A DNA stretch of 64,000 bases. Origin: an uncultured Anaerolineae bacterium. GTDB lineage: Bacteria; Chloroflexota; Anaerolineae; Anaerolineales; Villigracilaceae. The notes beneath the pieces were generated by a model. It did no database searches. It saw only the letters and a list, made by a program, of their open reading frames with translations, and was not told where the DNA came from. The stretch is taken from positions 124,001-188,000 of the forward strand of contig CAIQVH010000019.1 in assembly GCA_903875215.1 (NCBI GenBank), written 5' to 3'. The number at the start of each line of letters is the position of its first letter. Position 1 is the stretch's first letter. Of this stretch, positions 1 to 64,000 are shown piece after piece. Position numbers and translations under genes: made by a program.

Positions 1-62
1 TCGGCGCGCTTCGGGCTGAAACGAGTCTGGGCCACACCTACAATCGCCACACGGTCTGTCAT
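1..62 (-). CDS. Thiolase-family protein, N-terminal fragment cut by window edge
   Basis: Only the first 20 codons are in the window. They start with ATG at 62 on the minus strand and read M-T-D-R-V-A-I-V-G-V-A-Q-T-R-F-S. This start is typical of acetyl-CoA acetyltransferase or lipid-transfer-like thiolases (SCP-x thiolase family), which open with a V-A-I-V-G-x-G/A-x-T-x-F strand. It lies downstream of, and on the same strand as, the beta-oxidation genes, so it is probably the last or next-to-last gene of that operon. The rest of the gene lies outside the window, so the subfamily cannot be settled. Confidence 0.6.
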   Translation of the reverse strand, partial: MTDRVAIVGVAQTRFSPKRA

Positions 63-91
63 CTAGTCTCCAGTTTGTAGTTCGATTCTTT

Positions 92-150
92 CACCGCAAA
101 GGCACAAAGTCTCAAAGAAAAAACTTTGTGGCCTTGGTGTCTTTGTGGTT
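92..150. repeat. Imperfect palindromic CACAAAG-type intergenic repeat
   Basis: The 98-base gap between the two thiolase genes holds an imperfect inverted repeat: CACCGCAAAGGCACAAAGT near 92-110 against ACTTTGTGGCCTTGGTG near 123-139, followed by a further CTTTGTGG word. Sequences built from ACCACAAAGACACC / CTTTGTGCCTTTG words are common dispersed intergenic elements in many bacterial genomes (general knowledge). A fragment-like AAGACACCACGAAG word also sits before the cpaF gene at 19243. No promoter or terminator is evident here. Confidence 0.4.
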
Positions 151-160
151 TGTTTGTTGA

Positions 161-1345
161 TTACATTCTTTCAAAAATCGTCGCAATGCCCTGACCGCCG
201 CCGATGCACAGGGTCGCAAGCCCATAGCGTCCGCCAGTTCGTTTCAGTTGATGCATGACCGCCAGCGCCAGCCGTCCGCCCGTCATGCCGTTGGGATGAC
301 CGAAGGCAATCGCGCCGCCGTTGGGATTCCACTTTTCCGGGTCAACAGCGTGACCATCATTCGCCAAAATTTTCATCACTGCCAGAGTCTGCGAAGCAAA
401 CGCTTCGTTGCATTCGACGACATCCATCTCCGCCAGCGTCAATCCTGTTTTCGCCAGAACCGCCTTGACCGCGTCCACCGGCGCGATGCCCATGTATTTC
501 GGCTCGCGCGCCGTCACGGCGCAGCCGACAAAGCGTGCCAGCGGCTGATAGCCCAATTCGTCCGCTTTTTCTTTCGATATCAGCAAAACCGCCACGCCGC
601 CATCGTTGAGTCCGGAGGACGAACCCGCCGTCACGGTGCCGTCTTTTTTGAAGGATGGACGCAGGCTGGCCAGTTTTTCGAGACTGGTGGCGCGTGGATG
701 TTCATCCCGCGCGAAGATGAGCGCTTCGCCCTTCGGCTGCGGCACCGTTACTGGAACAATTTCCTCGCTGAAAAATCCCGCTTCGATGGCGGCGATGGCG
801 CGTTCCTGGCTGCGCAGGCTGAACCGGTCCTGCTCTTCGCGCGTGATGTGGAACTCCTCCGCCAGCCCTTCGGCGATGGTCCCCATCGGGACGTCGGTAT
901 CCGCATCCGGGCCGACTTCGCGCGTGATCCAGGCATTCGGAGTCAGCGAGAAGGGCGTTTTCTGGCGCTGCATCAGGTGCGGTTGAGTGCTCCAGCTTTC
1001 GCAGCCGCCTGCAATGTAGATATCCCCAAAATCGGCGCGGATGAAGGCTGCCGCGGTGTTGATGGTCTGCAGCGCGGAGCCGCACTGCCGCTCGACAGTC
1101 TGCGCGGGCACCGAGAGCGGAAATCCGGCCTTGAGCGCCGCCCAGCGCCCGATGTTGACCGCCGCGTTATTGGTGCAGGCGTGACCGATCAGAATGTCGT
1201 TCACCATCTCAGGGTTGAGTCTGGTTTTATCGAGCAAACCTTTCAGGGCAAAGGCCGCCAACTCCTCCGGGCGGAAGGACGATAAGGAGCCGCCCATCCG
1301 TCCAATGGCTGTCCGTGCGCCGTCAATGATGACCACTTCTTTCAT
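161..1345 (-). CDS. Acetyl-CoA acyltransferase (thiolase)
   Basis: A 394-residue protein, the usual thiolase length. It catalyses thiolytic cleavage of 3-ketoacyl-CoA, or the reverse condensation, in the cytoplasm. The nucleophilic cysteine is C88 in ERQCGSALQT. The C-terminal half carries NEAFASQ, the GGAIAFGHPNGMTGGR histidine loop and the second catalytic cysteine in LCIGGGQG. The histidine loop reads FGHPNGMTG rather than the commoner LGHPLGASG, so it is a divergent subfamily. ATG at 1345 is preceded by CGGAG with five-base spacing, and the upstream enoyl-CoA hydratase ends 11 bases before. It is the third beta-oxidation step of this operon. Confidence 0.9.
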   Translation of the reverse strand: MKEVVIIDGARTAIGRMGGSLSSFRPEELAAFALKGLLDKTRLNPEMVNDILIGHACTNNAAVNIGRWAALKAGFPLSVPAQTVERQCGSALQTINTAAAFIRADFGDIYIAGGCESWSTQPHLMQRQKTPFSLTPNAWITREVGPDADTDVPMGTIAEGLAEEFHITREEQDRFSLRSQERAIAAIEAGFFSEEIVPVTVPQPKGEALIFARDEHPRATSLEKLASLRPSFKKDGTVTAGSSSGLNDGGVAVLLISKEKADELGYQPLARFVGCAVTAREPKYMGIAPVDAVKAVLAKTGLTLAEMDVVECNEAFASQTLAVMKILANDGHAVDPEKWNPNGGAIAFGHPNGMTGGRLALAVMHQLKRTGGRYGLATLCIGGGQGIATIFERM

Positions 1346-1356
1346 GGCAACTCCGT

Positions 1357-2142
1357 TTATTTTCCTTTGAAGTCTGGCTTCCGTTTTTCCAGAAACGCGT
1401 TCATGCCTTCGACGCGATCCTGGGTGCCAAAACAGAGTGAAAAGCAGCGTGCTTCGATCTCGAGCGCCGTCCGCAGGTCGGCCTGCGCGCCGTTATTGAG
1501 CGCAACTTTGGCCATGTGCAGCGCCACCGGGCCTCGGGCGGCAATCTTCTGACAGATTTTTTCGACGGCGGCATCCAGCTGCTCGGGCGCTACCACCTGG
1601 TTGACCAGCCCGATATTCAGCGCTTCCTGCGCGGAGATGGGATCGCCGGTGAAAATCAGTTCCTTGGCTTTGCCCATCCCAACCAAACGCGGCAGGCGCT
1701 GAGTCCCGCCGTAGCCGGGGATAATTCCCAGCTTGATTTCGGGCAGCCCCAAAATGGCGGTTTCCGCCGCGATGCGGATGTCGCAGCTCAGGGCTATTTC
1801 CGTCCCGCCACCCAGCGCAATCCCGTTAATGCGGGCGATGACCGGCTTGGGAAAATTCTCAATCTCGGAACAAATCGCCTGGCCCTTGGGGACTTCCGTC
1901 AACGTCTCGATGTAGCCCTGCCCGCGCGCCATGATGGAGATGTCGCCGCCGGAGATGAAGGCTTTCTCGCCCGCGCCGGTCAAGACCACCACCCGGATGC
2001 TTTCATCCGTTTCGATATCTCTCAACGCCTGTTGAATTTCCAACATCGTCTGAAAGCGGATTGCGTTCAGCACCTGGGGCCGGTCAATGGTGATGGTGGC
2101 CACGCTGCCCGATTTTTCGAGCCGAATATCTTCGTAACTCAT
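1357..2142 (-). CDS. Enoyl-CoA hydratase/isomerase family protein
   Basis: A 261-residue crotonase-fold protein of normal length, expected to hydrate trans-2-enoyl-CoA. Visible signatures are the oxyanion-hole segment GEKAFISGGDIS, the helix with ALGGGTEIALSCDIRIA, and the PEIKLGIIPGYGGTQRLPRLVG block that holds the usual catalytic glutamate and Gly-Gly-Thr-Gln-Arg. The start ATG at 2142 follows AGAGG with six-base spacing. It lies 11 bases after the dehydrogenase gene and 11 before the thiolase, so the three are translated from one mRNA. Chain-length or branched substrate preference cannot be read from sequence. Confidence 0.92.
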   Translation of the reverse strand: MSYEDIRLEKSGSVATITIDRPQVLNAIRFQTMLEIQQALRDIETDESIRVVVLTGAGEKAFISGGDISIMARGQGYIETLTEVPKGQAICSEIENFPKPVIARINGIALGGGTEIALSCDIRIAAETAILGLPEIKLGIIPGYGGTQRLPRLVGMGKAKELIFTGDPISAQEALNIGLVNQVVAPEQLDAAVEKICQKIAARGPVALHMAKVALNNGAQADLRTALEIEARCFSLCFGTQDRVEGMNAFLEKRKPDFKGK

Positions 2143-2153
2143 CGCGGGCCTCT

Positions 2154-3044
2154 TTAAAAGATCTTGAAAGGCGTCTTGCTGCCATCTGGCTGATAATCGT
2201 AAAAACCCTTGCCGTTCTTGCGACCGAGTCGTCCGGCTTCCAGCATCTTGCGATACATAATGGAGAGCCGGTCACTTTCCAATCCCGTGTAGTCGTGGAT
2301 GGCGTCCTGCGCCATCTGAATCACATCGAAGCCGCCGAAATCTGCCAGCTCGCAGGGTCCCATCGGGTAGCCTGCGCCCAGTTTCATGGCCGTGTCAATC
2401 TCTTCGGGTGTTGCGACGCCATCCAGCACCATCTGGGCCGCTTCCTGGTACAGGCGTCCCAGCAGCCGGTTAACAATAAAGCCGGGCAGGTCTTTGCATT
2501 TGATCGGCGTTTTGCCCAGTTGCTGGCAGACGGCCAGGGTTGTTGCCACGGTTTCTTCAGATACGCCCAGCGGCAGTACCACTTCCACCAGTTTCATCAC
2601 CGCGGCGGGATTAAAGAAATGTGTGCCGATGCATTTGTCCGGGCGTTTCGTTGCCCCAGCGATGGCGGTCACCGGCAAAACGGAAGTATTCGTCGCGAAG
2701 ATGGTGTTCGCCGGGCAAAATCGGTCCAGGTCCGCAAACGTTTTTTGTTTGAGCTCCAGATTCTCCGGGATGGCTTCGATCACAAAATCCGCATCTTTCA
2801 CGGCGCTTTCCAGATCTGTGCTGACGCGCAAACGGGCCAGCGCAGCTTGCCCGTCTTCCGCGGAAATTTTCCCCTTCGCCACCAGGAATTTTTCCACGTT
2901 GCCTGTGATTTTTGCCAGCGCCTTGTCCAAAAACTCCTGGCTGACATCGTACAGGCTCACGTCAAAGCCACTTGTGGCGGCCATCTGGGCGATGCTGTGT
3001 CCCATGGTGCCAGCTCCCAGCACGGCAATGCGATTAATTGACAT
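2154..3044 (-). CDS. 3-hydroxyacyl-CoA (3-hydroxybutyryl-CoA) dehydrogenase
   Basis: A 296-residue stand-alone dehydrogenase that oxidises 3-hydroxyacyl-CoA with NAD. The N-terminal Rossmann motif is VLGAGTMGHSIAQMAA, the NAD/adenine acidic residue follows at LYDVS, and the catalytic region has GTHFFNPAAVMKLVEVV with the active histidine. The C-terminal domain carries LLGRLYQEA and GAGYPMGPCELADFGG. Start chosen at 3044 because AAAGGAGAG precedes it at proper spacing and the protein then begins at the Rossmann strand; an upstream in-frame extension to 3098 has no family match. It lies between the FAD oxidoreductase and the hydratase. Confidence 0.93.
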   Translation of the reverse strand: MSINRIAVLGAGTMGHSIAQMAATSGFDVSLYDVSQEFLDKALAKITGNVEKFLVAKGKISAEDGQAALARLRVSTDLESAVKDADFVIEAIPENLELKQKTFADLDRFCPANTIFATNTSVLPVTAIAGATKRPDKCIGTHFFNPAAVMKLVEVVLPLGVSEETVATTLAVCQQLGKTPIKCKDLPGFIVNRLLGRLYQEAAQMVLDGVATPEEIDTAMKLGAGYPMGPCELADFGGFDVIQMAQDAIHDYTGLESDRLSIMYRKMLEAGRLGRKNGKGFYDYQPDGSKTPFKIF

Positions 3045-3110
3045 GACACTCTCCTTTGTTTTGGGATGAGAAAACGCCTCGCAAGCAGCGAGGCGCAAGA
3101 AATCAATTAA

Positions 3111-4643
3111 TTAATGAACACCGTAATCCTGGCCGGTAATTTCAGAAGCGCAGATCAACCCGGCGGCGCAGGCGCAGTCCATCGCCACGCCATAACCTTT
3201 GACCGTGTCGCCGGTAAAGAATAGCCCGTCGATACTTGGAGCGCGCACCGGCGTCTTCAGCGTGCCCGCCTGGTTGACGTCCTTGGCCACGCCCTCCAGC
3301 CGCCAGCTGACCGGGAACAGCGCCCATTCGATGCTTTCTTTGAAGCCTGGATAGCGGCCTTCGAGATAGTCCACGATCTGCTTGCAGGCCCAGAACATCA
3401 ATTCCTTATCGCGGGCTTCGTCTTCCGTCACCGGGGCGTAGGCTGTCAGCAGGTGTTTCCCCTCCGGCGCGCAGAGCGGATCAGTTTGCGATTGAATGTT
3501 CCAGCACATGTAAATGTCGTGCGAGAAGCGATTCCCTTTAGGGATGACCAGTGTGTCCTTCATCCCCAGCTTCCACTGCTCGGGCGGCAGCACCAGCGAT
3601 TTCAGGCCAAAATAGGGCGCGATCGAGCCGTAACTCTTCAATTTTTCGGTGCGGTTGACATATTCCGCTGGAAAAAGCGCCCGGTCGATATACCGGAAGG
3701 TTTCCTGGGTGGGGATATTACTGACTACGATCGGAGCCTCGACCTCGATCGTGCTCCCGTTGTTCTGGCGGATTTTTACGCCTCGAACTTTGCCCTCCGC
3801 AACCAGGATCTCCTGCACCGTTGTTTCGAGCCACAACTCCCCGCCAAAATGCAGGAAACGGTCGCGCACCGAATCCATCCACTGCTGGATGCCGCCCACG
3901 GCAAAGCCGGAAGGCCAGCGCGCCACGCCCGTCTTGAATCGCGGATTGATGACTTCGCCAAAATAGCGAAAAATATCGCCAACCGAGATTTCATCGGGGT
4001 CGTTGATGGTGGTGATCAGCGTCCCGACCGCATGCAGCATTTCGTACAACACATGCTGACGGTCGATGCCGCGCTCGCGGCACCACTGCGCCAGCGAGAC
4101 AGATTCAAACCTGCGGAAATCTGCCTCGCCCATCTTCATCGCCGAAAAATAAAAATCCAAAAACGACGATTCGTTTTCTTCCACGATCGCATTGATGCGT
4201 GGATCCAGTTTCCCGGCGTGGAAATCCAGGTACCAGTCCTGGTCAATGTAGGTGGCGTTGACATTTCCCGCAAACCGCACGCCCGCCTGTTCTCCCGAGC
4301 CGATGATTTGATCAAGGTCATAAAAATAGCCGCGCCCGTTGAGCGAGACGCCGTGGTAGCCCAAATCCAGCCGGTAGCCGTCCAGCAATTGTTTCTGTTG
4401 AATTTCAGGGAAAGCGGGGATGGTTTTCGCCAGCCAGCAATACTGCTGGCCCAGCATGTCGCGATACCAGGTTTCGCCGTGCTCGAGAATTTCGCGTCCA
4501 GCGAGTGTCTTGGCCCGCCCGCCAACGCGGTTTGACTTTTCAACCAGCAAGACTTTACGACCCTGGTGGGCTAACAGCGCAGCAACCGTCAATCCGCCCA
4601 CACCTGCTCCAATTACGATGGCGTCGTAAAGATTGGTTTTCAT
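3111..4643 (-). CDS. CrtI/phytoene dehydrogenase-type FAD-dependent oxidoreductase
   Basis: About 510 residues, with an N-terminal FAD Rossmann motif AIVIGAGVGGLTVAALLAHQG, an acidic ribose-binding LLVEKSNRVGGRAKT, and the C-terminal amine-oxidase-type block DGLFFTGDTVKGYGVAMDCACAAG. This is the architecture of carotenoid desaturases and retinol saturase-like enzymes. The substrate is unknown; neighbours point to an isoprenoid- or lipid-like acyl compound rather than phytoene, since no phytoene synthase is present. ATG 4643 is preferred because GGAG lies eight bases upstream; a GTG at 4652 overlaps the upstream stop and has no spaced ribosome site. Confidence 0.8.
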   Translation of the reverse strand: MKTNLYDAIVIGAGVGGLTVAALLAHQGRKVLLVEKSNRVGGRAKTLAGREILEHGETWYRDMLGQQYCWLAKTIPAFPEIQQKQLLDGYRLDLGYHGVSLNGRGYFYDLDQIIGSGEQAGVRFAGNVNATYIDQDWYLDFHAGKLDPRINAIVEENESSFLDFYFSAMKMGEADFRRFESVSLAQWCRERGIDRQHVLYEMLHAVGTLITTINDPDEISVGDIFRYFGEVINPRFKTGVARWPSGFAVGGIQQWMDSVRDRFLHFGGELWLETTVQEILVAEGKVRGVKIRQNNGSTIEVEAPIVVSNIPTQETFRYIDRALFPAEYVNRTEKLKSYGSIAPYFGLKSLVLPPEQWKLGMKDTLVIPKGNRFSHDIYMCWNIQSQTDPLCAPEGKHLLTAYAPVTEDEARDKELMFWACKQIVDYLEGRYPGFKESIEWALFPVSWRLEGVAKDVNQAGTLKTPVRAPSIDGLFFTGDTVKGYGVAMDCACAAGLICASEITGQDYGVH

Positions 4644-4648
4644 TCGGG

Positions 4649-5662
4649 TCACTCCAGGAGCATGAATTCGTGCAAAGTCTCGCCTGCAACCTCGTGTTTT
4701 TGACCGTCGATTTCTATGCTGGCCTGATAGGTCGCCAGGAATCTGTAATAATGGTAGAAATGCTCGTCGCCGCGGGGCATTCTCAGTGTTTCGACGATTC
4801 TTTCGGTGGTCAGCACGCCGTCAACGTGGATGCCTTCTCCGTGACAGATCAGGCGCAGCCGCTGTGGAATTTCCCAGCCGAACTGTTCATCCCGGCGGCT
4901 TTCTTCAATCGTGACCGTGATCTGGTCGGTGCCGAGAATAATTTTCCCATCCTTGCCGAGCAGGAATGGCGAAACGATCGGCGCGCCGGTCTCTTTGGGG
5001 ATCACCCAGCCATAGATCAGCGTGAAATTTGGATCGAAAATGCGGCCCCAGTACCAGCCCCAGAAATGTTCTTCCAGTTCGAAATTGCCCCAGTTGTGAT
5101 CGTGATACGCCGTCCCGCTGACCGGGTGGGGGAGACCCTCCAGCGTCAGAGTCCCTGATACCGTTCCGCGCGGAACCGGCACCACCCAGCCTGTCTGATT
5201 GATACCATCTGTCCATAATAGACCGCTGCCAGCCTTCCAGCCGGGCAGGTCGTTTTTTACCGTCAAAACCAGGCCCAAATTCCCCATGTCCATCACAAGA
5301 TGGTAGCCCTCGTCAGTTTCTTCCGCCAGCAAATCGCCCATGCGGACGCGGCAACGATCTCGCGAGGCTGAATTTTCCTGCCCGGGCCGCACCGCCCACA
5401 TTTTTACGATCGGCGGCGCCTTGGGCGGGTAGATGAACAGTTGCATGGTCGGCACGTGCGGCAGCAGGAACATGTTGTGATAATGGAAGGTCACCACCGC
5501 TTTATAGCCATTGTCGAAGGAAAAATCAAAATACCACCACTCCCACTGCTCGTTGGAGTCTTGAATGTGGGCGCCATCGTCGGCGGGGGCATAATCGCCT
5601 GGATTGCGATCCCAGCCGCGTTTTCCAGCATATAAGGAAAGATAGTTCCCGAAGTCGCCCAT
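4649..5662 (-). CDS. CrtC/AttH-like lipocalin-fold protein (hydroxyneurosporene synthase family)
   Basis: A 337-residue protein with the family hallmark EQWEWWYFDFSF near residue 45, followed by beta-rich sequence with FHYHNMF, YHDHNWGN and HFWGWYWGRIFD. These are motifs of the carotenoid 1,2-hydratase (CrtC)/AttH lipocalin-like fold. CrtC hydrates carotenoid end groups; many relatives lack carotenoid context and have unknown substrates. Start at 5662 because AACGGAGATAAATTC precedes it; a longer in-frame extension would run into the MerR gene. It sits between the MerR regulator (four-base gap) and the FAD oxidoreductase, an arrangement implying a joint job on a hydrophobic substrate. Confidence 0.75.
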   Translation of the reverse strand: MGDFGNYLSLYAGKRGWDRNPGDYAPADDGAHIQDSNEQWEWWYFDFSFDNGYKAVVTFHYHNMFLLPHVPTMQLFIYPPKAPPIVKMWAVRPGQENSASRDRCRVRMGDLLAEETDEGYHLVMDMGNLGLVLTVKNDLPGWKAGSGLLWTDGINQTGWVVPVPRGTVSGTLTLEGLPHPVSGTAYHDHNWGNFELEEHFWGWYWGRIFDPNFTLIYGWVIPKETGAPIVSPFLLGKDGKIILGTDQITVTIEESRRDEQFGWEIPQRLRLICHGEGIHVDGVLTTERIVETLRMPRGDEHFYHYYRFLATYQASIEIDGQKHEVAGETLHEFMLLE

Positions 5663-5666
5663 GAAT

Positions 5667-6113
5667 TTATCTCCGTTTATTCTCTGGGGAGATTGGTCCA
5701 TCAATCCAGATCTTCGAGCGGACATCGTCCAACGCCACCTGCACATCGCCGCGCAGTTTCACCAGTTGCGCCATCTGATAATCGATCTGCGCCATCTTGC
5801 GCTCCATCATTTCGCACAGGCGCCTGAACTGTTGTTGCTCGCCCAACTTATCTGGATGCTCATCATAAATCTGGAACAATTCCTTGATTTCGTCCAGCGT
5901 AAACGCTTCCTTGGCCCTGAAAATCAACTTCAGCCGACCACGTTCCCGACGTGTGTACCGCCGCTGATTGCCATCCGTCCGCTGCGGCGAGATGAGTCCG
6001 CACTCCTCGTAGTAGCGAATCGTGCGCGTCGTCGTTCCCAACTCGCGGGCCAGGTCGCCAATGGTAAAAAGGCTTTCTTCTTGATCAATTGTTGCGGCAG
6101 TTTCTGGTGTCAT
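5667..6113 (-). CDS. MerR-family transcriptional regulator
   Basis: A 148-residue regulator with an N-terminal winged helix: FTIGDLARELGTTTRTIRYYEECGLISPQR, then RRYTRRERGRLKLIFRAKEAFTLDEIKELF, and a C-terminal coiled-coil dimerisation helix (RLCEMMERKMAQIDYQMAQLVKLRGDV). No cysteine or metal cluster follows the helix, so it is not a metal sensor; it resembles acyl-CoA/fatty-acid or branched-chain catabolic MerR proteins (LiuR-like). ATG 6113 has AGAAGGA upstream. As first gene of the operon with a palindrome in its own promoter it is probably autoregulated and controls the six downstream genes. Confidence 0.88.
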   Translation of the reverse strand: MTPETAATIDQEESLFTIGDLARELGTTTRTIRYYEECGLISPQRTDGNQRRYTRRERGRLKLIFRAKEAFTLDEIKELFQIYDEHPDKLGEQQQFRRLCEMMERKMAQIDYQMAQLVKLRGDVQVALDDVRSKIWIDGPISPENKRR

Positions 6114-6130
6114 AAATTTTCCTTCTCAAT

Positions 6131-6159
6131 AGAATACATTACGTTAACGTTAAAGTCAA
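6131..6159 (-). promoter_or_regulatory. MerR-operon promoter with palindromic operator
   Basis: Reading the minus strand, TTGACT (6159-6154) and TATTCT (6136-6131) are separated by 17 bases. Inside the spacer is the perfect 10-bp palindrome ACGTTAACGT (6141-6150), with TTAACGTTAACGTAA-like flanks. Classical MerR activators need a 19-bp spacer; 17 bp with an operator between the boxes fits repression relieved by a ligand. The ACGTTAACGT core resembles operators reported for LiuR-type MerR proteins (from memory). Confidence 0.7.
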
Positions 6160-6279
6160 GTATCGAAATCGCAAAGAAAGGCCGAAATTTCAGAGATTAT
6201 CGGCCCGAATCAGCCCGGTAGATCCGGTAAATGCAGAAGCGGTCAGGGTAGGCGTCTGGCTTGACTTGAAAAAGGGCAG

Positions 6280-6310
6280 AAAAAAAGGCGTTTCCTGGAG
6301 GGAGAACGCC
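6280..6310 (-). terminator. Rho-independent terminator after ptsI
   Basis: On the minus strand GGCGTT (6310-6305), a 12-base loop and AACGCC (6292-6287) form a hairpin that is followed by seven T (6286-6280). It lies about 140 bases beyond the ptsI stop and is the only U-tailed hairpin in this gap. Confidence 0.75.
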
Positions 6311-6404
6311 CTGTTTGTATTTAAATATTCACCAGCGAAGCGCCCCGGTCGGCTTCTTGATGCCCAATAGCCGCCATTACTCTTTGGCGAGAATTCATAG
6401 CCCT

Positions 6405-6447
6405 CCAATGATCCATTGGATTCGCGCTCCCGATTACAAATCGGGAG

Positions 6448-6448
<1 letters not shown>
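6405..6448. repeat. Two adjacent hairpins at the ptsI stop codon
   Basis: CCAATG-ATC-CATTGG (6405-6419) is followed by the perfect 10-bp stem GCTCCCGATT-ACA-AATCGGGAGC (6426-6448), whose last base falls in the ptsI TAG stop. Neither has a T-run, so they are not typical terminators. They could be an mRNA 3'-end stabiliser or a dispersed palindromic repeat unit; the first true terminator is further downstream. Confidence 0.55.
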
Positions 6449-8166
<1,718 letters not shown>

Positions 8167-8206
8167 ACTTTTCTCCGCTATTTTTTAAGAACTATGACTT
8201 GGGCAT

Positions 8207-8488
8207 TTACGCAGCTGGTAATAATGGGGTAGATACTTGATTACAGCTGATTTTTTGTAGAAGCTGCTGGCGTTGTTCATCGGTAATTTCCAAAAACAGG
8301 CCGACATTACGGCGACGGACCAGGCCAGCACCTTGCTGATGTAACCACAACTCCACGATCGGCAGGTTGTAGCGCACGACGCGTGAAGATACTGCCATTT
8401 GCGCAGCAAGGCTCCCAGCCGAAATTGGCTTTTCGGCCTTAAGGAGATTGTTCACGATGCTGCACTTCAGCGAATCAAGCGGGAACAT
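8207..8488 (-). CDS. Small winged-helix protein resembling the N-terminus of PTS-linked (MtlR/LicR type) regulators
   Basis: A 93-residue protein starting at ATG 8488 (AGAGG six bases upstream). Residues about 3-60 form an HTH: LDSLKCSIVNNLLKAEKPISAGSLAAQMAVSSRVVRYNL, followed by a wing GAGLVRRRNVGLFLEI and a short LTDEQRQQLLQKI helix. This order is that of the first HTH of BglG/MtlR-type multi-domain activators, but PRD and EII-like domains are absent; the frame stops after 93 codons. It lies 40 bases before ptsI and is probably cotranscribed. It may be a decayed regulator or a genuine mini-regulator. Confidence 0.6.
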   Translation of the reverse strand: MFPLDSLKCSIVNNLLKAEKPISAGSLAAQMAVSSRVVRYNLPIVELWLHQQGAGLVRRRNVGLFLEITDEQRQQLLQKISCNQVSTPLLPAA

Positions 8489-8800
8489 CTTGTTCCTCTG
8501 TGAAAGCACGATTGAGAATGTTAAGTACGGGGCATTAGGAATAGAATACCAAAAATAAAAATAAAATACAATCACCAGCAGCTGAATAGGTTAGCCAGTC
8601 CTGTAAGTGAATAATGACAAATATACGTGATTGATCCAAACAGTGGATTTAATGGGTGGATAGCCCGGAATACACACTGACCGCTGACCTTTTTCCTATT
8701 CCGCTTTTGCTTGACGCGCCTCTTCTTCTGCTATATGATGTAGGGATGGAATCTGGCTTGTTGCCAGTCAAACGCATATTTTTGAGCTACGAGGTGGAAA
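8489..8800. other. Divergent intergenic region between the winged-helix gene and the HD-GYP gene
   Basis: No gene is supported in these 312 bases. An in-frame extension upstream of the winged-helix start is AT-rich and has no protein-like composition. The right part contains the HD-GYP promoter; the left, AT-rich part (8540-8600) presumably holds the promoter of the minus-strand genes, but no good -35/-10 pair could be fixed. Confidence 0.5.
8711..8739 (+). promoter_or_regulatory. Sigma-70-type promoter of the HD-GYP gene
   Basis: TTGACG (8711-8716), a 17-base spacer and TATGAT (8734-8739) match the housekeeping consensus closely. The predicted start near 8746 leaves a leader of about 55 bases before the ATG at 8801, which has GAGGTGG as its ribosome site. 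Confidence 0.75.
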
Positions 8801-9418
8801 ATGTTCAAAAACTTCTCAGATTCGAACCCGCCCGATGTACTTGAATATCTGATTTTAACCGCCCACCTGGCCGAATACGCCGAATGGGATAACCGGCCAC
8901 ACCTGGAACGCATGCGACGCTATACCTACGTTATCGCAACCGCGTTGGAACTCAGCCATGAACAATCCAATCTGATCTCACTGGCTGCCATTCTGCACGA
9001 CGTTGGGAAAATCGCCATTCCCGTTGCGATCCTTAAGAAAACCGCCAATCTCGATCCTGCCGAGTATGAAATCACCGAGCGGCATACCCTCGAAGGCGCC
9101 CGCCTGCTGCGGCGTTCCAATGCGGCGGTGCTGCAAACCGCAACAATGATTGCCCAGACGCATCATGAGCGCTGGGATGGATCCGGCTACCCTGAAGGGT
9201 TACGCGGCGAACAAATCCCGCTCAGCGGACGGATTGTTGCGCTGGCGGATGTCTTTGATGCGTTGACAACCCGGCGCTCATATAAAAAAGAAATGCCCCC
9301 GGTCGAAGCACTGGAGCTGATTAAACGATCTTCGGGTATTCTGTTTGACCCCCGGCTGGTCGGCATTTTCACCGCCCGGTTCGAAGAGCTGCAGGCAATT
9401 TTACAATCCACCAACTGA
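8801..9418 (+). CDS. HD-GYP domain phosphodiesterase
   Basis: A 205-residue protein consisting almost only of an HD-GYP domain, expected to hydrolyse cyclic di-GMP. The metal-binding HD is at 66-67 in AAILHDVGKIAIP, followed by ERHTLEGARLL, the HHERWDGSGYPEGL motif (121-134, with GYP at 129-131), and a final ALADVFDALTTRRSYK. No receiver or sensor domain is attached, so input must come from a partner or from expression. It has its own strong promoter, and the next gene is convergent. Proximity to the Tad pilus locus suggests, but does not show, a role in surface attachment control. Confidence 0.9.
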   Translation: MFKNFSDSNPPDVLEYLILTAHLAEYAEWDNRPHLERMRRYTYVIATALELSHEQSNLISLAAILHDVGKIAIPVAILKKTANLDPAEYEITERHTLEGARLLRRSNAAVLQTATMIAQTHHERWDGSGYPEGLRGEQIPLSGRIVALADVFDALTTRRSYKKEMPPVEALELIKRSSGILFDPRLVGIFTARFEELQAILQSTN

Positions 9419-9443
9419 TATTTTTTTCAACCAGATTGACCCT

Positions 9444-10478
9444 CTACGGAGTTTCGGCAGTGAAATTGTAATACTTCTGCGTAATGTTTTCCACATAATC
9501 TACCCCGGCTTCGCAGGCACGTGTTGATGCGTGGTCGGCAATCACGTTCCAGTCCAGTTTTTTGGAGGTCTTGCCATCAAAACTGGCCTGGATCGCGTTA
9601 TATACGCAGTTGGGCCCCGCGTTATAGTTCATCAGAGTCAATTTCCAAATAGTGGCATAGTCGACTGAGATGTTGGAGTAGGTTGCAGTGGCGTTATACA
9701 CAATTTGAGAGGTTTGTTTGCAATAACCGAGCAAAATCTGGGCAATATAGGCAATGCTCTGTTCCGCTTTTTGAACATCTATTTTGTACTGGCAGGTAGG
9801 GCAGTTGGTGTCCATCACATTGAGCAATTGCCAGGCCAGTAAATTGTTCATCTCGCGTGAGCTCTGAAAATAGGGGGTGCTGCAGGGACTGTGATTGACT
9901 GCCCGGCACAGGCTGTCATAAAGCTCCGGGCTCCACATCAAGGCATTTTCAGCGCCCAATTTGGTGACATGCCCCATGCCGTAATGAATCAAATCTACGC
10001 GATTTGGCCAGAACTGGCTTTCGAAGCGCAGAAGCTGCTTGAGCATCACGGGCGGAACACCATATTGGGTGCCCGCGGCTAAAATTTCATCATCAAAAAC
10101 ATTTTGGAGATAAAGGGTGGCTTCGTGCGCTTTCTCCAGCCCGCAGGAATTGGCGTATCCGTTCGACCACAGGCCGTTTAAAGGGCATTCTGATGCATCC
10201 ACCACGCCGGCCTTGATCAGCTGGCCAGAGAGAAACCCATAATATTCATCGGTGGCCAGCTCGGCGGGCGAGTTGGGCAGATGCAGCCAGTGATATTCTT
10301 CCGCTGGAATCGTATCACGCTCCAGGCAGACCGGTGTGCGGGTGATCAACGCCAATACGGGACGAGTATTCTTGAAGAGCAGTTCTTCCAAACTGGATGG
10401 AACGCTGCCGGGAGATTGCGTCAATAAAAATAGGAGCGTGAAAAACGCTGGTAATAGTAGCCACGCAGGCTTGTTCAT
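9444..10478 (-). CDS. Exported lytic-transglycosylase-like protein
   Basis: Starts at ATG 10478 (AAGGGGAAAAG upstream) with a signal peptide or anchor: MNKPAWLLLPAFFTLLFLL. The 344-residue product has the layout of an SLT-type transglycosylase: LLRFESQFWPN near residue 170 supplies the candidate catalytic glutamate, GMGHVTKLGAENAL follows as in the GLMQ-T motif, and LMNYNAGPNCVYNAI matches the YNAGP motif near the C-terminus. There are several cysteines (CPLNG, NSCGLEK, CPTCQYK), consistent with an extracytoplasmic, disulfide-bearing domain. It lies beside the Tad locus and could open the peptidoglycan for pilus passage; this is inference. Overall similarity to known families is weak. Confidence 0.6.
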   Translation of the reverse strand: MNKPAWLLLPAFFTLLFLLTQSPGSVPSSLEELLFKNTRPVLALITRTPVCLERDTIPAEEYHWLHLPNSPAELATDEYYGFLSGQLIKAGVVDASECPLNGLWSNGYANSCGLEKAHEATLYLQNVFDDEILAAGTQYGVPPVMLKQLLRFESQFWPNRVDLIHYGMGHVTKLGAENALMWSPELYDSLCRAVNHSPCSTPYFQSSREMNNLLAWQLLNVMDTNCPTCQYKIDVQKAEQSIAYIAQILLGYCKQTSQIVYNATATYSNISVDYATIWKLTLMNYNAGPNCVYNAIQASFDGKTSKKLDWNVIADHASTRACEAGVDYVENITQKYYNFTAETP

Positions 10479-11112
10479 AACTTTTCCCCTTGTTTTGTTG
10501 CAGGATGAGGGCAAACATGAGCACGAAACATACCCGGATTCAACTTTCTCCCCCTGAAAAAATCTCTGTCGGCCCGCGCCTGAATTCCTGGCTGCTAAAA
10601 TTTCTCTACAGATCAACCCTGCGCGGAGCCCCGCCACCATCAAACCTGATTTGAAATCCCGGCGAGATTATACAACCAATCTGGCGCGTTCCAGCCGATC
10701 CCCTACCAGCGAACTATCCCTGAACCGGCTGGAAACGCTGGCGCCGTGTTGGGTGAAGAATGAATTGTGTTATAATTTTTTTTAGTTGTAACCAGATTAC
10801 ACCGGGTGGGCGAAAAATTCAGGGGCATTGTGGCGAATTTGAAGTTGGCGAATACGAAAAATAAACTTGATCGACCGGTTTCTTCGCGGACCGGTGATTG
10901 TGTTTTGCGCGGGGTCAGGACAGAGCCGCCGGGCACGTATCAGTCTGAGAGCAAATAACGGGGAAGGTTCATCAAGAGCGGGTTGCACTCCCACGGGTCG
11001 TTGCCGCGGAAAAACAGGGTTGAACGGATCGTCGCGGCCTGTTCGTAAGAAAAAATTCAACAGTTTTTTGTCAGGGGTATTCAGGATGTTCAGGTTGGGT
11101 GGAGGTCGTCCA
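10479..11112. other. 634-base gap: promoters of the transglycosylase gene and Tad operon, long leader
   Basis: No gene is supported; open frames here lack family features. A minus-strand TATAAT (10672-10667) could serve the transglycosylase gene, with a poor -35. A plus-strand promoter near 10771 would give the Tad mRNA a leader of about 330 bases. The leader contains two copies of the self-complementary word ACCGGT (10874-10879, 10890-10895) that can pair, and is GC-rich, so structure is possible. I could not match it to a known riboswitch class. Confidence 0.5.
10749..10776 (+). promoter_or_regulatory. Probable promoter of the Tad operon
   Basis: A perfect TATAAT (10771-10776) lies in an AT-rich patch, with TTGGGT (10749-10754) 16 bases upstream as the best -35. 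It is the strongest -10 in the gap before the tadE genes. Confidence 0.5.
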
Positions 11113-11532
11113 ATGCATAATCTACACAAAAACTCTGCACAGGGTTTGGTCGAATTTGCGCTGACTCTCCCGGTTCTGTTGCTGCTGGTCTTTGGGGCCA
11201 TGGATTTTGGGCGCGCTTTTTATTTAAAAGTGGCGCTGGAAAATTCAGCGCGCGAAGGTGCCATGTTCATGGTCTACAATCCGTCGGCAGGGATTGCCAA
11301 TGGATATGAGTTAACCAAAGCGGCCGTCCAGGTGGAAGGGCAAAATTCCGGCTTAAGTATCGCGCCTGCCAATGTCAGCGTCGTCTGCCGCTCAAGCGGC
11401 ATGGTTAAAACCGCCTGCCCGAAAGGTTCGACGGTGGAAGTCAGGGCTCATCACGAACTGAAAATGCTGGTGCTTGGAATTTTTTACGGGCCGCTGGATC
11501 TGGTGGGCGAGGCAAGGATGTTGATCCCATGA
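11113..11532 (+). CDS. tadE: TadE-like pilus assembly protein (first copy)
   Basis: A 139-residue pseudopilin-like protein. The N-terminus shows the TadE signature SAQGLVEFALTLPVLLLLVFGAMDFGRAFYLKVALENSAREGA: a conserved E in the QGLVEFALT segment, one membrane helix, then a polar start of the extracellular domain. ATG 11113 is chosen because a strong GGAGG sits seven bases upstream; ATG 11086 and a longer frame are less likely. Two cysteines (VVCRSSG, KTACPKG) may form a disulfide. The stop overlaps the next start (ATGA). Confidence 0.85.
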   Translation: MHNLHKNSAQGLVEFALTLPVLLLLVFGAMDFGRAFYLKVALENSAREGAMFMVYNPSAGIANGYELTKAAVQVEGQNSGLSIAPANVSVVCRSSGMVKTACPKGSTVEVRAHHELKMLVLGIFYGPLDLVGEARMLIP

Positions 11533-11972
11533 AAAACAGCGCTCACAACCCTGGACAATCGCTGGTCGAGTTTTCCCTGACGATCTCCCTGTTTCTGCTG
11601 ATCGTGCTTGTTTTTATCGATCTGGGTCGGGCAATTTATTATTACTCAGCTCTCAATAATGCCATCCGCGAAGGAGCCCGGCAGGCCACGGTGAGCCGCT
11701 ATACCAATGCCAGCCTGCGCCAGACCAAAATTCGGGAAACTGTCTTGGCCTATGCCATTTCAGTTCCCCTTGCGGCAAATGATATTTCTGTTTATTGTGA
11801 TCAAAACCCCTCCAACCTGGATAATCCCTGCACCAATTATGTAACCGTCGCCGCCCAGGTCAGGTTTGCCCCGGTAACTTTTTTCCTGGCCCAGATTGTA
11901 GGGTCCGGGAATATGCTCAGTCTCAACGCCGAATCCACCATGCAGATGACTCCCTATGGAAAGTATGAATAA
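11529..11972 (+). CDS. TadE-like pilus assembly protein (second copy)
   Basis: A 147-residue paralogue of the previous gene: PGQSLVEFSLTISLFLLIVLVFIDLGRAIYYYSALNNAIREGARQA, a short processing-type leader, a membrane helix with the conserved glutamate and an extracellular domain with a cysteine pair (VYCDQN, NPCTNY). Its start overlaps the preceding stop by four bases, so it is translationally coupled. It is expected to be a minor pilin of the Tad/Flp pilus, anchored in the cytoplasmic membrane. Confidence 0.85.
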   Translation: MKNSAHNPGQSLVEFSLTISLFLLIVLVFIDLGRAIYYYSALNNAIREGARQATVSRYTNASLRQTKIRETVLAYAISVPLAANDISVYCDQNPSNLDNPCTNYVTVAAQVRFAPVTFFLAQIVGSGNMLSLNAESTMQMTPYGKYE

Positions 11973-11982
11973 GGAGGTTGCG

Positions 11983-13188
11983 ATGAGAAAAATAACGTTC
12001 CCGCGCGGACAAAGCCTTGTCCTGGTCGCCCTGCTGATGGCAGGTTTGGTGGCCGTAGCCGCCCTCCTGATCGATGGCGGGAATATTTATCTGAACCGGC
12101 GGCAGGCCCAAACTGCCGCAGATGCAGCCGCCATGGCTGGAGCGCATGAAATGTGTGTCCAGAAAGGGGATCTGGCCGCCATTACCAGTGTCGCGAACCA
12201 ATATGCAACAGTTGAAAATCAGGCCTCCTCTCTCGATAGTGTCAAAATTGAAGATGGGGCAGTGGTAGTTTCTGTCACAAAATCGACTCGCTCTTACTTT
12301 GCGCCCATTTTCGGGCAAGATTCAAATATCGCCCGGGCGCGGGCTTCGGCCGGTTGTTTCCCGCCGGCGACATTTACCCGGGTTTTGCCCATCGCCTGGA
12401 CTTGCCGCCAACCAGTGGGTGGTTCTTCTTCGACCTGCAGCATTCACTCCATTCCCTGGCCGATTTTCCAAACCTTGTTGGGGATTGTGGACTTTAACAA
12501 CACGGTGCTGACGGAAGGGGATGAAATCCATTACACCACTTATACTGATAACCCTCCCGGTGAAGGCAAGCTGGTCTACCTGGTGATGGATAGTGATAAA
12601 TTTGACCCCAGCGTGGATTGCCAGGAACTGAACCCTGCCGGGCAAATTAACTGTGATTTTAACGACGATGGCATCCTCGATGTCGAAGGCGGAGCCAACC
12701 GGGGCTGGCTCTTGCTGGATGGCGGCACCGGCGCCCATGATTTATCGGAAGTGATGCTCAATGGGTATCCAGATCCAATTACCATCCCGCACTGGTTTGC
12801 AGGGAAAAATGGCGTCTCCAACTCGGTCTTCATCAATGCACATCAAATCCGGTTTATGATCTCCCTGCTCCCGGTCTTTAATGCCGTTTGCACAGATACA
12901 ACCTCCACCGATCTGCCCAGTGAGTGCTCTACCGAATATAAAGCCGGCGACCTGATCACCGGTTCGAGTGGCAATGGCACCTACTACCGGGTGGCAGCTT
13001 TTGCCCCATTCGTGGTGACGTGCGTCTCGAAGGGGGCTTCTGAGAAATGCCCGGGCAAGAAATTATCCAATATCGATAAAAATACATCCACTATTGAAGG
13101 CTATTTTGTGAGTGGGTATGTCGCTGGAACTGATATCAGCCCGAGCGGGTTTGATTTGGGGGTTTACATCATCTCGTTGACCCAATAG
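11983..13188 (+). CDS. TadG-like protein with N-terminal Tad (Flp-assembly) domain
   Basis: ATG 11983 has a near-perfect AAGGAGG five bases upstream, so the in-frame ATG at 11956 is rejected. The 401-residue product opens with RGQSLVLVALLMAGLVAVAALLIDGGNIYLNRRQAQTAADAAAMAGAHE, the membrane helix plus AQTAADAAALAGA motif of TadG-type proteins. The rest is a large extracellular domain with several cysteines and Asp-rich stretches (NCDFNDDGILDVEGG, which looks like a calcium-binding DxDxDG loop). No von Willebrand domain motif is obvious. It is likely a structural or tip component of the Tad pilus. Confidence 0.8.
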   Translation: MRKITFPRGQSLVLVALLMAGLVAVAALLIDGGNIYLNRRQAQTAADAAAMAGAHEMCVQKGDLAAITSVANQYATVENQASSLDSVKIEDGAVVVSVTKSTRSYFAPIFGQDSNIARARASAGCFPPATFTRVLPIAWTCRQPVGGSSSTCSIHSIPWPIFQTLLGIVDFNNTVLTEGDEIHYTTYTDNPPGEGKLVYLVMDSDKFDPSVDCQELNPAGQINCDFNDDGILDVEGGANRGWLLLDGGTGAHDLSEVMLNGYPDPITIPHWFAGKNGVSNSVFINAHQIRFMISLLPVFNAVCTDTTSTDLPSECSTEYKAGDLITGSSGNGTYYRVAAFAPFVVTCVSKGASEKCPGKKLSNIDKNTSTIEGYFVSGYVAGTDISPSGFDLGVYIISLTQ

Positions 13189-13253
13189 CACATCGTCACT
13201 GGCTCGGTTTTTACGCCTTTAATTTCTGCACACACTTTTCAAGGAGGGTTAAC

Positions 13254-14087
13254 TTGAACTCACGTCTCGCGACTGGAATCGTGATTGCCATCTTCGGAAT
13301 TCTGCTCGTTGGTGCGGGCAGCCTGATGGCCATGCGCCTGTTCGATATCCGCCTGAGCACGCCCGAAACATCCATCACTCCCGAACCGGAAAAAACGGTT
13401 CAGGTGGCAGTGGTCAGCGGTGACGTAGCCGCCGGTCAGGTGCTGAGTGCCGATCAGGTGGTGATGAATGCCATCCCCGCCCAGTATGTGCCCCGGGATG
13501 CCATCGAAAACCTGGAGAATGTCATTGGAAAAATCACCAAGGTGGACTTGTTTCAAGGTGAAATGATCCTGGATCACAACCTGGCCAATCCTACCAGCCA
13601 GGTTTACGACGTAGCTTATCTGTTGGATGAGACTCACGTGTTAATGGCGCTGCCCGCCACTGATTTAATGAGCCGCGAAGCCCTGATCAAGCGCGGAGAC
13701 CTGATTGATATCCTGGTTTCCTCGCTGGAGACACTTCAGCAGGTGGGGGAGACTGCCGCAGCCGGGCAGGAGAATTCTCCCCAGCTGGTCACCTTTTCTG
13801 CGCTGCAGAAGGTCAATATTACAGCGCTGGTGGTGGATATCGTTCGTAGCGACAACGAGAATAACCCCGAACCCGTCAATACCATTCCCAGGCGTGAAGA
13901 AGTGGTGGTGCAGACCTATCTGGTGGCGCTGGATCCACAGGATGCGCTGATTCTTAAATACCTGAAAGATTCGGGGGCGGTTTTCGATTACGTCCTGCGC
14001 GCGCCTACGTCCACGGGTAAATTTGACCTGGTGCCGGTCACATCCGAATATATCAAAGAGCTTTATGGGTTGGATCTCCTGCCTTAA
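13254..14087 (+). CDS. cpaB: CpaB/RcpC-like Flp pilus assembly protein (SAF domain)
   Basis: A 277-residue membrane-anchored protein. It starts with TTG at 13254, six bases after AAGGAGG, one of the clearest ribosome sites in the window. An N-terminal helix (TGIVIAIFGILLVGAGSLMAM) is followed by a beta-clip SAF domain: VVSGDVAAGQVLSADQVVMNAIPAQYVP, and a second domain typical of CpaB (RGDLIDILVS, QTYLVALDPQDALILKYLKDSGAVFDYVLR). In diderms CpaB works with the secretin; here no secretin is present, so it probably acts at the cell wall. Confidence 0.85.
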   Translation: MNSRLATGIVIAIFGILLVGAGSLMAMRLFDIRLSTPETSITPEPEKTVQVAVVSGDVAAGQVLSADQVVMNAIPAQYVPRDAIENLENVIGKITKVDLFQGEMILDHNLANPTSQVYDVAYLLDETHVLMALPATDLMSREALIKRGDLIDILVSSLETLQQVGETAAAGQENSPQLVTFSALQKVNITALVVDIVRSDNENNPEPVNTIPRREEVVVQTYLVALDPQDALILKYLKDSGAVFDYVLRAPTSTGKFDLVPVTSEYIKELYGLDLLP

Positions 14088-14113
14088 AGCGGCTCAGAAA
14101 AGGGAAAAAGTCA

Positions 14114-15364
14114 ATGTCAAACTCGCAAGCTCCCCTACGTATCCTGACCATTTCGGCCAATGAATTGATACTGGAATTAATTCAAACCGCATTGGAAAGG
14201 GATGAGCATTACTTCGGGCTCGATGGTGTGGCGCATCAGGATGACCTGCTCGAGACGATTGCCAGATCTGCGCCAGATTTTGTGTTGTTGGATTTTTTGG
14301 CGCCCAATCTCCAGCTGGTGGAAATGCTCGATAAAATCTCCCTCCAGTTTCCGGAGGTGGTGACGATCGTCATTCTGCCCGAAGACCAGGTTGCAGAAGT
14401 GCATCGCGTCCTCATGGCCGGGGCGCGGGCTTTTATCATTCAGCCGTTCAATCAGAACCAGTTTTTAACAGTTTTGGAGCGGCTGGCAGAACTGCATCAG
14501 CGCAACCTGAAATCCAAATCGGATGCAGCGCTGCAGGTGGAGTATGCTGCGGCGCATCGCGGGACAATTGTGGTTTTTAGCCCGAAAGGCGGGGTGGGTT
14601 GCTCCTCTGTGGCTATCAACCTGGCGGCGGCGTTGATGAATGAGTTGAAGCAGGAAGTGCTTTTGTTGGATGGAAAACTGCTCTTCGGGGATCTGGATAT
14701 CATGCTGAATCTGAAGACGCAAAATTCGATTGCTGATTTGATTCCGCATGTTGGGGCGTTGGATGAAGGCTTGATCCGGGATGTGGTTTCAGTCCATGTT
14801 TCCGGGCTGAAGGTTCTCCCGGCCCCCGCCAATCCTTCGGCCGCGCACGGGATCCGCCCTGAAGATTTGCACCGGGCCTTGATCGGTCTGCAAACAGTTT
14901 TTCCTTACGTGGTGATTGATAGCGGCAATTTTTTGAGTGACAATGCCGTCACATTCATGGATGCCTGTCACAAAATCATTCTGGTTGTCAACCCCGATAT
15001 TGCCTGTTTGCGGGATGCCAGCCGTTTTTTTGAAATTTGCCGGACCACGTTGTCTTTCCCGAAGGATAAAGTGCTGGTTGTGGTTAACCAGCATGATCAG
15101 CGCGACGGGCTAAGCTTGAAAGATATTGAGCGTGCTTTGCAGGTCAAGGTTTTTGCCACCTTCCCTTGGGATCGCCGAACCAGCCTGCAGAGTATTAATC
15201 GCGGTGTTCCAGTCATGCTGCAGGCGCAAAACTCGCCCTTGCGCAAGGCTTCGATGAATTTTGCCACAAATCTGATCGCAGCGCTTGGCCATGTGCCAAA
15301 CGAGGCGGCCAAAACAAGAAAAGTTCTTTCGGATGTTCTCTCCAAGTCATCCCGCCTGGGCTAA
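14114..15364 (+). CDS. cpaE: CpaE/TadZ-like pilus localisation ATPase with receiver-like domain
   Basis: A 416-residue protein with an N-terminal receiver-like domain (about 1-130: ILTISANELILELIQ, DFVLLDFLAPN, VTIVILPEDQ, GARAFIIQPFNQNQF) and a ParA/MinD-type ATPase (from about 150). The deviant Walker A reads SPKGGVGCSSVAINLAAAL: the signature first lysine is kept, but the usual GK-T/S is G-C-S-S, as in many TadZ proteins that bind nucleotide weakly. LLLDGKLLFGDLDIMLNL and YVVIDSGNFLSD follow. TadZ places the pilus machine in the cell. It precedes tadB by 30 bases. Confidence 0.88.
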   Translation: MSNSQAPLRILTISANELILELIQTALERDEHYFGLDGVAHQDDLLETIARSAPDFVLLDFLAPNLQLVEMLDKISLQFPEVVTIVILPEDQVAEVHRVLMAGARAFIIQPFNQNQFLTVLERLAELHQRNLKSKSDAALQVEYAAAHRGTIVVFSPKGGVGCSSVAINLAAALMNELKQEVLLLDGKLLFGDLDIMLNLKTQNSIADLIPHVGALDEGLIRDVVSVHVSGLKVLPAPANPSAAHGIRPEDLHRALIGLQTVFPYVVIDSGNFLSDNAVTFMDACHKIILVVNPDIACLRDASRFFEICRTTLSFPKDKVLVVVNQHDQRDGLSLKDIERALQVKVFATFPWDRRTSLQSINRGVPVMLQAQNSPLRKASMNFATNLIAALGHVPNEAAKTRKVLSDVLSKSSRLG

Positions 15365-15394
15365 CCCAGGCGTTGGCCAAACAAGAGGTATTTT

Positions 15395-16369
15395 TTGGAA
15401 ACCACGACATTAAACCTGTCTTTTGTCCTGCTAATGCTGGGAGTTGGTGTCAGCGTCCTGTTGTCTGGCATCTTTCTTGCTTCGCGCGGACAGCGGGAAG
15501 TGCAGGACCGGCTTAAGAAATATGTGGAAACGAACACGATCAGTGCGTTGGAGACGCCCGACAGCACCGAAGGCGTTTTTCTCGATCGGTTTCGCTCACA
15601 ATTTAACGTCATGTTTGGGGTCTTAAGATCCGAACAGATGCAACTCAAACTGGTGGCGGCAAACTGGCAGATCACCGCGAGCGAATATTTTATTATCCGG
15701 GTTGGTGTGATTTTGTTGGCTTTTCTACTCGGGCTGTTTTTCTTCAGAGATGTTTTGCCAGGCATCGGTCTGGGGGTGATTGCCTCCATCGTGCCTGGCT
15801 TTTTGCTGTTCCGCAGTATCGAAAAAAGGCAAAAGCAATTCCAACTACAGCTGGTGGATTCGCTCTCGCTGATCCGTGGCGCGGTGGAAGCTGGATATTC
15901 ATTTTTGCAGTCGCTCGGGGTGGTCATCCAGGAAATGGGTTCACCCACCTCGGATGAATTTCGCCAGGTGCGCCGCGAAGTGGAACTGGGTTTGCCGCTC
16001 AGCCGGGCGCTGATCAACATGGCCAACCGCATGGAAAGCGACGATTTCTACATGGTTGTGACCGCCATCAATATCAATATGCAAGTTGGCGGCAGTCTCT
16101 CCACCATCCTGAACGTGGTCATCCAGACCATTCGGGAACGCATGGCCTTGCTGGGCGAATTACGCTCGATCACCTCGTATGCGCGCTACGCCAGCTATCT
16201 TCTGACCCTGTTGCCCTTTATCACCCTGGCAGTGATTGCGCTGATCAGCCCGGGCTATGTTCAAACCATGTTTGCGCCAGGTCTTGCGCGCTTCATTTTG
16301 ATCTATGCCCTCGGCAGCCTGCTGGTTGGCAACCTGGTTCTGCGGCAACTGGCAAAGCTGAACATTTAA
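15395..16369 (+). CDS. tadB: TadB-like inner-membrane platform protein (T2SF family)
   Basis: A 324-residue protein with membrane helices near residues 10-28, 95-135 and 270-320, and the GspF/T2SF domain between (LQLVDSLSLIRGAVEAGYSFLQSLGVVIQEMGSPTSDEFRQV, LGLPLSRALINMANRMESDDF, VNMQVGGSLSTIL-like segment). Start is TTG 15395, with AGAGG about seven bases before it; no ATG fits. TadB and TadC form the membrane platform on which the CpaF ATPase works. Confidence 0.88.
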   Translation: METTTLNLSFVLLMLGVGVSVLLSGIFLASRGQREVQDRLKKYVETNTISALETPDSTEGVFLDRFRSQFNVMFGVLRSEQMQLKLVAANWQITASEYFIIRVGVILLAFLLGLFFFRDVLPGIGLGVIASIVPGFLLFRSIEKRQKQFQLQLVDSLSLIRGAVEAGYSFLQSLGVVIQEMGSPTSDEFRQVRREVELGLPLSRALINMANRMESDDFYMVVTAININMQVGGSLSTILNVVIQTIRERMALLGELRSITSYARYASYLLTLLPFITLAVIALISPGYVQTMFAPGLARFILIYALGSLLVGNLVLRQLAKLNI

Positions 16370-16383
16370 CGGACAGGGGTGGC

Positions 16384-17334
16384 ATGATGAATTTCAACTG
16401 GGTTGAATTGGGGCTGATGGTGTTCCTCGTGACGGCCGGATTGGGACTGGTGGGCTGGGGGTTGAAATATTTTGACACCAGTGAAGTCAACAAGCGGATT
16501 CAGACCTTCATTCTTGCTCCACACCTGGCCAGCCTGTCGGCCAACTTATCCGAGCTGCGGGGAGAAAATTATTCGGAGAGCTTCCTGCAACGGACATTGG
16601 TCGCCTGGTTGAATGCGCTGATGTCCAACCTGGGACGTTTGACCCCGGCTCAATCGGTTCAGGAATTGAATCGGCGCTTATTGGTGGCCGGCAACCCTTA
16701 TAACTTGCGCGCCCAGCAATTTTACGGTCTGCGCCTGTTGTTTATGCTGGTTGGATTGGCGCTCGGGTTTTTCATTTACCAGCTTAATCCCCGCTCCAGT
16801 ACCAACCTGCTGTTGGGGCTGGCGGTTTTTCTGATCTCGGCGGTGGCACCCGGCCTGTGGTTGGGTGTGCGGATTCGCAACCGGCAGGATGCCATCCGTC
16901 GCAATTTGCCGGATGCCCTGGACATGCTTTCGGTCTGTGCGGCGGCGGGTTTGAGTTTTGATCAGTCCCTGCTGCGGGTCGGACAAACTTTCAAGACCAC
17001 CATCGGTCAGGAGTTTGCGCGGGTGGTGGCTGAAATGGAGGTTGGCGTTTCGCGCCAACAAGCCCTGCGAAATTTACAGGTGCGGGTCGATCTTGCCGAG
17101 CTGTCCAGTTTTGTGGCGATGATTGTGCAATCGGAAGTGCTCGGCATGAGCATTTCGGATGTTTTACATGCGCAGGCAGAACAGATGCGCATTCAACGGC
17201 AACACCGTGCCAAAGAGGCCGCCCAGCGTCTGCCAGCCAAAATGATGATCCCGCTGGTATTCTTTATCTTTCCAGCCTTGCTGGCAGTCTTGCTCGGGCC
17301 TTCCATTCCAGAAATTATGGGGCTGCTCCGGTAA
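16384..17334 (+). CDS. tadC: TadC-like inner-membrane platform protein (T2SF family)
   Basis: A 316-residue partner of TadB. It has N-terminal helices (LGLMVFLVTAGLGLVGWGL), a central pair of helices (LLFMLVGLALGFFIY, LLLGLAVFLISAVAPGLWLGVRI), the T2SF domain (NLPDALDMLSVCAAAGLSFDQSLLRVGQTF, VGVSRQQALRNLQVRVDLAELSSFVAMIVQSEVLGMSISDVL) and a C-terminal helix LPAKMMIPLVFFIFPALLAVLLGP. The KEAAQRLPAKMMIPLVFFIFPA end is diagnostic of TadC. A double ATG occurs at 16384/16387. It lies 14 bases after tadB. Confidence 0.88.
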   Translation: MMNFNWVELGLMVFLVTAGLGLVGWGLKYFDTSEVNKRIQTFILAPHLASLSANLSELRGENYSESFLQRTLVAWLNALMSNLGRLTPAQSVQELNRRLLVAGNPYNLRAQQFYGLRLLFMLVGLALGFFIYQLNPRSSTNLLLGLAVFLISAVAPGLWLGVRIRNRQDAIRRNLPDALDMLSVCAAAGLSFDQSLLRVGQTFKTTIGQEFARVVAEMEVGVSRQQALRNLQVRVDLAELSSFVAMIVQSEVLGMSISDVLHAQAEQMRIQRQHRAKEAAQRLPAKMMIPLVFFIFPALLAVLLGPSIPEIMGLLR

Positions 17335-17376
17335 GAGCTTACGTCCCAAGGGATTTCACACACCTGGCAGGTAAAA

Positions 17377-19242
17377 ATGGGTAAAGTACCCCGCGTTGAA
17401 AAAAAACCAACCATGGACCAGGACTTTGGCGTAGACGGGCTGGAAAATAGCCAGCCCACGCCAGTCCCGGCAGAATGGCCGAGTCAGGCCGGACCGCAGG
17501 CAGATTACAAGGAGAATCCCGGATTTCAGCGTTTGATGGCCGCTTTTCAAAGCGCCGATTGGCAGGCCTGTCGTCTGGAATTGGAAAGTCTCCTGGCCGC
17601 CAGCCCGGAGGATGGATATTTGCTGGCTTTTAAGGATGATGTTGAAGTCCGCCTCGCCCTGCAGGAAAACGAGCAAACAAGACGGACGCAGGAGAAGCGC
17701 TCGGCGAACTATCGCACCGCTCTCCGCCTGGCGATGTTCGCCGCCTGGGGTATCCTGGTCGGGATTGGGTTTGTATGGGCGCTTAATGCTTATACCGCCC
17801 ATATCACCCGTACCAGCCTGGAACGCGAAGCCACTTTGCTCGAACAGACACTGGCTGACAAATACCTGAGCGCAGAAAGCTTCTATCGATTGGGGAAACT
17901 CCCAGAGGCGCTGGTCATTTACCAGGAAATTGCCGAAATTCGACCGGATGATCTGCAGACCCGGGCAAAAATTCAAGATATTCAGGAAAATCTGGCCGTC
18001 AGGGATCTTTACCGGCAAGGGCTGGAATCGCTCAAATCCGGTGACCGGGCAAAGGCCTTGCAGATTATGCTGGAGGTTGAAGCACGGCAGCCGGGTTATG
18101 AAAACGCCGCAGAAGTGGCAGGCCAAATCCAAAAAGAGAATCAATTGGCGCAACTGGCGCAGACAGCCCAGACTGCCTACCAATCGCAAGACTGGCCTGC
18201 AGTAATCCAGGCCGCAGAGGCGATGCAGGTCCTTGACCCTTTTGCGAAATTCCCAGAAATGGAGAGCATCCTTTTTACCAGCTACCGCAATATTATTATT
18301 GACATTGCCAGCCGGCCAGATGCCTCCGCCGCCGAGATTGAGCTGGCTGAAAAATATTACCGGGCGGCCCTGGCGCTTGCGCCACAAGATAAGAAATTTG
18401 CCGCCGAGCGCGAAGAACTGAACAAAATCGCTCTGCGCTTGCAGGCCAGTAAATATTACTGGCATGGGATGGAATTGCTGGAAAGCTCTCATTATTCACT
18501 GACCGGGGTTGAACAGGCTTTGCAACTGTTAAACCAGGCGTCCAGTCTCGGTTCCGATTCGGCAGTGTTTCGGGCCGGCCAGGAAAAGACGCAATTATTT
18601 TATGAAGCGTATACGGCTTTTTTGCAGCGCCGTTGGACGGCTTCTCTGGCCGGTTTTGAGCAGCTGCACCGCCAGGAAGCCCGGTATGCCAATGGGTTTT
18701 TGGAATATCTGCTTTTTGAAGCCAGCCTGGCGCATGGCGACAACCTGCTGATTTATGCCGATTATTCCGGGGCGTTAAATGATTACCAGGAAGCCGAAAA
18801 ATATCTCTGGGAGGCCGGGAAAAATGCACCTTTGCGGCGTTTTCAGAACGAAACACGGATTGCGCGGGCGTTGGGAAAATTGTGGCGCAGCCAGGAAGCC
18901 GCGGAATATTATCACTTTGCCTTTGAAGAACTCCAGGCAAAATACGTGCTCAGCGCGCCCGGCCAGAAGAGCTTGCTGGCAGCCATTGATAATGCCAATC
19001 AGGCGCTTGATTCCGGCGACGTGCTGGAAGCCGTCCAGCGGTACGAGCTGGCACTCGAAATGGTAACCACTGCTTATCCGCTTCAGCAATTACAGGTCAG
19101 ACGCGGCGAAACGCTGGCCTATGTCGCATTCAAATATGGGACCACCATCGAAGCCTTGCGCCAAATCAATCATCTGGATGAAAACCTGGTTTTTACAGCC
19201 GACCAGCAAATTCTGGTGCCGGTATCGGCCACAGAGCAATAA
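17377..19242 (+). CDS. TPR-rich membrane protein with C-terminal LysM domain, inside the Tad operon
   Basis: A 621-residue protein of an architecture I do not recognise as a standard Tad component. Residues 1-112 are cytoplasmic and charged; one membrane helix follows at about 113-135 (LRLAMFAAWGILVGIGFVWAL); then come long helical repeats of TPR type (AESFYRLGKLPEALVIYQEIAEIRP, RQGLESLKSGDRAKALQIMLEVEARQP, TAYQSQDWPAVIQAAEAMQVLDP, and similar to about 560). The C-terminus (about 570-618) is a LysM domain: VRRGETLAYVAFKYGTTIEALRQINHL, ending ADQQILVPV. LysM suggests peptidoglycan binding outside the membrane. In a monoderm it could replace the secretin or pilotin function of diderm systems; that role is inferred only from position between tadC and cpaF. 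Confidence 0.75.
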   Translation: MGKVPRVEKKPTMDQDFGVDGLENSQPTPVPAEWPSQAGPQADYKENPGFQRLMAAFQSADWQACRLELESLLAASPEDGYLLAFKDDVEVRLALQENEQTRRTQEKRSANYRTALRLAMFAAWGILVGIGFVWALNAYTAHITRTSLEREATLLEQTLADKYLSAESFYRLGKLPEALVIYQEIAEIRPDDLQTRAKIQDIQENLAVRDLYRQGLESLKSGDRAKALQIMLEVEARQPGYENAAEVAGQIQKENQLAQLAQTAQTAYQSQDWPAVIQAAEAMQVLDPFAKFPEMESILFTSYRNIIIDIASRPDASAAEIELAEKYYRAALALAPQDKKFAAEREELNKIALRLQASKYYWHGMELLESSHYSLTGVEQALQLLNQASSLGSDSAVFRAGQEKTQLFYEAYTAFLQRRWTASLAGFEQLHRQEARYANGFLEYLLFEASLAHGDNLLIYADYSGALNDYQEAEKYLWEAGKNAPLRRFQNETRIARALGKLWRSQEAAEYYHFAFEELQAKYVLSAPGQKSLLAAIDNANQALDSGDVLEAVQRYELALEMVTTAYPLQQLQVRRGETLAYVAFKYGTTIEALRQINHLDENLVFTADQQILVPVSATEQ

Positions 19243-19263
19243 AGACACCACGAAGAGGCCAAA

Positions 19264-20607
19264 ATGTTCACCAATCGCCCTGCGCTCAACCTGAAAAATC
19301 AACAGAAACAGACCGAAACCTTCAACCCCGAAGATTTTGAAGCCATGAAAGAGACTTTGTTCAGCGTGCGTGATGCAGTCCAAAAACGCGTGCTCTCAGA
19401 TTTTGAAGGCGAAGTCACCCTGGAAAATATTCCACGCCTGCGCAAGATGATCGAGGTTTTCTTCAATCAGTTTCTGGCCGAAGAAAACATGATTCTGACC
19501 CGCGCCAATAAACAGCACCTGTTTGAATGGGTCTTTGCAGACATCGTTGGGTATGGACCGCTGGAGCCTTTGCTGAACGATCCCGAAATCACGGAAATCA
19601 TGGTCAATGGTCCGGGGAAAATCTTCGTTGAGCGCTTTGGGAAAATTGAGGAAACCAAGACCACCTTTGAAGATGAAACCCACCTGCGGCGCATTATTGA
19701 CCGTATCGTGGCTCCACTCGGCCGCCGGGTGGATGAATCTTCTCCCATGGTGGATGCCCGCCTGCCGAGCGGATTCCGCATTAACGCCACCATTCCGCCA
19801 CTCTCACTCAATGGCTCGCTCCTGACCATCCGAAAATTCTCCACCACACCGTTTACCGCGCAGGACTTAATCGCCAACGGTACCCTGACCCCGTCCGCCG
19901 TCGCCTTTCTGAAGGCTTGCGTCGAAGCGCGCATCAATATTGTCATTTCCGGCGGCACCGGCAGCGGCAAGACAACCATCCTGAATGTCATCTCATCGTT
20001 TATCCCCGTCAATGAACGCGTCATTACCATTGAAGATGTGGCTGAACTCCAATTGCACCAAAAGCATGTTTTACGGCTGGAAAAACGCCCGCCCAACATT
20101 GAAGGCAAGGGTGAAATTCCAATCCGCCAGTTAGTGATCAATGCCTTACGCATGCGCCCCGACCGGATCGTAGTGGGCGAATCACGCGGCGGCGAAGCCC
20201 TGGATATGCTGCAAGCCATGAATACCGGCCACGATGGCTCCATGACCACCATTCACTCCAACAGCCCGCGCGATTCACTGCGGAGAATTGAAACGATGGT
20301 GATGATGGCTGGCATGGATCTGCCTCTACGCGCCATCCGCGAACAGGTGGCTTCTTCGATCGAATTGATCGTCCATCTGGAACGCATGCGCGATGGGACG
20401 CGCAAAATCGTCTACATCACCGAAGTGCAAGGGATGGAAACCGATACGATTGTGCTGCAGGATCTCTACCGTTTCATGCAAACCGATTTCAAGAACGGAC
20501 GCGTGATCGGGAAGCTGAAAGCCACCGGCCTGCGGCCCAGTTTCATGGAGAAATTCCGCGCCTATGGCATTCCGCTCGGCGAGACGGTTTTTGAAAGTGA
20601 GCATTAG
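19264..20607 (+). CDS. cpaF: CpaF/TadA-type pilus assembly ATPase
   Basis: A 447-residue secretion ATPase that powers Tad pilus assembly. Visible are the N-terminal [50 protein letters not shown], the Walker [13 protein letters not shown] near residue 232, the acidic box [10 protein letters not shown], Walker B-type [45 protein letters not shown] and a C-terminal domain ending in a conserved arginine-rich region. It lies last in the operon instead of between cpaE and tadB, the usual position. The ATG 19264 follows GAGG. Confidence 0.95.
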
Positions 20608-20763
20608 GCGCTGCATCATCCGTTGAAAGAGGCGTCTGATTGGGGGGATTCGCGCCGGGCGCCCCGGCTGCCCGTAACCTGGAAAGGGCTTGCTTGAACT
20701 GGAGCAAGGTCAAAAGGGGTAAAATAAAGGGCAAAGAAAAATTTCCCAATCAGGAGGGATCTG

Positions 20764-23022
20764 GTGTATCAGGAATATATCGAGATCCGCGGCGCACGCG
20801 AAAACAATTTGAAGAATGTATCTCTCCGCATTCCGAAACGCAAAATTACCCTCTTTACCGGTGTATCTGGATCTGGCAAATCATCCATCGTATTCGATAC
20901 GCTTGCTTCCGAAGCCCGACGCCAACTCAATGAAACCTTCAGCACCTTCGTGCGGAACTTTCTGCCGCGTTATGCCCAGCCTGACGCCGACGCCATCGAA
21001 AACCTGAGCATGGCGATTGTGGTGGACCAGAAACACCTGGGCGGCGGGTCACACTCCACGGTCGGGACGGTTACTGACATTTACAGCCTGCTTCGACTGC
21101 TGTTCTCGCGCGTTGGCCGGCCCGCTGTGGGCAATCGCCTTGTTTTTTCGTTTAATGACCCGCAGGGAATGTGTCCCGAGTGCAACGGAAGGGGTCGCAA
21201 GATCGGGGTGGATCTGTCCGTTTTTCTGGATACATCCAAATCGCTCAACGAAGGCGCAATCCTGTTTCCGGAGTATGCCGTCGAAAGCTGGAGCTGGAAT
21301 ATCTTACCCCAGTCGGGGCTGTTCGATATGGACAAGAAACTGGCTGATTATACAGAGGTGGAACTGGAACTGCTCTTGCACGGCAAACCACAAAAGGTCA
21401 AAACCCAGTTTGGGGGCAAATCGGTCAACATTACTTTTGAAGGCATCATTGACAAGTTCAGCCGAAAGTACATCACGGGAGATGTCAAAGCCTACTCGGA
21501 GCGCACCCAGAAAGAAGTGGCGCCGTACATGACCTTTGGCCCGTGTGCGCTCTGTAAAGGCGCCCGGCTTAACCAGCTGGCGCTAAGTTCCCGGATTAAT
21601 GGATATAACATAGCCGAACTGGCAGCCATGGAGGTAGACGATTTGATCGAGATCATCCGGGCCATCAAAGACCCGGTCGCGGCGCCCATGGTCAATTCCC
21701 TGGTCGAGCGCTTGCAAGACGTGATTAATATTGGTCTGGAATATCTGAGCCTTAATCGTGAAACCGATACCTTATCAGGCGGAGAATCACAGCGCATCAA
21801 GATGGTCAAACATCTGAGCAGCAGCCTGGTGGATATGATGTACATCTTTGATGAACCCAGCATCGGGCTGCATCCACGCGATGTCCACCGCCTTAACGAA
21901 CTGCTTCAAAAGCTTCGCGACAAGGGCAACACCGTGATTGTGGTGGAACATGACCGTGATGTGATCAAAATTGCGGATCATGTTATCGATGTCGGGCCGC
22001 GCGCGGGCAGCCAAGGCGGCAGTATTGTTTATGAAGGCACATATGCCAATCTGTTGTATGCCAATACCCTGACGGGTTTTCATATCAAAGAATCCCTCCC
22101 AATCAAGGAGCATTTTCGCCAGGCCAAAGGCAAGCTCAGTATCGTCAATGCCACATTGCATAACCTGCAAAATGTCAGTGTCGATATCCCAACCGGCGTC
22201 TTGACGGTTGTGACAGGTGTAGCGGGTTCCGGTAAAAGCTCACTGATCAACCAGACTTTTCTCCACCAACATGCTGAAGCGATTGTGATTGATCAAGCTG
22301 CGGTAGGCACGTCCAGCCGATCCAACCCCGCCACCTACACGGGCATCCTGGATGAGATTCGCAAAGCCTTCGCAACCACCAATAAAGTTGATGCCGGCCT
22401 GTTCAGTTTCAACTCCAAGGGCGCTTGCGAAACCTGCCAGGGGTTGGGCGTAATTTACACCGATGTGGCCTTTTTGGATGAAGTCAAAACACCGTGCGAA
22501 ACCTGCGGCGGGAAACGATTCAAGGAAGAAGTGCTGACCTACAAGTTCAATGGAAAATCAATCAGCGAAGTGCTGGGCATGTCCATCCGGGAAGCGCTCG
22601 AATTCTTCACCATTAAGGAAGTTGTGCGCAAATTGCAAGCCTTGAGCGATGTCGGTCTGGATTATCTCAGCCTGGGGCAGCCGCTCAGCACACTCTCCGG
22701 TGGTGAGTGCCAGCGGGTTAAACTTGCCAGCGAATTGCAGAAAAAAGGCAGTGTTTACGTCATGGATGAGCCGACCACGGGTCTGCATATGTCCGATATC
22801 AATAATTTTCTCGCCATCATCAATCGTCTGGTCGATTCTGGCAATACGGTCATCATCATTGAACACAATCAGGATGTCATCAAAAATGCCGACTGGATCA
22901 TCGATATGGGCCCCGAAGGTGGCAACAAGGGCGGTAAAGTGATGTTTGAGGGGACGCCCAGGCAGCTTCTCGACGCCAGGCAATCCCTCACCAGCGCTTA
23001 TTTGGCACGGAATTTATCCTGA
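20764..23022 (+). CDS. Short UvrA-like ABC ATPase (UvrA paralogue)
   Basis: A 752-residue twin-ATPase protein with UvrA features: Walker A GVSGSGKSSIVFDTLASEA near residue 34 and GVAGSGKSSLINQTF near 485; zinc-knuckle pairs CPECNGRGRKI, CALCKGARL, CETCQGLG and CETCGGKRF; signature motifs LSGGESQRIKMVKHL and LSGGECQRVKLASEL with DEPSIGLHPRD and DEPTTGLHMSD. True UvrA is about 940 residues; the shorter length suggests loss of the UvrB-binding insertion, as in DrrC/UvrA2-type proteins linked to drug or DNA-adduct tolerance. Start is GTG 20764 after CAGGAGGG. Confidence 0.85.
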   Translation: MYQEYIEIRGARENNLKNVSLRIPKRKITLFTGVSGSGKSSIVFDTLASEARRQLNETFSTFVRNFLPRYAQPDADAIENLSMAIVVDQKHLGGGSHSTVGTVTDIYSLLRLLFSRVGRPAVGNRLVFSFNDPQGMCPECNGRGRKIGVDLSVFLDTSKSLNEGAILFPEYAVESWSWNILPQSGLFDMDKKLADYTEVELELLLHGKPQKVKTQFGGKSVNITFEGIIDKFSRKYITGDVKAYSERTQKEVAPYMTFGPCALCKGARLNQLALSSRINGYNIAELAAMEVDDLIEIIRAIKDPVAAPMVNSLVERLQDVINIGLEYLSLNRETDTLSGGESQRIKMVKHLSSSLVDMMYIFDEPSIGLHPRDVHRLNELLQKLRDKGNTVIVVEHDRDVIKIADHVIDVGPRAGSQGGSIVYEGTYANLLYANTLTGFHIKESLPIKEHFRQAKGKLSIVNATLHNLQNVSVDIPTGVLTVVTGVAGSGKSSLINQTFLHQHAEAIVIDQAAVGTSSRSNPATYTGILDEIRKAFATTNKVDAGLFSFNSKGACETCQGLGVIYTDVAFLDEVKTPCETCGGKRFKEEVLTYKFNGKSISEVLGMSIREALEFFTIKEVVRKLQALSDVGLDYLSLGQPLSTLSGGECQRVKLASELQKKGSVYVMDEPTTGLHMSDINNFLAIINRLVDSGNTVIIIEHNQDVIKNADWIIDMGPEGGNKGGKVMFEGTPRQLLDARQSLTSAYLARNLS

Positions 23023-23106
23023 TTGCCAGAACACATGGTTCGGCCCGGCAGGCTTTTCTCGCCCCACGCCTGGCCCCTAAAAGAAAGTGGCTCTTTAAAA
23101 GATTCC

Positions 23107-23652
23107 ATGTTCACTTTGACGACAGAACGATTATTCATACGAACTTTCCACATTTTAGACATTGAGCCGCTGTATCGTATTTTTTGTGACGAAGAGGTCA
23201 TGCGTTACAGTGACGGTGTACATACCAAGGAATGGGTACAGGACTGGTTGCATACCTGTCTCAAACAAGACTATCAAACCCGGGGGTTCGGCCCCTACGC
23301 AATAACAGAGCAGGTTAGTCGAACCGTGATTGGCTATTGCGGTTTATTCTCCTTCCCCAATGTGAATGGGCAACCAGAAATTGAGATTGGATATCGTTTG
23401 GTGAAATCGGCCTGGGGCCAGGGCTATGCTACCGAAGCTGCCGGGGCTGTGCGCAATCATGCATTTTCCATGCTCGGGATCAAACGTCTGATCGCGATGA
23501 TAGACCCGGCCAATGTTGCATCCATTCGCGTCGCTGAGAAAATCGGTATGCACTATGAACAGAGCATCCTGTTCCCAGGGTACTCTCACCCTGATTTAGT
23601 ATATGCAACAAGCTTCGATGACGATGGCCAATCTATTCACAATGGCAGTTGA
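23107..23652 (+). CDS. GNAT family acetyltransferase (RimJ/RimL type)
   Basis: A 181-residue N-acetyltransferase. It opens LTTERLFIRTFHILDIEPLYRI, typical of the RimJ/RimL group, and carries the acetyl-CoA binding block IEIGYRLVKSAWGQGYATEAAGAVRNHAF and the final strand ASIRVAEKIGMHYEQSI. ATG 23107 is chosen because the family begins exactly there; its ribosome site is weak (AAAAGA). The upstream in-frame ATG at 23023 directly follows the UvrA-like stop and would add 28 unrelated residues. Substrate unknown. Confidence 0.85.
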   Translation: MFTLTTERLFIRTFHILDIEPLYRIFCDEEVMRYSDGVHTKEWVQDWLHTCLKQDYQTRGFGPYAITEQVSRTVIGYCGLFSFPNVNGQPEIEIGYRLVKSAWGQGYATEAAGAVRNHAFSMLGIKRLIAMIDPANVASIRVAEKIGMHYEQSILFPGYSHPDLVYATSFDDDGQSIHNGS

Positions 23653-23734
23653 CTTTTCTCGGGCTGAGTTTTTTCAAAAACATCCCCGCCTGCTCTTCTA
23701 CTGGCTGGTGAACTGCTTGGAGGCCTGGCATTCT

Positions 23735-23762
23735 TTGTGTTCCAACCTGGGTGGTGTATACT
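23735..23762 (+). promoter_or_regulatory. Promoter upstream of the riboswitch-fmdE unit
   Basis: TTGTGT (23735-23740), 16-base spacer, TATACT (23757-23762). The predicted start near 23769 places the riboswitch-like RNA immediately at the 5' end of the transcript. Confidence 0.6.
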
Positions 23763-23775
23763 AGCCAAAACTGAA

Positions 23776-23872
23776 TGACTCTCCGAAGCCTGCCAGCCTA
23801 AACGCCCCGCGCATGGTTGGCAGGCCGATCACTTCCTGTGTGATCCCGGTTGGTGGCGGAAACTCCCCAGCC
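23776..23872 (+). promoter_or_regulatory. Probable molybdenum/tungsten cofactor (Moco/Tuco) riboswitch
   Basis: The leader has the layout I associate with the MOCO RNA motif: a CUCCGAAGCC entry (23781-23790), an 8-bp stem TGCCAGCC/GGTTGGCA (23791-23798, 23815-23822), a second stem GATCAC/GTGATC (23827-23832, 23840-23845) and the conserved-looking tail CCCGGTTGGTGGCGGAAACTC (23845-23865). Downstream are TCCCC-TTTATT-GGGGA followed by TTTT (23882-23900) and a perfect 13-bp stem (23925-23937 with 23946-23958), candidates for the expression platform. The gene controlled is fmdE, whose family is tied to molybdenum or tungsten enzymes. Assignment is from memory of the consensus. Confidence 0.7.
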
Positions 23873-23924
23873 CCCCGCTCGTCCCCTTTATTGGGGATTT
23901 TGGAAAGGAGACCCGCAACCTTCT

Positions 23925-23958
23925 ACAAGGCTGTCTCTTTTCCATGAGACAGCCTTGT
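23925..23958 (+). promoter_or_regulatory. 13-bp perfect hairpin between riboswitch and fmdE
   Basis: ACAAGGCTGTCTC (23925-23937) pairs perfectly with GAGACAGCCTTGT (23946-23958) across an eight-base loop. It is not followed by a T-run, so it is not a standard terminator. The fmdE ribosome site (AAAGGA, about 23982) lies 24 bases further on, outside the stem. Confidence 0.55.
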
Positions 23959-23994
23959 TGTATCGTACCTATCAATTTCCGAAAGGAAAATCGA

Positions 23995-24603
23995 ATGGAC
24001 CTTCAACCTTTGCTCGAAAAATCATCCTGCGACCATGCACATCTCTGCCCGCGCCAGATCCTGGGCGTGCGCATGGGCCTGGCGGGACTCGAAACCCTGG
24101 GCTTTGCTGCAGCGTCAGAGAAAAAACGGCTGCTGGTTATTGTGGAAACCGATGGCTGTTTTGTCGATGGACTGATTGCCGCCACCGGCTGCACTGTCGG
24201 GCACCGCACCTTGCGGGTCGAGGATTACGGCAAAACAGCCGCATCTTTCGTGGATACTGCCACCGGTCAGGCTGTTCGTCTGGCCCCGGCACCCGGCATT
24301 CGGGAAAAAGCTTTTATCTACACTCCCAACGAACCGCGCCATTATTTCGCGCAGATGCAGGCGTACCAGGTCATGCCCATGGCTGAGATGTTCACCTTCA
24401 GCCCGGTTACCTTGACTCAATCTCTCGCCGCCCTCCTTTCCCGGCCCGGAATACGAACCAATTGCGACCTTTGCGGCGAGGAAATCATGAATGAACGTGA
24501 AATCAGGCGCGATGGCATTACCCTTTGCCTGCCCTGCGCTCGCGGTGGTTACTGCCAATTCCAGGAACAAAACGTGCTTTTCTCCTATAGCCTTACCGAG
24601 TAA
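23995..24603 (+). CDS. FmdE family protein (formylmethanofuran dehydrogenase subunit E-like) with zinc ribbon
   Basis: A 202-residue protein starting at ATG 23995 (AAAGGAAAATCGA upstream). The FmdE domain shows HLCPRQILGVRMGLAGLETLGF, VETDGCFVDGLIAATGCTVGHRTLRVEDYGKTAA, with cysteines and histidine for metal binding. The C-terminal 50 residues form a treble-clef zinc ribbon, CDLCGEEIMNEREI...CLPCARGGYC. In bacteria FmdE-like proteins accompany molybdopterin oxidoreductases, with unproved roles in cofactor handling. The riboswitch upstream and the molybdoenzyme operon starting 7 kb away support a molybdenum or tungsten link. Confidence 0.85.
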   Translation: MDLQPLLEKSSCDHAHLCPRQILGVRMGLAGLETLGFAAASEKKRLLVIVETDGCFVDGLIAATGCTVGHRTLRVEDYGKTAASFVDTATGQAVRLAPAPGIREKAFIYTPNEPRHYFAQMQAYQVMPMAEMFTFSPVTLTQSLAALLSRPGIRTNCDLCGEEIMNEREIRRDGITLCLPCARGGYCQFQEQNVLFSYSLTE

Positions 24604-24662
24604 GTCCAGTCGTTTTCTTTGCTGATTCGCCCCGCCCGGGCGCCGACCTCCTCGGCCCGATT

Positions 24663-25097
24663 TCAACCGCGAGGCTGGACGATCGTTTTGCGCACAAGCA
24701 ACCTCCCGTTATCCTTCAATTCAACCGGCCAAACATCCAAGTCCTCCACAGCTGGTCCCGAAAGCAGCCTGCCTTCTTTGGAGTAGGTAGAACCATGACA
24801 GGGGCAGGAAAAACCGGAATCTTTCGTTTCAACCGTACAACCTAAGTGGGTACACACCAGGCTTATGGCAGAGAATCCGCTCTCAGTGTGGATCAGCACC
24901 GCCGGGATGTTTGGGTGAATCGTCCGCGAGCCGATCGGGTAATTCGCCGCAGGGCCCAGGTCAAATTCGATGGCTGGAGCCTGCTCCGACTGGTAGGCTA
25001 TAAAACGCAGCAGCCCGCCAAGTCCTACTGCTCCACTGGCTGTCAGCAGACTGGTAGCTGCAATTTTCAAGAAGTTGCGCCGGCTGATCGGGGTCAT
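24663..25097 (-). CDS. Rieske iron-sulfur protein of a cytochrome b complex
   Basis: A 144-residue protein. The N-terminus MTPISRRNFLKIAATSLLTASGAVGLGGLL is a Tat-type signal/anchor (RR-x-F-L-K). The [2Fe-2S] cluster ligands are C82/H84 in CTHLGCTVE and C98/H101 in CPCHGSTYS, with C87 and C100 as the disulfide pair. ATG 25097 lies one base after the stop of the multihaem cytochrome gene, so translation is coupled. It is the last gene of the redox operon. It should transfer electrons from quinol at the cytochrome b site to the periplasmic-side cytochrome c. Confidence 0.93.
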   Translation of the reverse strand: MTPISRRNFLKIAATSLLTASGAVGLGGLLRFIAYQSEQAPAIEFDLGPAANYPIGSRTIHPNIPAVLIHTESGFSAISLVCTHLGCTVETKDSGFSCPCHGSTYSKEGRLLSGPAVEDLDVWPVELKDNGRLLVRKTIVQPRG

Positions 25098-25098
25098 A

Positions 25099-26394
25099 TT
25101 ATCTTTTAACAGCGTGGCATTGATGGCAATAGGCAGAGGCTTGATTGGCACCGGTTTGGGTACATGCGCTTCCCTTGACCGGACGGAAGGTGAAAACCTG
25201 CTTGGTGACTTTGCCAATCATCTGGTAAGTGCCGTCCTTTAAGACGCGCGTATTCCAAAGCGGTTCGCCCTGTTCGGTAACCAGAATGACCTCGCCGGCT
25301 TTCAAGACAAGAATCGGGTTAAGGAACGCCTGCCGAAAGGCAATATCATCCAGCTCGCTCAATGTTTTGGTCAATGGCAGTTCGGTCGGTGTGCCATGAC
25401 AGGTTTTGCATTGGATATACTGGATTTCTTTCTTGTTACTGTGCAGATCTCCATCTCCCATCGTTTCAATGCGGGTGTGGCAATCCACGCAATCGAGGCT
25501 GTATTCGCAGCGGGTAAATTGTGCAATAGGCTGGTAATAATTGTGCAAGCGATCGGCTGGCTGATCGCTTCTTTCCACAAAAGTCATTGTCCGCAGATCA
25601 TAGTTGCCGCGATTGTGGCAGGTGTTGCATTGGGAATACGGAATGGCCGTAGAAAGAGTGTGAATTGGCGTTTGTTGGCTGTTCCATGCGCCAGCCGGGG
25701 CAAACGCGTGGCAAGACGCACAGCCGGTATAGCGCGCATACGTCTGTCCCTCGCGCGGGGCGGCATTCAAATGGCAGGCCAGGCAATTCTGGGAAAATTT
25801 TTGAATGGAAGGATTGTCCTCTGTTGACGTGTCAAACACTGCCAGGGCAGAAAGGCCGGTTTCCGTTTCAATCCGGTCATCCGCAACGGCGGCAATTGCC
25901 AGCCGGGCAGTCAGATCAGGTTGCGCGCCAAAAGTAAATCGGATTGTGGCGATTGCCCCGGCGTAGGTGGATTGCAGACTGGTTTGCACTCTCTGAATAT
26001 GATCCCGGCCAGCGGCAGCTGCCCCGCTGTGACATTTTTCTCCGCCGCACGATTGGCTAACCACCGTTAAATCAGATGGATTCGCACCCCCACGTATGCT
26101 GCTGTGGGCCATGTCTGCATCAAGAGCCAGCCGCTCCCCGCCGTGACAGGTGACGCATCCAAAAACCTGGACCGGGTGCGCAGGGCTGATTTCGGGCAAA
26201 TCGGCATGGCAGGTCAGGCAATATTCCGGCTGCCCGGTCAGGCTGGGGGTCAGCGAGAGAGGTTTCGGGGTGCGGGAATTCACCCACCCGGAAAACGCAA
26301 GGGAGAAGAGTAAAAGTCCCGCGGCAACGAAAAGTCGAAAGTCGAAGGTGTTGTCCTGAGCGTGTCGCAGGGCCGAAGGTTGGTTAGCGGGCAT
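25099..26394 (-). CDS. Nine-haem cytochrome c (membrane-anchored)
   Basis: A 431-residue protein with a single N-terminal helix (FRLFVAAGLLLFSLAFSGWVN) and eight CxxCH motifs (CLTCH, CVTCH, CLACH, CASCH, CNTCH, CVDCH, CKTCH, CHQCH) plus one CGGEKCH site of CX4CH type, so nine possible c-haems. It overlaps the end of the cytochrome b gene by 11 bases and is followed one base later by the Rieske gene. It probably replaces cytochrome c1 as electron acceptor in this complex, and may pass electrons to or from the molybdoenzyme module. I cannot assign it to a named family with certainty. Confidence 0.88.
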   Translation of the reverse strand: MPANQPSALRHAQDNTFDFRLFVAAGLLLFSLAFSGWVNSRTPKPLSLTPSLTGQPEYCLTCHADLPEISPAHPVQVFGCVTCHGGERLALDADMAHSSIRGGANPSDLTVVSQSCGGEKCHSGAAAAGRDHIQRVQTSLQSTYAGAIATIRFTFGAQPDLTARLAIAAVADDRIETETGLSALAVFDTSTEDNPSIQKFSQNCLACHLNAAPREGQTYARYTGCASCHAFAPAGAWNSQQTPIHTLSTAIPYSQCNTCHNRGNYDLRTMTFVERSDQPADRLHNYYQPIAQFTRCEYSLDCVDCHTRIETMGDGDLHSNKKEIQYIQCKTCHGTPTELPLTKTLSELDDIAFRQAFLNPILVLKAGEVILVTEQGEPLWNTRVLKDGTYQMIGKVTKQVFTFRPVKGSACTQTGANQASAYCHQCHAVKR

Positions 26395-27412
26395 TGGCGA
26401 GGAGGGTCAATACGATAACGGCCAGCGCGATTACACCCAGGGTGATTTGCGCCAGGCGGTTGGATTGGGGGCACCAGCGCCCAAGTTCGGAGGGGTCGGG
26501 TTGGGGAAAACCGTAAGGGATAATTGCCAAAAGCGCCAGAAAAATGAGCGGAACCAAAACGCCCCACAAAAATGGGTCGCCCCATTTGAGCATTTGCTGC
26601 ACCCACAGGAAGAACCACGGGGCGCTGACCTCGCCCGAAATGGCGGAAATTTCAGTAATCGGTGGGGCGATGGGGGCGGGGGCCAGGCTGGAGAGTAGGA
26701 TCAGCGCTGAAGCGGTAAAAATCATCGCCAGGGTTTCGCGGCGCACCAGCTCAAAGCGAGAGATACGGTCGGAAACGGTACGCAGGCCGGGGGGCGGAAC
26801 GGCAATGCCCCCGTCGCGGCGCACGCGGAAGGCATGCCAGATCATCAAAATCATGGCGATTAGAGTCAATCCAAAAATATGCCAGGCGTAAAAACGGATG
26901 AGGGTGGCCGGGCCGGGTTCAACGCTGCCGGTAAGTGCTGTGTAGAGTGTCGCGCCGACCAGCGGGATGGTTTTGACGAGATTGGTGCCCACCACCAGCG
27001 CCCACTGGATGCCCGTATCCCAACGGAGAATATAACCGGTGAAATCGAGCAGGATGGCGAGCAGGAAGAGCGCCAGCCCGAGCAGGTAGTTGAAGCGGCG
27101 CGGCGGGGTGTATGCTCCGGTGAAAACGATGCGAACAAGATGAACAGCCGAGACAACCAGCAAAAGCTGCGCCGACCAGTAGTGCAGGTTGCGTACCAAC
27201 CCGCCAAACGGGACGAGATAGGTAATGGTCTGTACCGATCGCGCTGCGTTTTCTGGAGTGGGAATGTAGTAAAACATTTCCAGCGCGCCGGTGAGGATGA
27301 GCATCAGCATCAGGAAGATGGCGGTGCCGCCCGCGCCCAGCGTGTAGCGCCAGCGAGATTGTTCGGCTGGAACGGTTGGCGGGTGCAGGTGGTGGAAAAA
27401 GTTGGGGCGCAT
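26384..27412 (-). CDS. Cytochrome b (b6-type with short C-terminal domain)
   Basis: A 342-residue quinone-reactive membrane protein. Haem ligands are H77 and H91 on one helix (13 residues between) and H178 and H193 on the other (14 between, the b6f-like spacing). GGLVRNLHYWSAQLLLVVSAVHLVR and DFTGYILRWDTGIQWA are typical. The Qo motif position reads APWFFLW (264-270) instead of PEWY, similar to the APWY seen in QcrC-like menaquinol complexes (family knowledge). It is fused from a cytochrome b6 domain and a reduced subunit-IV-like part. It is followed by the multihaem cytochrome and Rieske genes. Confidence 0.92.
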   Translation of the reverse strand: MRPNFFHHLHPPTVPAEQSRWRYTLGAGGTAIFLMLMLILTGALEMFYYIPTPENAARSVQTITYLVPFGGLVRNLHYWSAQLLLVVSAVHLVRIVFTGAYTPPRRFNYLLGLALFLLAILLDFTGYILRWDTGIQWALVVGTNLVKTIPLVGATLYTALTGSVEPGPATLIRFYAWHIFGLTLIAMILMIWHAFRVRRDGGIAVPPPGLRTVSDRISRFELVRRETLAMIFTASALILLSSLAPAPIAPPITEISAISGEVSAPWFFLWVQQMLKWGDPFLWGVLVPLIFLALLAIIPYGFPQPDPSELGRWCPQSNRLAQITLGVIALAVIVLTLLANAR

Positions 27413-27521
27413 GTTGGTAATTGGTGATTGGTGCTTGGGTGATTATAAAAGAAAAGACCGTTGACCGTAGACCGGGGATGGCAGTCTATGGTCAGCGGTC
27501 TATGGTCTACTGTCAAAAAGA
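27413..27521. repeat. Low-complexity repeat patch between nrfD-like and cytochrome b genes
   Basis: The 109 bases contain GGTAATTGGTGATTGGTG words (27416-27434) next to a set of interleaved direct and inverted GACCGTAGACC / GGTCTATGGTC words (27459-27512). Such repeats do not look like regulatory DNA and interrupt an otherwise tightly packed operon. Confidence 0.6.
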
Positions 27522-28673
27522 CTAATCCCCGGTTGCAGGGGCGTGCTCCTCGGCCTCGAACAGCGGCAGGTATTTGGCCGCCAGCCCAAAGGCCAGGATA
27601 CCCGCCGAGAAAATCGCCACGGAGATGGACATTTCTACCAGGCTGGGGGCGTAGCCGGGGTCGTTCAGGCGCGCGATGCCAAACCAGCTGACATTGAAAC
27701 GGTTCAGGATCATGCCCAGCAGCGTGATGACGGCTCCGGCCAGCAATCCGTTCGGGCTCTGGCGCACTTTTTTGATGGAGAACATTATGATCGGGGTGAT
27801 GCAGCCAATCAGGATTTCAGCCCAAAAGAGCAGGCTCATCTTGCCGCTGGTGAAAAGCAGGCCCAGTTCTCCAGTGAAGGCCAGGTCAGCCAGTTTCAGG
27901 AGCAGGTACGTCCCGGCAGTGTAGGGGATGGCGCGGGCCAGTTTTTCGAGCAGATGCGTTTCCAGGCCGCGCTGAAAGTAGCGCGCGCTGAGACTTGACT
28001 CAAGGATAATCATGCTCAGGCCGATGGAAAGCGCCGAGGTGAAAAACATGACCGGCAGGATCGGTGTCCACCAGAGCGGGTGGAGTTTGGTTGACTCGAT
28101 CAGCAGCAGCGAGCCAAGCGAGGATTGGTGCAGGGTGGAGAGCACCACGCCCAAAATCACAAACGGCATGATGAACTTGTGGATGAGATGGGCGGGTTTC
28201 TCCCATTTCAGGCCTTCAAAGACCACCGGCGCGAATTCAATCGCCAGCACGGTCAGGTACGACATGACGCAGATGCCGATTTCGAGCAGCACCGAGGTGT
28301 GGTTCCAGTACACCATCATGTACCAGATGCGCTCCGGGTGGCCGAGGTCAACCAGCAGGGCGATGGCGACCATCAGGTAGCCGAGGAAAGCTGTCAGCAC
28401 GGAGGGGCGCAGCAGGGGCTTGAATTCCTTGATTTGCAGGATGTAAACCAGCCCGGCCATGATAAATCCGCCGCTGCTGATGGCTACACCGGTGAACAGG
28501 TCGAAGCTGATCCAGAAACCCCAGCCATAAGTATTGTTCAGGTTGCTGATCGGGCCGATGCCGAGGGCAAAACGCACCATCGCGACGGTGAAGCCAATCG
28601 CCATCAGGGGGATGAGCACCCAGGTAATGGGAGGCAGCCGTAGGGCGGGATGCAGGTTGATGCGCAGTTTCAT
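27522..28673 (-). CDS. NrfD/PsrC family membrane subunit of a molybdopterin oxidoreductase
   Basis: A 383-residue polytopic protein with about ten hydrophobic helices. Family cues are WGFWISFDLFTGVAISSGGFIMAGLVYILQ, LVDLGHPERIWYMMVYWNHTSVLLEIGICVMSYLTVLAIEF, LHQSSLGSLLLI, LHPLWWTPILPVMFFTSALSIGLSMIILES and a late PSLVEMSISVAIF. NrfD/PsrC proteins exchange electrons with quinones and may couple this to proton movement. ATG 28673 overlaps the ferredoxin stop by four bases with GGAGG upstream, so the two are coupled. Confidence 0.92.
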   Translation of the reverse strand: MKLRINLHPALRLPPITWVLIPLMAIGFTVAMVRFALGIGPISNLNNTYGWGFWISFDLFTGVAISSGGFIMAGLVYILQIKEFKPLLRPSVLTAFLGYLMVAIALLVDLGHPERIWYMMVYWNHTSVLLEIGICVMSYLTVLAIEFAPVVFEGLKWEKPAHLIHKFIMPFVILGVVLSTLHQSSLGSLLLIESTKLHPLWWTPILPVMFFTSALSIGLSMIILESSLSARYFQRGLETHLLEKLARAIPYTAGTYLLLKLADLAFTGELGLLFTSGKMSLLFWAEILIGCITPIIMFSIKKVRQSPNGLLAGAVITLLGMILNRFNVSWFGIARLNDPGYAPSLVEMSISVAIFSAGILAFGLAAKYLPLFEAEEHAPATGD

Positions 28674-29506
28674 TTCGTCGCCTCCGTGCCATTCTCCCTC
28701 ACCCCTGACCCCTCTACCGGGGGGAGAGGGGGATTGCTCCCTTCCCCCCTCGGGGGAAGGGCCGGGGATGAGGGCGTCTTTTTCTTATTCATCTGATTGA
28801 TCCCAATCGCCACGCCGCTCAGAACCGTGCCCCAGGCCAGCGCAAACGGGATGGTGCCTTCCATGACCGCCTCGCTGACCGCGTTGACGGGCGTTTCGGG
28901 CATCTCGGGCAGCCCCAGTTCGGTGAATGGGACATGCGACAGGATGAGATAGGAGGTCCCGCCGTTTTCAAATTCGCCATAGACATGGTTGATGTAGCGG
29001 TCGGGGTGCGCGGCGATACGGGCGTGCGCCTCGGCAATCAGGTCGGCGCGTTCGCCAAAGACCAGCGCGTTGGTCGGGCAGGTGTGGACGCAGGCCGGGA
29101 CCTGTCCCACTTCCAGCCGCTGGGTGCACATCGTACACTTACGGATGAAAGCGCCTTCGATGATGCCTTTGTTCCAGTCGAAGTGCGGAACCTGGAAGGG
29201 GCAGGCGTTCATGCAGTAGCGGCAGCCGATGCACTTGCTGGCGTCGTAGACCACCGGGCCATCCTCGCGTTTGTGCCAGGCGCCTACCGGGCAGGCCGAT
29301 TCACAGTCCGGCTCGAGGCAGTGCATACAGTGATAAGGCATCGAGGCCCGTTTCAGGTCGGGATATTCGCCCATCACGCCCGCGCCCGAGAGCCAGATGT
29401 AGGATTCGCCCATTTCCACGTTGTTTTCGACCGAGCAGGCAATCATACAGGCGCGGCAGTCGATACAGCGGGTGGCGTCAAAGAGATATGCATGTTGTTT
29501 TGTCAT
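28670..29506 (-). CDS. Four-cluster [4Fe-4S] ferredoxin subunit (PsrB/HybA-like)
   Basis: A 278-residue electron-transfer subunit with four cysteine groups: CIDCRACMIAC, CMHCLEPDCESAC, CIGCRYCMNAC and CTMC...CVHTC. A C-terminal helix (FALAWGTVLSGVAIGI) may anchor it. The last 40 residues (KKKTPSSPALPPRGEGSNPPLPPVEGSGV...) are encoded by a GC-rich palindromic repeat and are unlike any relative I know. It lies three bases after the molybdoenzyme gene and overlaps the nrfD-like gene. Confidence 0.92.
   Translation of the reverse strand: MTKQHAYLFDATRCIDCRACMIACSVENNVEMGESYIWLSGAGVMGEYPDLKRASMPYHCMHCLEPDCESACPVGAWHKREDGPVVYDASKCIGCRYCMNACPFQVPHFDWNKGIIEGAFIRKCTMCTQRLEVGQVPACVHTCPTNALVFGERADLIAEAHARIAAHPDRYINHVYGEFENGGTSYLILSHVPFTELGLPEMPETPVNAVSEAVMEGTIPFALAWGTVLSGVAIGINQMNKKKTPSSPALPPRGEGSNPPLPPVEGSGVRENGTEATK
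28694..28774. repeat. GC-rich palindromic element, copy 1, in frame in the ferredoxin gene
   Basis: The element begins CCCTCACCCCTGACCCCTC on the plus strand and ends GCCGGGGATGAGGG, so its ends are complementary, with two inner hairpins (CCGGGGGG region and CCCTTCCCCCCTCGGGGGAAGGG). It supplies the C-terminal tail of the ferredoxin. Copies 2 and 3 are at about 32394-32470 and 59751-59799. Confidence 0.75.
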
Positions 29507-29508
29507 GG

Positions 29509-31674
29509 TTACGCCTTCCTGACCGTGACAAACGTCTGGCTGAGCGCCTGTCCGCCGCTGATTGGGTCGGTATAGCTGATGTGCAAATCCGAGTCGCTCG
29601 CGCCGAGGCCGTAAGCGGTGGTCAGACCCATCGACAGGTGGCCAAAGCCGGGGGTCATGTAAACACAGTCGGGGCGGATGGCCTGGGTCACTTCCAAATG
29701 CACCTTGATTTTGCCCACTTCGCTGGTCACTTCCACCAGGTCATCATCCACCAGGCCGTTTTCGGAGGCAGTTTTGGCGTTCATCCAGATGCGCGGTTCG
29801 TCATCATATTTTTTGAGCAGCAGGTTGTTGTGCGTGGCGAACTGCGTCTGGCGCGCGTCCTTGCCGGTTAGCAGGTAAAACTCGCCGGATTTGGGCGCGG
29901 GCGGCTCTTCCCAGGTGGGGATGGCTGCGAAACCGGCTTTTTCCAGCGTGCTGGATTTGATTTCGATCTTCCCGGAGGGCGTGTTCCATTTGTAGACTTC
30001 TGCCTCGCCCTCGGGCAGTTCCGCGTAGCCCTTCGCCCGGACTTCTTCCAGCGAAACCCCGGTGGGTGCCAGCTGCTGATTCAGGTAATCTTCCTCGTCC
30101 GCGTACTGGAAATAATCGCCCAGCCCGAGCCGCTCGCCGAGCTGCTTGAAAATCCACAGCGCCGATTTGGCCTGTCCCTGTGGCTCGATCACCGGCTGGC
30201 GGATAAAGGCCTTCGCGCCCATCGGCATCAACGGGTCGTAACGTTCGAGATAGGATGCTTCGGGCAGAACGACATCCGAGAACCAGGATGTGTCGTTCAT
30301 GATGACATCCACCGTGGCGATGAAGTCCATCTTGGCGAAGGCTTGCAGGGTCTTGCGCCGGTCGGGGATGGATTGCGCCGGGTTCTGGCGCGAAATAAAC
30401 CAGCCGTGCGCCTGGTAGGGGTCATCCTTCAGGATGTTGTCGCGCAATTCCTGGAACACGCCCAGTTTGAGCGGCACGAACGGATACTTCCACGGCACGC
30501 CGTCCAGCCGCAGCGCCGAAATGCGCGGATAGCCCGGCTGGGGCGGTTTGCCCAGCGCGCCGCTTTCCTCGCCGCCCGCCGGCAGGTGCGTCACACCCCA
30601 ATTGCCGACCAGCGCGTTCAAAATCGTGATGGCGCGCTCAGTCTGGAACGAGTTGACAAAGTTCGATGTGCGCCAGCCGTTGTGCGCCAGCGCATTGGGT
30701 GCGGCATCGCTGAATTCCTGCGCAATCCGCCGGATGGTTTCCGCCGGGATACCGGTTTTTTCGGCTGCCCATTCGGGAGTGTACTGGCCGATACTGGCCG
30801 CCAGCTCGTCAAAGCCGGTGGTGTACTGCGCCACGAACTCGGCGTTGTAGCGTTTCTCCGAAATAATCACATTGATAAAGGCCAGATGCAGCGCCAAATC
30901 CGTCCCCGGTCTAATCGGCAGCCATTCGGCGGCCTTCCCGGCGGTTTTGGTAAAGCGCGGGTCGATGTAGACCAGCTTCGCGCCCCGGTCAATCGCGTCA
31001 ATCAGCGTGCCCGTCTCCGAGTTGGAAATCGCCTCGGCCAGGTTGCGCCCGGTCAGGATGATGTATTTCACGCCCTCGTAACTGCGTCCCGGCTCTTCCA
31101 TGCCGTAGGTCATCAGGTTCGCCACAATCATGGCGTTGAAACACAGGCTGCGCTGCGTGCCGTAATTCGGCGAGCCGTAGGCCTGCAAAAGGTTCTCAAA
31201 CTGCACCTGCGACAAATTATGCGTGGACGAAAAGACCATCGCCTCGGGGCCATACTTTTTCTTGATTTCGAGCATGTTCCAGGCCACGATATCGAGCGCT
31301 TCTTCCCAACTGGCCTCGCGGAACTTGCCCTCGCCGCGCTTCCCAACCCGCACCAGCGGCGAAAGCACCCGGTCGGGGTCGTAGGTCGTCGCCAGGCCAG
31401 CCTGTCCGCGCGGGCAGAGTTTGCCATTGGAGTGCGGATGGTCGGGGTTGCCGTCCAGTTTGACGACCTTCCCGCCGCGCACCTTGGCCAGCACGCCGCA
31501 GCGCCAGACGCACATCTCGCACATCGTGGCGATTTCGCCGTCGCCCTGGGCATTGACCTGTCCAGTCGCCAGCGCCGCTTGCGCCACCGACGGAGGGACG
31601 AACTGCCCCACCGCCAGCGCCGCCGCTGCCGCGCCGCCCATCTTCAAAAAGTCACGTCTCGAAAGGGTCGTCAT
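29509..31674 (-). CDS. Molybdopterin oxidoreductase catalytic subunit (PsrA/PhsA-like)
   Basis: A 721-residue exported molybdo- or tungstoenzyme of the DMSO-reductase family. A Tat signal SRRDFLKMGGAAAAALAVG leads. The [4Fe-4S] cluster ligands are C52, C55, C59 and C87 (CEMCVWRC...LCPRG). A candidate metal-ligand cysteine is C178 in GTQRSLCFN, as in polysulfide and thiosulfate reductases. The C-terminal cofactor-binding domain is present (RIWMNAKTASENGLVDDDLVEVTS, VYMTPGFGH). Gene order catalytic-ferredoxin-NrfD matches Psr/Phs systems. Substrate (polysulfide, thiosulfate, tetrathionate) and direction are not determinable here. Confidence 0.9.
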   Translation of the reverse strand: MTTLSRRDFLKMGGAAAAALAVGQFVPPSVAQAALATGQVNAQGDGEIATMCEMCVWRCGVLAKVRGGKVVKLDGNPDHPHSNGKLCPRGQAGLATTYDPDRVLSPLVRVGKRGEGKFREASWEEALDIVAWNMLEIKKKYGPEAMVFSSTHNLSQVQFENLLQAYGSPNYGTQRSLCFNAMIVANLMTYGMEEPGRSYEGVKYIILTGRNLAEAISNSETGTLIDAIDRGAKLVYIDPRFTKTAGKAAEWLPIRPGTDLALHLAFINVIISEKRYNAEFVAQYTTGFDELAASIGQYTPEWAAEKTGIPAETIRRIAQEFSDAAPNALAHNGWRTSNFVNSFQTERAITILNALVGNWGVTHLPAGGEESGALGKPPQPGYPRISALRLDGVPWKYPFVPLKLGVFQELRDNILKDDPYQAHGWFISRQNPAQSIPDRRKTLQAFAKMDFIATVDVIMNDTSWFSDVVLPEASYLERYDPLMPMGAKAFIRQPVIEPQGQAKSALWIFKQLGERLGLGDYFQYADEEDYLNQQLAPTGVSLEEVRAKGYAELPEGEAEVYKWNTPSGKIEIKSSTLEKAGFAAIPTWEEPPAPKSGEFYLLTGKDARQTQFATHNNLLLKKYDDEPRIWMNAKTASENGLVDDDLVEVTSEVGKIKVHLEVTQAIRPDCVYMTPGFGHLSMGLTTAYGLGASDSDLHISYTDPISGGQALSQTFVTVRKA

Positions 31675-31677
31675 AGA

Positions 31678-32373
31678 TTAAGCCTTTTTGGATGAATCCG
31701 TTATCGGGGCTTGTTCGGCCTTTTCAAAGGATACCGTTACCCAGCCCATTCTCGTCCCCAGCACAACCGCCCCGACTACGACCACCGCGACGATCAGCGT
31801 CACCAACCCGATGGTTCCCCAGTTCACTGTCCGCACGCCGAGCACGTTCTCGTTGTAGCGCGCCACATAATCGACCGTGTACGCTGGTTTGGCAATCACG
31901 ACCGATTTATCCGCCGGGACACTGTTCGCCGGTTCCGGCATCATCGTCGGCTCGGGCGAGGGGCAGACCGCCGCCGGCAGGGCGGTCGGCTCCGCAGCCG
32001 CGCCGGTTCCCAACACATCGGTATAAACCTTTGCCCGAGCATCCAAATCCTTGGGGTGACACTGCTGGCAGGAGGCCTTCACATCCGCCATCGGGTTGAC
32101 CATGCCGGTATGCGCCGCAGCCTTATCGGTAGATTGGGTATTCCCGCCGTGGCAGATATAGCAGAAATCGCCAAAAGCGTGCGATTGGTGCCAGCCGGTG
32201 CCATCCGCATTAACGGATAACTGTCCCTGCACCTCGTGGCAATCCTTGCAGGACGAGGCCTGCGAACCGCACTGCGCGCTGGCCGGGGTGGCCGTTGCCA
32301 GCCAAAATCCGGCAACCAGCACCAGCAGCAGGCCGGTGGTGAGAAAAGCGATGAAAGTTTTTTTGTTGTGCAT
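31678..32373 (-). CDS. Triheme cytochrome c with C-terminal membrane anchor
   Basis: A 231-residue protein starting at ATG 32373 after GGAGG. It has a signal peptide (FIAFLTTGLLLVLVAGFWLATATPASAQ), three CxxCH sites (CKDCH, CYICH, CQQCH) in a NapC/cytochrome c7-like stretch with additional histidines, a proline-rich linker and a C-terminal helix (TIGLVTLIVAVVVVGAVVLGTRM). It precedes the molybdoenzyme by three bases, so it is probably its redox partner on the outer face of the membrane. Confidence 0.85.
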   Translation of the reverse strand: MHNKKTFIAFLTTGLLLVLVAGFWLATATPASAQCGSQASSCKDCHEVQGQLSVNADGTGWHQSHAFGDFCYICHGGNTQSTDKAAAHTGMVNPMADVKASCQQCHPKDLDARAKVYTDVLGTGAAAEPTALPAAVCPSPEPTMMPEPANSVPADKSVVIAKPAYTVDYVARYNENVLGVRTVNWGTIGLVTLIVAVVVVGAVVLGTRMGWVTVSFEKAEQAPITDSSKKA

Positions 32374-32389
32374 AGGTTCCTCCACGGTG

Positions 32390-32743
32390 TTATCCCTCGC
32401 TCTCCGCCCTCCCCCAAAGGGGGAGGGGACTAAGCCCATCTCCCGCCGGGAGAGGGGTTGGAGTGAGGGAAATCTCATTCAACAAATCCAGCGCCTGCAA
32501 AATGCGCGGGTCAGACAAAGCATAGGTAACGGAAACCCCGTGACGGGTGGATTGAACCAGTCCCCGCTCCCGTAAAATTTTCAGGTGGCGCGAAGTCATC
32601 GGCTGCGGAATCCCCAGTTCCAGCGTCAATTCATTCACGTTGTAGGGATGCTTTTCGAGCGTATGGATAATGTCAATTCGCTTGGGGTCAGCCAGGGCAA
32701 AACACAGGTCAGCTTCGTGCCGGGAATATGCGCTCAGGGTCAT
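32390..32743 (-). CDS. ArsR-family winged-helix regulator with repeat-derived tail
   Basis: A 117-residue regulator. The ArsR core is FALADPKRIDIIHTLEKHPYNVNELTLELGIPQPMTSRHLKILRERGLVQSTRHGVSVTYALSDPRILQALDLL. The CxC metal motif of arsenic sensors is absent; one cysteine (C14) lies near the N-terminus. The last 26 residues (SLTPTPLPAGDGLSPLPLWG...) are encoded by the GC-rich palindromic repeat. ATG 32743 follows GAGG. As first gene of the redox operon it probably senses redox or sulfur state and controls its own operon. Confidence 0.88.
   Translation of the reverse strand: MTLSAYSRHEADLCFALADPKRIDIIHTLEKHPYNVNELTLELGIPQPMTSRHLKILRERGLVQSTRHGVSVTYALSDPRILQALDLLNEISLTPTPLPAGDGLSPLPLWGRAESEG
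32394..32470. repeat. GC-rich palindromic element, copy 2, forming the ArsR C-terminus
   Basis: On the minus strand it reads CCCTCACTCCAACCCCTCTC then inner hairpins CCGGCGGGAG and CCCCCTTTGGGGG, ending in GCGGAGAGCGAGGG. It provides the last codons and the stop of the ArsR gene and extends to 16-20 bases before the cytochrome start. Confidence 0.75.
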
Positions 32744-32786
32744 CGTTCGCCTCGTTTATGCAGGAAAGTGCATGAATATCCTATCA

Positions 32787-32804
32787 TTGTGACGGTTATC
32801 ACAA
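32787..32804. promoter_or_regulatory. Perfect TTGTGA-N6-TCACAA palindrome (Rex or Crp/Fnr type site)
   Basis: TTGTGACGGTTATCACAA is fully symmetric in its half-sites. It lies 44 bases upstream of the ArsR start codon in the divergent region. Both Rex (TTGTGA-N6-TCACAA) and Crp/Fnr-family regulators recognise this pattern. Confidence 0.7.
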
Positions 32805-32872
32805 TAGTGCCTGGTGTCACCTTTTGCCATAGTTTTTCTTTATGCAATTCGATAAATATTTGCGATAGCTGA

Positions 32873-32890
32873 TTGTGATATTTGTCACTT
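32873..32890. promoter_or_regulatory. TTGTGA-N6-TCACTT site upstream of the rhodanese gene
   Basis: TTGTGATATTTGTCACTT, one mismatch group from the perfect palindrome at 32787. A TAAACT (32912-32917) downstream would place the centre of the site near -42 of a start at about 32924, the class II activator position. The right half continues as TTGTCACTTATATT (32882-32895), a 14-mer also found twice, inverted, before cydA. Confidence 0.65.
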
Positions 32891-32974
32891 ATATTCTATC
32901 ATCTTGTCACATAAACTTGTACTGACGTGTAAATCCATTGGGTTCTTCCCATTTTGAACAATCAGGAGAATAGT

Positions 32975-34696
32975 ATGAATAAGAAACTGAACCTGTCCTT
33001 GATCCTGCTGGTCATCTTCAGCATGATCCTGGCTGCCTGTGCTCCGGCAGTCACCCCCACTGAAGAAGTGGTCGTTGTGCCAACCGCTGTTCCTGCGACG
33101 GAGGTTCCCCCCACCGAAGTGCCCGCCCCCGATTTTGCTGTGCTTTATGCCCAGATGATCGGCTCGCTGCCCCAGGGGTACGCCGGGATGAAGCCCGCCG
33201 ATATGAACACGGCCCTGGCTGAAGCCACCCCGCCCTTCCTGCTGGATGTGCGCGATGCGGCTGAGCTGGAAAAAGATGGCTACATCAAAGGCGCAGTGAA
33301 TATCCCCGTTCGCGAAGCACTCAAGAACCTGGATAAACTCCCCGCTCCCACTGAAAAAATCTTCATCTACTGCGGTTCTGGCCAGCGCGGCGGGATGCTG
33401 ACGGGTGTCTTGCGCATTTTGGGCTACACCGAAGTCTACAATATGTACGGCGGTTTGACCGCCTGGAAGAAAGCCGGCCTGGCTGTTGAAACCGGCTCGA
33501 TGCCCGCTGCCGCGGCTGCCATCAGCACCCCCATCATCGCTGACGAGGCGCTCTTCAAGGCTCTCGACGAAAGCATGTCCGCCCTGCCCGATGGCTTCCT
33601 CGGCACCAAGGCCGATAAAGTCAAAGAAGCCCTGGCCAGCGCCACCCCGCCGACCGTTATCGACCTGCGCACTGCTGCTGAACGCGAATCGGGCGGCTAT
33701 ATCGCCGGTTCGGTCAACATTCCGGTGGAAGAACTCTTCACCAGCCTGGATAAACTGCCCGCTAAAGATGCCGCCATCGTGCTGTACTGCGGCTCCGGTC
33801 AGCGCGGCTCGCTTGCCATCGAAGGCCTGCGCCTGCAGGGCTACACCAATGTCCTGAATATGAGTGGCGGCTTCGGCGCCTGGAAGGCCGCTGGCTTTGC
33901 CTATGAAGGCAAAATTAACTGGACAAATGTCTGGACTGACTTCCTGACCAACCTGCCCGCTGACTATTACACCGTCAAGGCGGATGTTCTCAAAGCCCAG
34001 ATCGATACCGGCGCTGCGCCCTTCCTGCTGGATGTGCGCGAACCCGCCGAACTCGAATCGGCTGGCTACATCAAGGGCGCGGTCAATATCTCCGTCCGCA
34101 ATGTGCTCAAGAATCTGGATAAACTGCCCGCCCAGAACCAGCCCATCGTCATTTACTGCGGATCCGGTCACCGCGGGGCAATGGTCATGGCGTCCATGCG
34201 CATGCTGGGCTATACCGATGTCCGCAACCTGGGTGGCGGCCTGGGCGCGTGGTTAAAAGCCGAATTCCCCGTGGAAAAAGGCACCGCTCCGGCTGAACCT
34301 GTTGCTGGAACTGCCCCGGCTGTCGATTTCCTGCGCTTCAATGACCTCGATGCTTTCCTCTCGACTCTGCCCGATGGTTTCTACAGCATGAAAGCTGCTG
34401 ACGTGCAAACCGCTGTGACCTCGGCCACCCCGCCCGTCGTCTTCGACGTGCGCACCGCCGATGAGTTTGCGACCGGTTACATCAAGGGCTCCGTCAACCT
34501 CCCGATCAACGAGTTCATGAAAGACCTGACCAAGCTGCCTGCTGACAAGGCTGCGGCTGTCATCACCGTGTGCCAGTCTGGTCATCGCGGCGCGCTCGCC
34601 ATGATGGCCATGCGCATGATGGGTTACACCAACGTCACCAGCCTTTCCAAAGGGATGAACGGCTGGCTTGCCGAAAACCTTCCGGTAGAAAAGTAA
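32975..34696 (+). CDS. Lipoprotein with four tandem rhodanese domains
   Basis: A 573-residue exported sulfurtransferase. The signal peptide ends in a lipobox (SMILAACAP). Four homologous rhodanese domains follow, each with LLDVR-type and YIKGAVNIP-type strands. All four keep an active-site cysteine: C133 and C272 in YCGSGQRG, C395 in YCGSGHRG and C533 in VCQSGHRG. Intact loops in all four copies point to four working sulfane-sulfur carriers. The gene is divergent from the molybdoenzyme operon and presumably delivers or receives polysulfide sulfur outside the membrane. ATG 32975 follows CAGGAG. Confidence 0.93.
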   Translation: MNKKLNLSLILLVIFSMILAACAPAVTPTEEVVVVPTAVPATEVPPTEVPAPDFAVLYAQMIGSLPQGYAGMKPADMNTALAEATPPFLLDVRDAAELEKDGYIKGAVNIPVREALKNLDKLPAPTEKIFIYCGSGQRGGMLTGVLRILGYTEVYNMYGGLTAWKKAGLAVETGSMPAAAAAISTPIIADEALFKALDESMSALPDGFLGTKADKVKEALASATPPTVIDLRTAAERESGGYIAGSVNIPVEELFTSLDKLPAKDAAIVLYCGSGQRGSLAIEGLRLQGYTNVLNMSGGFGAWKAAGFAYEGKINWTNVWTDFLTNLPADYYTVKADVLKAQIDTGAAPFLLDVREPAELESAGYIKGAVNISVRNVLKNLDKLPAQNQPIVIYCGSGHRGAMVMASMRMLGYTDVRNLGGGLGAWLKAEFPVEKGTAPAEPVAGTAPAVDFLRFNDLDAFLSTLPDGFYSMKAADVQTAVTSATPPVVFDVRTADEFATGYIKGSVNLPINEFMKDLTKLPADKAAAVITVCQSGHRGALAMMAMRMMGYTNVTSLSKGMNGWLAENLPVEK

Positions 34697-34712
34697 GCTA
34701 TTCCCGCATCAC

Positions 34713-34751
34713 AAAGCTTGCCCGTGAGCAATCGTCACGGGCAAGCTTTTT
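34713..34751 (+). terminator. Strong intrinsic terminator after the rhodanese gene
   Basis: AAAGCTTGCCCGTGA (34713-34727) pairs with TCACGGGCAAGCTTT (34735-34749) over 15 bp, with loop GCAATCG and a T5 tract at 34747-34751. Confidence 0.9.
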
Positions 34752-34753
34752 AT

Positions 34754-34794
34754 TTGTTACATTTATCACTTTTAGATTCCGTCCAAAATATAGT
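34754..34794 (+). promoter_or_regulatory. LysR-gene promoter with TTGTTA-N6-TCACTT site
   Basis: TTGTTACATTTATCACTT (34754-34771) resembles the palindromes at 32787 and 32873. TATAGT (34789-34794) is the likely -10; a start near 34801-34804 would put the site centre at about -40, the class II activator position. Confidence 0.55.
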
Positions 34795-34843
34795 ACAGTA
34801 AAGGCATACAGGCGTTTTAATGCATACATACGAAGGAATTTCC

Positions 34844-35794
34844 ATGCTCAACCTGGATGCTCTAAAAATTTTCCTGGCCGTTGCTGAACATGGCAGTTTC
34901 AGTGAAGCCGGACGACATCTCCACCTTTCCCAGCCGGCAGTCAGCCAGATCATGCAGGGGCTGGAACGCCAACTGGGAGCGCAACTCTTTATCCGTCAGG
35001 GGCGCGCGGTCCAGATTACCGATGGTGGACAAATGTTGGTTCCCATGGCGCGCGAACTGCTTAACTCGGCGCAGCGTGTGAAACAGACCATGCTCTCCAT
35101 CCAGGAAGAAGTCGTTGGCGAAATAACAATCGGGTGTTCAACCGCTTCGGGGAAATATTTGCTTCCGGGGATGTTCGCGCGCTTCCGGCAGCAGTTTTCG
35201 CAGGTCAGGTTAAATGTGCTTGTCTCCAGTCGCGAGTCAATCATCCACAAGCTTGTCATCGGCGATATACCCTTTGGAGTCTCGAGCAAACAAGTTGAAC
35301 AAGTGGAGCTCGAGTACCAGGATTTTTACACGGATACCGTGATTCTAATTGTGCCTGCGAGGCACCCTTGGGCAAAATTCCGCAAGGTTTATCCCGATGA
35401 TTTATTGGATGAACCCATCATCCTGCGGGAGGAACTGGCTGGAACTCGTGAAGTCCTGGAAGAAGGGCTTCAAAAGCATGATATTTCTCCAGAGATGCTG
35501 AATATCTCGATGGTGCTGGGGAATGCCGAAGCCATCGAGATGGCAGTGGAAGAGGGGCTGGGGATTGCCTTTGTCTCCCGCCTGGCAGCCTCGCACGGCC
35601 TGGAATTGGGACGGGTTGTGGAAGTTGAAGTGAGCGGAATGCCACTCACCCGAAAAATATACCTTGTCAGAAATCGAAAACAGCTGCTAACACGCGCGCA
35701 AACGGAGTTTTGGAAATTTGTTTGCAGTGACAAATATGATTTTGACAAACTCAACCTTGATTCCAGCGCAATGGCTATTCACGGAATGGCGTAA
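34844..35794 (+). CDS. LysR-family transcriptional regulator
   Basis: A 316-residue regulator. The HTH is LDALKIFLAVAEHGSFSEAGRHLHLSQPAVSQIMQGLERQLGAQLFIRQGRAVQITDGG; the substrate-binding domain follows (GEITIGCSTASGKYLLPGMFARFRQQFSQVRLNV, IALV-type strands). It belongs to the CysB/CbbR-like half of the family that often responds to sulfur or carbon metabolites (family knowledge). ATG 34844 follows GAAGGA. No divergently transcribed partner is adjacent; the rhodanese and molybdoenzyme genes are plausible targets. Confidence 0.9.
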   Translation: MLNLDALKIFLAVAEHGSFSEAGRHLHLSQPAVSQIMQGLERQLGAQLFIRQGRAVQITDGGQMLVPMARELLNSAQRVKQTMLSIQEEVVGEITIGCSTASGKYLLPGMFARFRQQFSQVRLNVLVSSRESIIHKLVIGDIPFGVSSKQVEQVELEYQDFYTDTVILIVPARHPWAKFRKVYPDDLLDEPIILREELAGTREVLEEGLQKHDISPEMLNISMVLGNAEAIEMAVEEGLGIAFVSRLAASHGLELGRVVEVEVSGMPLTRKIYLVRNRKQLLTRAQTEFWKFVCSDKYDFDKLNLDSSAMAIHGMA

Positions 35795-35968
35795 TGACAA
35801 ACTGAAGACCTGGTTTTTCGGAGCGCGGCGCTGCCATGGGGTTTTGTCAGCCATTCTGCCAAAGCCTGTTTTTATATTGTTGCTGCCTTAAATCGCGTTT
35901 GCTGCTGCCAGAAGCGCATTTAGCAGGCTCATCTTTTTTACCGAAAGTCCAATCTCGCGTTGCGCTGT

Positions 35969-36006
35969 AATAATAGTACCTCCAATTTTCGGGAGGTACT
36001 ATTATT
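35969..36006. terminator. Perfect 15-bp hairpin between lysR and MFS genes
   Basis: AATAATAGTACCTCC (35969-35983) pairs with GGAGGTACTATTATT (35992-36006) around AATTTTCG. The 3' flank has only scattered T, so this is a likely but atypical terminator. The remaining gap (35795-36114) shows only a TATAAT (36033-36038) without a good -35, the presumed promoter of the exporter gene. Confidence 0.55.
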
Positions 36007-36114
36007 ATTCAACGAGCCTTGGAGATTTCGTCTATAATGGCGCGACGAAATTTTCGGGCCGACAGCCCTGTTTTTCGTGGTGTGAAGAATTTTGATTGTA
36101 AGGTGAGGTTCCAA

Positions 36115-37362
36115 TTGAGCATGTCGTCGTTTGAAGACCGGCGTGATCCGTACCAGGCGCTGCGTTACCAGGATTTTCGCCTGCTGTTTGCGGGCCGTTT
36201 CATCACATCCCTGGGCAACCAGATGTTATCCGTTGCCATTGGCTGGGAGTTGTGGCTGCGCACACACAGTGCTTTTGCGCTCGGGATGGTGGGTTTGGTG
36301 CAGGTGATTCCGGTTATTTTGCTTTCGCTGCCTGCCGGGCATGTCGCCGATCAGTATAACCGTAAACGGATTGTCCTTTTCACCCAGTTATTGCTGGCCT
36401 TGTGTTCGCTTGGGCTGGCGGTGCTTTCATACACTCAAGGTCCGCTGATCTTGATTTACCTGTGTCTGTTGGGTATCGGGATTGCGCGCGCTTTCAACGA
36501 CCCGGCCTCTTCCACGCTTTTGCCGCAAACCATTCCACCTGAAGTATTCACCAGCGCCGCCACCTGGAGCAGCAGCTCATGGCAGCTGGCTTCCATCGTT
36601 GGCCCGGCTGTGGCGGGCCTGGTGGCGGCCTGGCTGGGCAGCGTGACGGTTATTTATGTCTTTGACGTCTTCGCCGCACTCACTTTCCTGGTGCTGGTCA
36701 GCCTGATTAAGGGACGACCGCTGGCGCTTTCACGCAAATCCGCCACGCTGGAATCGCTGGCGGAAGGGATTCGCTTTATCCGCGACACCAAGGTGATTCT
36801 GGCGGCGATCACGCTGGATATGTTTGCCGTCCTGTTGGGCGGCGCCGTCACGCTGCTGCCGGTCTACGCCACCGACATTCTCAAGGTCGGGCCGACCGGG
36901 CTGGGGCTGATGCGCGCCGCTCCGTCAGTGGGCGCGCTGCTGATGGCGTTGGCGCTGGCGCACCTACCGGCATTCAAACAGGCCGGGAAGACTTTGCTGT
37001 GGGCGGTGGCCGGGTTTGGCGTGGCCACCATTGTGTTCGGCCTGTCGACCTACTTTTGGCTGTCGATGCTGATGCTGGTGGTGCTGGGTGGGCTGGATAA
37101 TATCAGCGTAGTCATCCGCAGCACGTTGATGTTGACGCGCAGCCCGGACGAAATGCGCGGACGTATCTCGTCTGTCAATAGTATTTTTATCGGCGCGTCG
37201 AACGAGCTGGGCGGATTTGAATCGGGGCTGGCGGCGGCGCTGTTTGGCCCGATCATTTCCGTCGTTGGCGGCGGAATCGGCACCATTCTGGTTGTTCTGG
37301 CGATTGCCAAAACCTGGCCGGAAATGCGCGAGATGAAAACGCTGGATGTGCCGGAAGCGTGA
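36115..37362 (+). CDS. MFS transporter (EntS/MFS_3-type exporter)
   Basis: About 415 residues and 12 membrane helices. Motifs are ALRYQDFRLLFAGRFITSLGNQMLSVAIGWELW at the start, LPAGHVADQYNRKRIV (motif A-like loop with D and R-K-R), PASSTLLPQTIPPEVFTSAATWSSSSWQLASIVGPAVAGLV, and GGLDNISVVIRSTLMLTRSPDEMRGRISSVN late. This is the drug or siderophore exporter group. A TTG at 36115 has GGTGAGG six bases upstream; ATG 36121 is the alternative and its own ribosome site is poorly spaced. Substrate unknown. Confidence 0.85.
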   Translation: MSMSSFEDRRDPYQALRYQDFRLLFAGRFITSLGNQMLSVAIGWELWLRTHSAFALGMVGLVQVIPVILLSLPAGHVADQYNRKRIVLFTQLLLALCSLGLAVLSYTQGPLILIYLCLLGIGIARAFNDPASSTLLPQTIPPEVFTSAATWSSSSWQLASIVGPAVAGLVAAWLGSVTVIYVFDVFAALTFLVLVSLIKGRPLALSRKSATLESLAEGIRFIRDTKVILAAITLDMFAVLLGGAVTLLPVYATDILKVGPTGLGLMRAAPSVGALLMALALAHLPAFKQAGKTLLWAVAGFGVATIVFGLSTYFWLSMLMLVVLGGLDNISVVIRSTLMLTRSPDEMRGRISSVNSIFIGASNELGGFESGLAAALFGPIISVVGGGIGTILVVLAIAKTWPEMREMKTLDVPEA

Positions 37363-37374
37363 AAGAGGACGGAT

Positions 37375-37655
37375 TTATTTGACGGCATCACGCACAGATG
37401 GCAGTATGCTCAACACCAATATGGGCGTTGAAGCCACGAGACTCAAAATATTGAGCGAGGTCCGCAGCCAGTTGATGTTGCGGCCTCCCAGCGCAAACAA
37501 TGTCGGGAGTGCGCCCAGCAGGAAAATCAGCGCGATGACCATTCCCAGGTTCAAGCCCCATTCCTTTTGCTTCCAGACTCCGAAGGCGCTCAACAGGGCC
37601 AGGATAATCCCAATCCCCGTGAATCCGATACTGACGTAGCCAATGATCTGGCCGT
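37375..37655 (-). pseudogene. Truncated small membrane protein
   Basis: The minus frame encodes roughly 90 residues with about three hydrophobic helices (IIGYVSIGFTGIGIILALLSAFGVW, LNLGMVIALIFLLGALPTLFALGG, LNILSLVASTPILVLSILPSV) and a normal stop. No ATG with a ribosome site precedes it; upstream the frame runs into sequence that on the plus strand codes for a histidine-kinase fragment. The 5' end is therefore probably lost. Confidence 0.55.
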
Positions 37656-37767
37656 TAATGGGCTGGGACTTTCGATTGCCAAAGCGCTGATCGAAGGGCA
37701 GGGCGGCGAAATCAGCATGGAAAGCGTCCCCGGCCACGGCAGCACCCTGATCCTGCGCCTACCGTGA
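37654..37767 (+). pseudogene. Histidine kinase C-terminal fragment
   Basis: The plus frame reads NGLGLSIAKALIEGQGGEIS then MESVPGHGSTLILRLP-stop. This is the G2 box and final strand of a HATPase_c domain, ending exactly where kinases end. The rest of the kinase is missing; upstream sequence belongs to the antisense membrane-protein fragment. Confidence 0.75.
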
Positions 37768-38010
37768 TCTGCCCCTTCGGCATCGCGTTTCATATTCGCA
37801 CTGGCAAGAACCGTAAGCAGGACACCATCCCGGCGTTGGATGTGATATTTCAGTGCGTTGACCTGTCCCGCGGCCAGATAAGCGCCGATCAATTCAGGCG
37901 CTGTCAGCCCGGGCACTTCCTCCGGGGAAATCAAATCCGTGTACAGGCTTCCGAGCAGTTCCTCGAGATCGGTCTTTCCTTGTCTTGTGAGATTTGCGGC
38001 ACAGGAATTT
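37768..38010 (-). pseudogene. PAS-like sensor fragment, frame-disrupted
   Basis: The minus strand reads DLEELLGSLYTDLISPEEVPG, then LTAPELIGAYLAAGQVNALK and YHIQRRDGVLLTVLASANMK-RDAEG. The QRRDG...V.ASAN..RDAEG pattern is that of the end of a PAS domain. The frame is closed shortly upstream (near 38015) by a stop and runs out downstream into the antisense of the kinase fragment, so neither end of the gene is present. Confidence 0.5.
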
Positions 38011-38077
38011 GAAATTTAAAGTCTGCATTTTCCCAGAAAAATATCGAAGGGCGTTTTGCCTGGAAATCGGAGGAATA

Positions 38078-41000
38078 TTACTTCCCAGCGGGGGACAAAG
38101 TCGCTTCAAGGATGCGATTCTGGTACACCCACAGGCGTTGATACAGACCGCCTTTTTGTATTAACTCGGCGTGCGCGCCGCGCTCCATGATTTGACCCTG
38201 ATCCATCACCAATATCTCATCCAGATTCTCCATCCCCACCAGCCGGTGCGTTATGAGCAGGCTGGTTTTATTTTTCATCAGCGCGAACAGGGTTTCCAGT
38301 ACCCGCGCTTCGGTCAGCGGGTCAAGATTGGCCGTGGGCTCATCCAAAATCAAAATAGGCGCATCCTTAATGAGCGCGCGCGCAATTGCCAGCCGCTGGC
38401 GTTCGCCGCCTGAAAGCCGCAATCCCTGTTCGCCGATCAGCGTGTCGTAGCCTTTGGGCAGCCCCAAAATAAAGTCGTGGATTTGCGCTGCCTGGGCCGC
38501 CGCTTCCACTTCCTCCCGCGTGACCCGGCGGCGGGCAAAACGCAGGTTTTCGTAGATGGATGTGTTGAAAAAATAGGTGTTTTGGGAGATGAGCGCGATT
38601 CTTTCGCGCACCTGGTCTGGATTCAGCGCTTTGAGAGATTCGCCGCTGAAAAATATCTGCCCCGACTGGTAATCCCAAAATCTCAGCAGGAGATTTGCCA
38701 GGGTGGATTTCCCGGCTCCGCTTGGCCCCACAATGGCGATGGATTTTCCCTGTTCAATGGTGAAGGTTATATCCTGCACAGCGGGGGCGGATTGGCCGGG
38801 GTAGGTGAAAGAGAGCTTGGAGAACTCAAGTCTGGAATTCCAGTTGTCATCCAATGAACGCGCGGGAGCGTCTTTCACCGCAGGTTGCGTATCCACCACC
38901 TCGAATAACCGGCTGGCGGCGGCGCGGGAGGCATTCCACAGTTGGGCCGCCAGCGGGAGCGGAATCACGGCCTCGAAGGCGGCCAGGGTGAGCAGACTGA
39001 GTGCTGCCAGCATCGGCCCGGCCAGGCGGCCAGATGTCACCTGCGGAATGGACAGGAACAGCACCGTCCACATGCCGAGCTGGGTGAGCAGCGTGGCAAG
39101 ACCAGCGTGGAAACCCGTCACAGCGGCCATGCGGCGCTGGGCATGGCCATAGTCAAGCCCGCTGGCTGCGACCTGGGCGAGGCGCGCCTCCGCGTGGCCG
39201 TAAGCCAGCAAATCTGCCAGGCCCTGGATGCCATCCACCAGTTGGGTGGATAAATCGGCGCGCAGGCTGACGGTTTGTTCGGCGGGTTTGGCGCTGAGCC
39301 GTTGCGCCAGGATGGGCAGGAGCAGCCCCAGGCTGAGAAAAAATACCAGGAAAGCCGGAGCCAGCGGCGGGTAGAAAGAAGCCAGGAAAAGGGCAGTAAA
39401 AATCCCGATGGTGGCGGCGGTCAAAGGCGGGGAAATAATCCGAACGTAGAAATTTTCCAGCGTTTCCACATCGCCGATGATGCGGGCCAGCAAATCCCCG
39501 GCGCGGAATTCCATCAGCCGGGCGGGGGCCAGCGGTTCGAGTTTTTCATAGAACCAGGTGCGCAGGCGCGCCAGCAAACGGAAGGTGACATCGTGCGAGG
39601 CGAGGCGCTCCAGGTAGCGAAAAACGCCGCGCGTGATGCCAAACAGGCGTGTGGCTACCACCGAGACGCCCAGGTCGGCAACGGAGGTCGAGATGGCGGC
39701 GGTGGAGATGAGCCAGGCGGAAGTGCCCATCAGCGCAATGCTGGAGCCGATGGTGATGGAACCAAGCAGTACGGATAGCGCCACGCGCTGCCAGTTCCCT
39801 TGCAGGAAGGAGAGCAGGCGGGGCAGAACCGCGAGGGGGGCTGCGGGGATTTCAGGTGAATGGTTGCCGGAGGAGGCCGGTTGCGGGGCAGGCGGGTGGG
39901 CTGGAGGCGTTGGGAGCTGCGGTTTTTGCGTCTCGTTTTGAGCGTACGTTTTCACCATGCCTGCGTACAGGCCGTTTTGGTGAAGCAGTTGGCTGTGGGT
40001 GCCCTGCTCGACGATGCGGCCTGCATCCAGGACGATGATCTGGTCAGACTGGAAAATGGTGTTGAGACGGTGGGCGATGGTGATGGAGGTGCGTCCCTGT
40101 ATGAGCGCGCGCGTGGATTCTTCCAGGAGCGCTTCGGTTTCAGGGTCGAGGCTGGAGGTGGGTTCGTCCAGGATCAGGATGGGGGCGTTCTTGAGGAAAG
40201 CCCGCGCCAGGGCGAGGCGCTGGGCCTGGCCGCTGGAGAGGCGGGCTCCGCCTTCGCCGATGACGGTTTCATATTTTTGCGGAAGCGCTTCGATGAAATC
40301 GTGCAGGTGCGCGGCCTGCGCGGCAGCGCTAATCTCGGATTGCACCGCGTCTGCCTTGCCGATGCGGATGTTGGTGGCGAGGGTGTCGTGGAAAAGGTAC
40401 TGGCGCTGCGGAATCCACGCGATGGCTTGTCGCAGGCTGCGGGGGGAAGGGTGAATCTCCCCGCTGGTGGGTTGGATAAACCCGAGCAGGAGTTGCGCCA
40501 GGGTGGATTTCCCCGCGCCGGTCTTCCCGACCAGGGCGAGGTGCTGACCCTGGGGTATTTTCAGGCTGATATTTTGTAGCGCCGGGGCGGTTTCACCGGG
40601 ATAGGTATATGAAACATTTTTGAAGTCAACTGAACTGATTTCACCAGTCCGTTCACCAGGCACAGACTCCTGCGCGGGCATATCCAAAATTTCATAAATC
40701 CGCCGGGCGGCGGTTGTGCCAGACATGCCAGCATGGAAGCGCGCGCCCAGGGCGCGCAGTGGCAGGTAAAATTCCGGGGCCAGCACCAGCAAAAAGAGCG
40801 CGGGCTGGTAATCCATGTGACCATAGAGCAGGCGAAAGCCGATTTCCACAGCGATGATGGCCGTGCTGAGGGTGGCGAGCAATTCAAGCGCCAGGGCAGA
40901 GAGAAAGGTGATGCGCAGCACTCCCAGCGTGGTATCGCGGAATTTTTCGCTGACCTGGGCGATGGTGCGCGCCTGCGCTTTGGACTGTCCGAAGAGTTTC

Positions 41001-41620
41001 AGGGTGGTCAGGCCTTGCAGGCTGTCGAGAAAATGGGCGCTGAGCAGCCGCAGGGTTTCATACTGGCGTTTGGTGACGATTTCTGCGCCCTTGCCAATCA
41101 GGATCATGAAGAAGGGAATCAGTGGCGCGGTGACGAGAAGAATAAAGCCTGAGAGCAGGTCAATGGGGAAAACGAAGACCAGGATGGAGATGGGAACGAG
41201 CGTGGTGATGACCAGTTGCGGCAGGTACTGGCTGAAGTACGCGTCGAGGGCTTCCACCCCTTCGATTGCGGCGGCGGTGAGTTCACCGGTGCGTTGTCCG
41301 CGCGCGTAGGCGGGGCCGAGTTTGAGTATGTGGGCAAAAAGGCGGTTGCGCAGATCGGTCTTGATTTTGATGGCGACCGCGCTGGCGGAAATTTCAGTCA
41401 GCCAGGCCAGGAGGGCGCGTCCGCTGATGGTGAGGAGAATCAGGCCGAGGGGAGACATCACCTGCGCGAGCGTTTGCTTCCCAAGGAAGATGGCGTTGAT
41501 CACGCTGCTAAAGAGCCAGGCCTGCCCAATGGTCAGCAAACCAGCTAGAAGTCCAGAGAGCACGGTCAGCAGGAGTGCGGGGCGGGTGTCGCGGGTGAGA
41601 GTCAGCAGTCTACGGTGCAT
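38078..41620 (-). CDS. cydDC: Fused CydDC thiol/haem ABC exporter
   Basis: A 1180-residue fusion of two half-transporters. The CydD half (1 to about 570) has six helices and an ATPase with Walker A VGKTGAGKST near 367, LSSGQAQRLALARAF and DEPTSSLDP. A proline-rich linker (about 575-600) joins the CydC half, whose ATPase has VGPSGAGKST near 964, LSGGERQRLAIARAL and DEPTANLDP. CydDC is needed for cytochrome bd assembly through thiol or haem export. It lies 86 bases after cydB, separated by a terminator hairpin. In most bacteria cydD and cydC are separate genes. Confidence 0.93.
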   Translation of the reverse strand: MHRRLLTLTRDTRPALLLTVLSGLLAGLLTIGQAWLFSSVINAIFLGKQTLAQVMSPLGLILLTISGRALLAWLTEISASAVAIKIKTDLRNRLFAHILKLGPAYARGQRTGELTAAAIEGVEALDAYFSQYLPQLVITTLVPISILVFVFPIDLLSGFILLVTAPLIPFFMILIGKGAEIVTKRQYETLRLLSAHFLDSLQGLTTLKLFGQSKAQARTIAQVSEKFRDTTLGVLRITFLSALALELLATLSTAIIAVEIGFRLLYGHMDYQPALFLLVLAPEFYLPLRALGARFHAGMSGTTAARRIYEILDMPAQESVPGERTGEISSVDFKNVSYTYPGETAPALQNISLKIPQGQHLALVGKTGAGKSTLAQLLLGFIQPTSGEIHPSPRSLRQAIAWIPQRQYLFHDTLATNIRIGKADAVQSEISAAAQAAHLHDFIEALPQKYETVIGEGGARLSSGQAQRLALARAFLKNAPILILDEPTSSLDPETEALLEESTRALIQGRTSITIAHRLNTIFQSDQIIVLDAGRIVEQGTHSQLLHQNGLYAGMVKTYAQNETQKPQLPTPPAHPPAPQPASSGNHSPEIPAAPLAVLPRLLSFLQGNWQRVALSVLLGSITIGSSIALMGTSAWLISTAAISTSVADLGVSVVATRLFGITRGVFRYLERLASHDVTFRLLARLRTWFYEKLEPLAPARLMEFRAGDLLARIIGDVETLENFYVRIISPPLTAATIGIFTALFLASFYPPLAPAFLVFFLSLGLLLPILAQRLSAKPAEQTVSLRADLSTQLVDGIQGLADLLAYGHAEARLAQVAASGLDYGHAQRRMAAVTGFHAGLATLLTQLGMWTVLFLSIPQVTSGRLAGPMLAALSLLTLAAFEAVIPLPLAAQLWNASRAAASRLFEVVDTQPAVKDAPARSLDDNWNSRLEFSKLSFTYPGQSAPAVQDITFTIEQGKSIAIVGPSGAGKSTLANLLLRFWDYQSGQIFFSGESLKALNPDQVRERIALISQNTYFFNTSIYENLRFARRRVTREEVEAAAQAAQIHDFILGLPKGYDTLIGEQGLRLSGGERQRLAIARALIKDAPILILDEPTANLDPLTEARVLETLFALMKNKTSLLITHRLVGMENLDEILVMDQGQIMERGAHAELIQKGGLYQRLWVYQNRILEATLSPAGK

Positions 41621-41645
41621 GAGTCAGCCTGGAAGTTGTACCGTT

Positions 41646-41689
41646 AAAAAAATTGGAAGGTTGAAGATGTTCTCGTCAACCTTCCAATT
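41646..41689 (-). terminator. Intrinsic terminator or attenuator between cydB and cydDC
   Basis: On the minus strand AATTGGAAGGTTGA (41689-41676) pairs with TCAACCTTCCAATT (41664-41651) over 14 bp, followed by a run of T (41652-41646). It would end most cydAB transcripts before cydDC. Confidence 0.88.
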
Positions 41690-41706
41690 ATACGGAGCAT
41701 TTTGGG

Positions 41707-42729
41707 TTAGTACACCAGTGTCTTTTTGTCGGTGCTGATGCGTTTGCGGAACGTGTAGTACGTCCAGCCCTGGTAAGCGAGGATGAGCGGGAGGAAGATC
41801 AGCGCAGAGATGGATGTTACGCCGAGTGCGTATTGCGAGGCCGAGGCGTTGTAGATGGTGAGCGAATAGGCAGGGTCGGTGGTGGAAAGCATCAGGTTGG
41901 GGAAGGTCATGGAGAAAAAGGTGACCTGCGTCAACACAATGTTGGCCGCAACCATGATGAAGGCCCAACCTTCCATCTTTTGGTTGATGAAATAACCGGC
42001 CACAAGCAAGGCCGCCACTGCCGCAATCGGGATAACGCCGGGGTCGATGATGCCGCGCGCCCAAAACCCGGAAGCATAGGTGAACACACCGAGGACGAGA
42101 TAAAGGACGCTGGCGCCGATCCACAGTTTTTTTGCGAAGAGATTGACGCGTTCGCGCAGCTCGCCTTCCAGCTTGAGGGCGAGGAAATTTGCGCCGTGCA
42201 GCAGGAAGACTGCCGTGGTGGTGAGACCGCCGAGCAAGCCATAGGGGTTGAGCAGGGTGAAGAGATTGCCGGTGAACATCATTTTTTCGTCAATCGGCAC
42301 GCCACGCGCCAGATTTGCGAAAACGGTGCCCAGCAGCAGTGCGGACATGAAGGAACCAATGGCGATCATCCAGTCGAAGCGCTTGCGCCAGGCCGGGGCG
42401 GCGTCTTTTGAGCGATATTCAAATGAAATCCCGCGCAATATCAGCCCAACCAGCAGCAGGAACATTGCCAGGTAGAAGCCGCTGAACATGGAGGCGTACC
42501 AGTGCGGGAAAGCCGCGAAAGTCGCGCCGCCAGCCGTCAGCAGCCAGACTTCGTTCCCATCCCAGACCGGGCCGATGGTGTTGATGATGGCGCGGCGTTC
42601 CTCGTCCTTTTTGCTCAGGAAGGGCAGGAGCATTCCCACGCCGAAATCGAAACCTTCAAGAAAGTAGAAGCCGATCCACAGGACGGCGATGAGAACAAAC
42701 CACAGGATTTGTAAAGATTCGTATGACAT
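41707..42729 (-). CDS. cydB: Cytochrome bd oxidase subunit II
   Basis: A 340-residue membrane protein starting at ATG 42729 (GCGGAG upstream). It opens LQILWFVLIAVLWIGFYFLEGFDFGVGMLLPFL with the family EGFDFGVG motif, then TIGPVWDGNEVWLLTAGGATFAAFP and RGISFEYR. These are hallmarks of CydB. It forms the quinol oxidase with CydA and lies 16 bases after its stop. It reduces oxygen at low tension. Confidence 0.96.
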   Translation of the reverse strand: MSYESLQILWFVLIAVLWIGFYFLEGFDFGVGMLLPFLSKKDEERRAIINTIGPVWDGNEVWLLTAGGATFAAFPHWYASMFSGFYLAMFLLLVGLILRGISFEYRSKDAAPAWRKRFDWMIAIGSFMSALLLGTVFANLARGVPIDEKMMFTGNLFTLLNPYGLLGGLTTTAVFLLHGANFLALKLEGELRERVNLFAKKLWIGASVLYLVLGVFTYASGFWARGIIDPGVIPIAAVAALLVAGYFINQKMEGWAFIMVAANIVLTQVTFFSMTFPNLMLSTTDPAYSLTIYNASASQYALGVTSISALIFLPLILAYQGWTYYTFRKRISTDKKTLVY

Positions 42730-42745
42730 GTTGTTTTCTCCGCGA

Positions 42746-44140
42746 TTAATCTTGTGAGCCAACCATGGCAGGGGCCACATCCACCGATTCGTGCATGGCG
42801 GCATCCGGGCCGGCGGTGGCGTATTTCTTCATCAGGTAAATCATGGAGACAGCCAGCGCAAGGTAGATGGCGGCGAACCCGATCAGCGAGATGAGCAGGT
42901 CGGTGGGGGTGAGATTGGGCGAAACGGCATCTTCCACCCGGAGCAGGCCGTAGATGATCCAGGGTTGGCGGCCCATTTCGGTCAGGATCCAGCCGCTGGC
43001 GTTGGCAAGGTAGGGGAGAATCAACAGCCAGGGAACCCACTTCATCCAGCGGGTCTTGGTGATATCTCCGCGCAAATTGGCCCAGACGAAAAAAGCCGTG
43101 ATCAGGATCATCACCATGCCGAAAGCCATCATGATGCGGAAAGTCCAGTAGGTAACAACCATCAGCGGGATGTAATCACCCGGCCCGAATTGCTGTTCAT
43201 AGTTGGCCTGAAGTTCTTTCACTCCTTTGACTTCACACGTGAAGTTGTTGCAGGCCAGGAAACTCATGGCGTAGGGAATGCGGAATGACCAGACTTCCTG
43301 CTTGCCGCTTAAATCGCCGATGGTGAGCAGGGAGAAGGAGGCGGGTTGTTCCGTTTCCCAAATGGCTTCGATGGCAGCCAATTTCATGGGCTGAACCTCG
43401 GCCATGTACTGGCCCATGGTGTGCCCGCCCAGGAAGATCATTACGCCAGCAACCAGTCCACTGACAGCGGCGACGTTGAAGGAGTGTTTGAAAAACTCCA
43501 GGTTTTGTTTGCGGGCGATGTGGTAGGCGCTGACTGCCAAAATCAGGAAGGCGGCCATCGCCACGCCATCCGAAATGGTGTGCCAGAAGAGAATCCAGCC
43601 TTTGAGATTCCAGATCAGTGCAAAAAAGTTTACCAGTTCGAGGCGGCCATTGACCGGGTTGAATATGAAAGAATTGGCTGGCGGGGCTTGCATAAAGCCA
43701 TTGGCAAGCAAAATCCACAGGGCAGAAAGCGTCGAACCAATCGCTGCCAGCCAGATGGAAGCAAGGTGAACCTTTTCGGATACCCGGCCCTCGCCGAATA
43801 TCCAGATGCCCAGGAAGGTGGATTCCAGGAAAAATGCCATCAGCGCTTCTATGGCTAATGGAGCGCCGATAATATCGCCAACATAGCGGGAATATTCCGA
43901 CCAGTTCATGCCGAACTGGAATTCCTGGATGATGCCCGTCACAACACCGATGGCGAAGTTGATCAGGAACAGCTTGCCCCAAAACTTTGTCATCTTGTGC
44001 CAGGTTTCATCTTTGGTCTGGTAATAACGGGTCTGGAAAAACGCCACGTACCATACCATGCCGAGGGTAAGCGGAACAAACAGCCAGTGATAGAGGGTTG
44101 TGAAACCAAATTGCAGCCTTGAGAGAAGAATCGGATTCAT
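42746..44140 (-). CDS. cydA: Cytochrome bd oxidase subunit I
   Basis: A 464-residue haem-bearing subunit. H18 (TTLYHWLF) is the b595-type ligand and H187 (GWILFWHTISDGVA) the b558 ligand. ALMAFFLESTFLGIWIFG, GHTMGQYMAEVQPMKLAAIEAIWETE and GMVMILITAFF follow. The length of 464, shorter than the about 520-residue E. coli enzyme, and a small region after WETE indicate the short Q-loop class. It is first gene of cydA-cydB-cydDC, with an inverted-repeat regulatory region upstream. Confidence 0.96.
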   Translation of the reverse strand: MNPILLSRLQFGFTTLYHWLFVPLTLGMVWYVAFFQTRYYQTKDETWHKMTKFWGKLFLINFAIGVVTGIIQEFQFGMNWSEYSRYVGDIIGAPLAIEALMAFFLESTFLGIWIFGEGRVSEKVHLASIWLAAIGSTLSALWILLANGFMQAPPANSFIFNPVNGRLELVNFFALIWNLKGWILFWHTISDGVAMAAFLILAVSAYHIARKQNLEFFKHSFNVAAVSGLVAGVMIFLGGHTMGQYMAEVQPMKLAAIEAIWETEQPASFSLLTIGDLSGKQEVWSFRIPYAMSFLACNNFTCEVKGVKELQANYEQQFGPGDYIPLMVVTYWTFRIMMAFGMVMILITAFFVWANLRGDITKTRWMKWVPWLLILPYLANASGWILTEMGRQPWIIYGLLRVEDAVSPNLTPTDLLISLIGFAAIYLALAVSMIYLMKKYATAGPDAAMHESVDVAPAMVGSQD

Positions 44141-44277
44141 AGAATCTCCTTTGAAAATTTACAATGGGCAGCGAATTCAACCGGGTCGTTACCTGTTTTT
44201 ATTTGGAGTGATTGACTGATCCCCTGGATATGGCACTTTATCCCTTCGCGATCTTAATTGAAAAAAGGGCGCATAAA

Positions 44278-44347
44278 ATTATAAAGACAAATCGCCGCAA
44301 TATAAGTGACAAATTGCGCTCTTCTGACGGAAATTGTCACTTATATT
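44278..44347 (-). promoter_or_regulatory. cydA promoter with long inverted repeat operator
   Basis: AATATAAGTGACAA (44299-44312) and its exact reverse complement TTGTCACTTATATT (44334-44347) flank 21 bases. The minus-strand -10 TATAAT is at 44283-44278, so the proximal copy overlaps the -35 region and the distal copy sits about 35 bases further up. The same 14-mer occurs at 32882 before the rhodanese gene. The rest of the 44141-44474 gap shows nothing else I can name. Confidence 0.65.
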
Positions 44348-44474
44348 GTATAGAGCGCCTTTCGTACGCTCATCAATATCCACCCGTCCATCAGGAGCTT
44401 CATTTGTTACAGGCAGGGGAAAGCCTGTCCGGATAATTCCTCGCCGAATGCGGATTGAAGCCTGGTTGGGCAGC

Positions 44475-45260
44475 CTAGCTGCTGGCTCCGCTGTAGCGCT
44501 TGACTCCCGCCCTCCAGACCCGGGAGGCCAGCCAGAAACCAATTACGCCAACCCCGGCGAAGAGCAGTACCTGCGGCCCGGCCAATTCACCGCGCAGGGC
44601 CTGCACCGGGATGGTGGTGGCCACCCCGATCGGGATGATAAAGGTGACGATAATGCGCAGCCAGACCGGGTAGACCGAGATCGGGTAGCGCCCGGCATCC
44701 ATCAGCGCTTGCAGGATGGTGACGTTGTTGTCGAACTTGGTGAACCAGAAGGTCAGGGCGATCAACACAATCCACAGGCTGTAGATGATCAGCATCCCGG
44801 AGATGACCAGCAGCAGGAAACCCAGGAACCCGGGCAGGCTGATCAAGTCCCTGGAAATGCTGATGCCGGAGACCAGCAGGCCGATGGCCAGCAGCATCTC
44901 CCAGGCGCGCCAGACGGTGATGCGCGAGAAGGTCACCAGGAACATGCTGTCGACGGGCATGAGCAGGTTGTAATCAAAGGAGCCGTCGCGCACACTGGCG
45001 TTGAATTTTTCGGTGTTGGGCCAGATGAAGGCCGACATGAGCGTATTCACCATCCGAAAGACGCCCAGCAGGGTGATCAACTCTCCCGGCCCCCAGCCGC
45101 CGAGGGTGTTGGTGTTGGCGAAGATGATGCTCAGGCTGAGCAGTTCCCAGCCCAGCCACATCAGGTTGAGCAGCATGTTCACCACCGTGTCGGCCCGGTA
45201 GGCCAGCGACATCTGGATGTTGACTTGCAGGAAGGTTTTGAGCAGTTTGAAGATGTGCAT
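44475..45260 (-). CDS. ABC-2 type transporter permease
   Basis: A 261-residue permease with six hydrophobic helices; it begins FKLLKTFLQVNIQMSLAYRADTVVNMLLNLMWLGWELLSLSIIF and ends with helices around LRIIVTFIIPIGVATTIPVQALRG. It has the size and layout of the ABC-2 (DUF990-type) family of two-permease exporters. It is the third gene after the ATPase and the first permease, two bases from the latter. Substrate unknown. Confidence 0.85.
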   Translation of the reverse strand: MHIFKLLKTFLQVNIQMSLAYRADTVVNMLLNLMWLGWELLSLSIIFANTNTLGGWGPGELITLLGVFRMVNTLMSAFIWPNTEKFNASVRDGSFDYNLLMPVDSMFLVTFSRITVWRAWEMLLAIGLLVSGISISRDLISLPGFLGFLLLVISGMLIIYSLWIVLIALTFWFTKFDNNVTILQALMDAGRYPISVYPVWLRIIVTFIIPIGVATTIPVQALRGELAGPQVLLFAGVGVIGFWLASRVWRAGVKRYSGASS

Positions 45261-45262
45261 TT

Positions 45263-46060
45263 CTACGCCCCCACCGCGGAATAACGCTTGACGCCTTCGC
45301 GCCAGACCCAGCGAAACAGCAACCAGGCCACCGCCAGCCAGATCACGCCGGAGAGAAAGCCCTGAGCGATTTGCGCTGTTGATAATTTCCCCAGGATGAT
45401 CTGGATGGGGAAATACAGGAACAGCTGGAAGGGTAGGAATTGTGCCGCAGTCTGGATGAACTGGGGCATCAATTGCAGCGGCACGAACTGTCCGGAGAAT
45501 AACAGGCTGATGGCGAAATAGAACTCATGCACCGAGTAGACGCGCGTCGTCCAGAAGGCCAGGCTGGTGATGGCTGCCGATAGCAGGAAACTCACCAGGA
45601 ATCCCAGTAGCATGGCCAGGGCGGCGATCAGCAGATTGAGAGCGGTGACGGCGCTGAAATCCGGCTGGTACAGCAGCCAGAGCACTCCCCAGACCGGGAT
45701 AAAGACCAGCAGGTTGAGCGCCTTCGAGGCCAGGTTGTTCATAAAGGTGTTGGTCAGCATCGGGTGTGCCGGGCGGATCAATTCTGACGAGAGCGAGCCA
45801 TCCTGCACCTTGTAGGCAAAGATGTGGATGATGATATTGCTGGTTAGTTGATCCACCACCAGCAGCGTCATGTAGTAGGCGATGAAATCATTGGCGGTCA
45901 GGCCGTTGACGCTGCCTTTGGCATTGGCGATGCTGGTCCAGACCGCCAGGTAGACAATCGGAGAGATCAGCCAGTAAAGCAGGTACATCAGCATGTTGGC
46001 GCGATACTGCCAGTACTCGGCCCAGTTGACCTGCCACAGGCGTTGGTAGATTTTCAGCAT
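45263..46060 (-). CDS. ABC-2 type transporter permease
   Basis: A 265-residue permease paralogous to its neighbour: KIYQRLWQVNWAEYWQYRANMLMYLLYWLISPIVYLAVWTSIA at the start, six helices, and a C-terminal FLSGVIWLAVAWLLFRWVWREGVKRYS that parallels the WRAGVKRYSG end of the other permease. The pair probably forms a heterodimer. It begins three bases after the ATPase stop. Confidence 0.87.
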   Translation of the reverse strand: MLKIYQRLWQVNWAEYWQYRANMLMYLLYWLISPIVYLAVWTSIANAKGSVNGLTANDFIAYYMTLLVVDQLTSNIIIHIFAYKVQDGSLSSELIRPAHPMLTNTFMNNLASKALNLLVFIPVWGVLWLLYQPDFSAVTALNLLIAALAMLLGFLVSFLLSAAITSLAFWTTRVYSVHEFYFAISLLFSGQFVPLQLMPQFIQTAAQFLPFQLFLYFPIQIILGKLSTAQIAQGFLSGVIWLAVAWLLFRWVWREGVKRYSAVGA

Positions 46061-46063
46061 GGG

Positions 46064-47044
46064 TCACTCATTGAAGGCGCGTTCGATCACGGTTTCGATC
46101 GGCGGATCGGCGATGGTAATATCGTGGATGGGCAGTTCGGCCAGCATCCGGGCGGTAATGCCGGCCACATCTCCGGCTGGAACCTGGATGTAGTGTTTGT
46201 CGGCGTCTTCCTCGTTCTCCACCGGGGTGCCGTAATGGGCCAGGCTGTAGGCGGCGGGTTCTGCCAGCAGCACACCGATCAGCTTGAAGGGCGCAATCCG
46301 GCGCGAGAGGTTGGCCAGGCCGCCATCATATTTCAACTGCCCGTGATGAATGATAATGATCCGCTCGCACAGGGCGGTCACATCGGCCATGTAGTGGCTG
46401 GTGAGCAGGATCGTCGCGCCGGTGCGGTGGTTGTATTCGCGCAGGAACTCGCGGATGCGCGCCTGGCCGGTGATATCCAGCCCGATGGTGGGTTCATCCA
46501 GGAACAGCACTTTGGGGCGGTGCAGCAGCCCGGCAGCGATCTCGCACTTCATGCGCTCGCCCAGCGACAGGTTGCGCACCGGCTTTTTGAGCAGCGGCCC
46601 CAGTTCGAGCAGGTCATCCAGCTCTTTCAGCGTGGTTTTGTATTCATCGTCCGGGATGCGGTAGATGGCCTGGTTGAGCAGGAATGAATCCGCCGCCGGG
46701 ATATCCCAGGACAGGCGGTTGCGCTGGCCCATCACCAGCGTCATGCTGCGCAGGTAGGCTGGTTTGAGTTCCCAGGGGGTGAAACCGAGCACATGCGCGC
46801 GGCCCTCGGTCGGGTTGAGCAGGCCGGAGAGCATTTTCAGCGTGGTGGTTTTCCCGGCCCCGTTTGGCCCCAGGAACCCGACAATTTCTCCGGGCTGGAT
46901 GTTAAAACTCACCCGTTTGACGGCTTCCACATCCTTGAATTTGCGTCTGAAAAAGCTGCGCATTGCCGCCCCGAAGCCGGCTTCACGTTCTGAAACTTTG
47001 TAGGTCTTACTGAGCGACTCTACCTGGATCACGTCATCGGACAT
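46064..47044 (-). CDS. ABC-2 type transporter ATP-binding protein
   Basis: A 326-residue ATPase with Walker A GFLGPNGAGKTTTLKMLSG, LSLGERMKCEIAAGLLHRPKVLFLDEPTIGLDITGQ and the H-loop LLTSHYMADV. The signature is LSLGERMK rather than LSGGQ, as in the NatA/DUF990-associated exporter group. A C-terminal extension (about 230-326) may regulate the pump. It heads a three-gene minus-strand operon; ATG 47044 has AGGAG about ten bases before it. Confidence 0.92.
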   Translation of the reverse strand: MSDDVIQVESLSKTYKVSEREAGFGAAMRSFFRRKFKDVEAVKRVSFNIQPGEIVGFLGPNGAGKTTTLKMLSGLLNPTEGRAHVLGFTPWELKPAYLRSMTLVMGQRNRLSWDIPAADSFLLNQAIYRIPDDEYKTTLKELDDLLELGPLLKKPVRNLSLGERMKCEIAAGLLHRPKVLFLDEPTIGLDITGQARIREFLREYNHRTGATILLTSHYMADVTALCERIIIIHHGQLKYDGGLANLSRRIAPFKLIGVLLAEPAAYSLAHYGTPVENEEDADKHYIQVPAGDVAGITARMLAELPIHDITIADPPIETVIERAFNE

Positions 47045-47563
47045 TGAGATTTTTCTCCTGTAGGAACGATTGTATCATCCCGGTCTGGTCACTATACTTC
47101 TTTACCATTCAGAACACCCGGCCGAGCAAGCCAGCCTCATCGGCTGCCGAAAATTCCTTCAGCCGCCCGTTTGGCTCGCCTGGCGGGTGGTGTTAACCAG
47201 CTGCAGCGCAACGGTTTTTTCGGCAACGCCCCGGCCACATTGTCAGCAAGCGTTAATCCTACTCTGACAAAATCGTGATATAAACGGGATTGCGCACCGA
47301 AAATTTAAGGCAATTTGCCCTCCCAGGGTACACTTCGGCCTTATGTCCCGGCATGGATCACCAAGAAACAGGCAGGTACGCAACCATGATCTACTCTTTT
47401 CTCCCTTAACCCCGCCCGGCGCTGAGCAGATGGGAATAATCATCAGCGCCATCGACACTGAACCAAACCCCGCTTTGTTTCAGCCCTTGTTTGGGGTTCT
47501 CCCCTCCTCAAGTACCTCAAAGGCCCAGGCCAGCAGCGGGTACCCAAAACTGGAAAACCGATT
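47045..47563. other. 519-base divergent gap with no recognised feature
   Basis: It must hold the promoters for the ABC exporter (minus) and R3H ATPase (plus). A minus-strand TACAAT near 47075 is a weak -10 candidate. Small open frames here have no family features and no good ribosome site. No repeat, hairpin or RNA gene was found. Confidence 0.4.
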
Positions 47564-49180
47564 ATGAGTCAACAACGCCGTATAACCGATGACCTCGACG
47601 CCCTGCTGGGCGTTTTACCCAAAAGCATCGTCACAGCCGTTCACGAAACCAATCACTACGACCAACTGCTCGAAATCATCCTCGATCTGGGCCGCCAGCC
47701 TACGGCGCGCTTTGTCGACCAGGAAATCCCGCTGCGCGAGACGGAAATCACCCGCGAAGAGATTGACTACGTTGATCAGCACGTCGGCGAATTTGACGCC
47801 GACAACCGCGCCGGCCTCGAACGCACCCTGCACCGCATCTCTGCCATTCGCAACCGGCGCGGCGCAGTCGTCGGGCTGACGCTGCGCGTCGGGCGCGCCG
47901 TCTACGGCACCATCGACATCATCCAGGACATCATCGAAAACGGCCAGAGCATCCTGATCCTGGGCCGTCCGGGCGTCGGAAAGACGACGCTTCTGCGCGA
48001 GGCCGCCCGCATCCTGGCCGAAAAGCGCCGCGTGATCATCGTCGACACTTCCAACGAAATCGGCGGTGATGGCGATGTGCCGCATCCGGCTGTGGGCCGC
48101 GCGCGCCGCATGCAGGTGCGCGAGCCCATGCTTCAGCACGAGGTGATGATCGAAGCGGTTGAGAATCACAACCCTGAAGTCATCGTCATTGACGAAATTG
48201 GGCGCGAACTGGAAGCCCTGGCCGCCCGCACCATTGCCGAACGCGGCGTCCAACTGATTGGGACAGCGCACGGCAACGCTCTTGAAAACCTGCTCCAAAA
48301 CCCGACTCTCTCCGACCTGGTTGGCGGCATCGAAGCCGTCACCCTCTCTGACGAGGAAGCCCGCCGCCGCGGCACCCAAAAAACCGTGCTGGAACGCCGC
48401 GCCCCGCCCACCTTCGACGTGCTGATCGAAATCCAGAGCCGCGACCAGTTCGCCATCCACATGGATGTGACCGCCGCCGTCGATGCCTTCTTGCGCGGGT
48501 ACCCGCTGCCAGCCGAGCTGCGCACCCGCGACGCGGAAGGCAAGATCCGGGTGGAAAAAGCGCCCACCAGCCTCGATATCCGCAACTCGAAGGGCGATCC
48601 CCGCAATTCAAGAAGCGACCCTCGCGCCGAACCCGGAGCGCCGAATCCCGAGCTCCGAATCTCGAATCAAGACTCTCGAACCACGAATGGCGAAGTCCCC
48701 CGCACCCCACTCCAGCCGGTCAAGATTTACCCCTACGGGGTGGCCCGCAACCGGCTGATGCAAAGCGCCAAACGCCTGGGCGTGCCGGCCCTGGTCGTGC
48801 GCAGCCTGGACGAAGCCGATGCGCTGATCACGCTGCGTTCCTACTACCGCGACCACCAGGCCACCATCACCGAGGCCGAACAGCGTGGCATGCCCATCTA
48901 CGTCCTGCGCGCCAACACGGTCAGCCAGATTGAGCAATTTCTGGCCGGGTTGTTCAGCTTGCCCGGTGAGCCCGGCCTGCCCCCCGGCAGCGGCGAAGAA
49001 GTCCGCGATGAAACCCAGGCCGCCATCTCGGCCGTCCTTAACGGCGAACGTTACGTGGATATGCCCCCGGCCGGCGCAGCCATCCGCCGCATCCAGCACG
49101 AAATGGCGCGCGCCGCCGAGCTGGTCAGCCATTCGTATGGCAAAGAGCCGCGCCGCCACGTACGCATCTTCCGCGATTAA
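47564..49180 (+). CDS. AAA ATPase with R3H domain (Ycf45/SpoIIIAA-like)
   Basis: A 538-residue protein. The AAA/SpoIIIAA-like ATPase occupies about 60-330: LRVGRAVYGTIDIIQDIIENGQSILILGRPGVGKTTLLREAARIL (Walker A near 133), VIIVDTSNEIGGDGDVPHPAVGRARRM, EVIVIDEIGRELEALAARTIAERGVQLIGTAHG. The C-terminus carries an R3H nucleic-acid binding motif (RRIQHEMARAAELVSHSYGKEPRRHVRIF). This layout is common in cyanobacteria, plastids (Ycf45) and Chloroflexota; function unknown. Residues about 340-381 are a repeat-encoded linker. Confidence 0.88.
   Translation: MSQQRRITDDLDALLGVLPKSIVTAVHETNHYDQLLEIILDLGRQPTARFVDQEIPLRETEITREEIDYVDQHVGEFDADNRAGLERTLHRISAIRNRRGAVVGLTLRVGRAVYGTIDIIQDIIENGQSILILGRPGVGKTTLLREAARILAEKRRVIIVDTSNEIGGDGDVPHPAVGRARRMQVREPMLQHEVMIEAVENHNPEVIVIDEIGRELEALAARTIAERGVQLIGTAHGNALENLLQNPTLSDLVGGIEAVTLSDEEARRRGTQKTVLERRAPPTFDVLIEIQSRDQFAIHMDVTAAVDAFLRGYPLPAELRTRDAEGKIRVEKAPTSLDIRNSKGDPRNSRSDPRAEPGAPNPELRISNQDSRTTNGEVPRTPLQPVKIYPYGVARNRLMQSAKRLGVPALVVRSLDEADALITLRSYYRDHQATITEAEQRGMPIYVLRANTVSQIEQFLAGLFSLPGEPGLPPGSGEEVRDETQAAISAVLNGERYVDMPPAGAAIRRIQHEMARAAELVSHSYGKEPRRHVRIFRD
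48583..48706 (+). repeat. Degenerate repeat encoding the R3H-ATPase linker
   Basis: CGCAACTCGAAGGGCGATCC is followed directly by the imperfect copy CGCAATTCAAGAAGCGACCC, then a run of CGAATCCCGAGCTCCGAAT and TCTCGAATCAAGACTCTCGA words. It stays in frame (RNSKGDPRNSRSDPRAEPGA...) and joins the ATPase and R3H parts. Confidence 0.6.
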
Positions 49181-49213
49181 GCTTCACCCTTTCCAAAACA
49201 ACGGCCCAACCCC

Positions 49214-49831
49214 ATGTTCATCACCCTCGAAGGCCCCGAAGGCTCCGGAAAAACCTCGCACATCCCCCCGCTGGTCGCGTTCTTACGCGAACAGGGGCGC
49301 ACCGTCTTCCCGACCCGCGAACCGGGCGGTACCTCGATTGGGGAACAAATCCGCGAGGTGTTGCATAACCTGAAAAACGCCGAAATGCACCCCCGCACCG
49401 AAACCCTGCTCTACCAGGCCGCCCGCGCCCAGATTGTTGAGCAGGTGATTAAACCCCGCCTCGCCGCCGGAGAGATCGTGCTCTCCGACCGTTATTTCGA
49501 CTCGACGATTGCTTATCAGGGCTACGGACACGGCCAGGACATCAGCCAGATTCGACAGCTGGTGCACTACGCCACCGGCGGCCTGCTCCCCACCCTGACC
49601 ATTTTGCTCGATCTCGACGTGGAAACCGGCCTGCGGCGCAAATCCAAACAACAGGAATGGAACCGGCTGGATGCCTATACCGTCGACTTCCACAAACGGG
49701 TGCGGGCCGGCTACCTGGAGCTGGCGGCGCAGGAACCTCAGCGCTGGCAGGTGGTGGATGCCGGCCAAAGCTGGGAGGCCGTGCAGGCCGAACTGCGGCA
49801 AGTGCTGGCTGCCGGGCTGGTAAAACCTTAA
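49214..49831 (+). CDS. tmk: Thymidylate kinase
   Basis: A 205-residue dTMP kinase. The P-loop is FITLEGPEGSGKTSHI at residues 2-15, followed by TREPGGTSIGEQIR, the DRY-type motif SDRYFDSTIAYQGYGHG and a lid region RRKSKQQEWNRLDAYTVDFHKRVRAGYLELA. It makes dTDP for DNA synthesis. It starts 33 bases after the R3H ATPase gene, probably in one transcript. Confidence 0.95.
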   Translation: MFITLEGPEGSGKTSHIPPLVAFLREQGRTVFPTREPGGTSIGEQIREVLHNLKNAEMHPRTETLLYQAARAQIVEQVIKPRLAAGEIVLSDRYFDSTIAYQGYGHGQDISQIRQLVHYATGGLLPTLTILLDLDVETGLRRKSKQQEWNRLDAYTVDFHKRVRAGYLELAAQEPQRWQVVDAGQSWEAVQAELRQVLAAGLVKP

Positions 49832-49843
49832 TTTCGGTCGGGC

Positions 49844-50224
49844 TCAGTCCGCGTCCGGGAGCGCCTCGCCGCCCGCATCGGGCAGGGCCGATTCGATTTC
49901 TTCGGCGCTCTGGCCGGCCTCCAGCCGGTCAACAATTTCGTTGAACTGCGGGGGCATCTCCTCGCCCAGCGCGCCGCCCATCTCACGGAACAGTTTCCCC
50001 ATCGTGCGCGGGTCATCTTCGAGACCGGCGAATTTGGACGGGTCGGAGAAGGCTTGCAGGCGGGCTTCATCGCCTTTCAGCACGCGCACGCGCGGCGCTC
50101 TGCGGCGGATGTGGCTGCTTCCACAATGGGGGCAGGTGACGGGTTTGACTCCATATTCCTGGTAGGTCAGAAATATATCGAAACGTTTGCGGCAGTCGTG
50201 ACAGAGGTAATCGTAGGTGGGCAT
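49844..50224 (-). CDS. FmdB-type zinc ribbon protein
   Basis: A 126-residue protein opening MPTYDYLCHDCRKRFDIFLTYQEYGVKPVTCPHCGSSHIRR, the FmdB regulatory zinc-ribbon family (two Cys-x2-Cys knuckles). The rest is acidic and probably flexible. FmdB proteins were named from an amidase/formamidase regulator but their role in most bacteria is unknown. It is convergent with tmk and divergent from gmk. Confidence 0.88.
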   Translation of the reverse strand: MPTYDYLCHDCRKRFDIFLTYQEYGVKPVTCPHCGSSHIRRRAPRVRVLKGDEARLQAFSDPSKFAGLEDDPRTMGKLFREMGGALGEEMPPQFNEIVDRLEAGQSAEEIESALPDAGGEALPDAD

Positions 50225-50265
50225 GCTTCCAATTTTAACGAACTTTAGTGAAGTAAAATAGGGCC

Positions 50266-50886
50266 ATGACTGAAACCAATTTCAAATTGATCGAACATCA
50301 AGCCCTGCTGATTGTGATCTCCGGGCCTTCGGGCGCCGGGAAGGATACGGTCATGCAGAGCATGCAGCAGCGTGGTATGCCGTTCCATTTTGTGGTAACG
50401 GCGACCACGCGCCCGCGCCGCCCCAACGAGGTGCATGGCAAGGATTATTTCTTTGTCAGCAAGGATGAGTTTGCGCGCATGATCGAAGCTGACGAATTGA
50501 TCGAATATGCCGTGGTGTATGGCGATTATAAGGGCATACCCAAACAACAGGTGCGCGAGGCATTGGCCAGCGGCAAGGATGTCGTCATGCGCATTGATGT
50601 GCAGGGCGCCGAAACGGTGCGCAAACTGGCGCCCAATGCCATCATGATCTTCATGACGGTGGATAATGAACACGAACTGGAGCGCCGCTTGCGCGAACGC
50701 AAGACTGAAAATGCCGCAGAATTGGCCCTGCGCATCGCCACCGCCCGCAAGGAACTCCAGCGGATTGAGGCCTTCGATTATGTGGTCGTCAATGCCGATG
50801 ACCACCTCGAACAGGCCGTCGAGACCATTGGGGCCATCATCACGGCTGAACATCAGCGTGTGAAACAAAAGGCGGTGACATTATGA
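50266..50886 (+). CDS. gmk: Guanylate kinase
   Basis: A 206-residue GMP kinase: P-loop LLIVISGPSGAGKDTVMQ (about 15-30), the GMP-binding FVVTATTRPRRPNEVHGKDYFFVSKDEFARMIEADELIEYAVVYGDYKGIPKQQVREAL and DVVMRIDVQGAETVRKLAP. The P-loop ends G-K-D rather than the usual G-K-S/T, a conservative oddity also seen in related kinases of this group. The next gene overlaps by four bases. Confidence 0.94.
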   Translation: MTETNFKLIEHQALLIVISGPSGAGKDTVMQSMQQRGMPFHFVVTATTRPRRPNEVHGKDYFFVSKDEFARMIEADELIEYAVVYGDYKGIPKQQVREALASGKDVVMRIDVQGAETVRKLAPNAIMIFMTVDNEHELERRLRERKTENAAELALRIATARKELQRIEAFDYVVVNADDHLEQAVETIGAIITAEHQRVKQKAVTL

Positions 50887-51638
50887 TCTCACCCCGCCAG
50901 CCAGACTCGGTGGAGCGCGCCGCGCTCCCATCGCCGGTGGTGCACGATCCCCTGGTGCGCCCGGTTGTCGCCTATTCCTTGCTGGGATTAAGTATTTTTT
51001 GCTACCTGCTGCAGAGTGGGTCGCAACTCCTGATTCAGTTTGACCTGCCTGCCCTGTTGGGGAGTAAGATCAATGACCTGATCCTGCAAGGCCAGGTTTG
51101 GCGCTTTTTCACGCCGATGCTGCTGCACGGTTCGCTCCTGCACCTCGGCTTTAATATGTATGCCCTGCACATCATCGGTGCGCCGCTCGAGCGCCGCTTT
51201 GGACATGGCCGCTTTCTGTTGCTGTACCTGGCCGGGGCCTTTGCCGGGAACGTCTTCTCCTTCCTGTTCACCGCCGCAACCTCGCTGGGAGCTTCAACCG
51301 CCATCTTTGGCCTGCTTGGCGCCCAGGCGGTCTTCCTGTACCGCCATCGCGAATTGTTCGGCAAACAAGCGCGCGCAGCCCTGCAAAACATCCTGCAAGT
51401 GGCGGCCATCAACTTCCTGATCGGGCTGACGCCCGGCATAGACAACTGGGCCCATCTGGGCGGTCTGCTCGGCGGCCTGCTCTTCACCTGGATCAGCGGC
51501 CCCGTGCTGATCTTGAAGGGCGCTTTTCCGGTTTTTGAAATCGAAGATCAGCGCAATGCCAGCCTCAGCCTGGTGGCGCTGATGACAGTGCTGCTGGTCT
51601 TCGGCGCTCTCGCGGCGACCAAATTCTTCGCGCAGTAA
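50883..51638 (+). CDS. Rhomboid-family intramembrane serine protease
   Basis: A 251-residue membrane protease. The catalytic serine is S138 in [13 protein letters not shown] and the histidine H191 in [11 protein letters not shown]; the conserved HLGFNMYAL (H87, N91) supports the oxyanion site. Six or seven helices are predicted, and [20 protein letters not shown] is typical. ATG overlaps the gmk stop (ATGA). Confidence 0.93.
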
Positions 51639-51662
51639 CCCGCTGGAGCCGGATCAGTCATC

Positions 51663-51713
51663 TTGTGATAAATTTCACTATCGAGTAACAAATCTTTTCT
51701 TTTCTGGTATAGT
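51663..51713 (+). promoter_or_regulatory. ugd promoter with TTGTGA-N6-TCACTA site
   Basis: TTGTGATAAATTTCACTA (51663-51680) matches the palindromes near the sulfur-redox genes. GTAACA (51685-51690), 17-base spacer, TATAGT (51708-51713) form the likely promoter; the site centre would lie near -48. Confidence 0.55.
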
Positions 51714-51753
51714 TAATCAATTCTCAAAATCAAACCATCAAACGAGGACGATT

Positions 51754-53046
51754 ATGAAACAAATCTGCGTCATAGGCGTTGGGTATGTCGGACTGGTTAC
51801 CGGCGCCTGCTTCTCCGATCTGGGCAACAAAGTGATTGCCCTGGATGTCAACGAACAACGCGTCGCAAATCTCAAAAAAGGGATCATGCCGATTTACGAG
51901 CCGGGCCTCGAAGAATTGGTGCGACGCAATGTCAAAGCCGGCCGCCTGAGCTTCACCACCGACTATGCCGAAGCGCTCAAAGGCACCGAATTTGCCTTTA
52001 TCGCGGTCGGCACGCCCTCGGGCGTAAACGGTGAAGCCGATTTGCAGTACGTGGCCTCCGCCGCCGAATCCATCGCCCGCAACATGACCGCCCCCCTGAT
52101 CATTATCAACAAATCCACCGTGCCGATCGGCACCGGCGACTGGGTGGCCGATATTGTCAAGCGCGCCCAACCCAGCCCGATGGAATTCGCGGTCGTCTCG
52201 TGCCCTGAATTTCTGCGCGAAGGCTCGGCCATTGGCGATTTCAGCCAGCCGCACCGCACCGTCATCGGCTCCTTTGACCGGGAAGCCGCCAACAAGGTGG
52301 CCCAGCTGCACCTGCCGCTGCGCGCGCCCATTGTGATCACCGACCTGCGCACCGCGGAAATGATCAAATACGCCTCCAACGCCTTTCTGGCGACGAAAAT
52401 CTCATTCATTAACGAAATTGCCGAAATCTGTGAAGCCTTCGGCGCGGATGTCAAGGAAGTCGCCGCCGGCATGGGTTACGACGCCCGCATCGGACGCCAC
52501 TTTTTGGATGCCGGCCTGGGTTGGGGTGGCTCCTGCTTCCCCAAAGACGTCAAAGCCCTGGCCTACATGGCCGAAGAAAAAGGCCTCGACCCGCGCATTC
52601 TCAATACCGTCATGGATGTCAACTATGACCGCCGCAAGGACGTTGTCAAGTGGACGGAAGGCATGGTCGGCTCGTTCAAAGGCAAAACCATCGGCCTGCT
52701 TGGGCTGGCCTTCAAACCCAACACCGATGATATGCGCGACGCCCCCGCCATTGACATTGCCCAGGAACTGACCGCCGCCGGGGCAGCCGTACGCGGCTAC
52801 GACCCGGTCGCCATGCAGGTGGCGCGCGGCATCCTGCCCGCCGTCCAAATGTTTGAAGACCCCTACGAAATGGCGCGCGGCTGTGACGCGCTGATTGTCG
52901 TCACCGAATGGAACGAATTTAAACAACTCGACCTGGAGAAGCTGAAAAGCCTGCTCGCCCACCCCGTGATCATGGATTCCCGCAACATCTACGACCCCGC
53001 CACCCTCAAAGGCATGGGATTCACCTATCGCGCCATCGGCCGCTAG
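51754..53046 (+). CDS. ugd: UDP-glucose 6-dehydrogenase
   Basis: A 430-residue enzyme oxidising UDP-glucose to UDP-glucuronate with two NAD. The Rossmann motif is [24 protein letters not shown]; the catalytic cysteine is C261 in [40 protein letters not shown] and [21 protein letters not shown] are diagnostic. It feeds exopolysaccharide or wall polymer synthesis. ATG 51754 follows GAGG. A 20-bp terminator follows. Confidence 0.95.
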
Positions 53047-53056
53047 AGCCAAAACC

Positions 53057-53112
53057 ACCCTCAAAAAACGTCACCGGTCTGGGTTTTTTAGACGGTGACG
53101 TTTTTTGAGGGT
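53057..53112 (+). terminator. 20-bp perfect bidirectional terminator after ugd
   Basis: ACCCTCAAAAAACGTCACCG (53057-53076) is exactly complementary to CGGTGACGTTTTTTGAGGGT (53093-53112) around a 16-base loop. The stem itself contains A6/T6 blocks, so the T-rich side can act as a release tract. Confidence 0.85.
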
Positions 53113-53117
53113 ACAAT
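53089..53117 (+). promoter_or_regulatory. Promoter embedded in the terminator stem
   Basis: TAGACG (53089-53094), 17-base spacer, TACAAT (53112-53117). The spacer is the 3' arm of the ugd terminator and the predicted start (about 53124) is two bases before the methyltransferase ATG. Confidence 0.55.
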
Positions 53118-53125
53118 CAGCCACT

Positions 53126-54034
53126 ATGACCACCACCCCACCCGTCTGCGATTACGAAGGCTCCGACTACCAGACCTCCTTCTGGGAACAGGGCGGCCGC
53201 GCCTATGAAGACCGGGCTGAAGAAATCGCCCTGCGCCGGCTGGTCCCCACCCAGGGCACTCTGCTCCTGGAGCTGGGCGCCGGCGCTGGACGAAATACGC
53301 CTCGCTATCCCGGCTACGAACGCATCGTCCTGCTCGATTACTCGCGCACCCAGCTACAGCAAGCGCGCGCCAAACTGGGCGATTCGCCTCGCTACATCTA
53401 TATCGCCGCCGATATCTACCGCCTGCCCTTTCGCGCGGCCCTGTTCGACGGCGCGACCATGATCCGTACCCTGCACCACATGGCCGACGCACCCGCCGCG
53501 CTGGCCCAGGTGCGCCGCGTGCTGGCACCGGGCGCCACCTTCATCCTGGAATATGCCAACAAGCTCAACGTCAAAGCCATCCTGCGCTACTGGCTGGGAC
53601 GCCAAAACTGGAGCCCATTTAGCCCCGAGCCGGTTGAATTCGTTAAACTAAACTTCGACTTCCACCCCGCCGCCATCCGCCGTTGGCTGGCCGAACTGGG
53701 CTTCATCCCCCAAAAAACCCTGACGGTCTCACACTTCCGCCTTGGCTTGCTCAAACGCTGGCTGCCAGCCGGGTTCCTGGCCGCTCTCGATGGCCTGGCC
53801 CAATTGACCGGCGACTGGTGGCAGATTACCCCCAGCGTCTTTATCAAATCCACCTTGCCGGCTGCCGCCGCGGGAGAGCCCCGGCCCGCCAGCGTGCTGG
53901 ACTGGTTCCAATGCCCTGCCTGCGGCCAGACGCCGCTCCACAGCCAGGACGACGCCCTGCACTGCTCTGGCTGCGGCCAAAACTGGGCCTATCGCGACGG
54001 TATCTACGACTTCCGCGACCCGCTCTCCGCATAA
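53126..54034 (+). CDS. SAM-dependent methyltransferase fused to a Trm112-like zinc ribbon
   Basis: A 302-residue protein. The methyltransferase domain (about 25-230) has LLLELGAGAGRNTPRY as the SAM motif, IVLLDYSRTQLQQAR and ADIYRLPFRAALFDGATMIRTLHHMADAPAALAQVRRVLAPGATFILEYAN. The C-terminus (about 260-300) is a four-cysteine ribbon, CPACGQTPL...CSGCGQNW. The target is unknown. No ribosome site precedes ATG 53126 and the promoter ends just before it, so the mRNA is probably leaderless; an upstream ATG at 53105 lies within the terminator stem. Confidence 0.85.
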   Translation: MTTTPPVCDYEGSDYQTSFWEQGGRAYEDRAEEIALRRLVPTQGTLLLELGAGAGRNTPRYPGYERIVLLDYSRTQLQQARAKLGDSPRYIYIAADIYRLPFRAALFDGATMIRTLHHMADAPAALAQVRRVLAPGATFILEYANKLNVKAILRYWLGRQNWSPFSPEPVEFVKLNFDFHPAAIRRWLAELGFIPQKTLTVSHFRLGLLKRWLPAGFLAALDGLAQLTGDWWQITPSVFIKSTLPAAAAGEPRPASVLDWFQCPACGQTPLHSQDDALHCSGCGQNWAYRDGIYDFRDPLSA

Positions 54035-54101
54035 ACCCTGCCCCACAGTTTAAACCCGGGAATTTTGGGGATGAGAAGCGCTCGCCAGAATCAAATTGGA
54101 G

Positions 54102-54107
54102 TATAAT
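54102..54107 (+). promoter_or_regulatory. Probable -10 element of the AIM24-family gene
   Basis: A TATAAT at 54102-54107 lies 75 bases before the next ATG; no convincing -35 was found at 17 bases, so only the -10 is supported. Confidence 0.4.
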
Positions 54108-54182
54108 TATCTTATTCCATTTCTGGAAATTGCTGGATTTTGCAGCCCCAACCCCGGTTTTTACAAATAAGGAGAGCGTATT

Positions 54183-54860
54183 ATGGAAATTGATGTGCAG
54201 TTCCGACCATCGTATTCACTGGCCGTCGTCAAGCTGACGCCCAACGAGCGTATTCGCGCCGATTCCGGCGCAATGGTCAGTTTTTCGGCCAGCGTCGAGG
54301 TTGAGACCAAGGCTGAAGGTGGTCTGCTCAAGTCTCTTGGCCGGGCCGTGTTGGGCGGCGAGTCGTTTTTTCAGAATTTTTGGAAGGCCGGCCCGGAAGG
54401 TGGTGAAGTGACTCTGGCGCCGGATCTGCCGGGAGATATTGTCCAGATCAACCTGGATGGTGCGCCGCTGATGGTGCAATCGGGTTCGTACCTGGCTTCG
54501 GAGGCCGGGGTTGATCTTTCGACCAAATTCAGCAGCAAGGCGTTCAAGGCTGGCGAAGGGATTTCGATGCTGGAAGCCACCGGGACGGGTAAACTGCTGG
54601 TCTCGTCTTATGGCGCGATCTACGAAAAAACGCTTGGTGCGGGTGAGAAGTATATTGTTGATTCTACCCACCTGGTGGCGTTCAATTCGAGCATGGATGT
54701 GCGCACCCGCACGGTGGGCGGCATGAAATCGACGTTTCTTTCGGGCGAGGGGTTGGTGGTGGAAATGACCGGACCGGGCCGGGTCTTTATCCAGACCCGC
54801 TCGCCGCAGGCGCTGATCAACTGGATCATTCCGCAGGTGCCGCAAAAGAGCAGTTCGTAA
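54183..54860 (+). CDS. AIM24/TIGR00266 family protein
   Basis: A 225-residue beta-rich protein: FRPSYSLAVVKLTPNERIRADSGAMVSFSASVEVETKAEGG, then GESFFQNFWKAGPEGGEVTLAPDLPGDIVQINLDG, and a late GEGLVVEMTGPGRVFIQTRSPQALINWIIPQVP. These are hallmark segments of the TIGR00266/AIM24 family, of unknown biochemical role. ATG 54183 follows AAGGAG. It is a single-gene unit closed by a terminator. Confidence 0.9.
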   Translation: MEIDVQFRPSYSLAVVKLTPNERIRADSGAMVSFSASVEVETKAEGGLLKSLGRAVLGGESFFQNFWKAGPEGGEVTLAPDLPGDIVQINLDGAPLMVQSGSYLASEAGVDLSTKFSSKAFKAGEGISMLEATGTGKLLVSSYGAIYEKTLGAGEKYIVDSTHLVAFNSSMDVRTRTVGGMKSTFLSGEGLVVEMTGPGRVFIQTRSPQALINWIIPQVPQKSSS

Positions 54861-54875
54861 GTTTGATGGATGGGA

Positions 54876-54905
54876 AAGCCCCGGGCGATGAGCCCGGGGC
54901 TTTTG
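54876..54905. terminator. Bidirectional terminator between convergent genes
   Basis: AAAGCCCCGGGC (54876-54887) pairs with GCCCGGGGCTTT (54893-54904), loop GATGA, followed by TTTT. It serves the AIM24 gene and lies next to the end of the minus-strand peptidase. Confidence 0.9.
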
Positions 54906-54907
54906 AT

Positions 54908-56035
54908 TTAATCAATGAGCTGGTAGGCGCGCAGGATACCGGTCAGCGCCTGGCGGGCATCGGCCAGGGCTTTTTGGCGCCAGCGCAGTTCTGTGGGGAA
55001 AAATAATTCGCCAAATTCAGCGCGGATGGCGGCGGCGATGGCTTCGGTTTTGGCGCCGTAGTGGCGCAGCTGGTTTTCCAGGATGGTGGCGCGCAGGCTG
55101 CGAATCAGGGCGGGGAGCGAATCGCCGAAGGTGCCGAACTCGAATCCGCCGGCAAGCAGGTTTTTGCCGGGGAATTCGGCGTCGCGCAGGCGGACGAAAG
55201 TTTCGCACATATCGCCGCTGATGGCGTAGAATTCGCTGGCATCCACTTTTTGGACGCGGGGATAGTTGAAGCGCGCGGCGGCTGCGGCGGAGGAGATCGT
55301 TGGGTCGTTGGAGGGCAGCAGGGCGGTCATTTGGTAGCGCGGGCCGTAGCCGGTGTGTAGATCGATTTGGAGTATGTTTTGGCAGGCGGCCAGCGCACGG
55401 CGGAAGAGGCCGAGCAGTACGGCGGTTTCTTCCTGGCATTCCTGGCCGCCGAAGTAGACTCCGGCCGGGTGGCGGTGCTGTCCGAGCAGGGTGGCGGCCT
55501 GGATGCGGGCCTGGCCGGGGGAGATCAGCCCGCGAATGACTTTGCCGAGGAATCCGAGTGTTGCGAGGGTGAGGTTTCCGACCGGGTGGGCGGGGTTCAG
55601 CAGGGGTAACAGTTCATCGTAGGCGGGGTTGAGGGCGGGGTCGTAGTTGGCGTCGAGAACGAAGTTGCGGTTCAGGTCTACGTTGTTGGGGTTGACGCGG
55701 CAGCGGTTTGCCATGCCCCACGGGTTGATGGTGTGAATCAGGAGCAGGCCGGTGGTTGCGGGGTTGAGGCGCGGGGCGAGTTCCTCCATGAACAGCTTGA
55801 GGATGGCGGAGCCGACGTAGCCTTCGATGCCGTGTTCGGCGGTGGAAATCAGTACGAGGGTTTCGGGGCGGGTGGGCGGGGCCCAGAACCAGTCCAGGCT
55901 CAGGCCGGGGTGGTTTTTTAACGGGTGGGTTTCGAGTTGTGAATCCGGCCATTTTGACTGGAGCAGGCGGGTGTCGCGCAGGAATCTCGCGCGGGATTCT
56001 GCGTAAGAGGCGGGAAAATAATCGTGCGTGTTCAT
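54908..56035 (-). CDS. DUF2817 (M14-like) metallopeptidase-family protein
   Basis: A 375-residue protein. HxxE-type zinc ligands lie in STAEHGIEGYVGSAIL, the arginine/asparagine segment in NRCRVNPNNVDLNRNFVL, and the third ligand histidine probably in ILQIDLHTGYGPR; a late FEFGTFGDSLPALIRS may carry the catalytic glutamate. These are features of the M14-related DUF2817 family. No signal peptide, so cytoplasmic. It starts one base after the YfcC-type carrier gene ends, suggesting uptake of peptides or acylated amino acids followed by hydrolysis. Confidence 0.82.
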   Translation of the reverse strand: MNTHDYFPASYAESRARFLRDTRLLQSKWPDSQLETHPLKNHPGLSLDWFWAPPTRPETLVLISTAEHGIEGYVGSAILKLFMEELAPRLNPATTGLLLIHTINPWGMANRCRVNPNNVDLNRNFVLDANYDPALNPAYDELLPLLNPAHPVGNLTLATLGFLGKVIRGLISPGQARIQAATLLGQHRHPAGVYFGGQECQEETAVLLGLFRRALAACQNILQIDLHTGYGPRYQMTALLPSNDPTISSAAAAARFNYPRVQKVDASEFYAISGDMCETFVRLRDAEFPGKNLLAGGFEFGTFGDSLPALIRSLRATILENQLRHYGAKTEAIAAAIRAEFGELFFPTELRWRQKALADARQALTGILRAYQLID

Positions 56036-56036
56036 T

Positions 56037-57485
56037 CTAAAAAGGCCCGTAATTGGTGGCGACGGCGATGCCGAGGAAGGCGATCGTGGCGAGGATGACC
56101 CAGAACCACAATTTGGCGGTCCAGCGCAGCCATTTGGGGTAGCTGACGACGGTCAGGCCGAGGCAGATGAGCAGCATGGGGTTGGTGGGGTAGGCCAGGT
56201 TGGAGAAGCCGTCGCCGAAGATGTAGGCCAGGACGGCGGTCTGGCGGGTGACGTGGATGATGTCGGCCAGGGGCAGGATGATGGGCATCATCAGGAAGGC
56301 TTTGGCTGAGCCGGAGGCGATGAAGAATTCGATGCCGAGCGCCAGGGCGTAGACGACCAGCGTGGCGGGGAAGGCGCCGAGTTTGGTGAGTGGTTCGGCG
56401 GCGGCGTGCAGGATGGTGTCGGTGATGCCGCCGGTGTCGATGATGTAGCGGATGCTGGCAGCCATCAGGATGAGGGGAACGGAGGGGGCCAGGCCGCCCC
56501 AGCCTTCGAGCAGGCCTTTCCAGACGGTTTTGGCGCCCGCGCCGGAGAGCAGGCCGGCGCCCAGGCCGCCGATGAGGAACAGGATGCCGACGATGGGCAG
56601 GGCGTAATCGGAGATGGCGGGGACGAAGGGCCCGGCCAGCATGGCGGCCAGGATGAGAACCAGGAACAGGCCGAAGAAGCGGATGGCGCGGATTTGCTGG
56701 GGGTTGTTTTCGGTCAGGGAGACGTCCTGGCCTTTGTATTTTTCGCGTTCGGCCTGGTCTTCTTTGTGGATGAGCGAGGCGGATGGGTCACGGTCAATTT
56801 TACGGGCGTAGCTGGTGATGAAGATGGCGAAAATGATGTAAATGGTGATGAAAACGGCGATGTGCAGTCCCACGCCAGAGAAGAGCGGCAGCCCGGCCAG
56901 CTGCTGCGAGACGCCGAGGGTGTAGGGGTTGGAGATGGCGGCCGAGAAGCCCATGTTGGTGGCCAGGATGGACATGCCCAGGCCGACGAGCGCATCCCAG
57001 CCCAGGGAGTAGGAGAGCGCGATCATGACCGGGACGAGCAGAACGACTTCCTCCAGTGTGCCAAGCGTGGCGCCGAGGAACATGAAGGCCAGCGAGACCA
57101 TCAGGAGCAGCAGGTATTTGCGGGCGCGGAAGCGCCGCACGATGCCGCCGATGAAGGCGCGGATGGTGCCGGTTTTATCGAGCACGGCGAAGGAGCCGCC
57201 GGCGAAAAATAAAACAAGGATGATGACGATGACGATCAGGCCGCTGGAGCTGCCCAGCACTTCGATGGGGGCAACGAACCAGCGCCAGACAGGGTAATCG
57301 GGGCGCGGAATGTATTGAAAGGAGGCCGGGTCAATCGTCTGGCGGCCGTCAATTTCGAGGTGGGTGTACTGTCCGGCGGGGACGACCAGCGTCAGTATTC
57401 CGGCGACCATCATCAGGGTGAAGAGAATGGCGATGGACTGGATGAAAGCGCGCACGCCAATTTGGGCACCAGCTTTTTGTTCCAT
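56037..57485 (-). CDS. YfcC/DcuC-like anaerobic C4-dicarboxylate or amino-acid carrier
   Basis: A 482-residue polytopic protein with 12 or more helices; ISNPYTLGVSQQLAGLPLFSG, LGTLEEVVLLVPVMIALSYSLGWDALVGLGMSILATNMGFSAA, FFIASGSAKAFLMMPIILPLADIIHVTRQTAVLAYIFGDGFSNL and PTNPMLLICLGLTVVSYPKWLRWTAKL mark the YfcC family. Such carriers move basic amino acids, peptides or dicarboxylates. It is followed by the peptidase gene in the same operon. Substrate is not certain. Confidence 0.85.
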   Translation of the reverse strand: MEQKAGAQIGVRAFIQSIAILFTLMMVAGILTLVVPAGQYTHLEIDGRQTIDPASFQYIPRPDYPVWRWFVAPIEVLGSSSGLIVIVIILVLFFAGGSFAVLDKTGTIRAFIGGIVRRFRARKYLLLLMVSLAFMFLGATLGTLEEVVLLVPVMIALSYSLGWDALVGLGMSILATNMGFSAAISNPYTLGVSQQLAGLPLFSGVGLHIAVFITIYIIFAIFITSYARKIDRDPSASLIHKEDQAEREKYKGQDVSLTENNPQQIRAIRFFGLFLVLILAAMLAGPFVPAISDYALPIVGILFLIGGLGAGLLSGAGAKTVWKGLLEGWGGLAPSVPLILMAASIRYIIDTGGITDTILHAAAEPLTKLGAFPATLVVYALALGIEFFIASGSAKAFLMMPIILPLADIIHVTRQTAVLAYIFGDGFSNLAYPTNPMLLICLGLTVVSYPKWLRWTAKLWFWVILATIAFLGIAVATNYGPF

Positions 57486-57613
57486 GGGGGGCTCCTGTCA
57501 GTGAGTGGGCGAATGGGGAGTAGATTGTGATCTTGCCAGGTGGAGATGATGAATTATAGTCCCAATCGGTGGCGGCAAAGGGCAACCGCTCAAGTATAAA
57601 TCGCTGTGCTGGG

Positions 57614-57646
57614 AGAAATAAAACCCCCGCCCTGAGCGGGGCGGGG
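57614..57646 (-). terminator. Intrinsic terminator of valS
   Basis: On the minus strand CCCCCGCCC (57646-57638), loop, GGGCGGGGG (57631-57623), followed by TTTTATTT (57622-57615). It lies about 30 bases beyond the valS stop. Confidence 0.9.
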
Positions 57647-57676
57647 GCAAAACGGGCCAGACTGACAGCGGAGTCG

Positions 57677-60448
57677 TTATAACTGCGCCTGGATTTTTGC
57701 TGCGGTCTCTTTGTACGCTGCCAGTTTCTCGCGCTCTTTGGCAATCACCGCTGCCGGGGCTTTGTTGGCAAAATCGGAGCCGAGCAGCTTCTCCAGCCGG
57801 GCGATCTGCGATTCAGCTTCGGCCAGTTCCTTTGAAAGGCGGGCGCGTTCCTCGGCCGGGTCGGTCAGCTCGGCCAGCGGCAGGTAGATTTCGATGGCAC
57901 CCACCACCAGGGCGATGTGGCCTTCGGGTTTCGTCTCCAGCGCGGGCAGAATCGTCAGGCGTGATTCATCCAGATTGGAAAGGGCCGCGATCACTTTGGC
58001 TTGCTGCTGCACCAGGCCGCTGGCATCCACCACCGTGGCGGCCAGTTTCAGGCCGGGCTTGACGTTCTTTTCGGCGCGCAGGTTGCGGATGGCGCGCACC
58101 ATGTCCTGAATCTGCTCAAAGCTGGCGATTTTCCCGGCTTCCCAGCCTTCGGATTCGCGCGGTTCGGGCCAGCGGGCGGTCATCAGCACTTCCGGCCAAT
58201 CTTTGATCAGTTCTGCCAGCGACGACTGGCTGGCGGCGCTGCGCAGGTGCCCCCAGATTTCTTCGGTGACGAAAGGTGTAAAGGGGTGCAGCAGGCGCAG
58301 GGATAGGTCAAAGACTTTTAGCAGGGTTTCGGCGGTGGAGACGGCCCGCGCGCCACCCGCGGCCAGTTGCTGCTTGGCGATTTCGAGATACCAGTCGGCA
58401 AAGTCGCTCCACAAAAAGTCATAAATCATTTGGCCGGCCTGACCATACTGAAAGATCTGGAACAGACGCTCCACGTCGCGGATCAGTTGCTGGGCGCGGG
58501 CCCAGATCCACGAGTCGGCCAGGGTGTAATCTGGTAAATTGGTAGTTGGTAAATTGGTAGTTGGTAAATTGGTAGTTGGATTGCCGCTGAGTTGACCCGT
58601 TCCCAATGTACCAAACGCCGAAATCACAAAGCGGCCTGCATTCCACAGTTTGTTGGCAAAATTGCGGTTGGCCTCCACTTTTTTCAGGCTCAGGTTGGAA
58701 TCTTTGCCAGGGGTGGAACCCACCAGCAGGGTGAAGCGCAGCGCGTCGGTGCCCAGTTCGTTCATCACGATCAGCGGGTCGATCACGTTGCCCTTGGTCT
58801 TGGACATTTTCTGGCCGTGCTCATCGCGGATCAGGCCGTGCAGGTAGACGGTGTGGAACGGGGCTTCCTCGGTGAACTCCAGGCCGCTCATGATCATGCG
58901 CGCCACCCAAAAAAACAGGATGTCGTAACCGGTTTCCATGTAGCTGGTGGGGTAGAAGTAGCCCAGGTCGGGGGTCTGCTCCGGCCAGCCGAGCGTGGAG
59001 AAGGGCCACAGGCCGCTGGAGAACCAGGTATCGAGCACATCCGGGTCCTGTTCAATCTTCGTCGAGCCGCAGTGGGCGCAGGCGGTCGGGTCTTCGCGGG
59101 CGCAGGTCTGTTTGCCGCATTCGGCGCAGTACCAGACCGGGATGCGGTGTCCCCACCACAGCTGGCGGCTGATGCACCAATCCTGGATGTTTTCCAGCCA
59201 GTTGTAGTAGACCTTCTCGAAATGTTCCGGCACGATCTTAATGTCGCCATTTTTCACGGCTGCCAGGCCTTTTTCGGCCTGTGACTGGATTTTGACGAAC
59301 CACTGCTCCGAGATCATCGGCTCGACGATCTCGCCGCCGCGCTGTGAACGCGGCACGTTGAGCGTGTACGGCTCTTCTTTGATGACCAGCCCGGCGGATT
59401 TCATATCGGCCCATAGTTTTTTGCGCGCCTCAAAGCGATCCAACCCGGCATAGGGGCCGCCATTCTCATTCACCCGTGCGCTTTTATCCAGCATGGAGAT
59501 AATCGCCAACCCGTGACGGTGCCCAATCTCGTAGTCGTTGGGATCGTGGCCGGGGGTGATTTTCAGCGCGCCGGTGCCGAAATCGCGCGCCACATATTCA
59601 TCCGCAATCACCGGGATTTCGCGCCCGAGCATGGGCACCACCACCATTTTGCCGATAAATTTCTGGTAGCGCTCATCTTCCGGGTGCACAGCCACGGCCG
59701 TATCGCCGAGAATCGTCTCGGGGCGGGTGGTGGCCACGGGGATGTATTCGCCCTCACCCCTGCCCCCCTCTCCCCCCGGGAGAGGGGATGGGGATGAGGA
59801 AGCCAGCATATATTTGAAATAATACAGCGTGCCGGGTTCCTCGGAATATTCCACTTCCAGGTCAGACACCGCCGTTTTCAAGCCGGGACTCCAGTTGATC
59901 AGGCGCGGGCCGCGATAGATCATGCCCTTCTCGTACAGGCGCACAAACGCCTCGCGCACAGCCTTCGAGAGACCGGCGTCCATGGTGAAGCGTTCGCGCG
60001 TCCAGTCACAGGAGGCGCCCAGGCGGCGGATTTGTTTGGTGATCATGCCGCCTTTTTCTTCCTTCCAGGCCCAGGTGCGGCGCAGGAATTCCTCGCGGCC
60101 CACCGTTTCGCGGCTGGTGCCTTCCTTGATGAGCTGGCGCTCCACCATCAGCTGTGTGGCGATCCCGGCGTGGTCGGTGCCGGGCACCCACAGCGTGGAA
60201 TAACCCTTCATGCGGTGGTAGCGGATCATCAGGTCTTCCATGCTGACGAACATGGCGTGTCCCAGGTGCAGTTCGCCGGTCACGTTGGGGGGCGGGATCG
60301 AGATGACAAACGGTTTCACGTTCGGGTCGAAATCCGGTTTGTTGGGGTCGTTGTGCGGCTGGAAGTATCCGCCGTTTTCCCACATGGCGTAAATCCGCTC
60401 TTCTGTGGCTTTGAAATCATAGGCTTTGGGAAGTTCGTAAGTGCTCAT
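57677..60448 (-). CDS. valS: Valyl-tRNA synthetase
   Basis: A 923-residue class I synthetase that charges tRNA-Val. The HIGH-type motif is PPPNVTGELHLGHAMF (HLGH at 61-64); the editing domain contains VATTRPETILGD; KMSKTKGNVIDP is the KMSKS motif; the C-terminal arm is a coiled coil (PAEERARLSKELAEAESQIARLEKLL). Two in-frame repeat insertions are unusual: about 216-232, SSSPSPLPGGEGGRGEGEY, just before the editing motif, and about 624-638, NLPTTNLPTTNLP, between the catalytic core and the anticodon-binding domain. It is regulated by the T-box upstream and cotranscribed with the DinB-like gene. Confidence 0.95.
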   Translation of the reverse strand: MSTYELPKAYDFKATEERIYAMWENGGYFQPHNDPNKPDFDPNVKPFVISIPPPNVTGELHLGHAMFVSMEDLMIRYHRMKGYSTLWVPGTDHAGIATQLMVERQLIKEGTSRETVGREEFLRRTWAWKEEKGGMITKQIRRLGASCDWTRERFTMDAGLSKAVREAFVRLYEKGMIYRGPRLINWSPGLKTAVSDLEVEYSEEPGTLYYFKYMLASSSPSPLPGGEGGRGEGEYIPVATTRPETILGDTAVAVHPEDERYQKFIGKMVVVPMLGREIPVIADEYVARDFGTGALKITPGHDPNDYEIGHRHGLAIISMLDKSARVNENGGPYAGLDRFEARKKLWADMKSAGLVIKEEPYTLNVPRSQRGGEIVEPMISEQWFVKIQSQAEKGLAAVKNGDIKIVPEHFEKVYYNWLENIQDWCISRQLWWGHRIPVWYCAECGKQTCAREDPTACAHCGSTKIEQDPDVLDTWFSSGLWPFSTLGWPEQTPDLGYFYPTSYMETGYDILFFWVARMIMSGLEFTEEAPFHTVYLHGLIRDEHGQKMSKTKGNVIDPLIVMNELGTDALRFTLLVGSTPGKDSNLSLKKVEANRNFANKLWNAGRFVISAFGTLGTGQLSGNPTTNLPTTNLPTTNLPDYTLADSWIWARAQQLIRDVERLFQIFQYGQAGQMIYDFLWSDFADWYLEIAKQQLAAGGARAVSTAETLLKVFDLSLRLLHPFTPFVTEEIWGHLRSAASQSSLAELIKDWPEVLMTARWPEPRESEGWEAGKIASFEQIQDMVRAIRNLRAEKNVKPGLKLAATVVDASGLVQQQAKVIAALSNLDESRLTILPALETKPEGHIALVVGAIEIYLPLAELTDPAEERARLSKELAEAESQIARLEKLLGSDFANKAPAAVIAKEREKLAAYKETAAKIQAQL
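58533..58577 (-). repeat. 15-bp tandem repeat (three copies) inside valS
   Basis: GGTAAATTGGTAGTT occurs three times head to tail (58533-58547, 58548-58562, 58563-58577). Each copy adds five residues (T-N-L-P-T on the minus strand). The unit resembles the GGTAATTGGTGATTGG words at 27416. Confidence 0.9.
59751..59799. repeat. GC-rich palindromic element, copy 3, in frame in valS
   Basis: CCCTCACCCCTGCCCCCCTC then CCCCCCGGGAGAGGGGATGG and GGATGAGG; the two halves are complementary around the centre CCCCGGG. It encodes about 16 residues between KYMLAS and EYIPVATTRPE of the synthetase. Confidence 0.8.
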
Positions 60449-60465
60449 TCATTCTCCGTAGGATT

Positions 60466-60924
60466 TTATGGGTTGGGGGCTTTGCCCACCCAGTCGAGTT
60501 TGATATTTTGCTGATCCAGGCGCTCGTACAATTCGCCGGTGTGCTGCTGGATATGGCGGATGTTGTAAAACTGGAGTTCCAGTTTGCCAAACGGCAGCCA
60601 ATCGAAGCCGGATTCAGCCTCCAGATCGGTGGCCGGAACCCGCGCTTTCACCTGTTGCTGGACAAAAGCCAGGTACTCCAGCACTTCTTCGCGGCTGAAA
60701 GGTTCTCCCGTATCCGGGTCGTGGTGCTTCTCCCAGGGCCGGAAGTGCCCTTCGCTCTCCTGCAAGTATAGGTGTACGAAAAACAGCGCGTGATAGGCTT
60801 TATTCCAGAACTTGTCCTTATCACCCGGCGCATCCCAGGATGCCGCCGGGCACAGAACAATGACCTGTTTGAGCATCTCCAGCGCGGCCAGGTATTGCGA
60901 TTGAATGGCCTGTTTGGCGTTCAT
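60466..60924 (-). CDS. DinB-like four-helix protein
   Basis: A 152-residue protein starting at ATG 60924 (GGAGACAAGT upstream). It has DinB-type helices with histidines at conserved places: AYHALFFVHLYLQ and NIRHIQQHTGELYERL, where the three histidines usually bind a metal. WEKHHD and the PGDKDKFWNKAYH segment fit the DinB_2 group (thiol-dependent or unknown). It lies 17 bases before valS and directly behind the T-box. A link to valine or thiol metabolism is not visible. Confidence 0.8.
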   Translation of the reverse strand: MNAKQAIQSQYLAALEMLKQVIVLCPAASWDAPGDKDKFWNKAYHALFFVHLYLQESEGHFRPWEKHHDPDTGEPFSREEVLEYLAFVQQQVKARVPATDLEAESGFDWLPFGKLELQFYNIRHIQQHTGELYERLDQQNIKLDWVGKAPNP

Positions 60925-60935
60925 ACTTGTCTCCA

Positions 60936-61240
60936 AAAATAAAAACACGCCTCGTCCACCGGAGGACGAAAGCGTGTGCTTCCGCGGTACCACCTCGATT
61001 CGCCCTGAAAAGGGCGCACTTGGGGCTGGCCATCACCAGCCTGCGCGCTAACGGGCGCTCCCGTGCCGGTCTACTCGTCTGAGACTTTCTTCGGCAATCG
61101 TTCCGGGCGACATTCGGCGCGGGGGGTGCTGTGGCGGCTTCCAGCCTGGGTTTCGACTTGCTCAACCCTTGGCCGCCTTCTCTGTCATACCCGTTTTTGG
61201 GGTACATCAGCATTCCACACGCTTACTCCTCCCGGAGTAG
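60936..61240 (-). promoter_or_regulatory. T-box riboswitch (tRNA-sensing leader) of the DinB-like-valS operon
   Basis: The minus-strand leader contains the diagnostic T-box GGTGGTACCGCGG (60994-60982) followed by a terminator: ACACGC...GGACG paired with CGTCC...GCGTGT (60977-60964 with 60957-60945) and a T-rich tract (60944-60936). Upstream is a long stem I region with GGCGGC/GCCGCC pairing. A GTC (Val) triplet is present at 61111-61109 and could be the specifier, but that needs folding. Uncharged tRNA would favour the antiterminator and raise expression. Confidence 0.93.
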
Positions 61241-61244
61241 ACTC

Positions 61245-61273
61245 ATTATACCGAAAGCGGGGAGGCTCCGCAA
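61245..61273 (-). promoter_or_regulatory. Promoter of the T-box leader
   Basis: TTGCGG (61273-61268), 17-base spacer, perfect TATAAT (61250-61245) on the minus strand. The -10 box falls between the end of the GT87-type gene (stop near 61277) and the leader, so this is an independent transcription start. Confidence 0.7.
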
Positions 61274-61276
61274 GGC

Positions 61277-62425
61277 TCAACGCTCCCGCCATAGCGCGGC
61301 GATGACCAGCAGGGTGGAAAGCGCCAGCAGCGGGTTACCGGCGCGCCCCAGCAACAGCCCGACCCAGGGCAACAGGTAGGCCGTCAGGGTCAGCAGGCCT
61401 GCCGCGCCTGCGCCCCAGCCGACCGTCAGCGGCACCAGCAGCAGGACATAATCATAATTAAGCAGGTACGGGTCAACCAGCAGGGTGAACACAGCGGATA
61501 GCGCCATCCACAGAGTCGGATTGCCCAGCCGGGAGCGGAATCGCCAATAGAACAGGACGCCCAGCCCCAGCCCCAACCCCACGCTGACGGCTGCCGCCTG
61601 GCCGATATTTGCCTGGCCGCTGACCAACCCAACCAGCCCCACCGAAAGACTGGCACACAACCCGCATGACTGCACCCCCGGCAGGTCGCGGTAGCGCGCC
61701 AGCGACTGGAGATAAGCCAGCGGCCAAAGCTGCCCGGGCGGGTGGCGCCAGACAGCCGGGTCGGCCAGCTGACCAAACAGCGCCAACGCCAACGCCAGCA
61801 GGCCGGTGTAGAGTAATGCGCGGCGCGCAAAAAGCGTCCCGCGCCGTTGGAACAGCCAGAAAAAAGCCGCCAGGCCTAAAAACAGCCCGAGATGTGGCTT
61901 GAACGTCATCAATCCCAGGCCCAGGGCCGCCCCCGGCGCCGATTCGGCCCGCGCCGCCCAGATGAAGAGTGCCACCCCCAGCAAGACCGGAAGCGAATAC
62001 TGTCCAACCACCAGCAGCCCAAAGGCCGGAATGAACAGGATCGCGCCGGGCAGGGCCAGCAGGCGCGTCAAAGGCCGCCAGCCCGGGGTCAGCAACCAGG
62101 TTGCCGCGCCCAGTAGCAGGAGGTTGACCAGGAACCACAAGCGCGCGGCGGCCTGGATCGGCAGCAGGGCCAGCGGCAGGGCCGCCAGCGCATACCAGGG
62201 GGGATAAGGATAGGGGTGAAAGGTGAAGTCGGGGCTGGTCTGCGAGAGCACCCAGGGGAGTTGGGCCGGGTAGTCGTAGAGGGCGATGCCGCGCAGCAGG
62301 GCGCGATCGGCAAAATAGAGTACGGAAAAATCCTGCTGGTACGGAACAGGCAGCGGCACATAAATGGCCAGCAGTGGCAGCACAATCGCACATCCCAGGC
62401 AGGCCAGGAGCAGGCGTTTGCTCAT
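61277..62425 (-). CDS. GT87/DUF2029-type membrane glycosyltransferase
   Basis: A 382-residue polytopic protein (about ten helices). It begins LLLACLGCAIVLPLLAIY, followed by the GT-C cue QQDFSVLYFADRALLRGIALYDYPAQLPW with aspartate after the first helix, then a proline/tyrosine-rich FTFHPYPYPPWYALA and LMTFKPHLGLFLG, as in the DUF2029 (GT87) family using polyprenyl-phosphate sugars. It overlaps the preceding SDR gene by four bases. Target glycan unknown. Confidence 0.75.
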   Translation of the reverse strand: MSKRLLLACLGCAIVLPLLAIYVPLPVPYQQDFSVLYFADRALLRGIALYDYPAQLPWVLSQTSPDFTFHPYPYPPWYALAALPLALLPIQAAARLWFLVNLLLLGAATWLLTPGWRPLTRLLALPGAILFIPAFGLLVVGQYSLPVLLGVALFIWAARAESAPGAALGLGLMTFKPHLGLFLGLAAFFWLFQRRGTLFARRALLYTGLLALALALFGQLADPAVWRHPPGQLWPLAYLQSLARYRDLPGVQSCGLCASLSVGLVGLVSGQANIGQAAAVSVGLGLGLGVLFYWRFRSRLGNPTLWMALSAVFTLLVDPYLLNYDYVLLLVPLTVGWGAGAAGLLTLTAYLLPWVGLLLGRAGNPLLALSTLLVIAALWRER

Positions 62426-63720
62426 CTTTCAGGGAAGTGGGCCTTGAACAGGCGCCAGGCCAGGCGTCGCAGGAGAAAATGGCCGAATAGCGCGCCGGGC
62501 AGCCCGTCGGGTTGAAGAAAAAGCGTTTGCTCGAGGCGCGGCTGGCCTGCCTGGGTGGTCAGTTTCCACTCCAGCCAGCTGTGGCCCCACGGGTTGGGTT
62601 CGGCTTTCAGGCGCAGTTGTTCGGGCGTTTGCCAGTCGACCTGGTTGTAGCGCAGGCCAAAATCGGCGCGCGCGGATAGTTCCGGCGTCGGCAGGCTCTG
62701 CCCGCCGGGCGCGCGCAAATGGTGGACGAACATGCCTTCGTGCATCAGCTGGGTCTCGTCGTGGTCGAGGTCGAGCCAGATGCGTTCCATTTGGGCCGGG
62801 TGGGTATCGGCCAGGGCGCGGTGAACGGCGGCGGCGTAATCCAATGGCTGGATGGCGGGAAACAGGCTGAGGGGCGCGCGATTGAGTACCAGGCTGTCGT
62901 TCTGAAGTCCTTCGACCAGCGGCAGGGCGTACGAGTAGGCCACCGGGGTCAATTTGTCAATAAAAAAGGCCATAACGGCGGGCGGGATGAGCGGCAGGAG
63001 CAGGGCGGTGCGCGACAGGCCGCGCAGGCGGGCGTATTCGGCCATGACTTCGATGTAGGTGCGCGGGGTCTGGCAGCCGAGTTCGATGATCTGGCCGCGG
63101 CAGGCCGGGGTTTCGAGCGCGGCGACCAGGTACGCGAGGATATCGGGGGTGGCGATGGGCTGGGAACGATGGCGCAGCCAGCGCGGGCCGACCATGAGCG
63201 GGAATTGTTCGGCGATGAAGCGAATCATTTCGAAGGAGACCGAGCCGGGGCCGACGATGACTCCGGCGCGAAATTCGGTGACGGGCAGGCCGGCTTCGCG
63301 CAGGGCGTCGCCGCTTTCGAGGCGCGATTTCAGGTGCAGGGCCAGCCGCGGGTCGGCGGGGTCGGCCAGCCCGCCCACGTAGATGATGTGTTCGAGACCG
63401 GCGGCGTGGGCGGCCCGGGCAAAATTGCGGGCCGAATCCAGGTCGAGGCGGTCATAGCCGTGCCCGGCGGACATGCTGTGGATTAAGTAGTAGGCGGCGC
63501 GCGCGCCCTGCATGGCGGCGGGCAGGGTTTCGGGGCGGGTGACATCCCCGCAGACGATTTCAACGCTCGAGGACCAGTCGCGGCCGCGCAGCCGGGCGGG
63601 GGTGCGTGCCAGGCAGCGCACCGGGTAGCCAGATTCGAGCAGGCGCGGAATCAGGCGGCTGGCGATGTAGCCGGTGGCGCCGGTGACCAGGATTGGGCGG
63701 GGGTCGCGGACAGGGTTCAC
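62422..63720 (-). CDS. SDR-family NAD(P)-binding protein with DUF2867-like C-terminus
   Basis: A 432-residue protein. The N-terminal Rossmann domain shows ILVTGATGYIASRLIPRLLESGYPVRCLAR, an extended-SDR pattern resembling CC3(TIP30)-type and DUF2867 proteins, with GDVTRPETLPAAMQGARAAYYLIHSM. The C-terminal part (about 350-432; LRLKAEPNPWGHSWLEWKL, LFLQPDGLPGALFGHFLLRRLAWRLFKAHF) resembles the DUF2867 domain. It begins with GTG at 63720, overlapping the upstream gene by four bases. It and its neighbour look like tandem paralogues. Confidence 0.8.
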   Translation of the reverse strand: MNPVRDPRPILVTGATGYIASRLIPRLLESGYPVRCLARTPARLRGRDWSSSVEIVCGDVTRPETLPAAMQGARAAYYLIHSMSAGHGYDRLDLDSARNFARAAHAAGLEHIIYVGGLADPADPRLALHLKSRLESGDALREAGLPVTEFRAGVIVGPGSVSFEMIRFIAEQFPLMVGPRWLRHRSQPIATPDILAYLVAALETPACRGQIIELGCQTPRTYIEVMAEYARLRGLSRTALLLPLIPPAVMAFFIDKLTPVAYSYALPLVEGLQNDSLVLNRAPLSLFPAIQPLDYAAAVHRALADTHPAQMERIWLDLDHDETQLMHEGMFVHHLRAPGGQSLPTPELSARADFGLRYNQVDWQTPEQLRLKAEPNPWGHSWLEWKLTTQAGQPRLEQTLFLQPDGLPGALFGHFLLRRLAWRLFKAHFPER

Positions 63721-64000
63721 GCTGGTTCCTGGTTGTGGAGCAGGCGGGCGCGGCGGGCGAGCTGGTCGGTCAGACCGTCAAAAATGAATTTGTGGACCGG
63801 CCACATGGCATACCAGTAGAGAAACCCGAACAGGCCGTGCGCGTCAAAGTAGGCGGTGGTCACCAACAGGGTGCGGCCGTCTTCCTGCGGCAGGCTTTCA
63901 AATTCCAGCCAGGCTTTGCCGGGGACTTTCATCTCGGCGCGCAGGCGCATCAGGCCTTTTTCGTGCGGCGCGCGCGGGGTGATCAGGGCATCGACGCGCC
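63717..64000 (-). CDS. DUF2867-containing protein, C-terminal part cut by window edge
   Basis: About 94 residues are visible and the frame is open through the right edge (DALITPRAPHEKGLMRLRAE then MKVPGKAWLEFESLP, TAYFDAHGLFGFLYWYAMWPVHKFIFDGL). These are hallmarks of the DUF2867 domain found at the C-terminus of SDR proteins. The ATG at 63950 is internal, not the start. It overlaps the downstream SDR gene by four bases (GTGA). Confidence 0.75.
   Translation of the reverse strand, partial: RVDALITPRAPHEKGLMRLRAEMKVPGKAWLEFESLPQEDGRTLLVTTAYFDAHGLFGFLYWYAMWPVHKFIFDGLTDQLARRARLLHNQEPA

Follow-up and report, generated by a model that had tools for sequence, protein, structure and literature searches.

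A conserved Anaerolineae operon joins a PhsA/PsrA-type molybdoenzyme to Rieske/cytochrome b and multihaem cytochrome genes

The window analysed here, the whole 64,000-nucleotide stretch of DNA from an uncultured Anaerolineae bacterium (Villigracilaceae), carries eight consecutive open reading frames on the minus strand at positions 24663-32743 (Table 1). Neighbouring genes touch or overlap, with the sole exception of a 109-bp gap between the NrfD and cytochrome b genes, where a consensus scan, a weak test and here uninformative, found no convincing promoter or terminator. The initial annotation had described a composite operon, and its gene order and all eight identities were reproduced with Pfam and NCBIfam. 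The triheme cytochrome probably starts near 32373 (the longest frame extends to 32478), and the Rieske protein near 25097 (longest frame to 25217). Motif counts also bore out the triheme cytochrome and the nine-haem cytochrome with its single unusual site: this protein of 431 amino acids has eight CXXCH motifs and one CX4CH (CGGEKCH, about 26029-26049). A rhodanese gene, an FmdE gene and a molybdenum cofactor riboswitch all lie just beyond the interval that had been annotated.

Table 1. Features of the operon and its flanks, with positions in the window
Feature	Position	Strand	Remarks
Molybdenum cofactor riboswitch RF01055	23769..23926	+	upstream of FmdE gene
FmdE-family protein with zinc finger	23944..24603	+	convergent to Rieske gene
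Rieske [2Fe-2S] protein, Tat-exported (predicted)	24663..25097	-	CTHLGC...CPCHGS
Nine-haem c-type cytochrome MHC9, ExtM-like	25099..26394	-	N-terminal anchor
Diheme cytochrome b, fused b6 and subunit-IV-like parts (ExtP + ExtQ like)	26384..27412	-	Qo motif APWF
NrfD-family quinone-reactive membrane subunit, HybB/HmcC type	27522..28673	-	Pfam/NCBIfam
Four-cluster ferredoxin, HmcB/HybA type	28670..29506	-	16 Cys, C-terminal hydrophobic helix
PhsA/PsrA-type molybdopterin catalytic subunit	29509..31674	-	Tat signal, [4Fe-4S] motif, Mo-ligand Cys C178
Triheme c-type cytochrome MHC3	31678..32373	-	signal helix, three CXXCH, C-terminal transmembrane helix
ArsR/SmtB-family regulator	32390..32743	-	operon's first gene
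Divergent promoter region	32744..32953	.	two CRP/FNR-like palindromes (candidate sites)
Divergent four-domain rhodanese lipoprotein	32954..34696	+	catalytic Cys in every domain

The best NCBIfam match of the catalytic subunit is PhsA, at 598 bits, which does not reach the curated cut-off of 694; the next family scores 263, and Thermus PsrA is the sole PDB match at 1e-100. In 15 operon members the molybdenum-ligand cysteine C178 and the CX2CX3C...C motif, aligned to PsrA, are invariant. The partners are those of PhsABC and PsrABC, a four-cluster ferredoxin and a membrane anchor, here NrfD and in some relatives of the b561 type. Judged by its sequence, the catalytic subunit belongs with PhsA/PsrA, as initially annotated; the TtrA profile gives 96 bits and QrcB 172, short of its cut-off of 440. 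Arsenate, tetrathionate and formate were set aside as substrates on HMM scores.

The neighbouring genes bear on the substrate. Among 80 named Anaerolineae PhsA loci, 69 carry a split YeeE/YedE (PF04143), a sulfur (thiosulfate) transporter family, between the triheme cytochrome and PhsA, and in the window's own subclade it is mostly replaced by the divergent four-domain rhodanese, a lipoprotein conserved within that subclade. These neighbours and the PhsA/PsrA clade make a sulfur compound the very probable substrate, which strengthens the link to sulfur that the initial annotation had drawn. Plasmid records gave only distant enterobacterial phsA matches (33% identity), and no relative of the nine-haem cytochrome.

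All four haem-ligand histidines of the cytochrome b (H77, H91, H178 and H193) are present and invariant in the 15 operon members, and the cluster motif of the Rieske protein is intact. Instead of a PEWY-type Qo motif with its acidic residue, all 15 members have APWF, and since proline stands in place of Glu we call the unit bc-type rather than canonical bc1 or b6f. A cytochrome b search of 101 related genomes, in which PhsA was not presupposed, placed every unfused close homologue with room upstream in this operon (16/16) and none of the fused paralogues (0/15; Fisher 3e-9, not corrected for kinship). From the side of PhsA, 48 of the 80 loci had enough flank, and in 43 of these the bc-type module is present in whole or in part. 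The union is no accident: the catalytic subunit does not fall in a non-sulfur clade with the cytochrome b and Rieske genes separated from it in all relatives, the outcome named beforehand as telling against it.

The Rieske/cytochrome b part is nevertheless optional. On the PhsA tree the nine-haem cytochrome changes 3 times, against about 10 changes of state for the cytochrome b and about 10 swaps of the membrane anchor (NrfD, b561 or PsrC), although single-gene changes on metagenome-assembled contigs can be assembly artefacts. In L111, L116 and G034 the nine-haem cytochrome is kept next to PhsABC where cytochrome b and Rieske are both missing; in G034 the nine-haem cytochrome and FmdE come immediately after NrfD (90% identical). 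Given that PhsA and the nine-haem cytochrome persist through repeated absences of the bc part, the bridge would be this cytochrome and not a fixed bc complex. The proposed union of PsrABC with a bc-like complex stands as a linkage conserved across many genera, with the bc part as an optional member. Searches with the nine-haem cytochrome gave no PDB match by phmmer at E up to 1, and none by Foldseek below E 0.6 with an AlphaFold model of low confidence (mean pLDDT 64; 61 for the triheme cytochrome).

Each part of the operon is known individually, and we could not find a description of their union as one unit in the open-licence papers searched; the joining in one conserved operon is apparently undescribed. 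With PsrABC/PhsABC it shares the catalytic clade, the molybdenum-ligand cysteine, Tat export, the four-cluster ferredoxin and the NrfD or b561-type anchor, but triheme and nine-haem cytochromes, Rieske and cytochrome b are added here, the ferredoxin is of the HmcB/HybA type and NrfD of the HmcC/HybB type. QrcABCD, the menaquinone reductase of sulfate reducers, also combines a membrane-anchored multihaem cytochrome c, a molybdopterin-family subunit, a four-cluster ferredoxin and NrfD, but it is without Rieske/cytochrome b genes, and the catalytic subunit here is PhsA-like by score and keeps its molybdenum ligand. NhcABCD and Hmc pair nine- and sixteen-haem cytochromes with HmcB/HmcC-type partners, without molybdoenzyme or Rieske/cytochrome b. 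Geobacter extHIJKLMNOPQS, associated with selenite and tellurite, groups a Rieske gene with cytochrome b (ExtP/ExtQ), the multihaem ExtM and a rhodanese; it lacks molybdoenzyme, ferredoxin and NrfD, its ExtP and ExtQ are not fused as they are here, and it has the porin ExtI and the selenoprotein ExtKL, a selenocysteine cytochrome. In Campylobacter jejuni the Rieske/cytochrome b complex QcrABC likewise supplies periplasmic molybdoenzymes, but from separate operons, to other enzymes and with a dihaem cytochrome c subunit where the operon here has nine haems.

We tentatively favour, at somewhat under even probability, a short respiratory chain that handles a sulfur compound and in which two quinone-reactive complexes share a multihaem wire. 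The exported PhsA/PsrA-type enzyme would exchange electrons through the four-cluster ferredoxin and NrfD with menaquinone, and cytochrome b and Rieske would form a b6f/bc-type unit oxidising menaquinol. With moderate confidence we place the nine-haem cytochrome as the shared hub with which both complexes would exchange electrons; the membrane-anchored triheme cytochrome beside PhsA may be a second contact. The four-domain rhodanese, or YeeE/YedE in most relatives, would handle or move sulfane sulfur. In the oxidative direction, to which we commit, electrons would pass from the sulfur compound through PhsA, ferredoxin and NrfD to menaquinone, and on through cytochrome b/Rieske and the nine-haem cytochrome to an acceptor, which may be an oxidase, NrfA or another.

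For such a chain, our lean towards the oxidative direction is slight. It comes from class-I dihaem cytochromes c that separate the NrfD gene from the bc module in several operons, from the window's own genome, which has two haem-copper oxidases as well as a cytochrome bd and NrfA and in which dsrA was not found, and from energetics, since only the course from menaquinol to a high-potential branch is spontaneous in an intact Rieske/cytochrome b unit. Against it, characterised Phs/Psr enzymes are reductases, and in G047, a 92% complete genome with the full operon, neither a haem-copper nor a bd oxidase was found, nor a convincing NrfA. As no dsrA was found in the window's own genome, a Dsr route was rejected there, whether for oxidising sulfur or for reducing sulfate.

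The same chain could run reductively, from menaquinol by way of cytochrome b/Rieske, the nine-haem cytochrome and the triheme cytochrome to PhsA and a tetrathionate-like sulfur compound or other oxyanion; it would make a periplasmic reductase electrogenic, with NrfD as a second, direct route. The precedent is C. jejuni, in which periplasmic Nap and Tor receive electrons solely through QcrABC and tetrathionate is another possible acceptor (PMC6195509). It agrees with the full operons of G016, G073 and G047, genomes in which no haem-copper oxidase was found, and with the retention of the nine-haem cytochrome with PhsA after loss of the bc part. We consider it rather unlikely, because thiosulfate and polysulfide, the clade's known substrates, lie far below the Rieske potential and the catalytic subunit scores far better as PhsA than as TtrA. 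It is also unlikely that, in line with the supercomplex or electron-bifurcating branch suggested in the initial annotation, the nine-haem cytochrome physically joins PhsABC and Rieske/cytochrome b into one assembly with direct electron exchange, so that electrons could be bifurcated or confurcated around the quinone pool. Thiosulfate or polysulfide reduction through a Rieske centre is thermodynamically uphill; such an assembly, if real, could drive for example sulfur disproportionation or uphill sulfur reduction.

A plainer account, which we judge fairly unlikely, is that a Phs-type thiosulfate/polysulfide reductase and a menaquinol:cytochrome c oxidoreductase used by the same cells are co-regulated neighbours in one operon, each working on its own with the quinone pool and exchanging no electrons directly. 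The bc part is indeed repeatedly lost or found in a separate convergent unit (L097, L103 and L149), a similar nine-haem cytochrome/Rieske/cytochrome b cluster stands alone in one genome (G089, L072), and the fused paralogues stand alone at 15 loci; however, the strict linkage of the unfused cytochrome b to PhsA speaks against it, and a pure bc subunit would not be expected beside PhsABC once cytochrome b and Rieske are gone. Very improbable is a reductase system for selenium, tellurium or another metalloid oxyanion, akin to Geobacter ext, in which a selenium oxyanion would be the substrate of the Phs-like enzyme. Like ext, the operon has a Rieske gene and, alongside, a gene for a rhodanese lipoprotein, and its nine-haem cytochrome and cytochrome b match ExtM, ExtP and ExtQ, but every match stays under the curated equivalog cut-off (123/800, 215/290 and 42/150 bits, respectively). 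ExtI and ExtKL were not recognised among the genes beside the operon (by general annotation, not a dedicated search), and YeeE/YedE is a family of sulfur transporters.

Anaerolineae abound in groundwater, sediments and sludge, and little is known about how they respire. If the wiring proposed here is true, many annotated thiosulfate reductases in Anaerolineae have been misread, and it would offer a clue to what the Geobacter ExtM-Q module does, so far mainly known by selenite and tellurite phenotypes. The natural variants, with or without cytochrome b and with NrfD, b561 or PsrC anchors, would then make the coupling of molybdoenzyme and bc unit directly testable. In a published survey PhsABC of Chloroflexota is entered as thiosulfate reductase, with no mention of its wiring to multihaem cytochromes and, in most cases, to a Rieske/cytochrome b unit (PMC9040765).

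Expression may be under the control of ArsR and a CRP/FNR-type factor. In the divergent promoter region, one palindrome (32788-32803, TGTGA-N6-TCACA) matches the CRP/FNR-like pattern exactly, and the other (32874-32889) has one mismatch and is conserved in five relatives. ArsR is a family label only, and the name carries no information on arsenic; 64 of 65 orthologues share the cysteine C14 of this regulator. At the other end, the FmdE gene is the operon's last gene in many relatives.

The union of PhsA with a bc-type module (Rieske protein and cytochrome b) in one operon, which the initial annotation had proposed, is real. Since a cytochrome b search does not presuppose PhsA, we took cytochrome b as the query against 101 related genomes and read the flanks of the best matches. 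All 16 unfused (operon-type) close homologues with enough upstream sequence are housed in this operon, versus 0 of the 15 carrying a fused C-terminal domain with one CXXCH (Fisher 3e-9, kinship not corrected). Scanning named genomes with a PhsA profile yielded 80 loci, and linkage counts among these are conditional on PhsA, because it was used to gather them. For 48 loci the downstream flank was 5.5 kb or longer; of these, 43 had one or more of the genes for cytochrome b, nine-haem cytochrome c and Rieske protein within 11 kb, 32 had all three, and 31 had a cytochrome b gene in the same direction. The named relatives of the window's PhsA are all from Chloroflexota, nearly all being Anaerolineae/Anaerolineales metagenome-assembled genomes. 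In an even draw of Chloroflexota genomes the nine-haem cytochrome was detected in 7 of 301 (E 1e-40); the system is therefore widespread but restricted.

The host is a Chloroflexota genome of 3.77 Mb, with the window in its contig C19. Open reading frames, profile matches, haem motifs and Cys count bear out all eight annotated genes. The catalytic subunit is of PhsA/PsrA type, with a Tat signal and a [4Fe-4S] motif, and its Mo-ligand Cys (C178) aligns with Thermus PsrA; by profile search, the ferredoxin is HmcB/HybA-like and NrfD is HmcC/HybB-like. In cytochrome b, two fused parts are similar to ExtP and ExtQ of Geobacter; the nine-haem protein is ExtM-like, and all these matches fall under curated cut-offs. 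The N-terminal region of the nine-haem protein also resembles the triheme protein. Predicted structure models of both cytochromes c were of too low quality for use. In aligned operon members APWF invariantly replaces PEWY in cytochrome b; Glu-less motifs at this place occur in menaquinone organisms. The annotated interval is flanked by a divergent gene for a four-domain rhodanese lipoprotein and, on the Rieske side, by an FmdE gene that is convergent and controlled by a Moco riboswitch. The riboswitch and the position of FmdE as last gene of the PhsA operon in many relatives suggest a role in molybdenum supply or cofactor insertion. A short palindromic repeat, which looks like a REP-type dispersed repeat, seems to have lengthened the ferredoxin and ArsR C-termini.

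Coordinates of features in the window and elsewhere in its genome (G000)
Feature	Position	Strand	Remarks
Moco/tungsten riboswitch RF01055	23769-23926	+	51.6 bits; immediately 5' of FmdE-family gene
Palindromic repeat, CCCCTCTACCGGGGGGAGAGGGG type	28709-28731 and 32435-32457
cydAB (cytochrome bd oxidase) and adjoining 1180-aa ABC protein	38078-44140	-	ABC protein with two ATPase domains
Additional Rieske/cytochrome b cluster (L073)	G000:C8:1-20000
Additional Rieske/cytochrome b cluster (L074)	G000:C19:191000-210999

The operon's parts are already known from PsrABC/PhsABC, Ext, the Qrc-like layout and bc-type complexes. A published model of cable bacteria has Phs/PsrABC and a partial complex III work through the quinone pool (PMC13047784), and PMC9040765 lists the PhsABC of Chloroflexota as a thiosulfate reductase. 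We found no description of the operon as one unit in the open-licence literature, which does not prove its absence.

While the proposed linkage is conserved, the bc part of the union turned out to be optional. On the PhsA tree (81 rows, state changes counted per gene), cytochrome b presence changes 10 times, membrane anchor type 10 times and the nine-haem cytochrome 3 times. The anchor may be an NrfD, of which two divergent kinds occur, a b561-type cytochrome (PF01292) or a PsrC-like NrfD; after the last, several loci have class-I dihaem cytochromes c. Three loci (L087, L115, L127) lack cytochrome b and keep nine-haem c and Rieske; in two others (L111, L116) nine-haem c directly follows NrfD, with cytochrome b and Rieske absent. 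The same order is seen in G034 (L166, L167), a very close relative (PhsA and NrfD ~90% identical to the window's) in which the genes for rhodanese, triheme c, PhsA, NrfD, nine-haem c and FmdE are retained and neither cytochrome b nor Rieske is encoded among them. In genome G089 (L072) nine-haem-like c, Rieske and split cytochrome b form a cluster of their own, and PhsA was not found in the stretch read around it. Single absences can be artefacts in such draft genomes; these losses and the PhsA-less cluster argue that three modules combine, namely PhsABC with triheme c, nine-haem c, and Rieske/cytochrome b, with nine-haem c the piece most faithful to PhsA. Cytochrome b matches in G076 are of the same split kind as in G089. 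The fused paralogues (L050, L052, L055-L060, L064-L068, L070, L071) sit among the operon type on their tree, often with an adjoining Rieske gene and never with PhsA.

In 69 of the 80 loci, triheme c and PhsA are separated by a split YeeE/YedE pair (PF04143, sulfur transport). This pair is missing from the window's own subclade (PhsA at least 85% identical), where the four-domain rhodanese is mostly present instead. Characterised YeeE/YedE proteins take up thiosulfate, according to work cited in PMC13047784. From the PhsA clade and the YeeE/YedE and rhodanese neighbours, the substrate is likely to be a sulfur compound; sequence cannot discriminate between thiosulfate, polysulfide and sulfide, a point that PMC13047784 makes as well. 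Two loci (L077, L078) have, past the rhodanese, a second cluster of NrfD, ferredoxin and a seven-haem cytochrome, possibly a further quinone-reactive complex.

In the chain that we propose, PhsA, ferredoxin and menaquinone would exchange electrons through NrfD, and the nine-haem cytochrome would receive electrons from menaquinol via cytochrome b and Rieske. Since loci without the bc part keep it with PhsA, this cytochrome may also contact the PhsA/triheme side. We lean weakly towards the oxidative direction, because every step would then be downhill, additional class-I dihaem cytochromes occur in several operons, and the host genome encodes two haem-copper oxidases, cytochrome bd and NrfA, with no dsrA found in it. 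The lean is weak because known Phs/Psr enzymes reduce and because in G047, which has the full operon, we found no haem-copper oxidase, cytochrome bd or convincing NrfA. A good precedent for a reductive chain, with electrons reaching PhsA via the bc part and the cytochromes, exists in C. jejuni, whose Nap and Tor depend on QcrABC, but such a chain requires an acceptor with a potential above that of thiosulfate or polysulfide.

The operon and the two additional clusters give the own genome three bc-type units; one of these clusters adjoins a haem-copper oxidase gene. The cydAB region lies a few kb from rhodanese and LysR genes, and its ABC protein is possibly a fused CydDC. Regarding regulation, ArsR has one invariant Cys in the orthologue alignment, unlike the known two-Cys persulfide sensors. 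The 210-bp ArsR-rhodanese intergenic region contains two CRP-like palindromes (TGTGA-N6-TCACA, at most one mismatch), the whole 64-kb window holding three versus 1.2 expected in all, and one of the two is conserved in five relatives.
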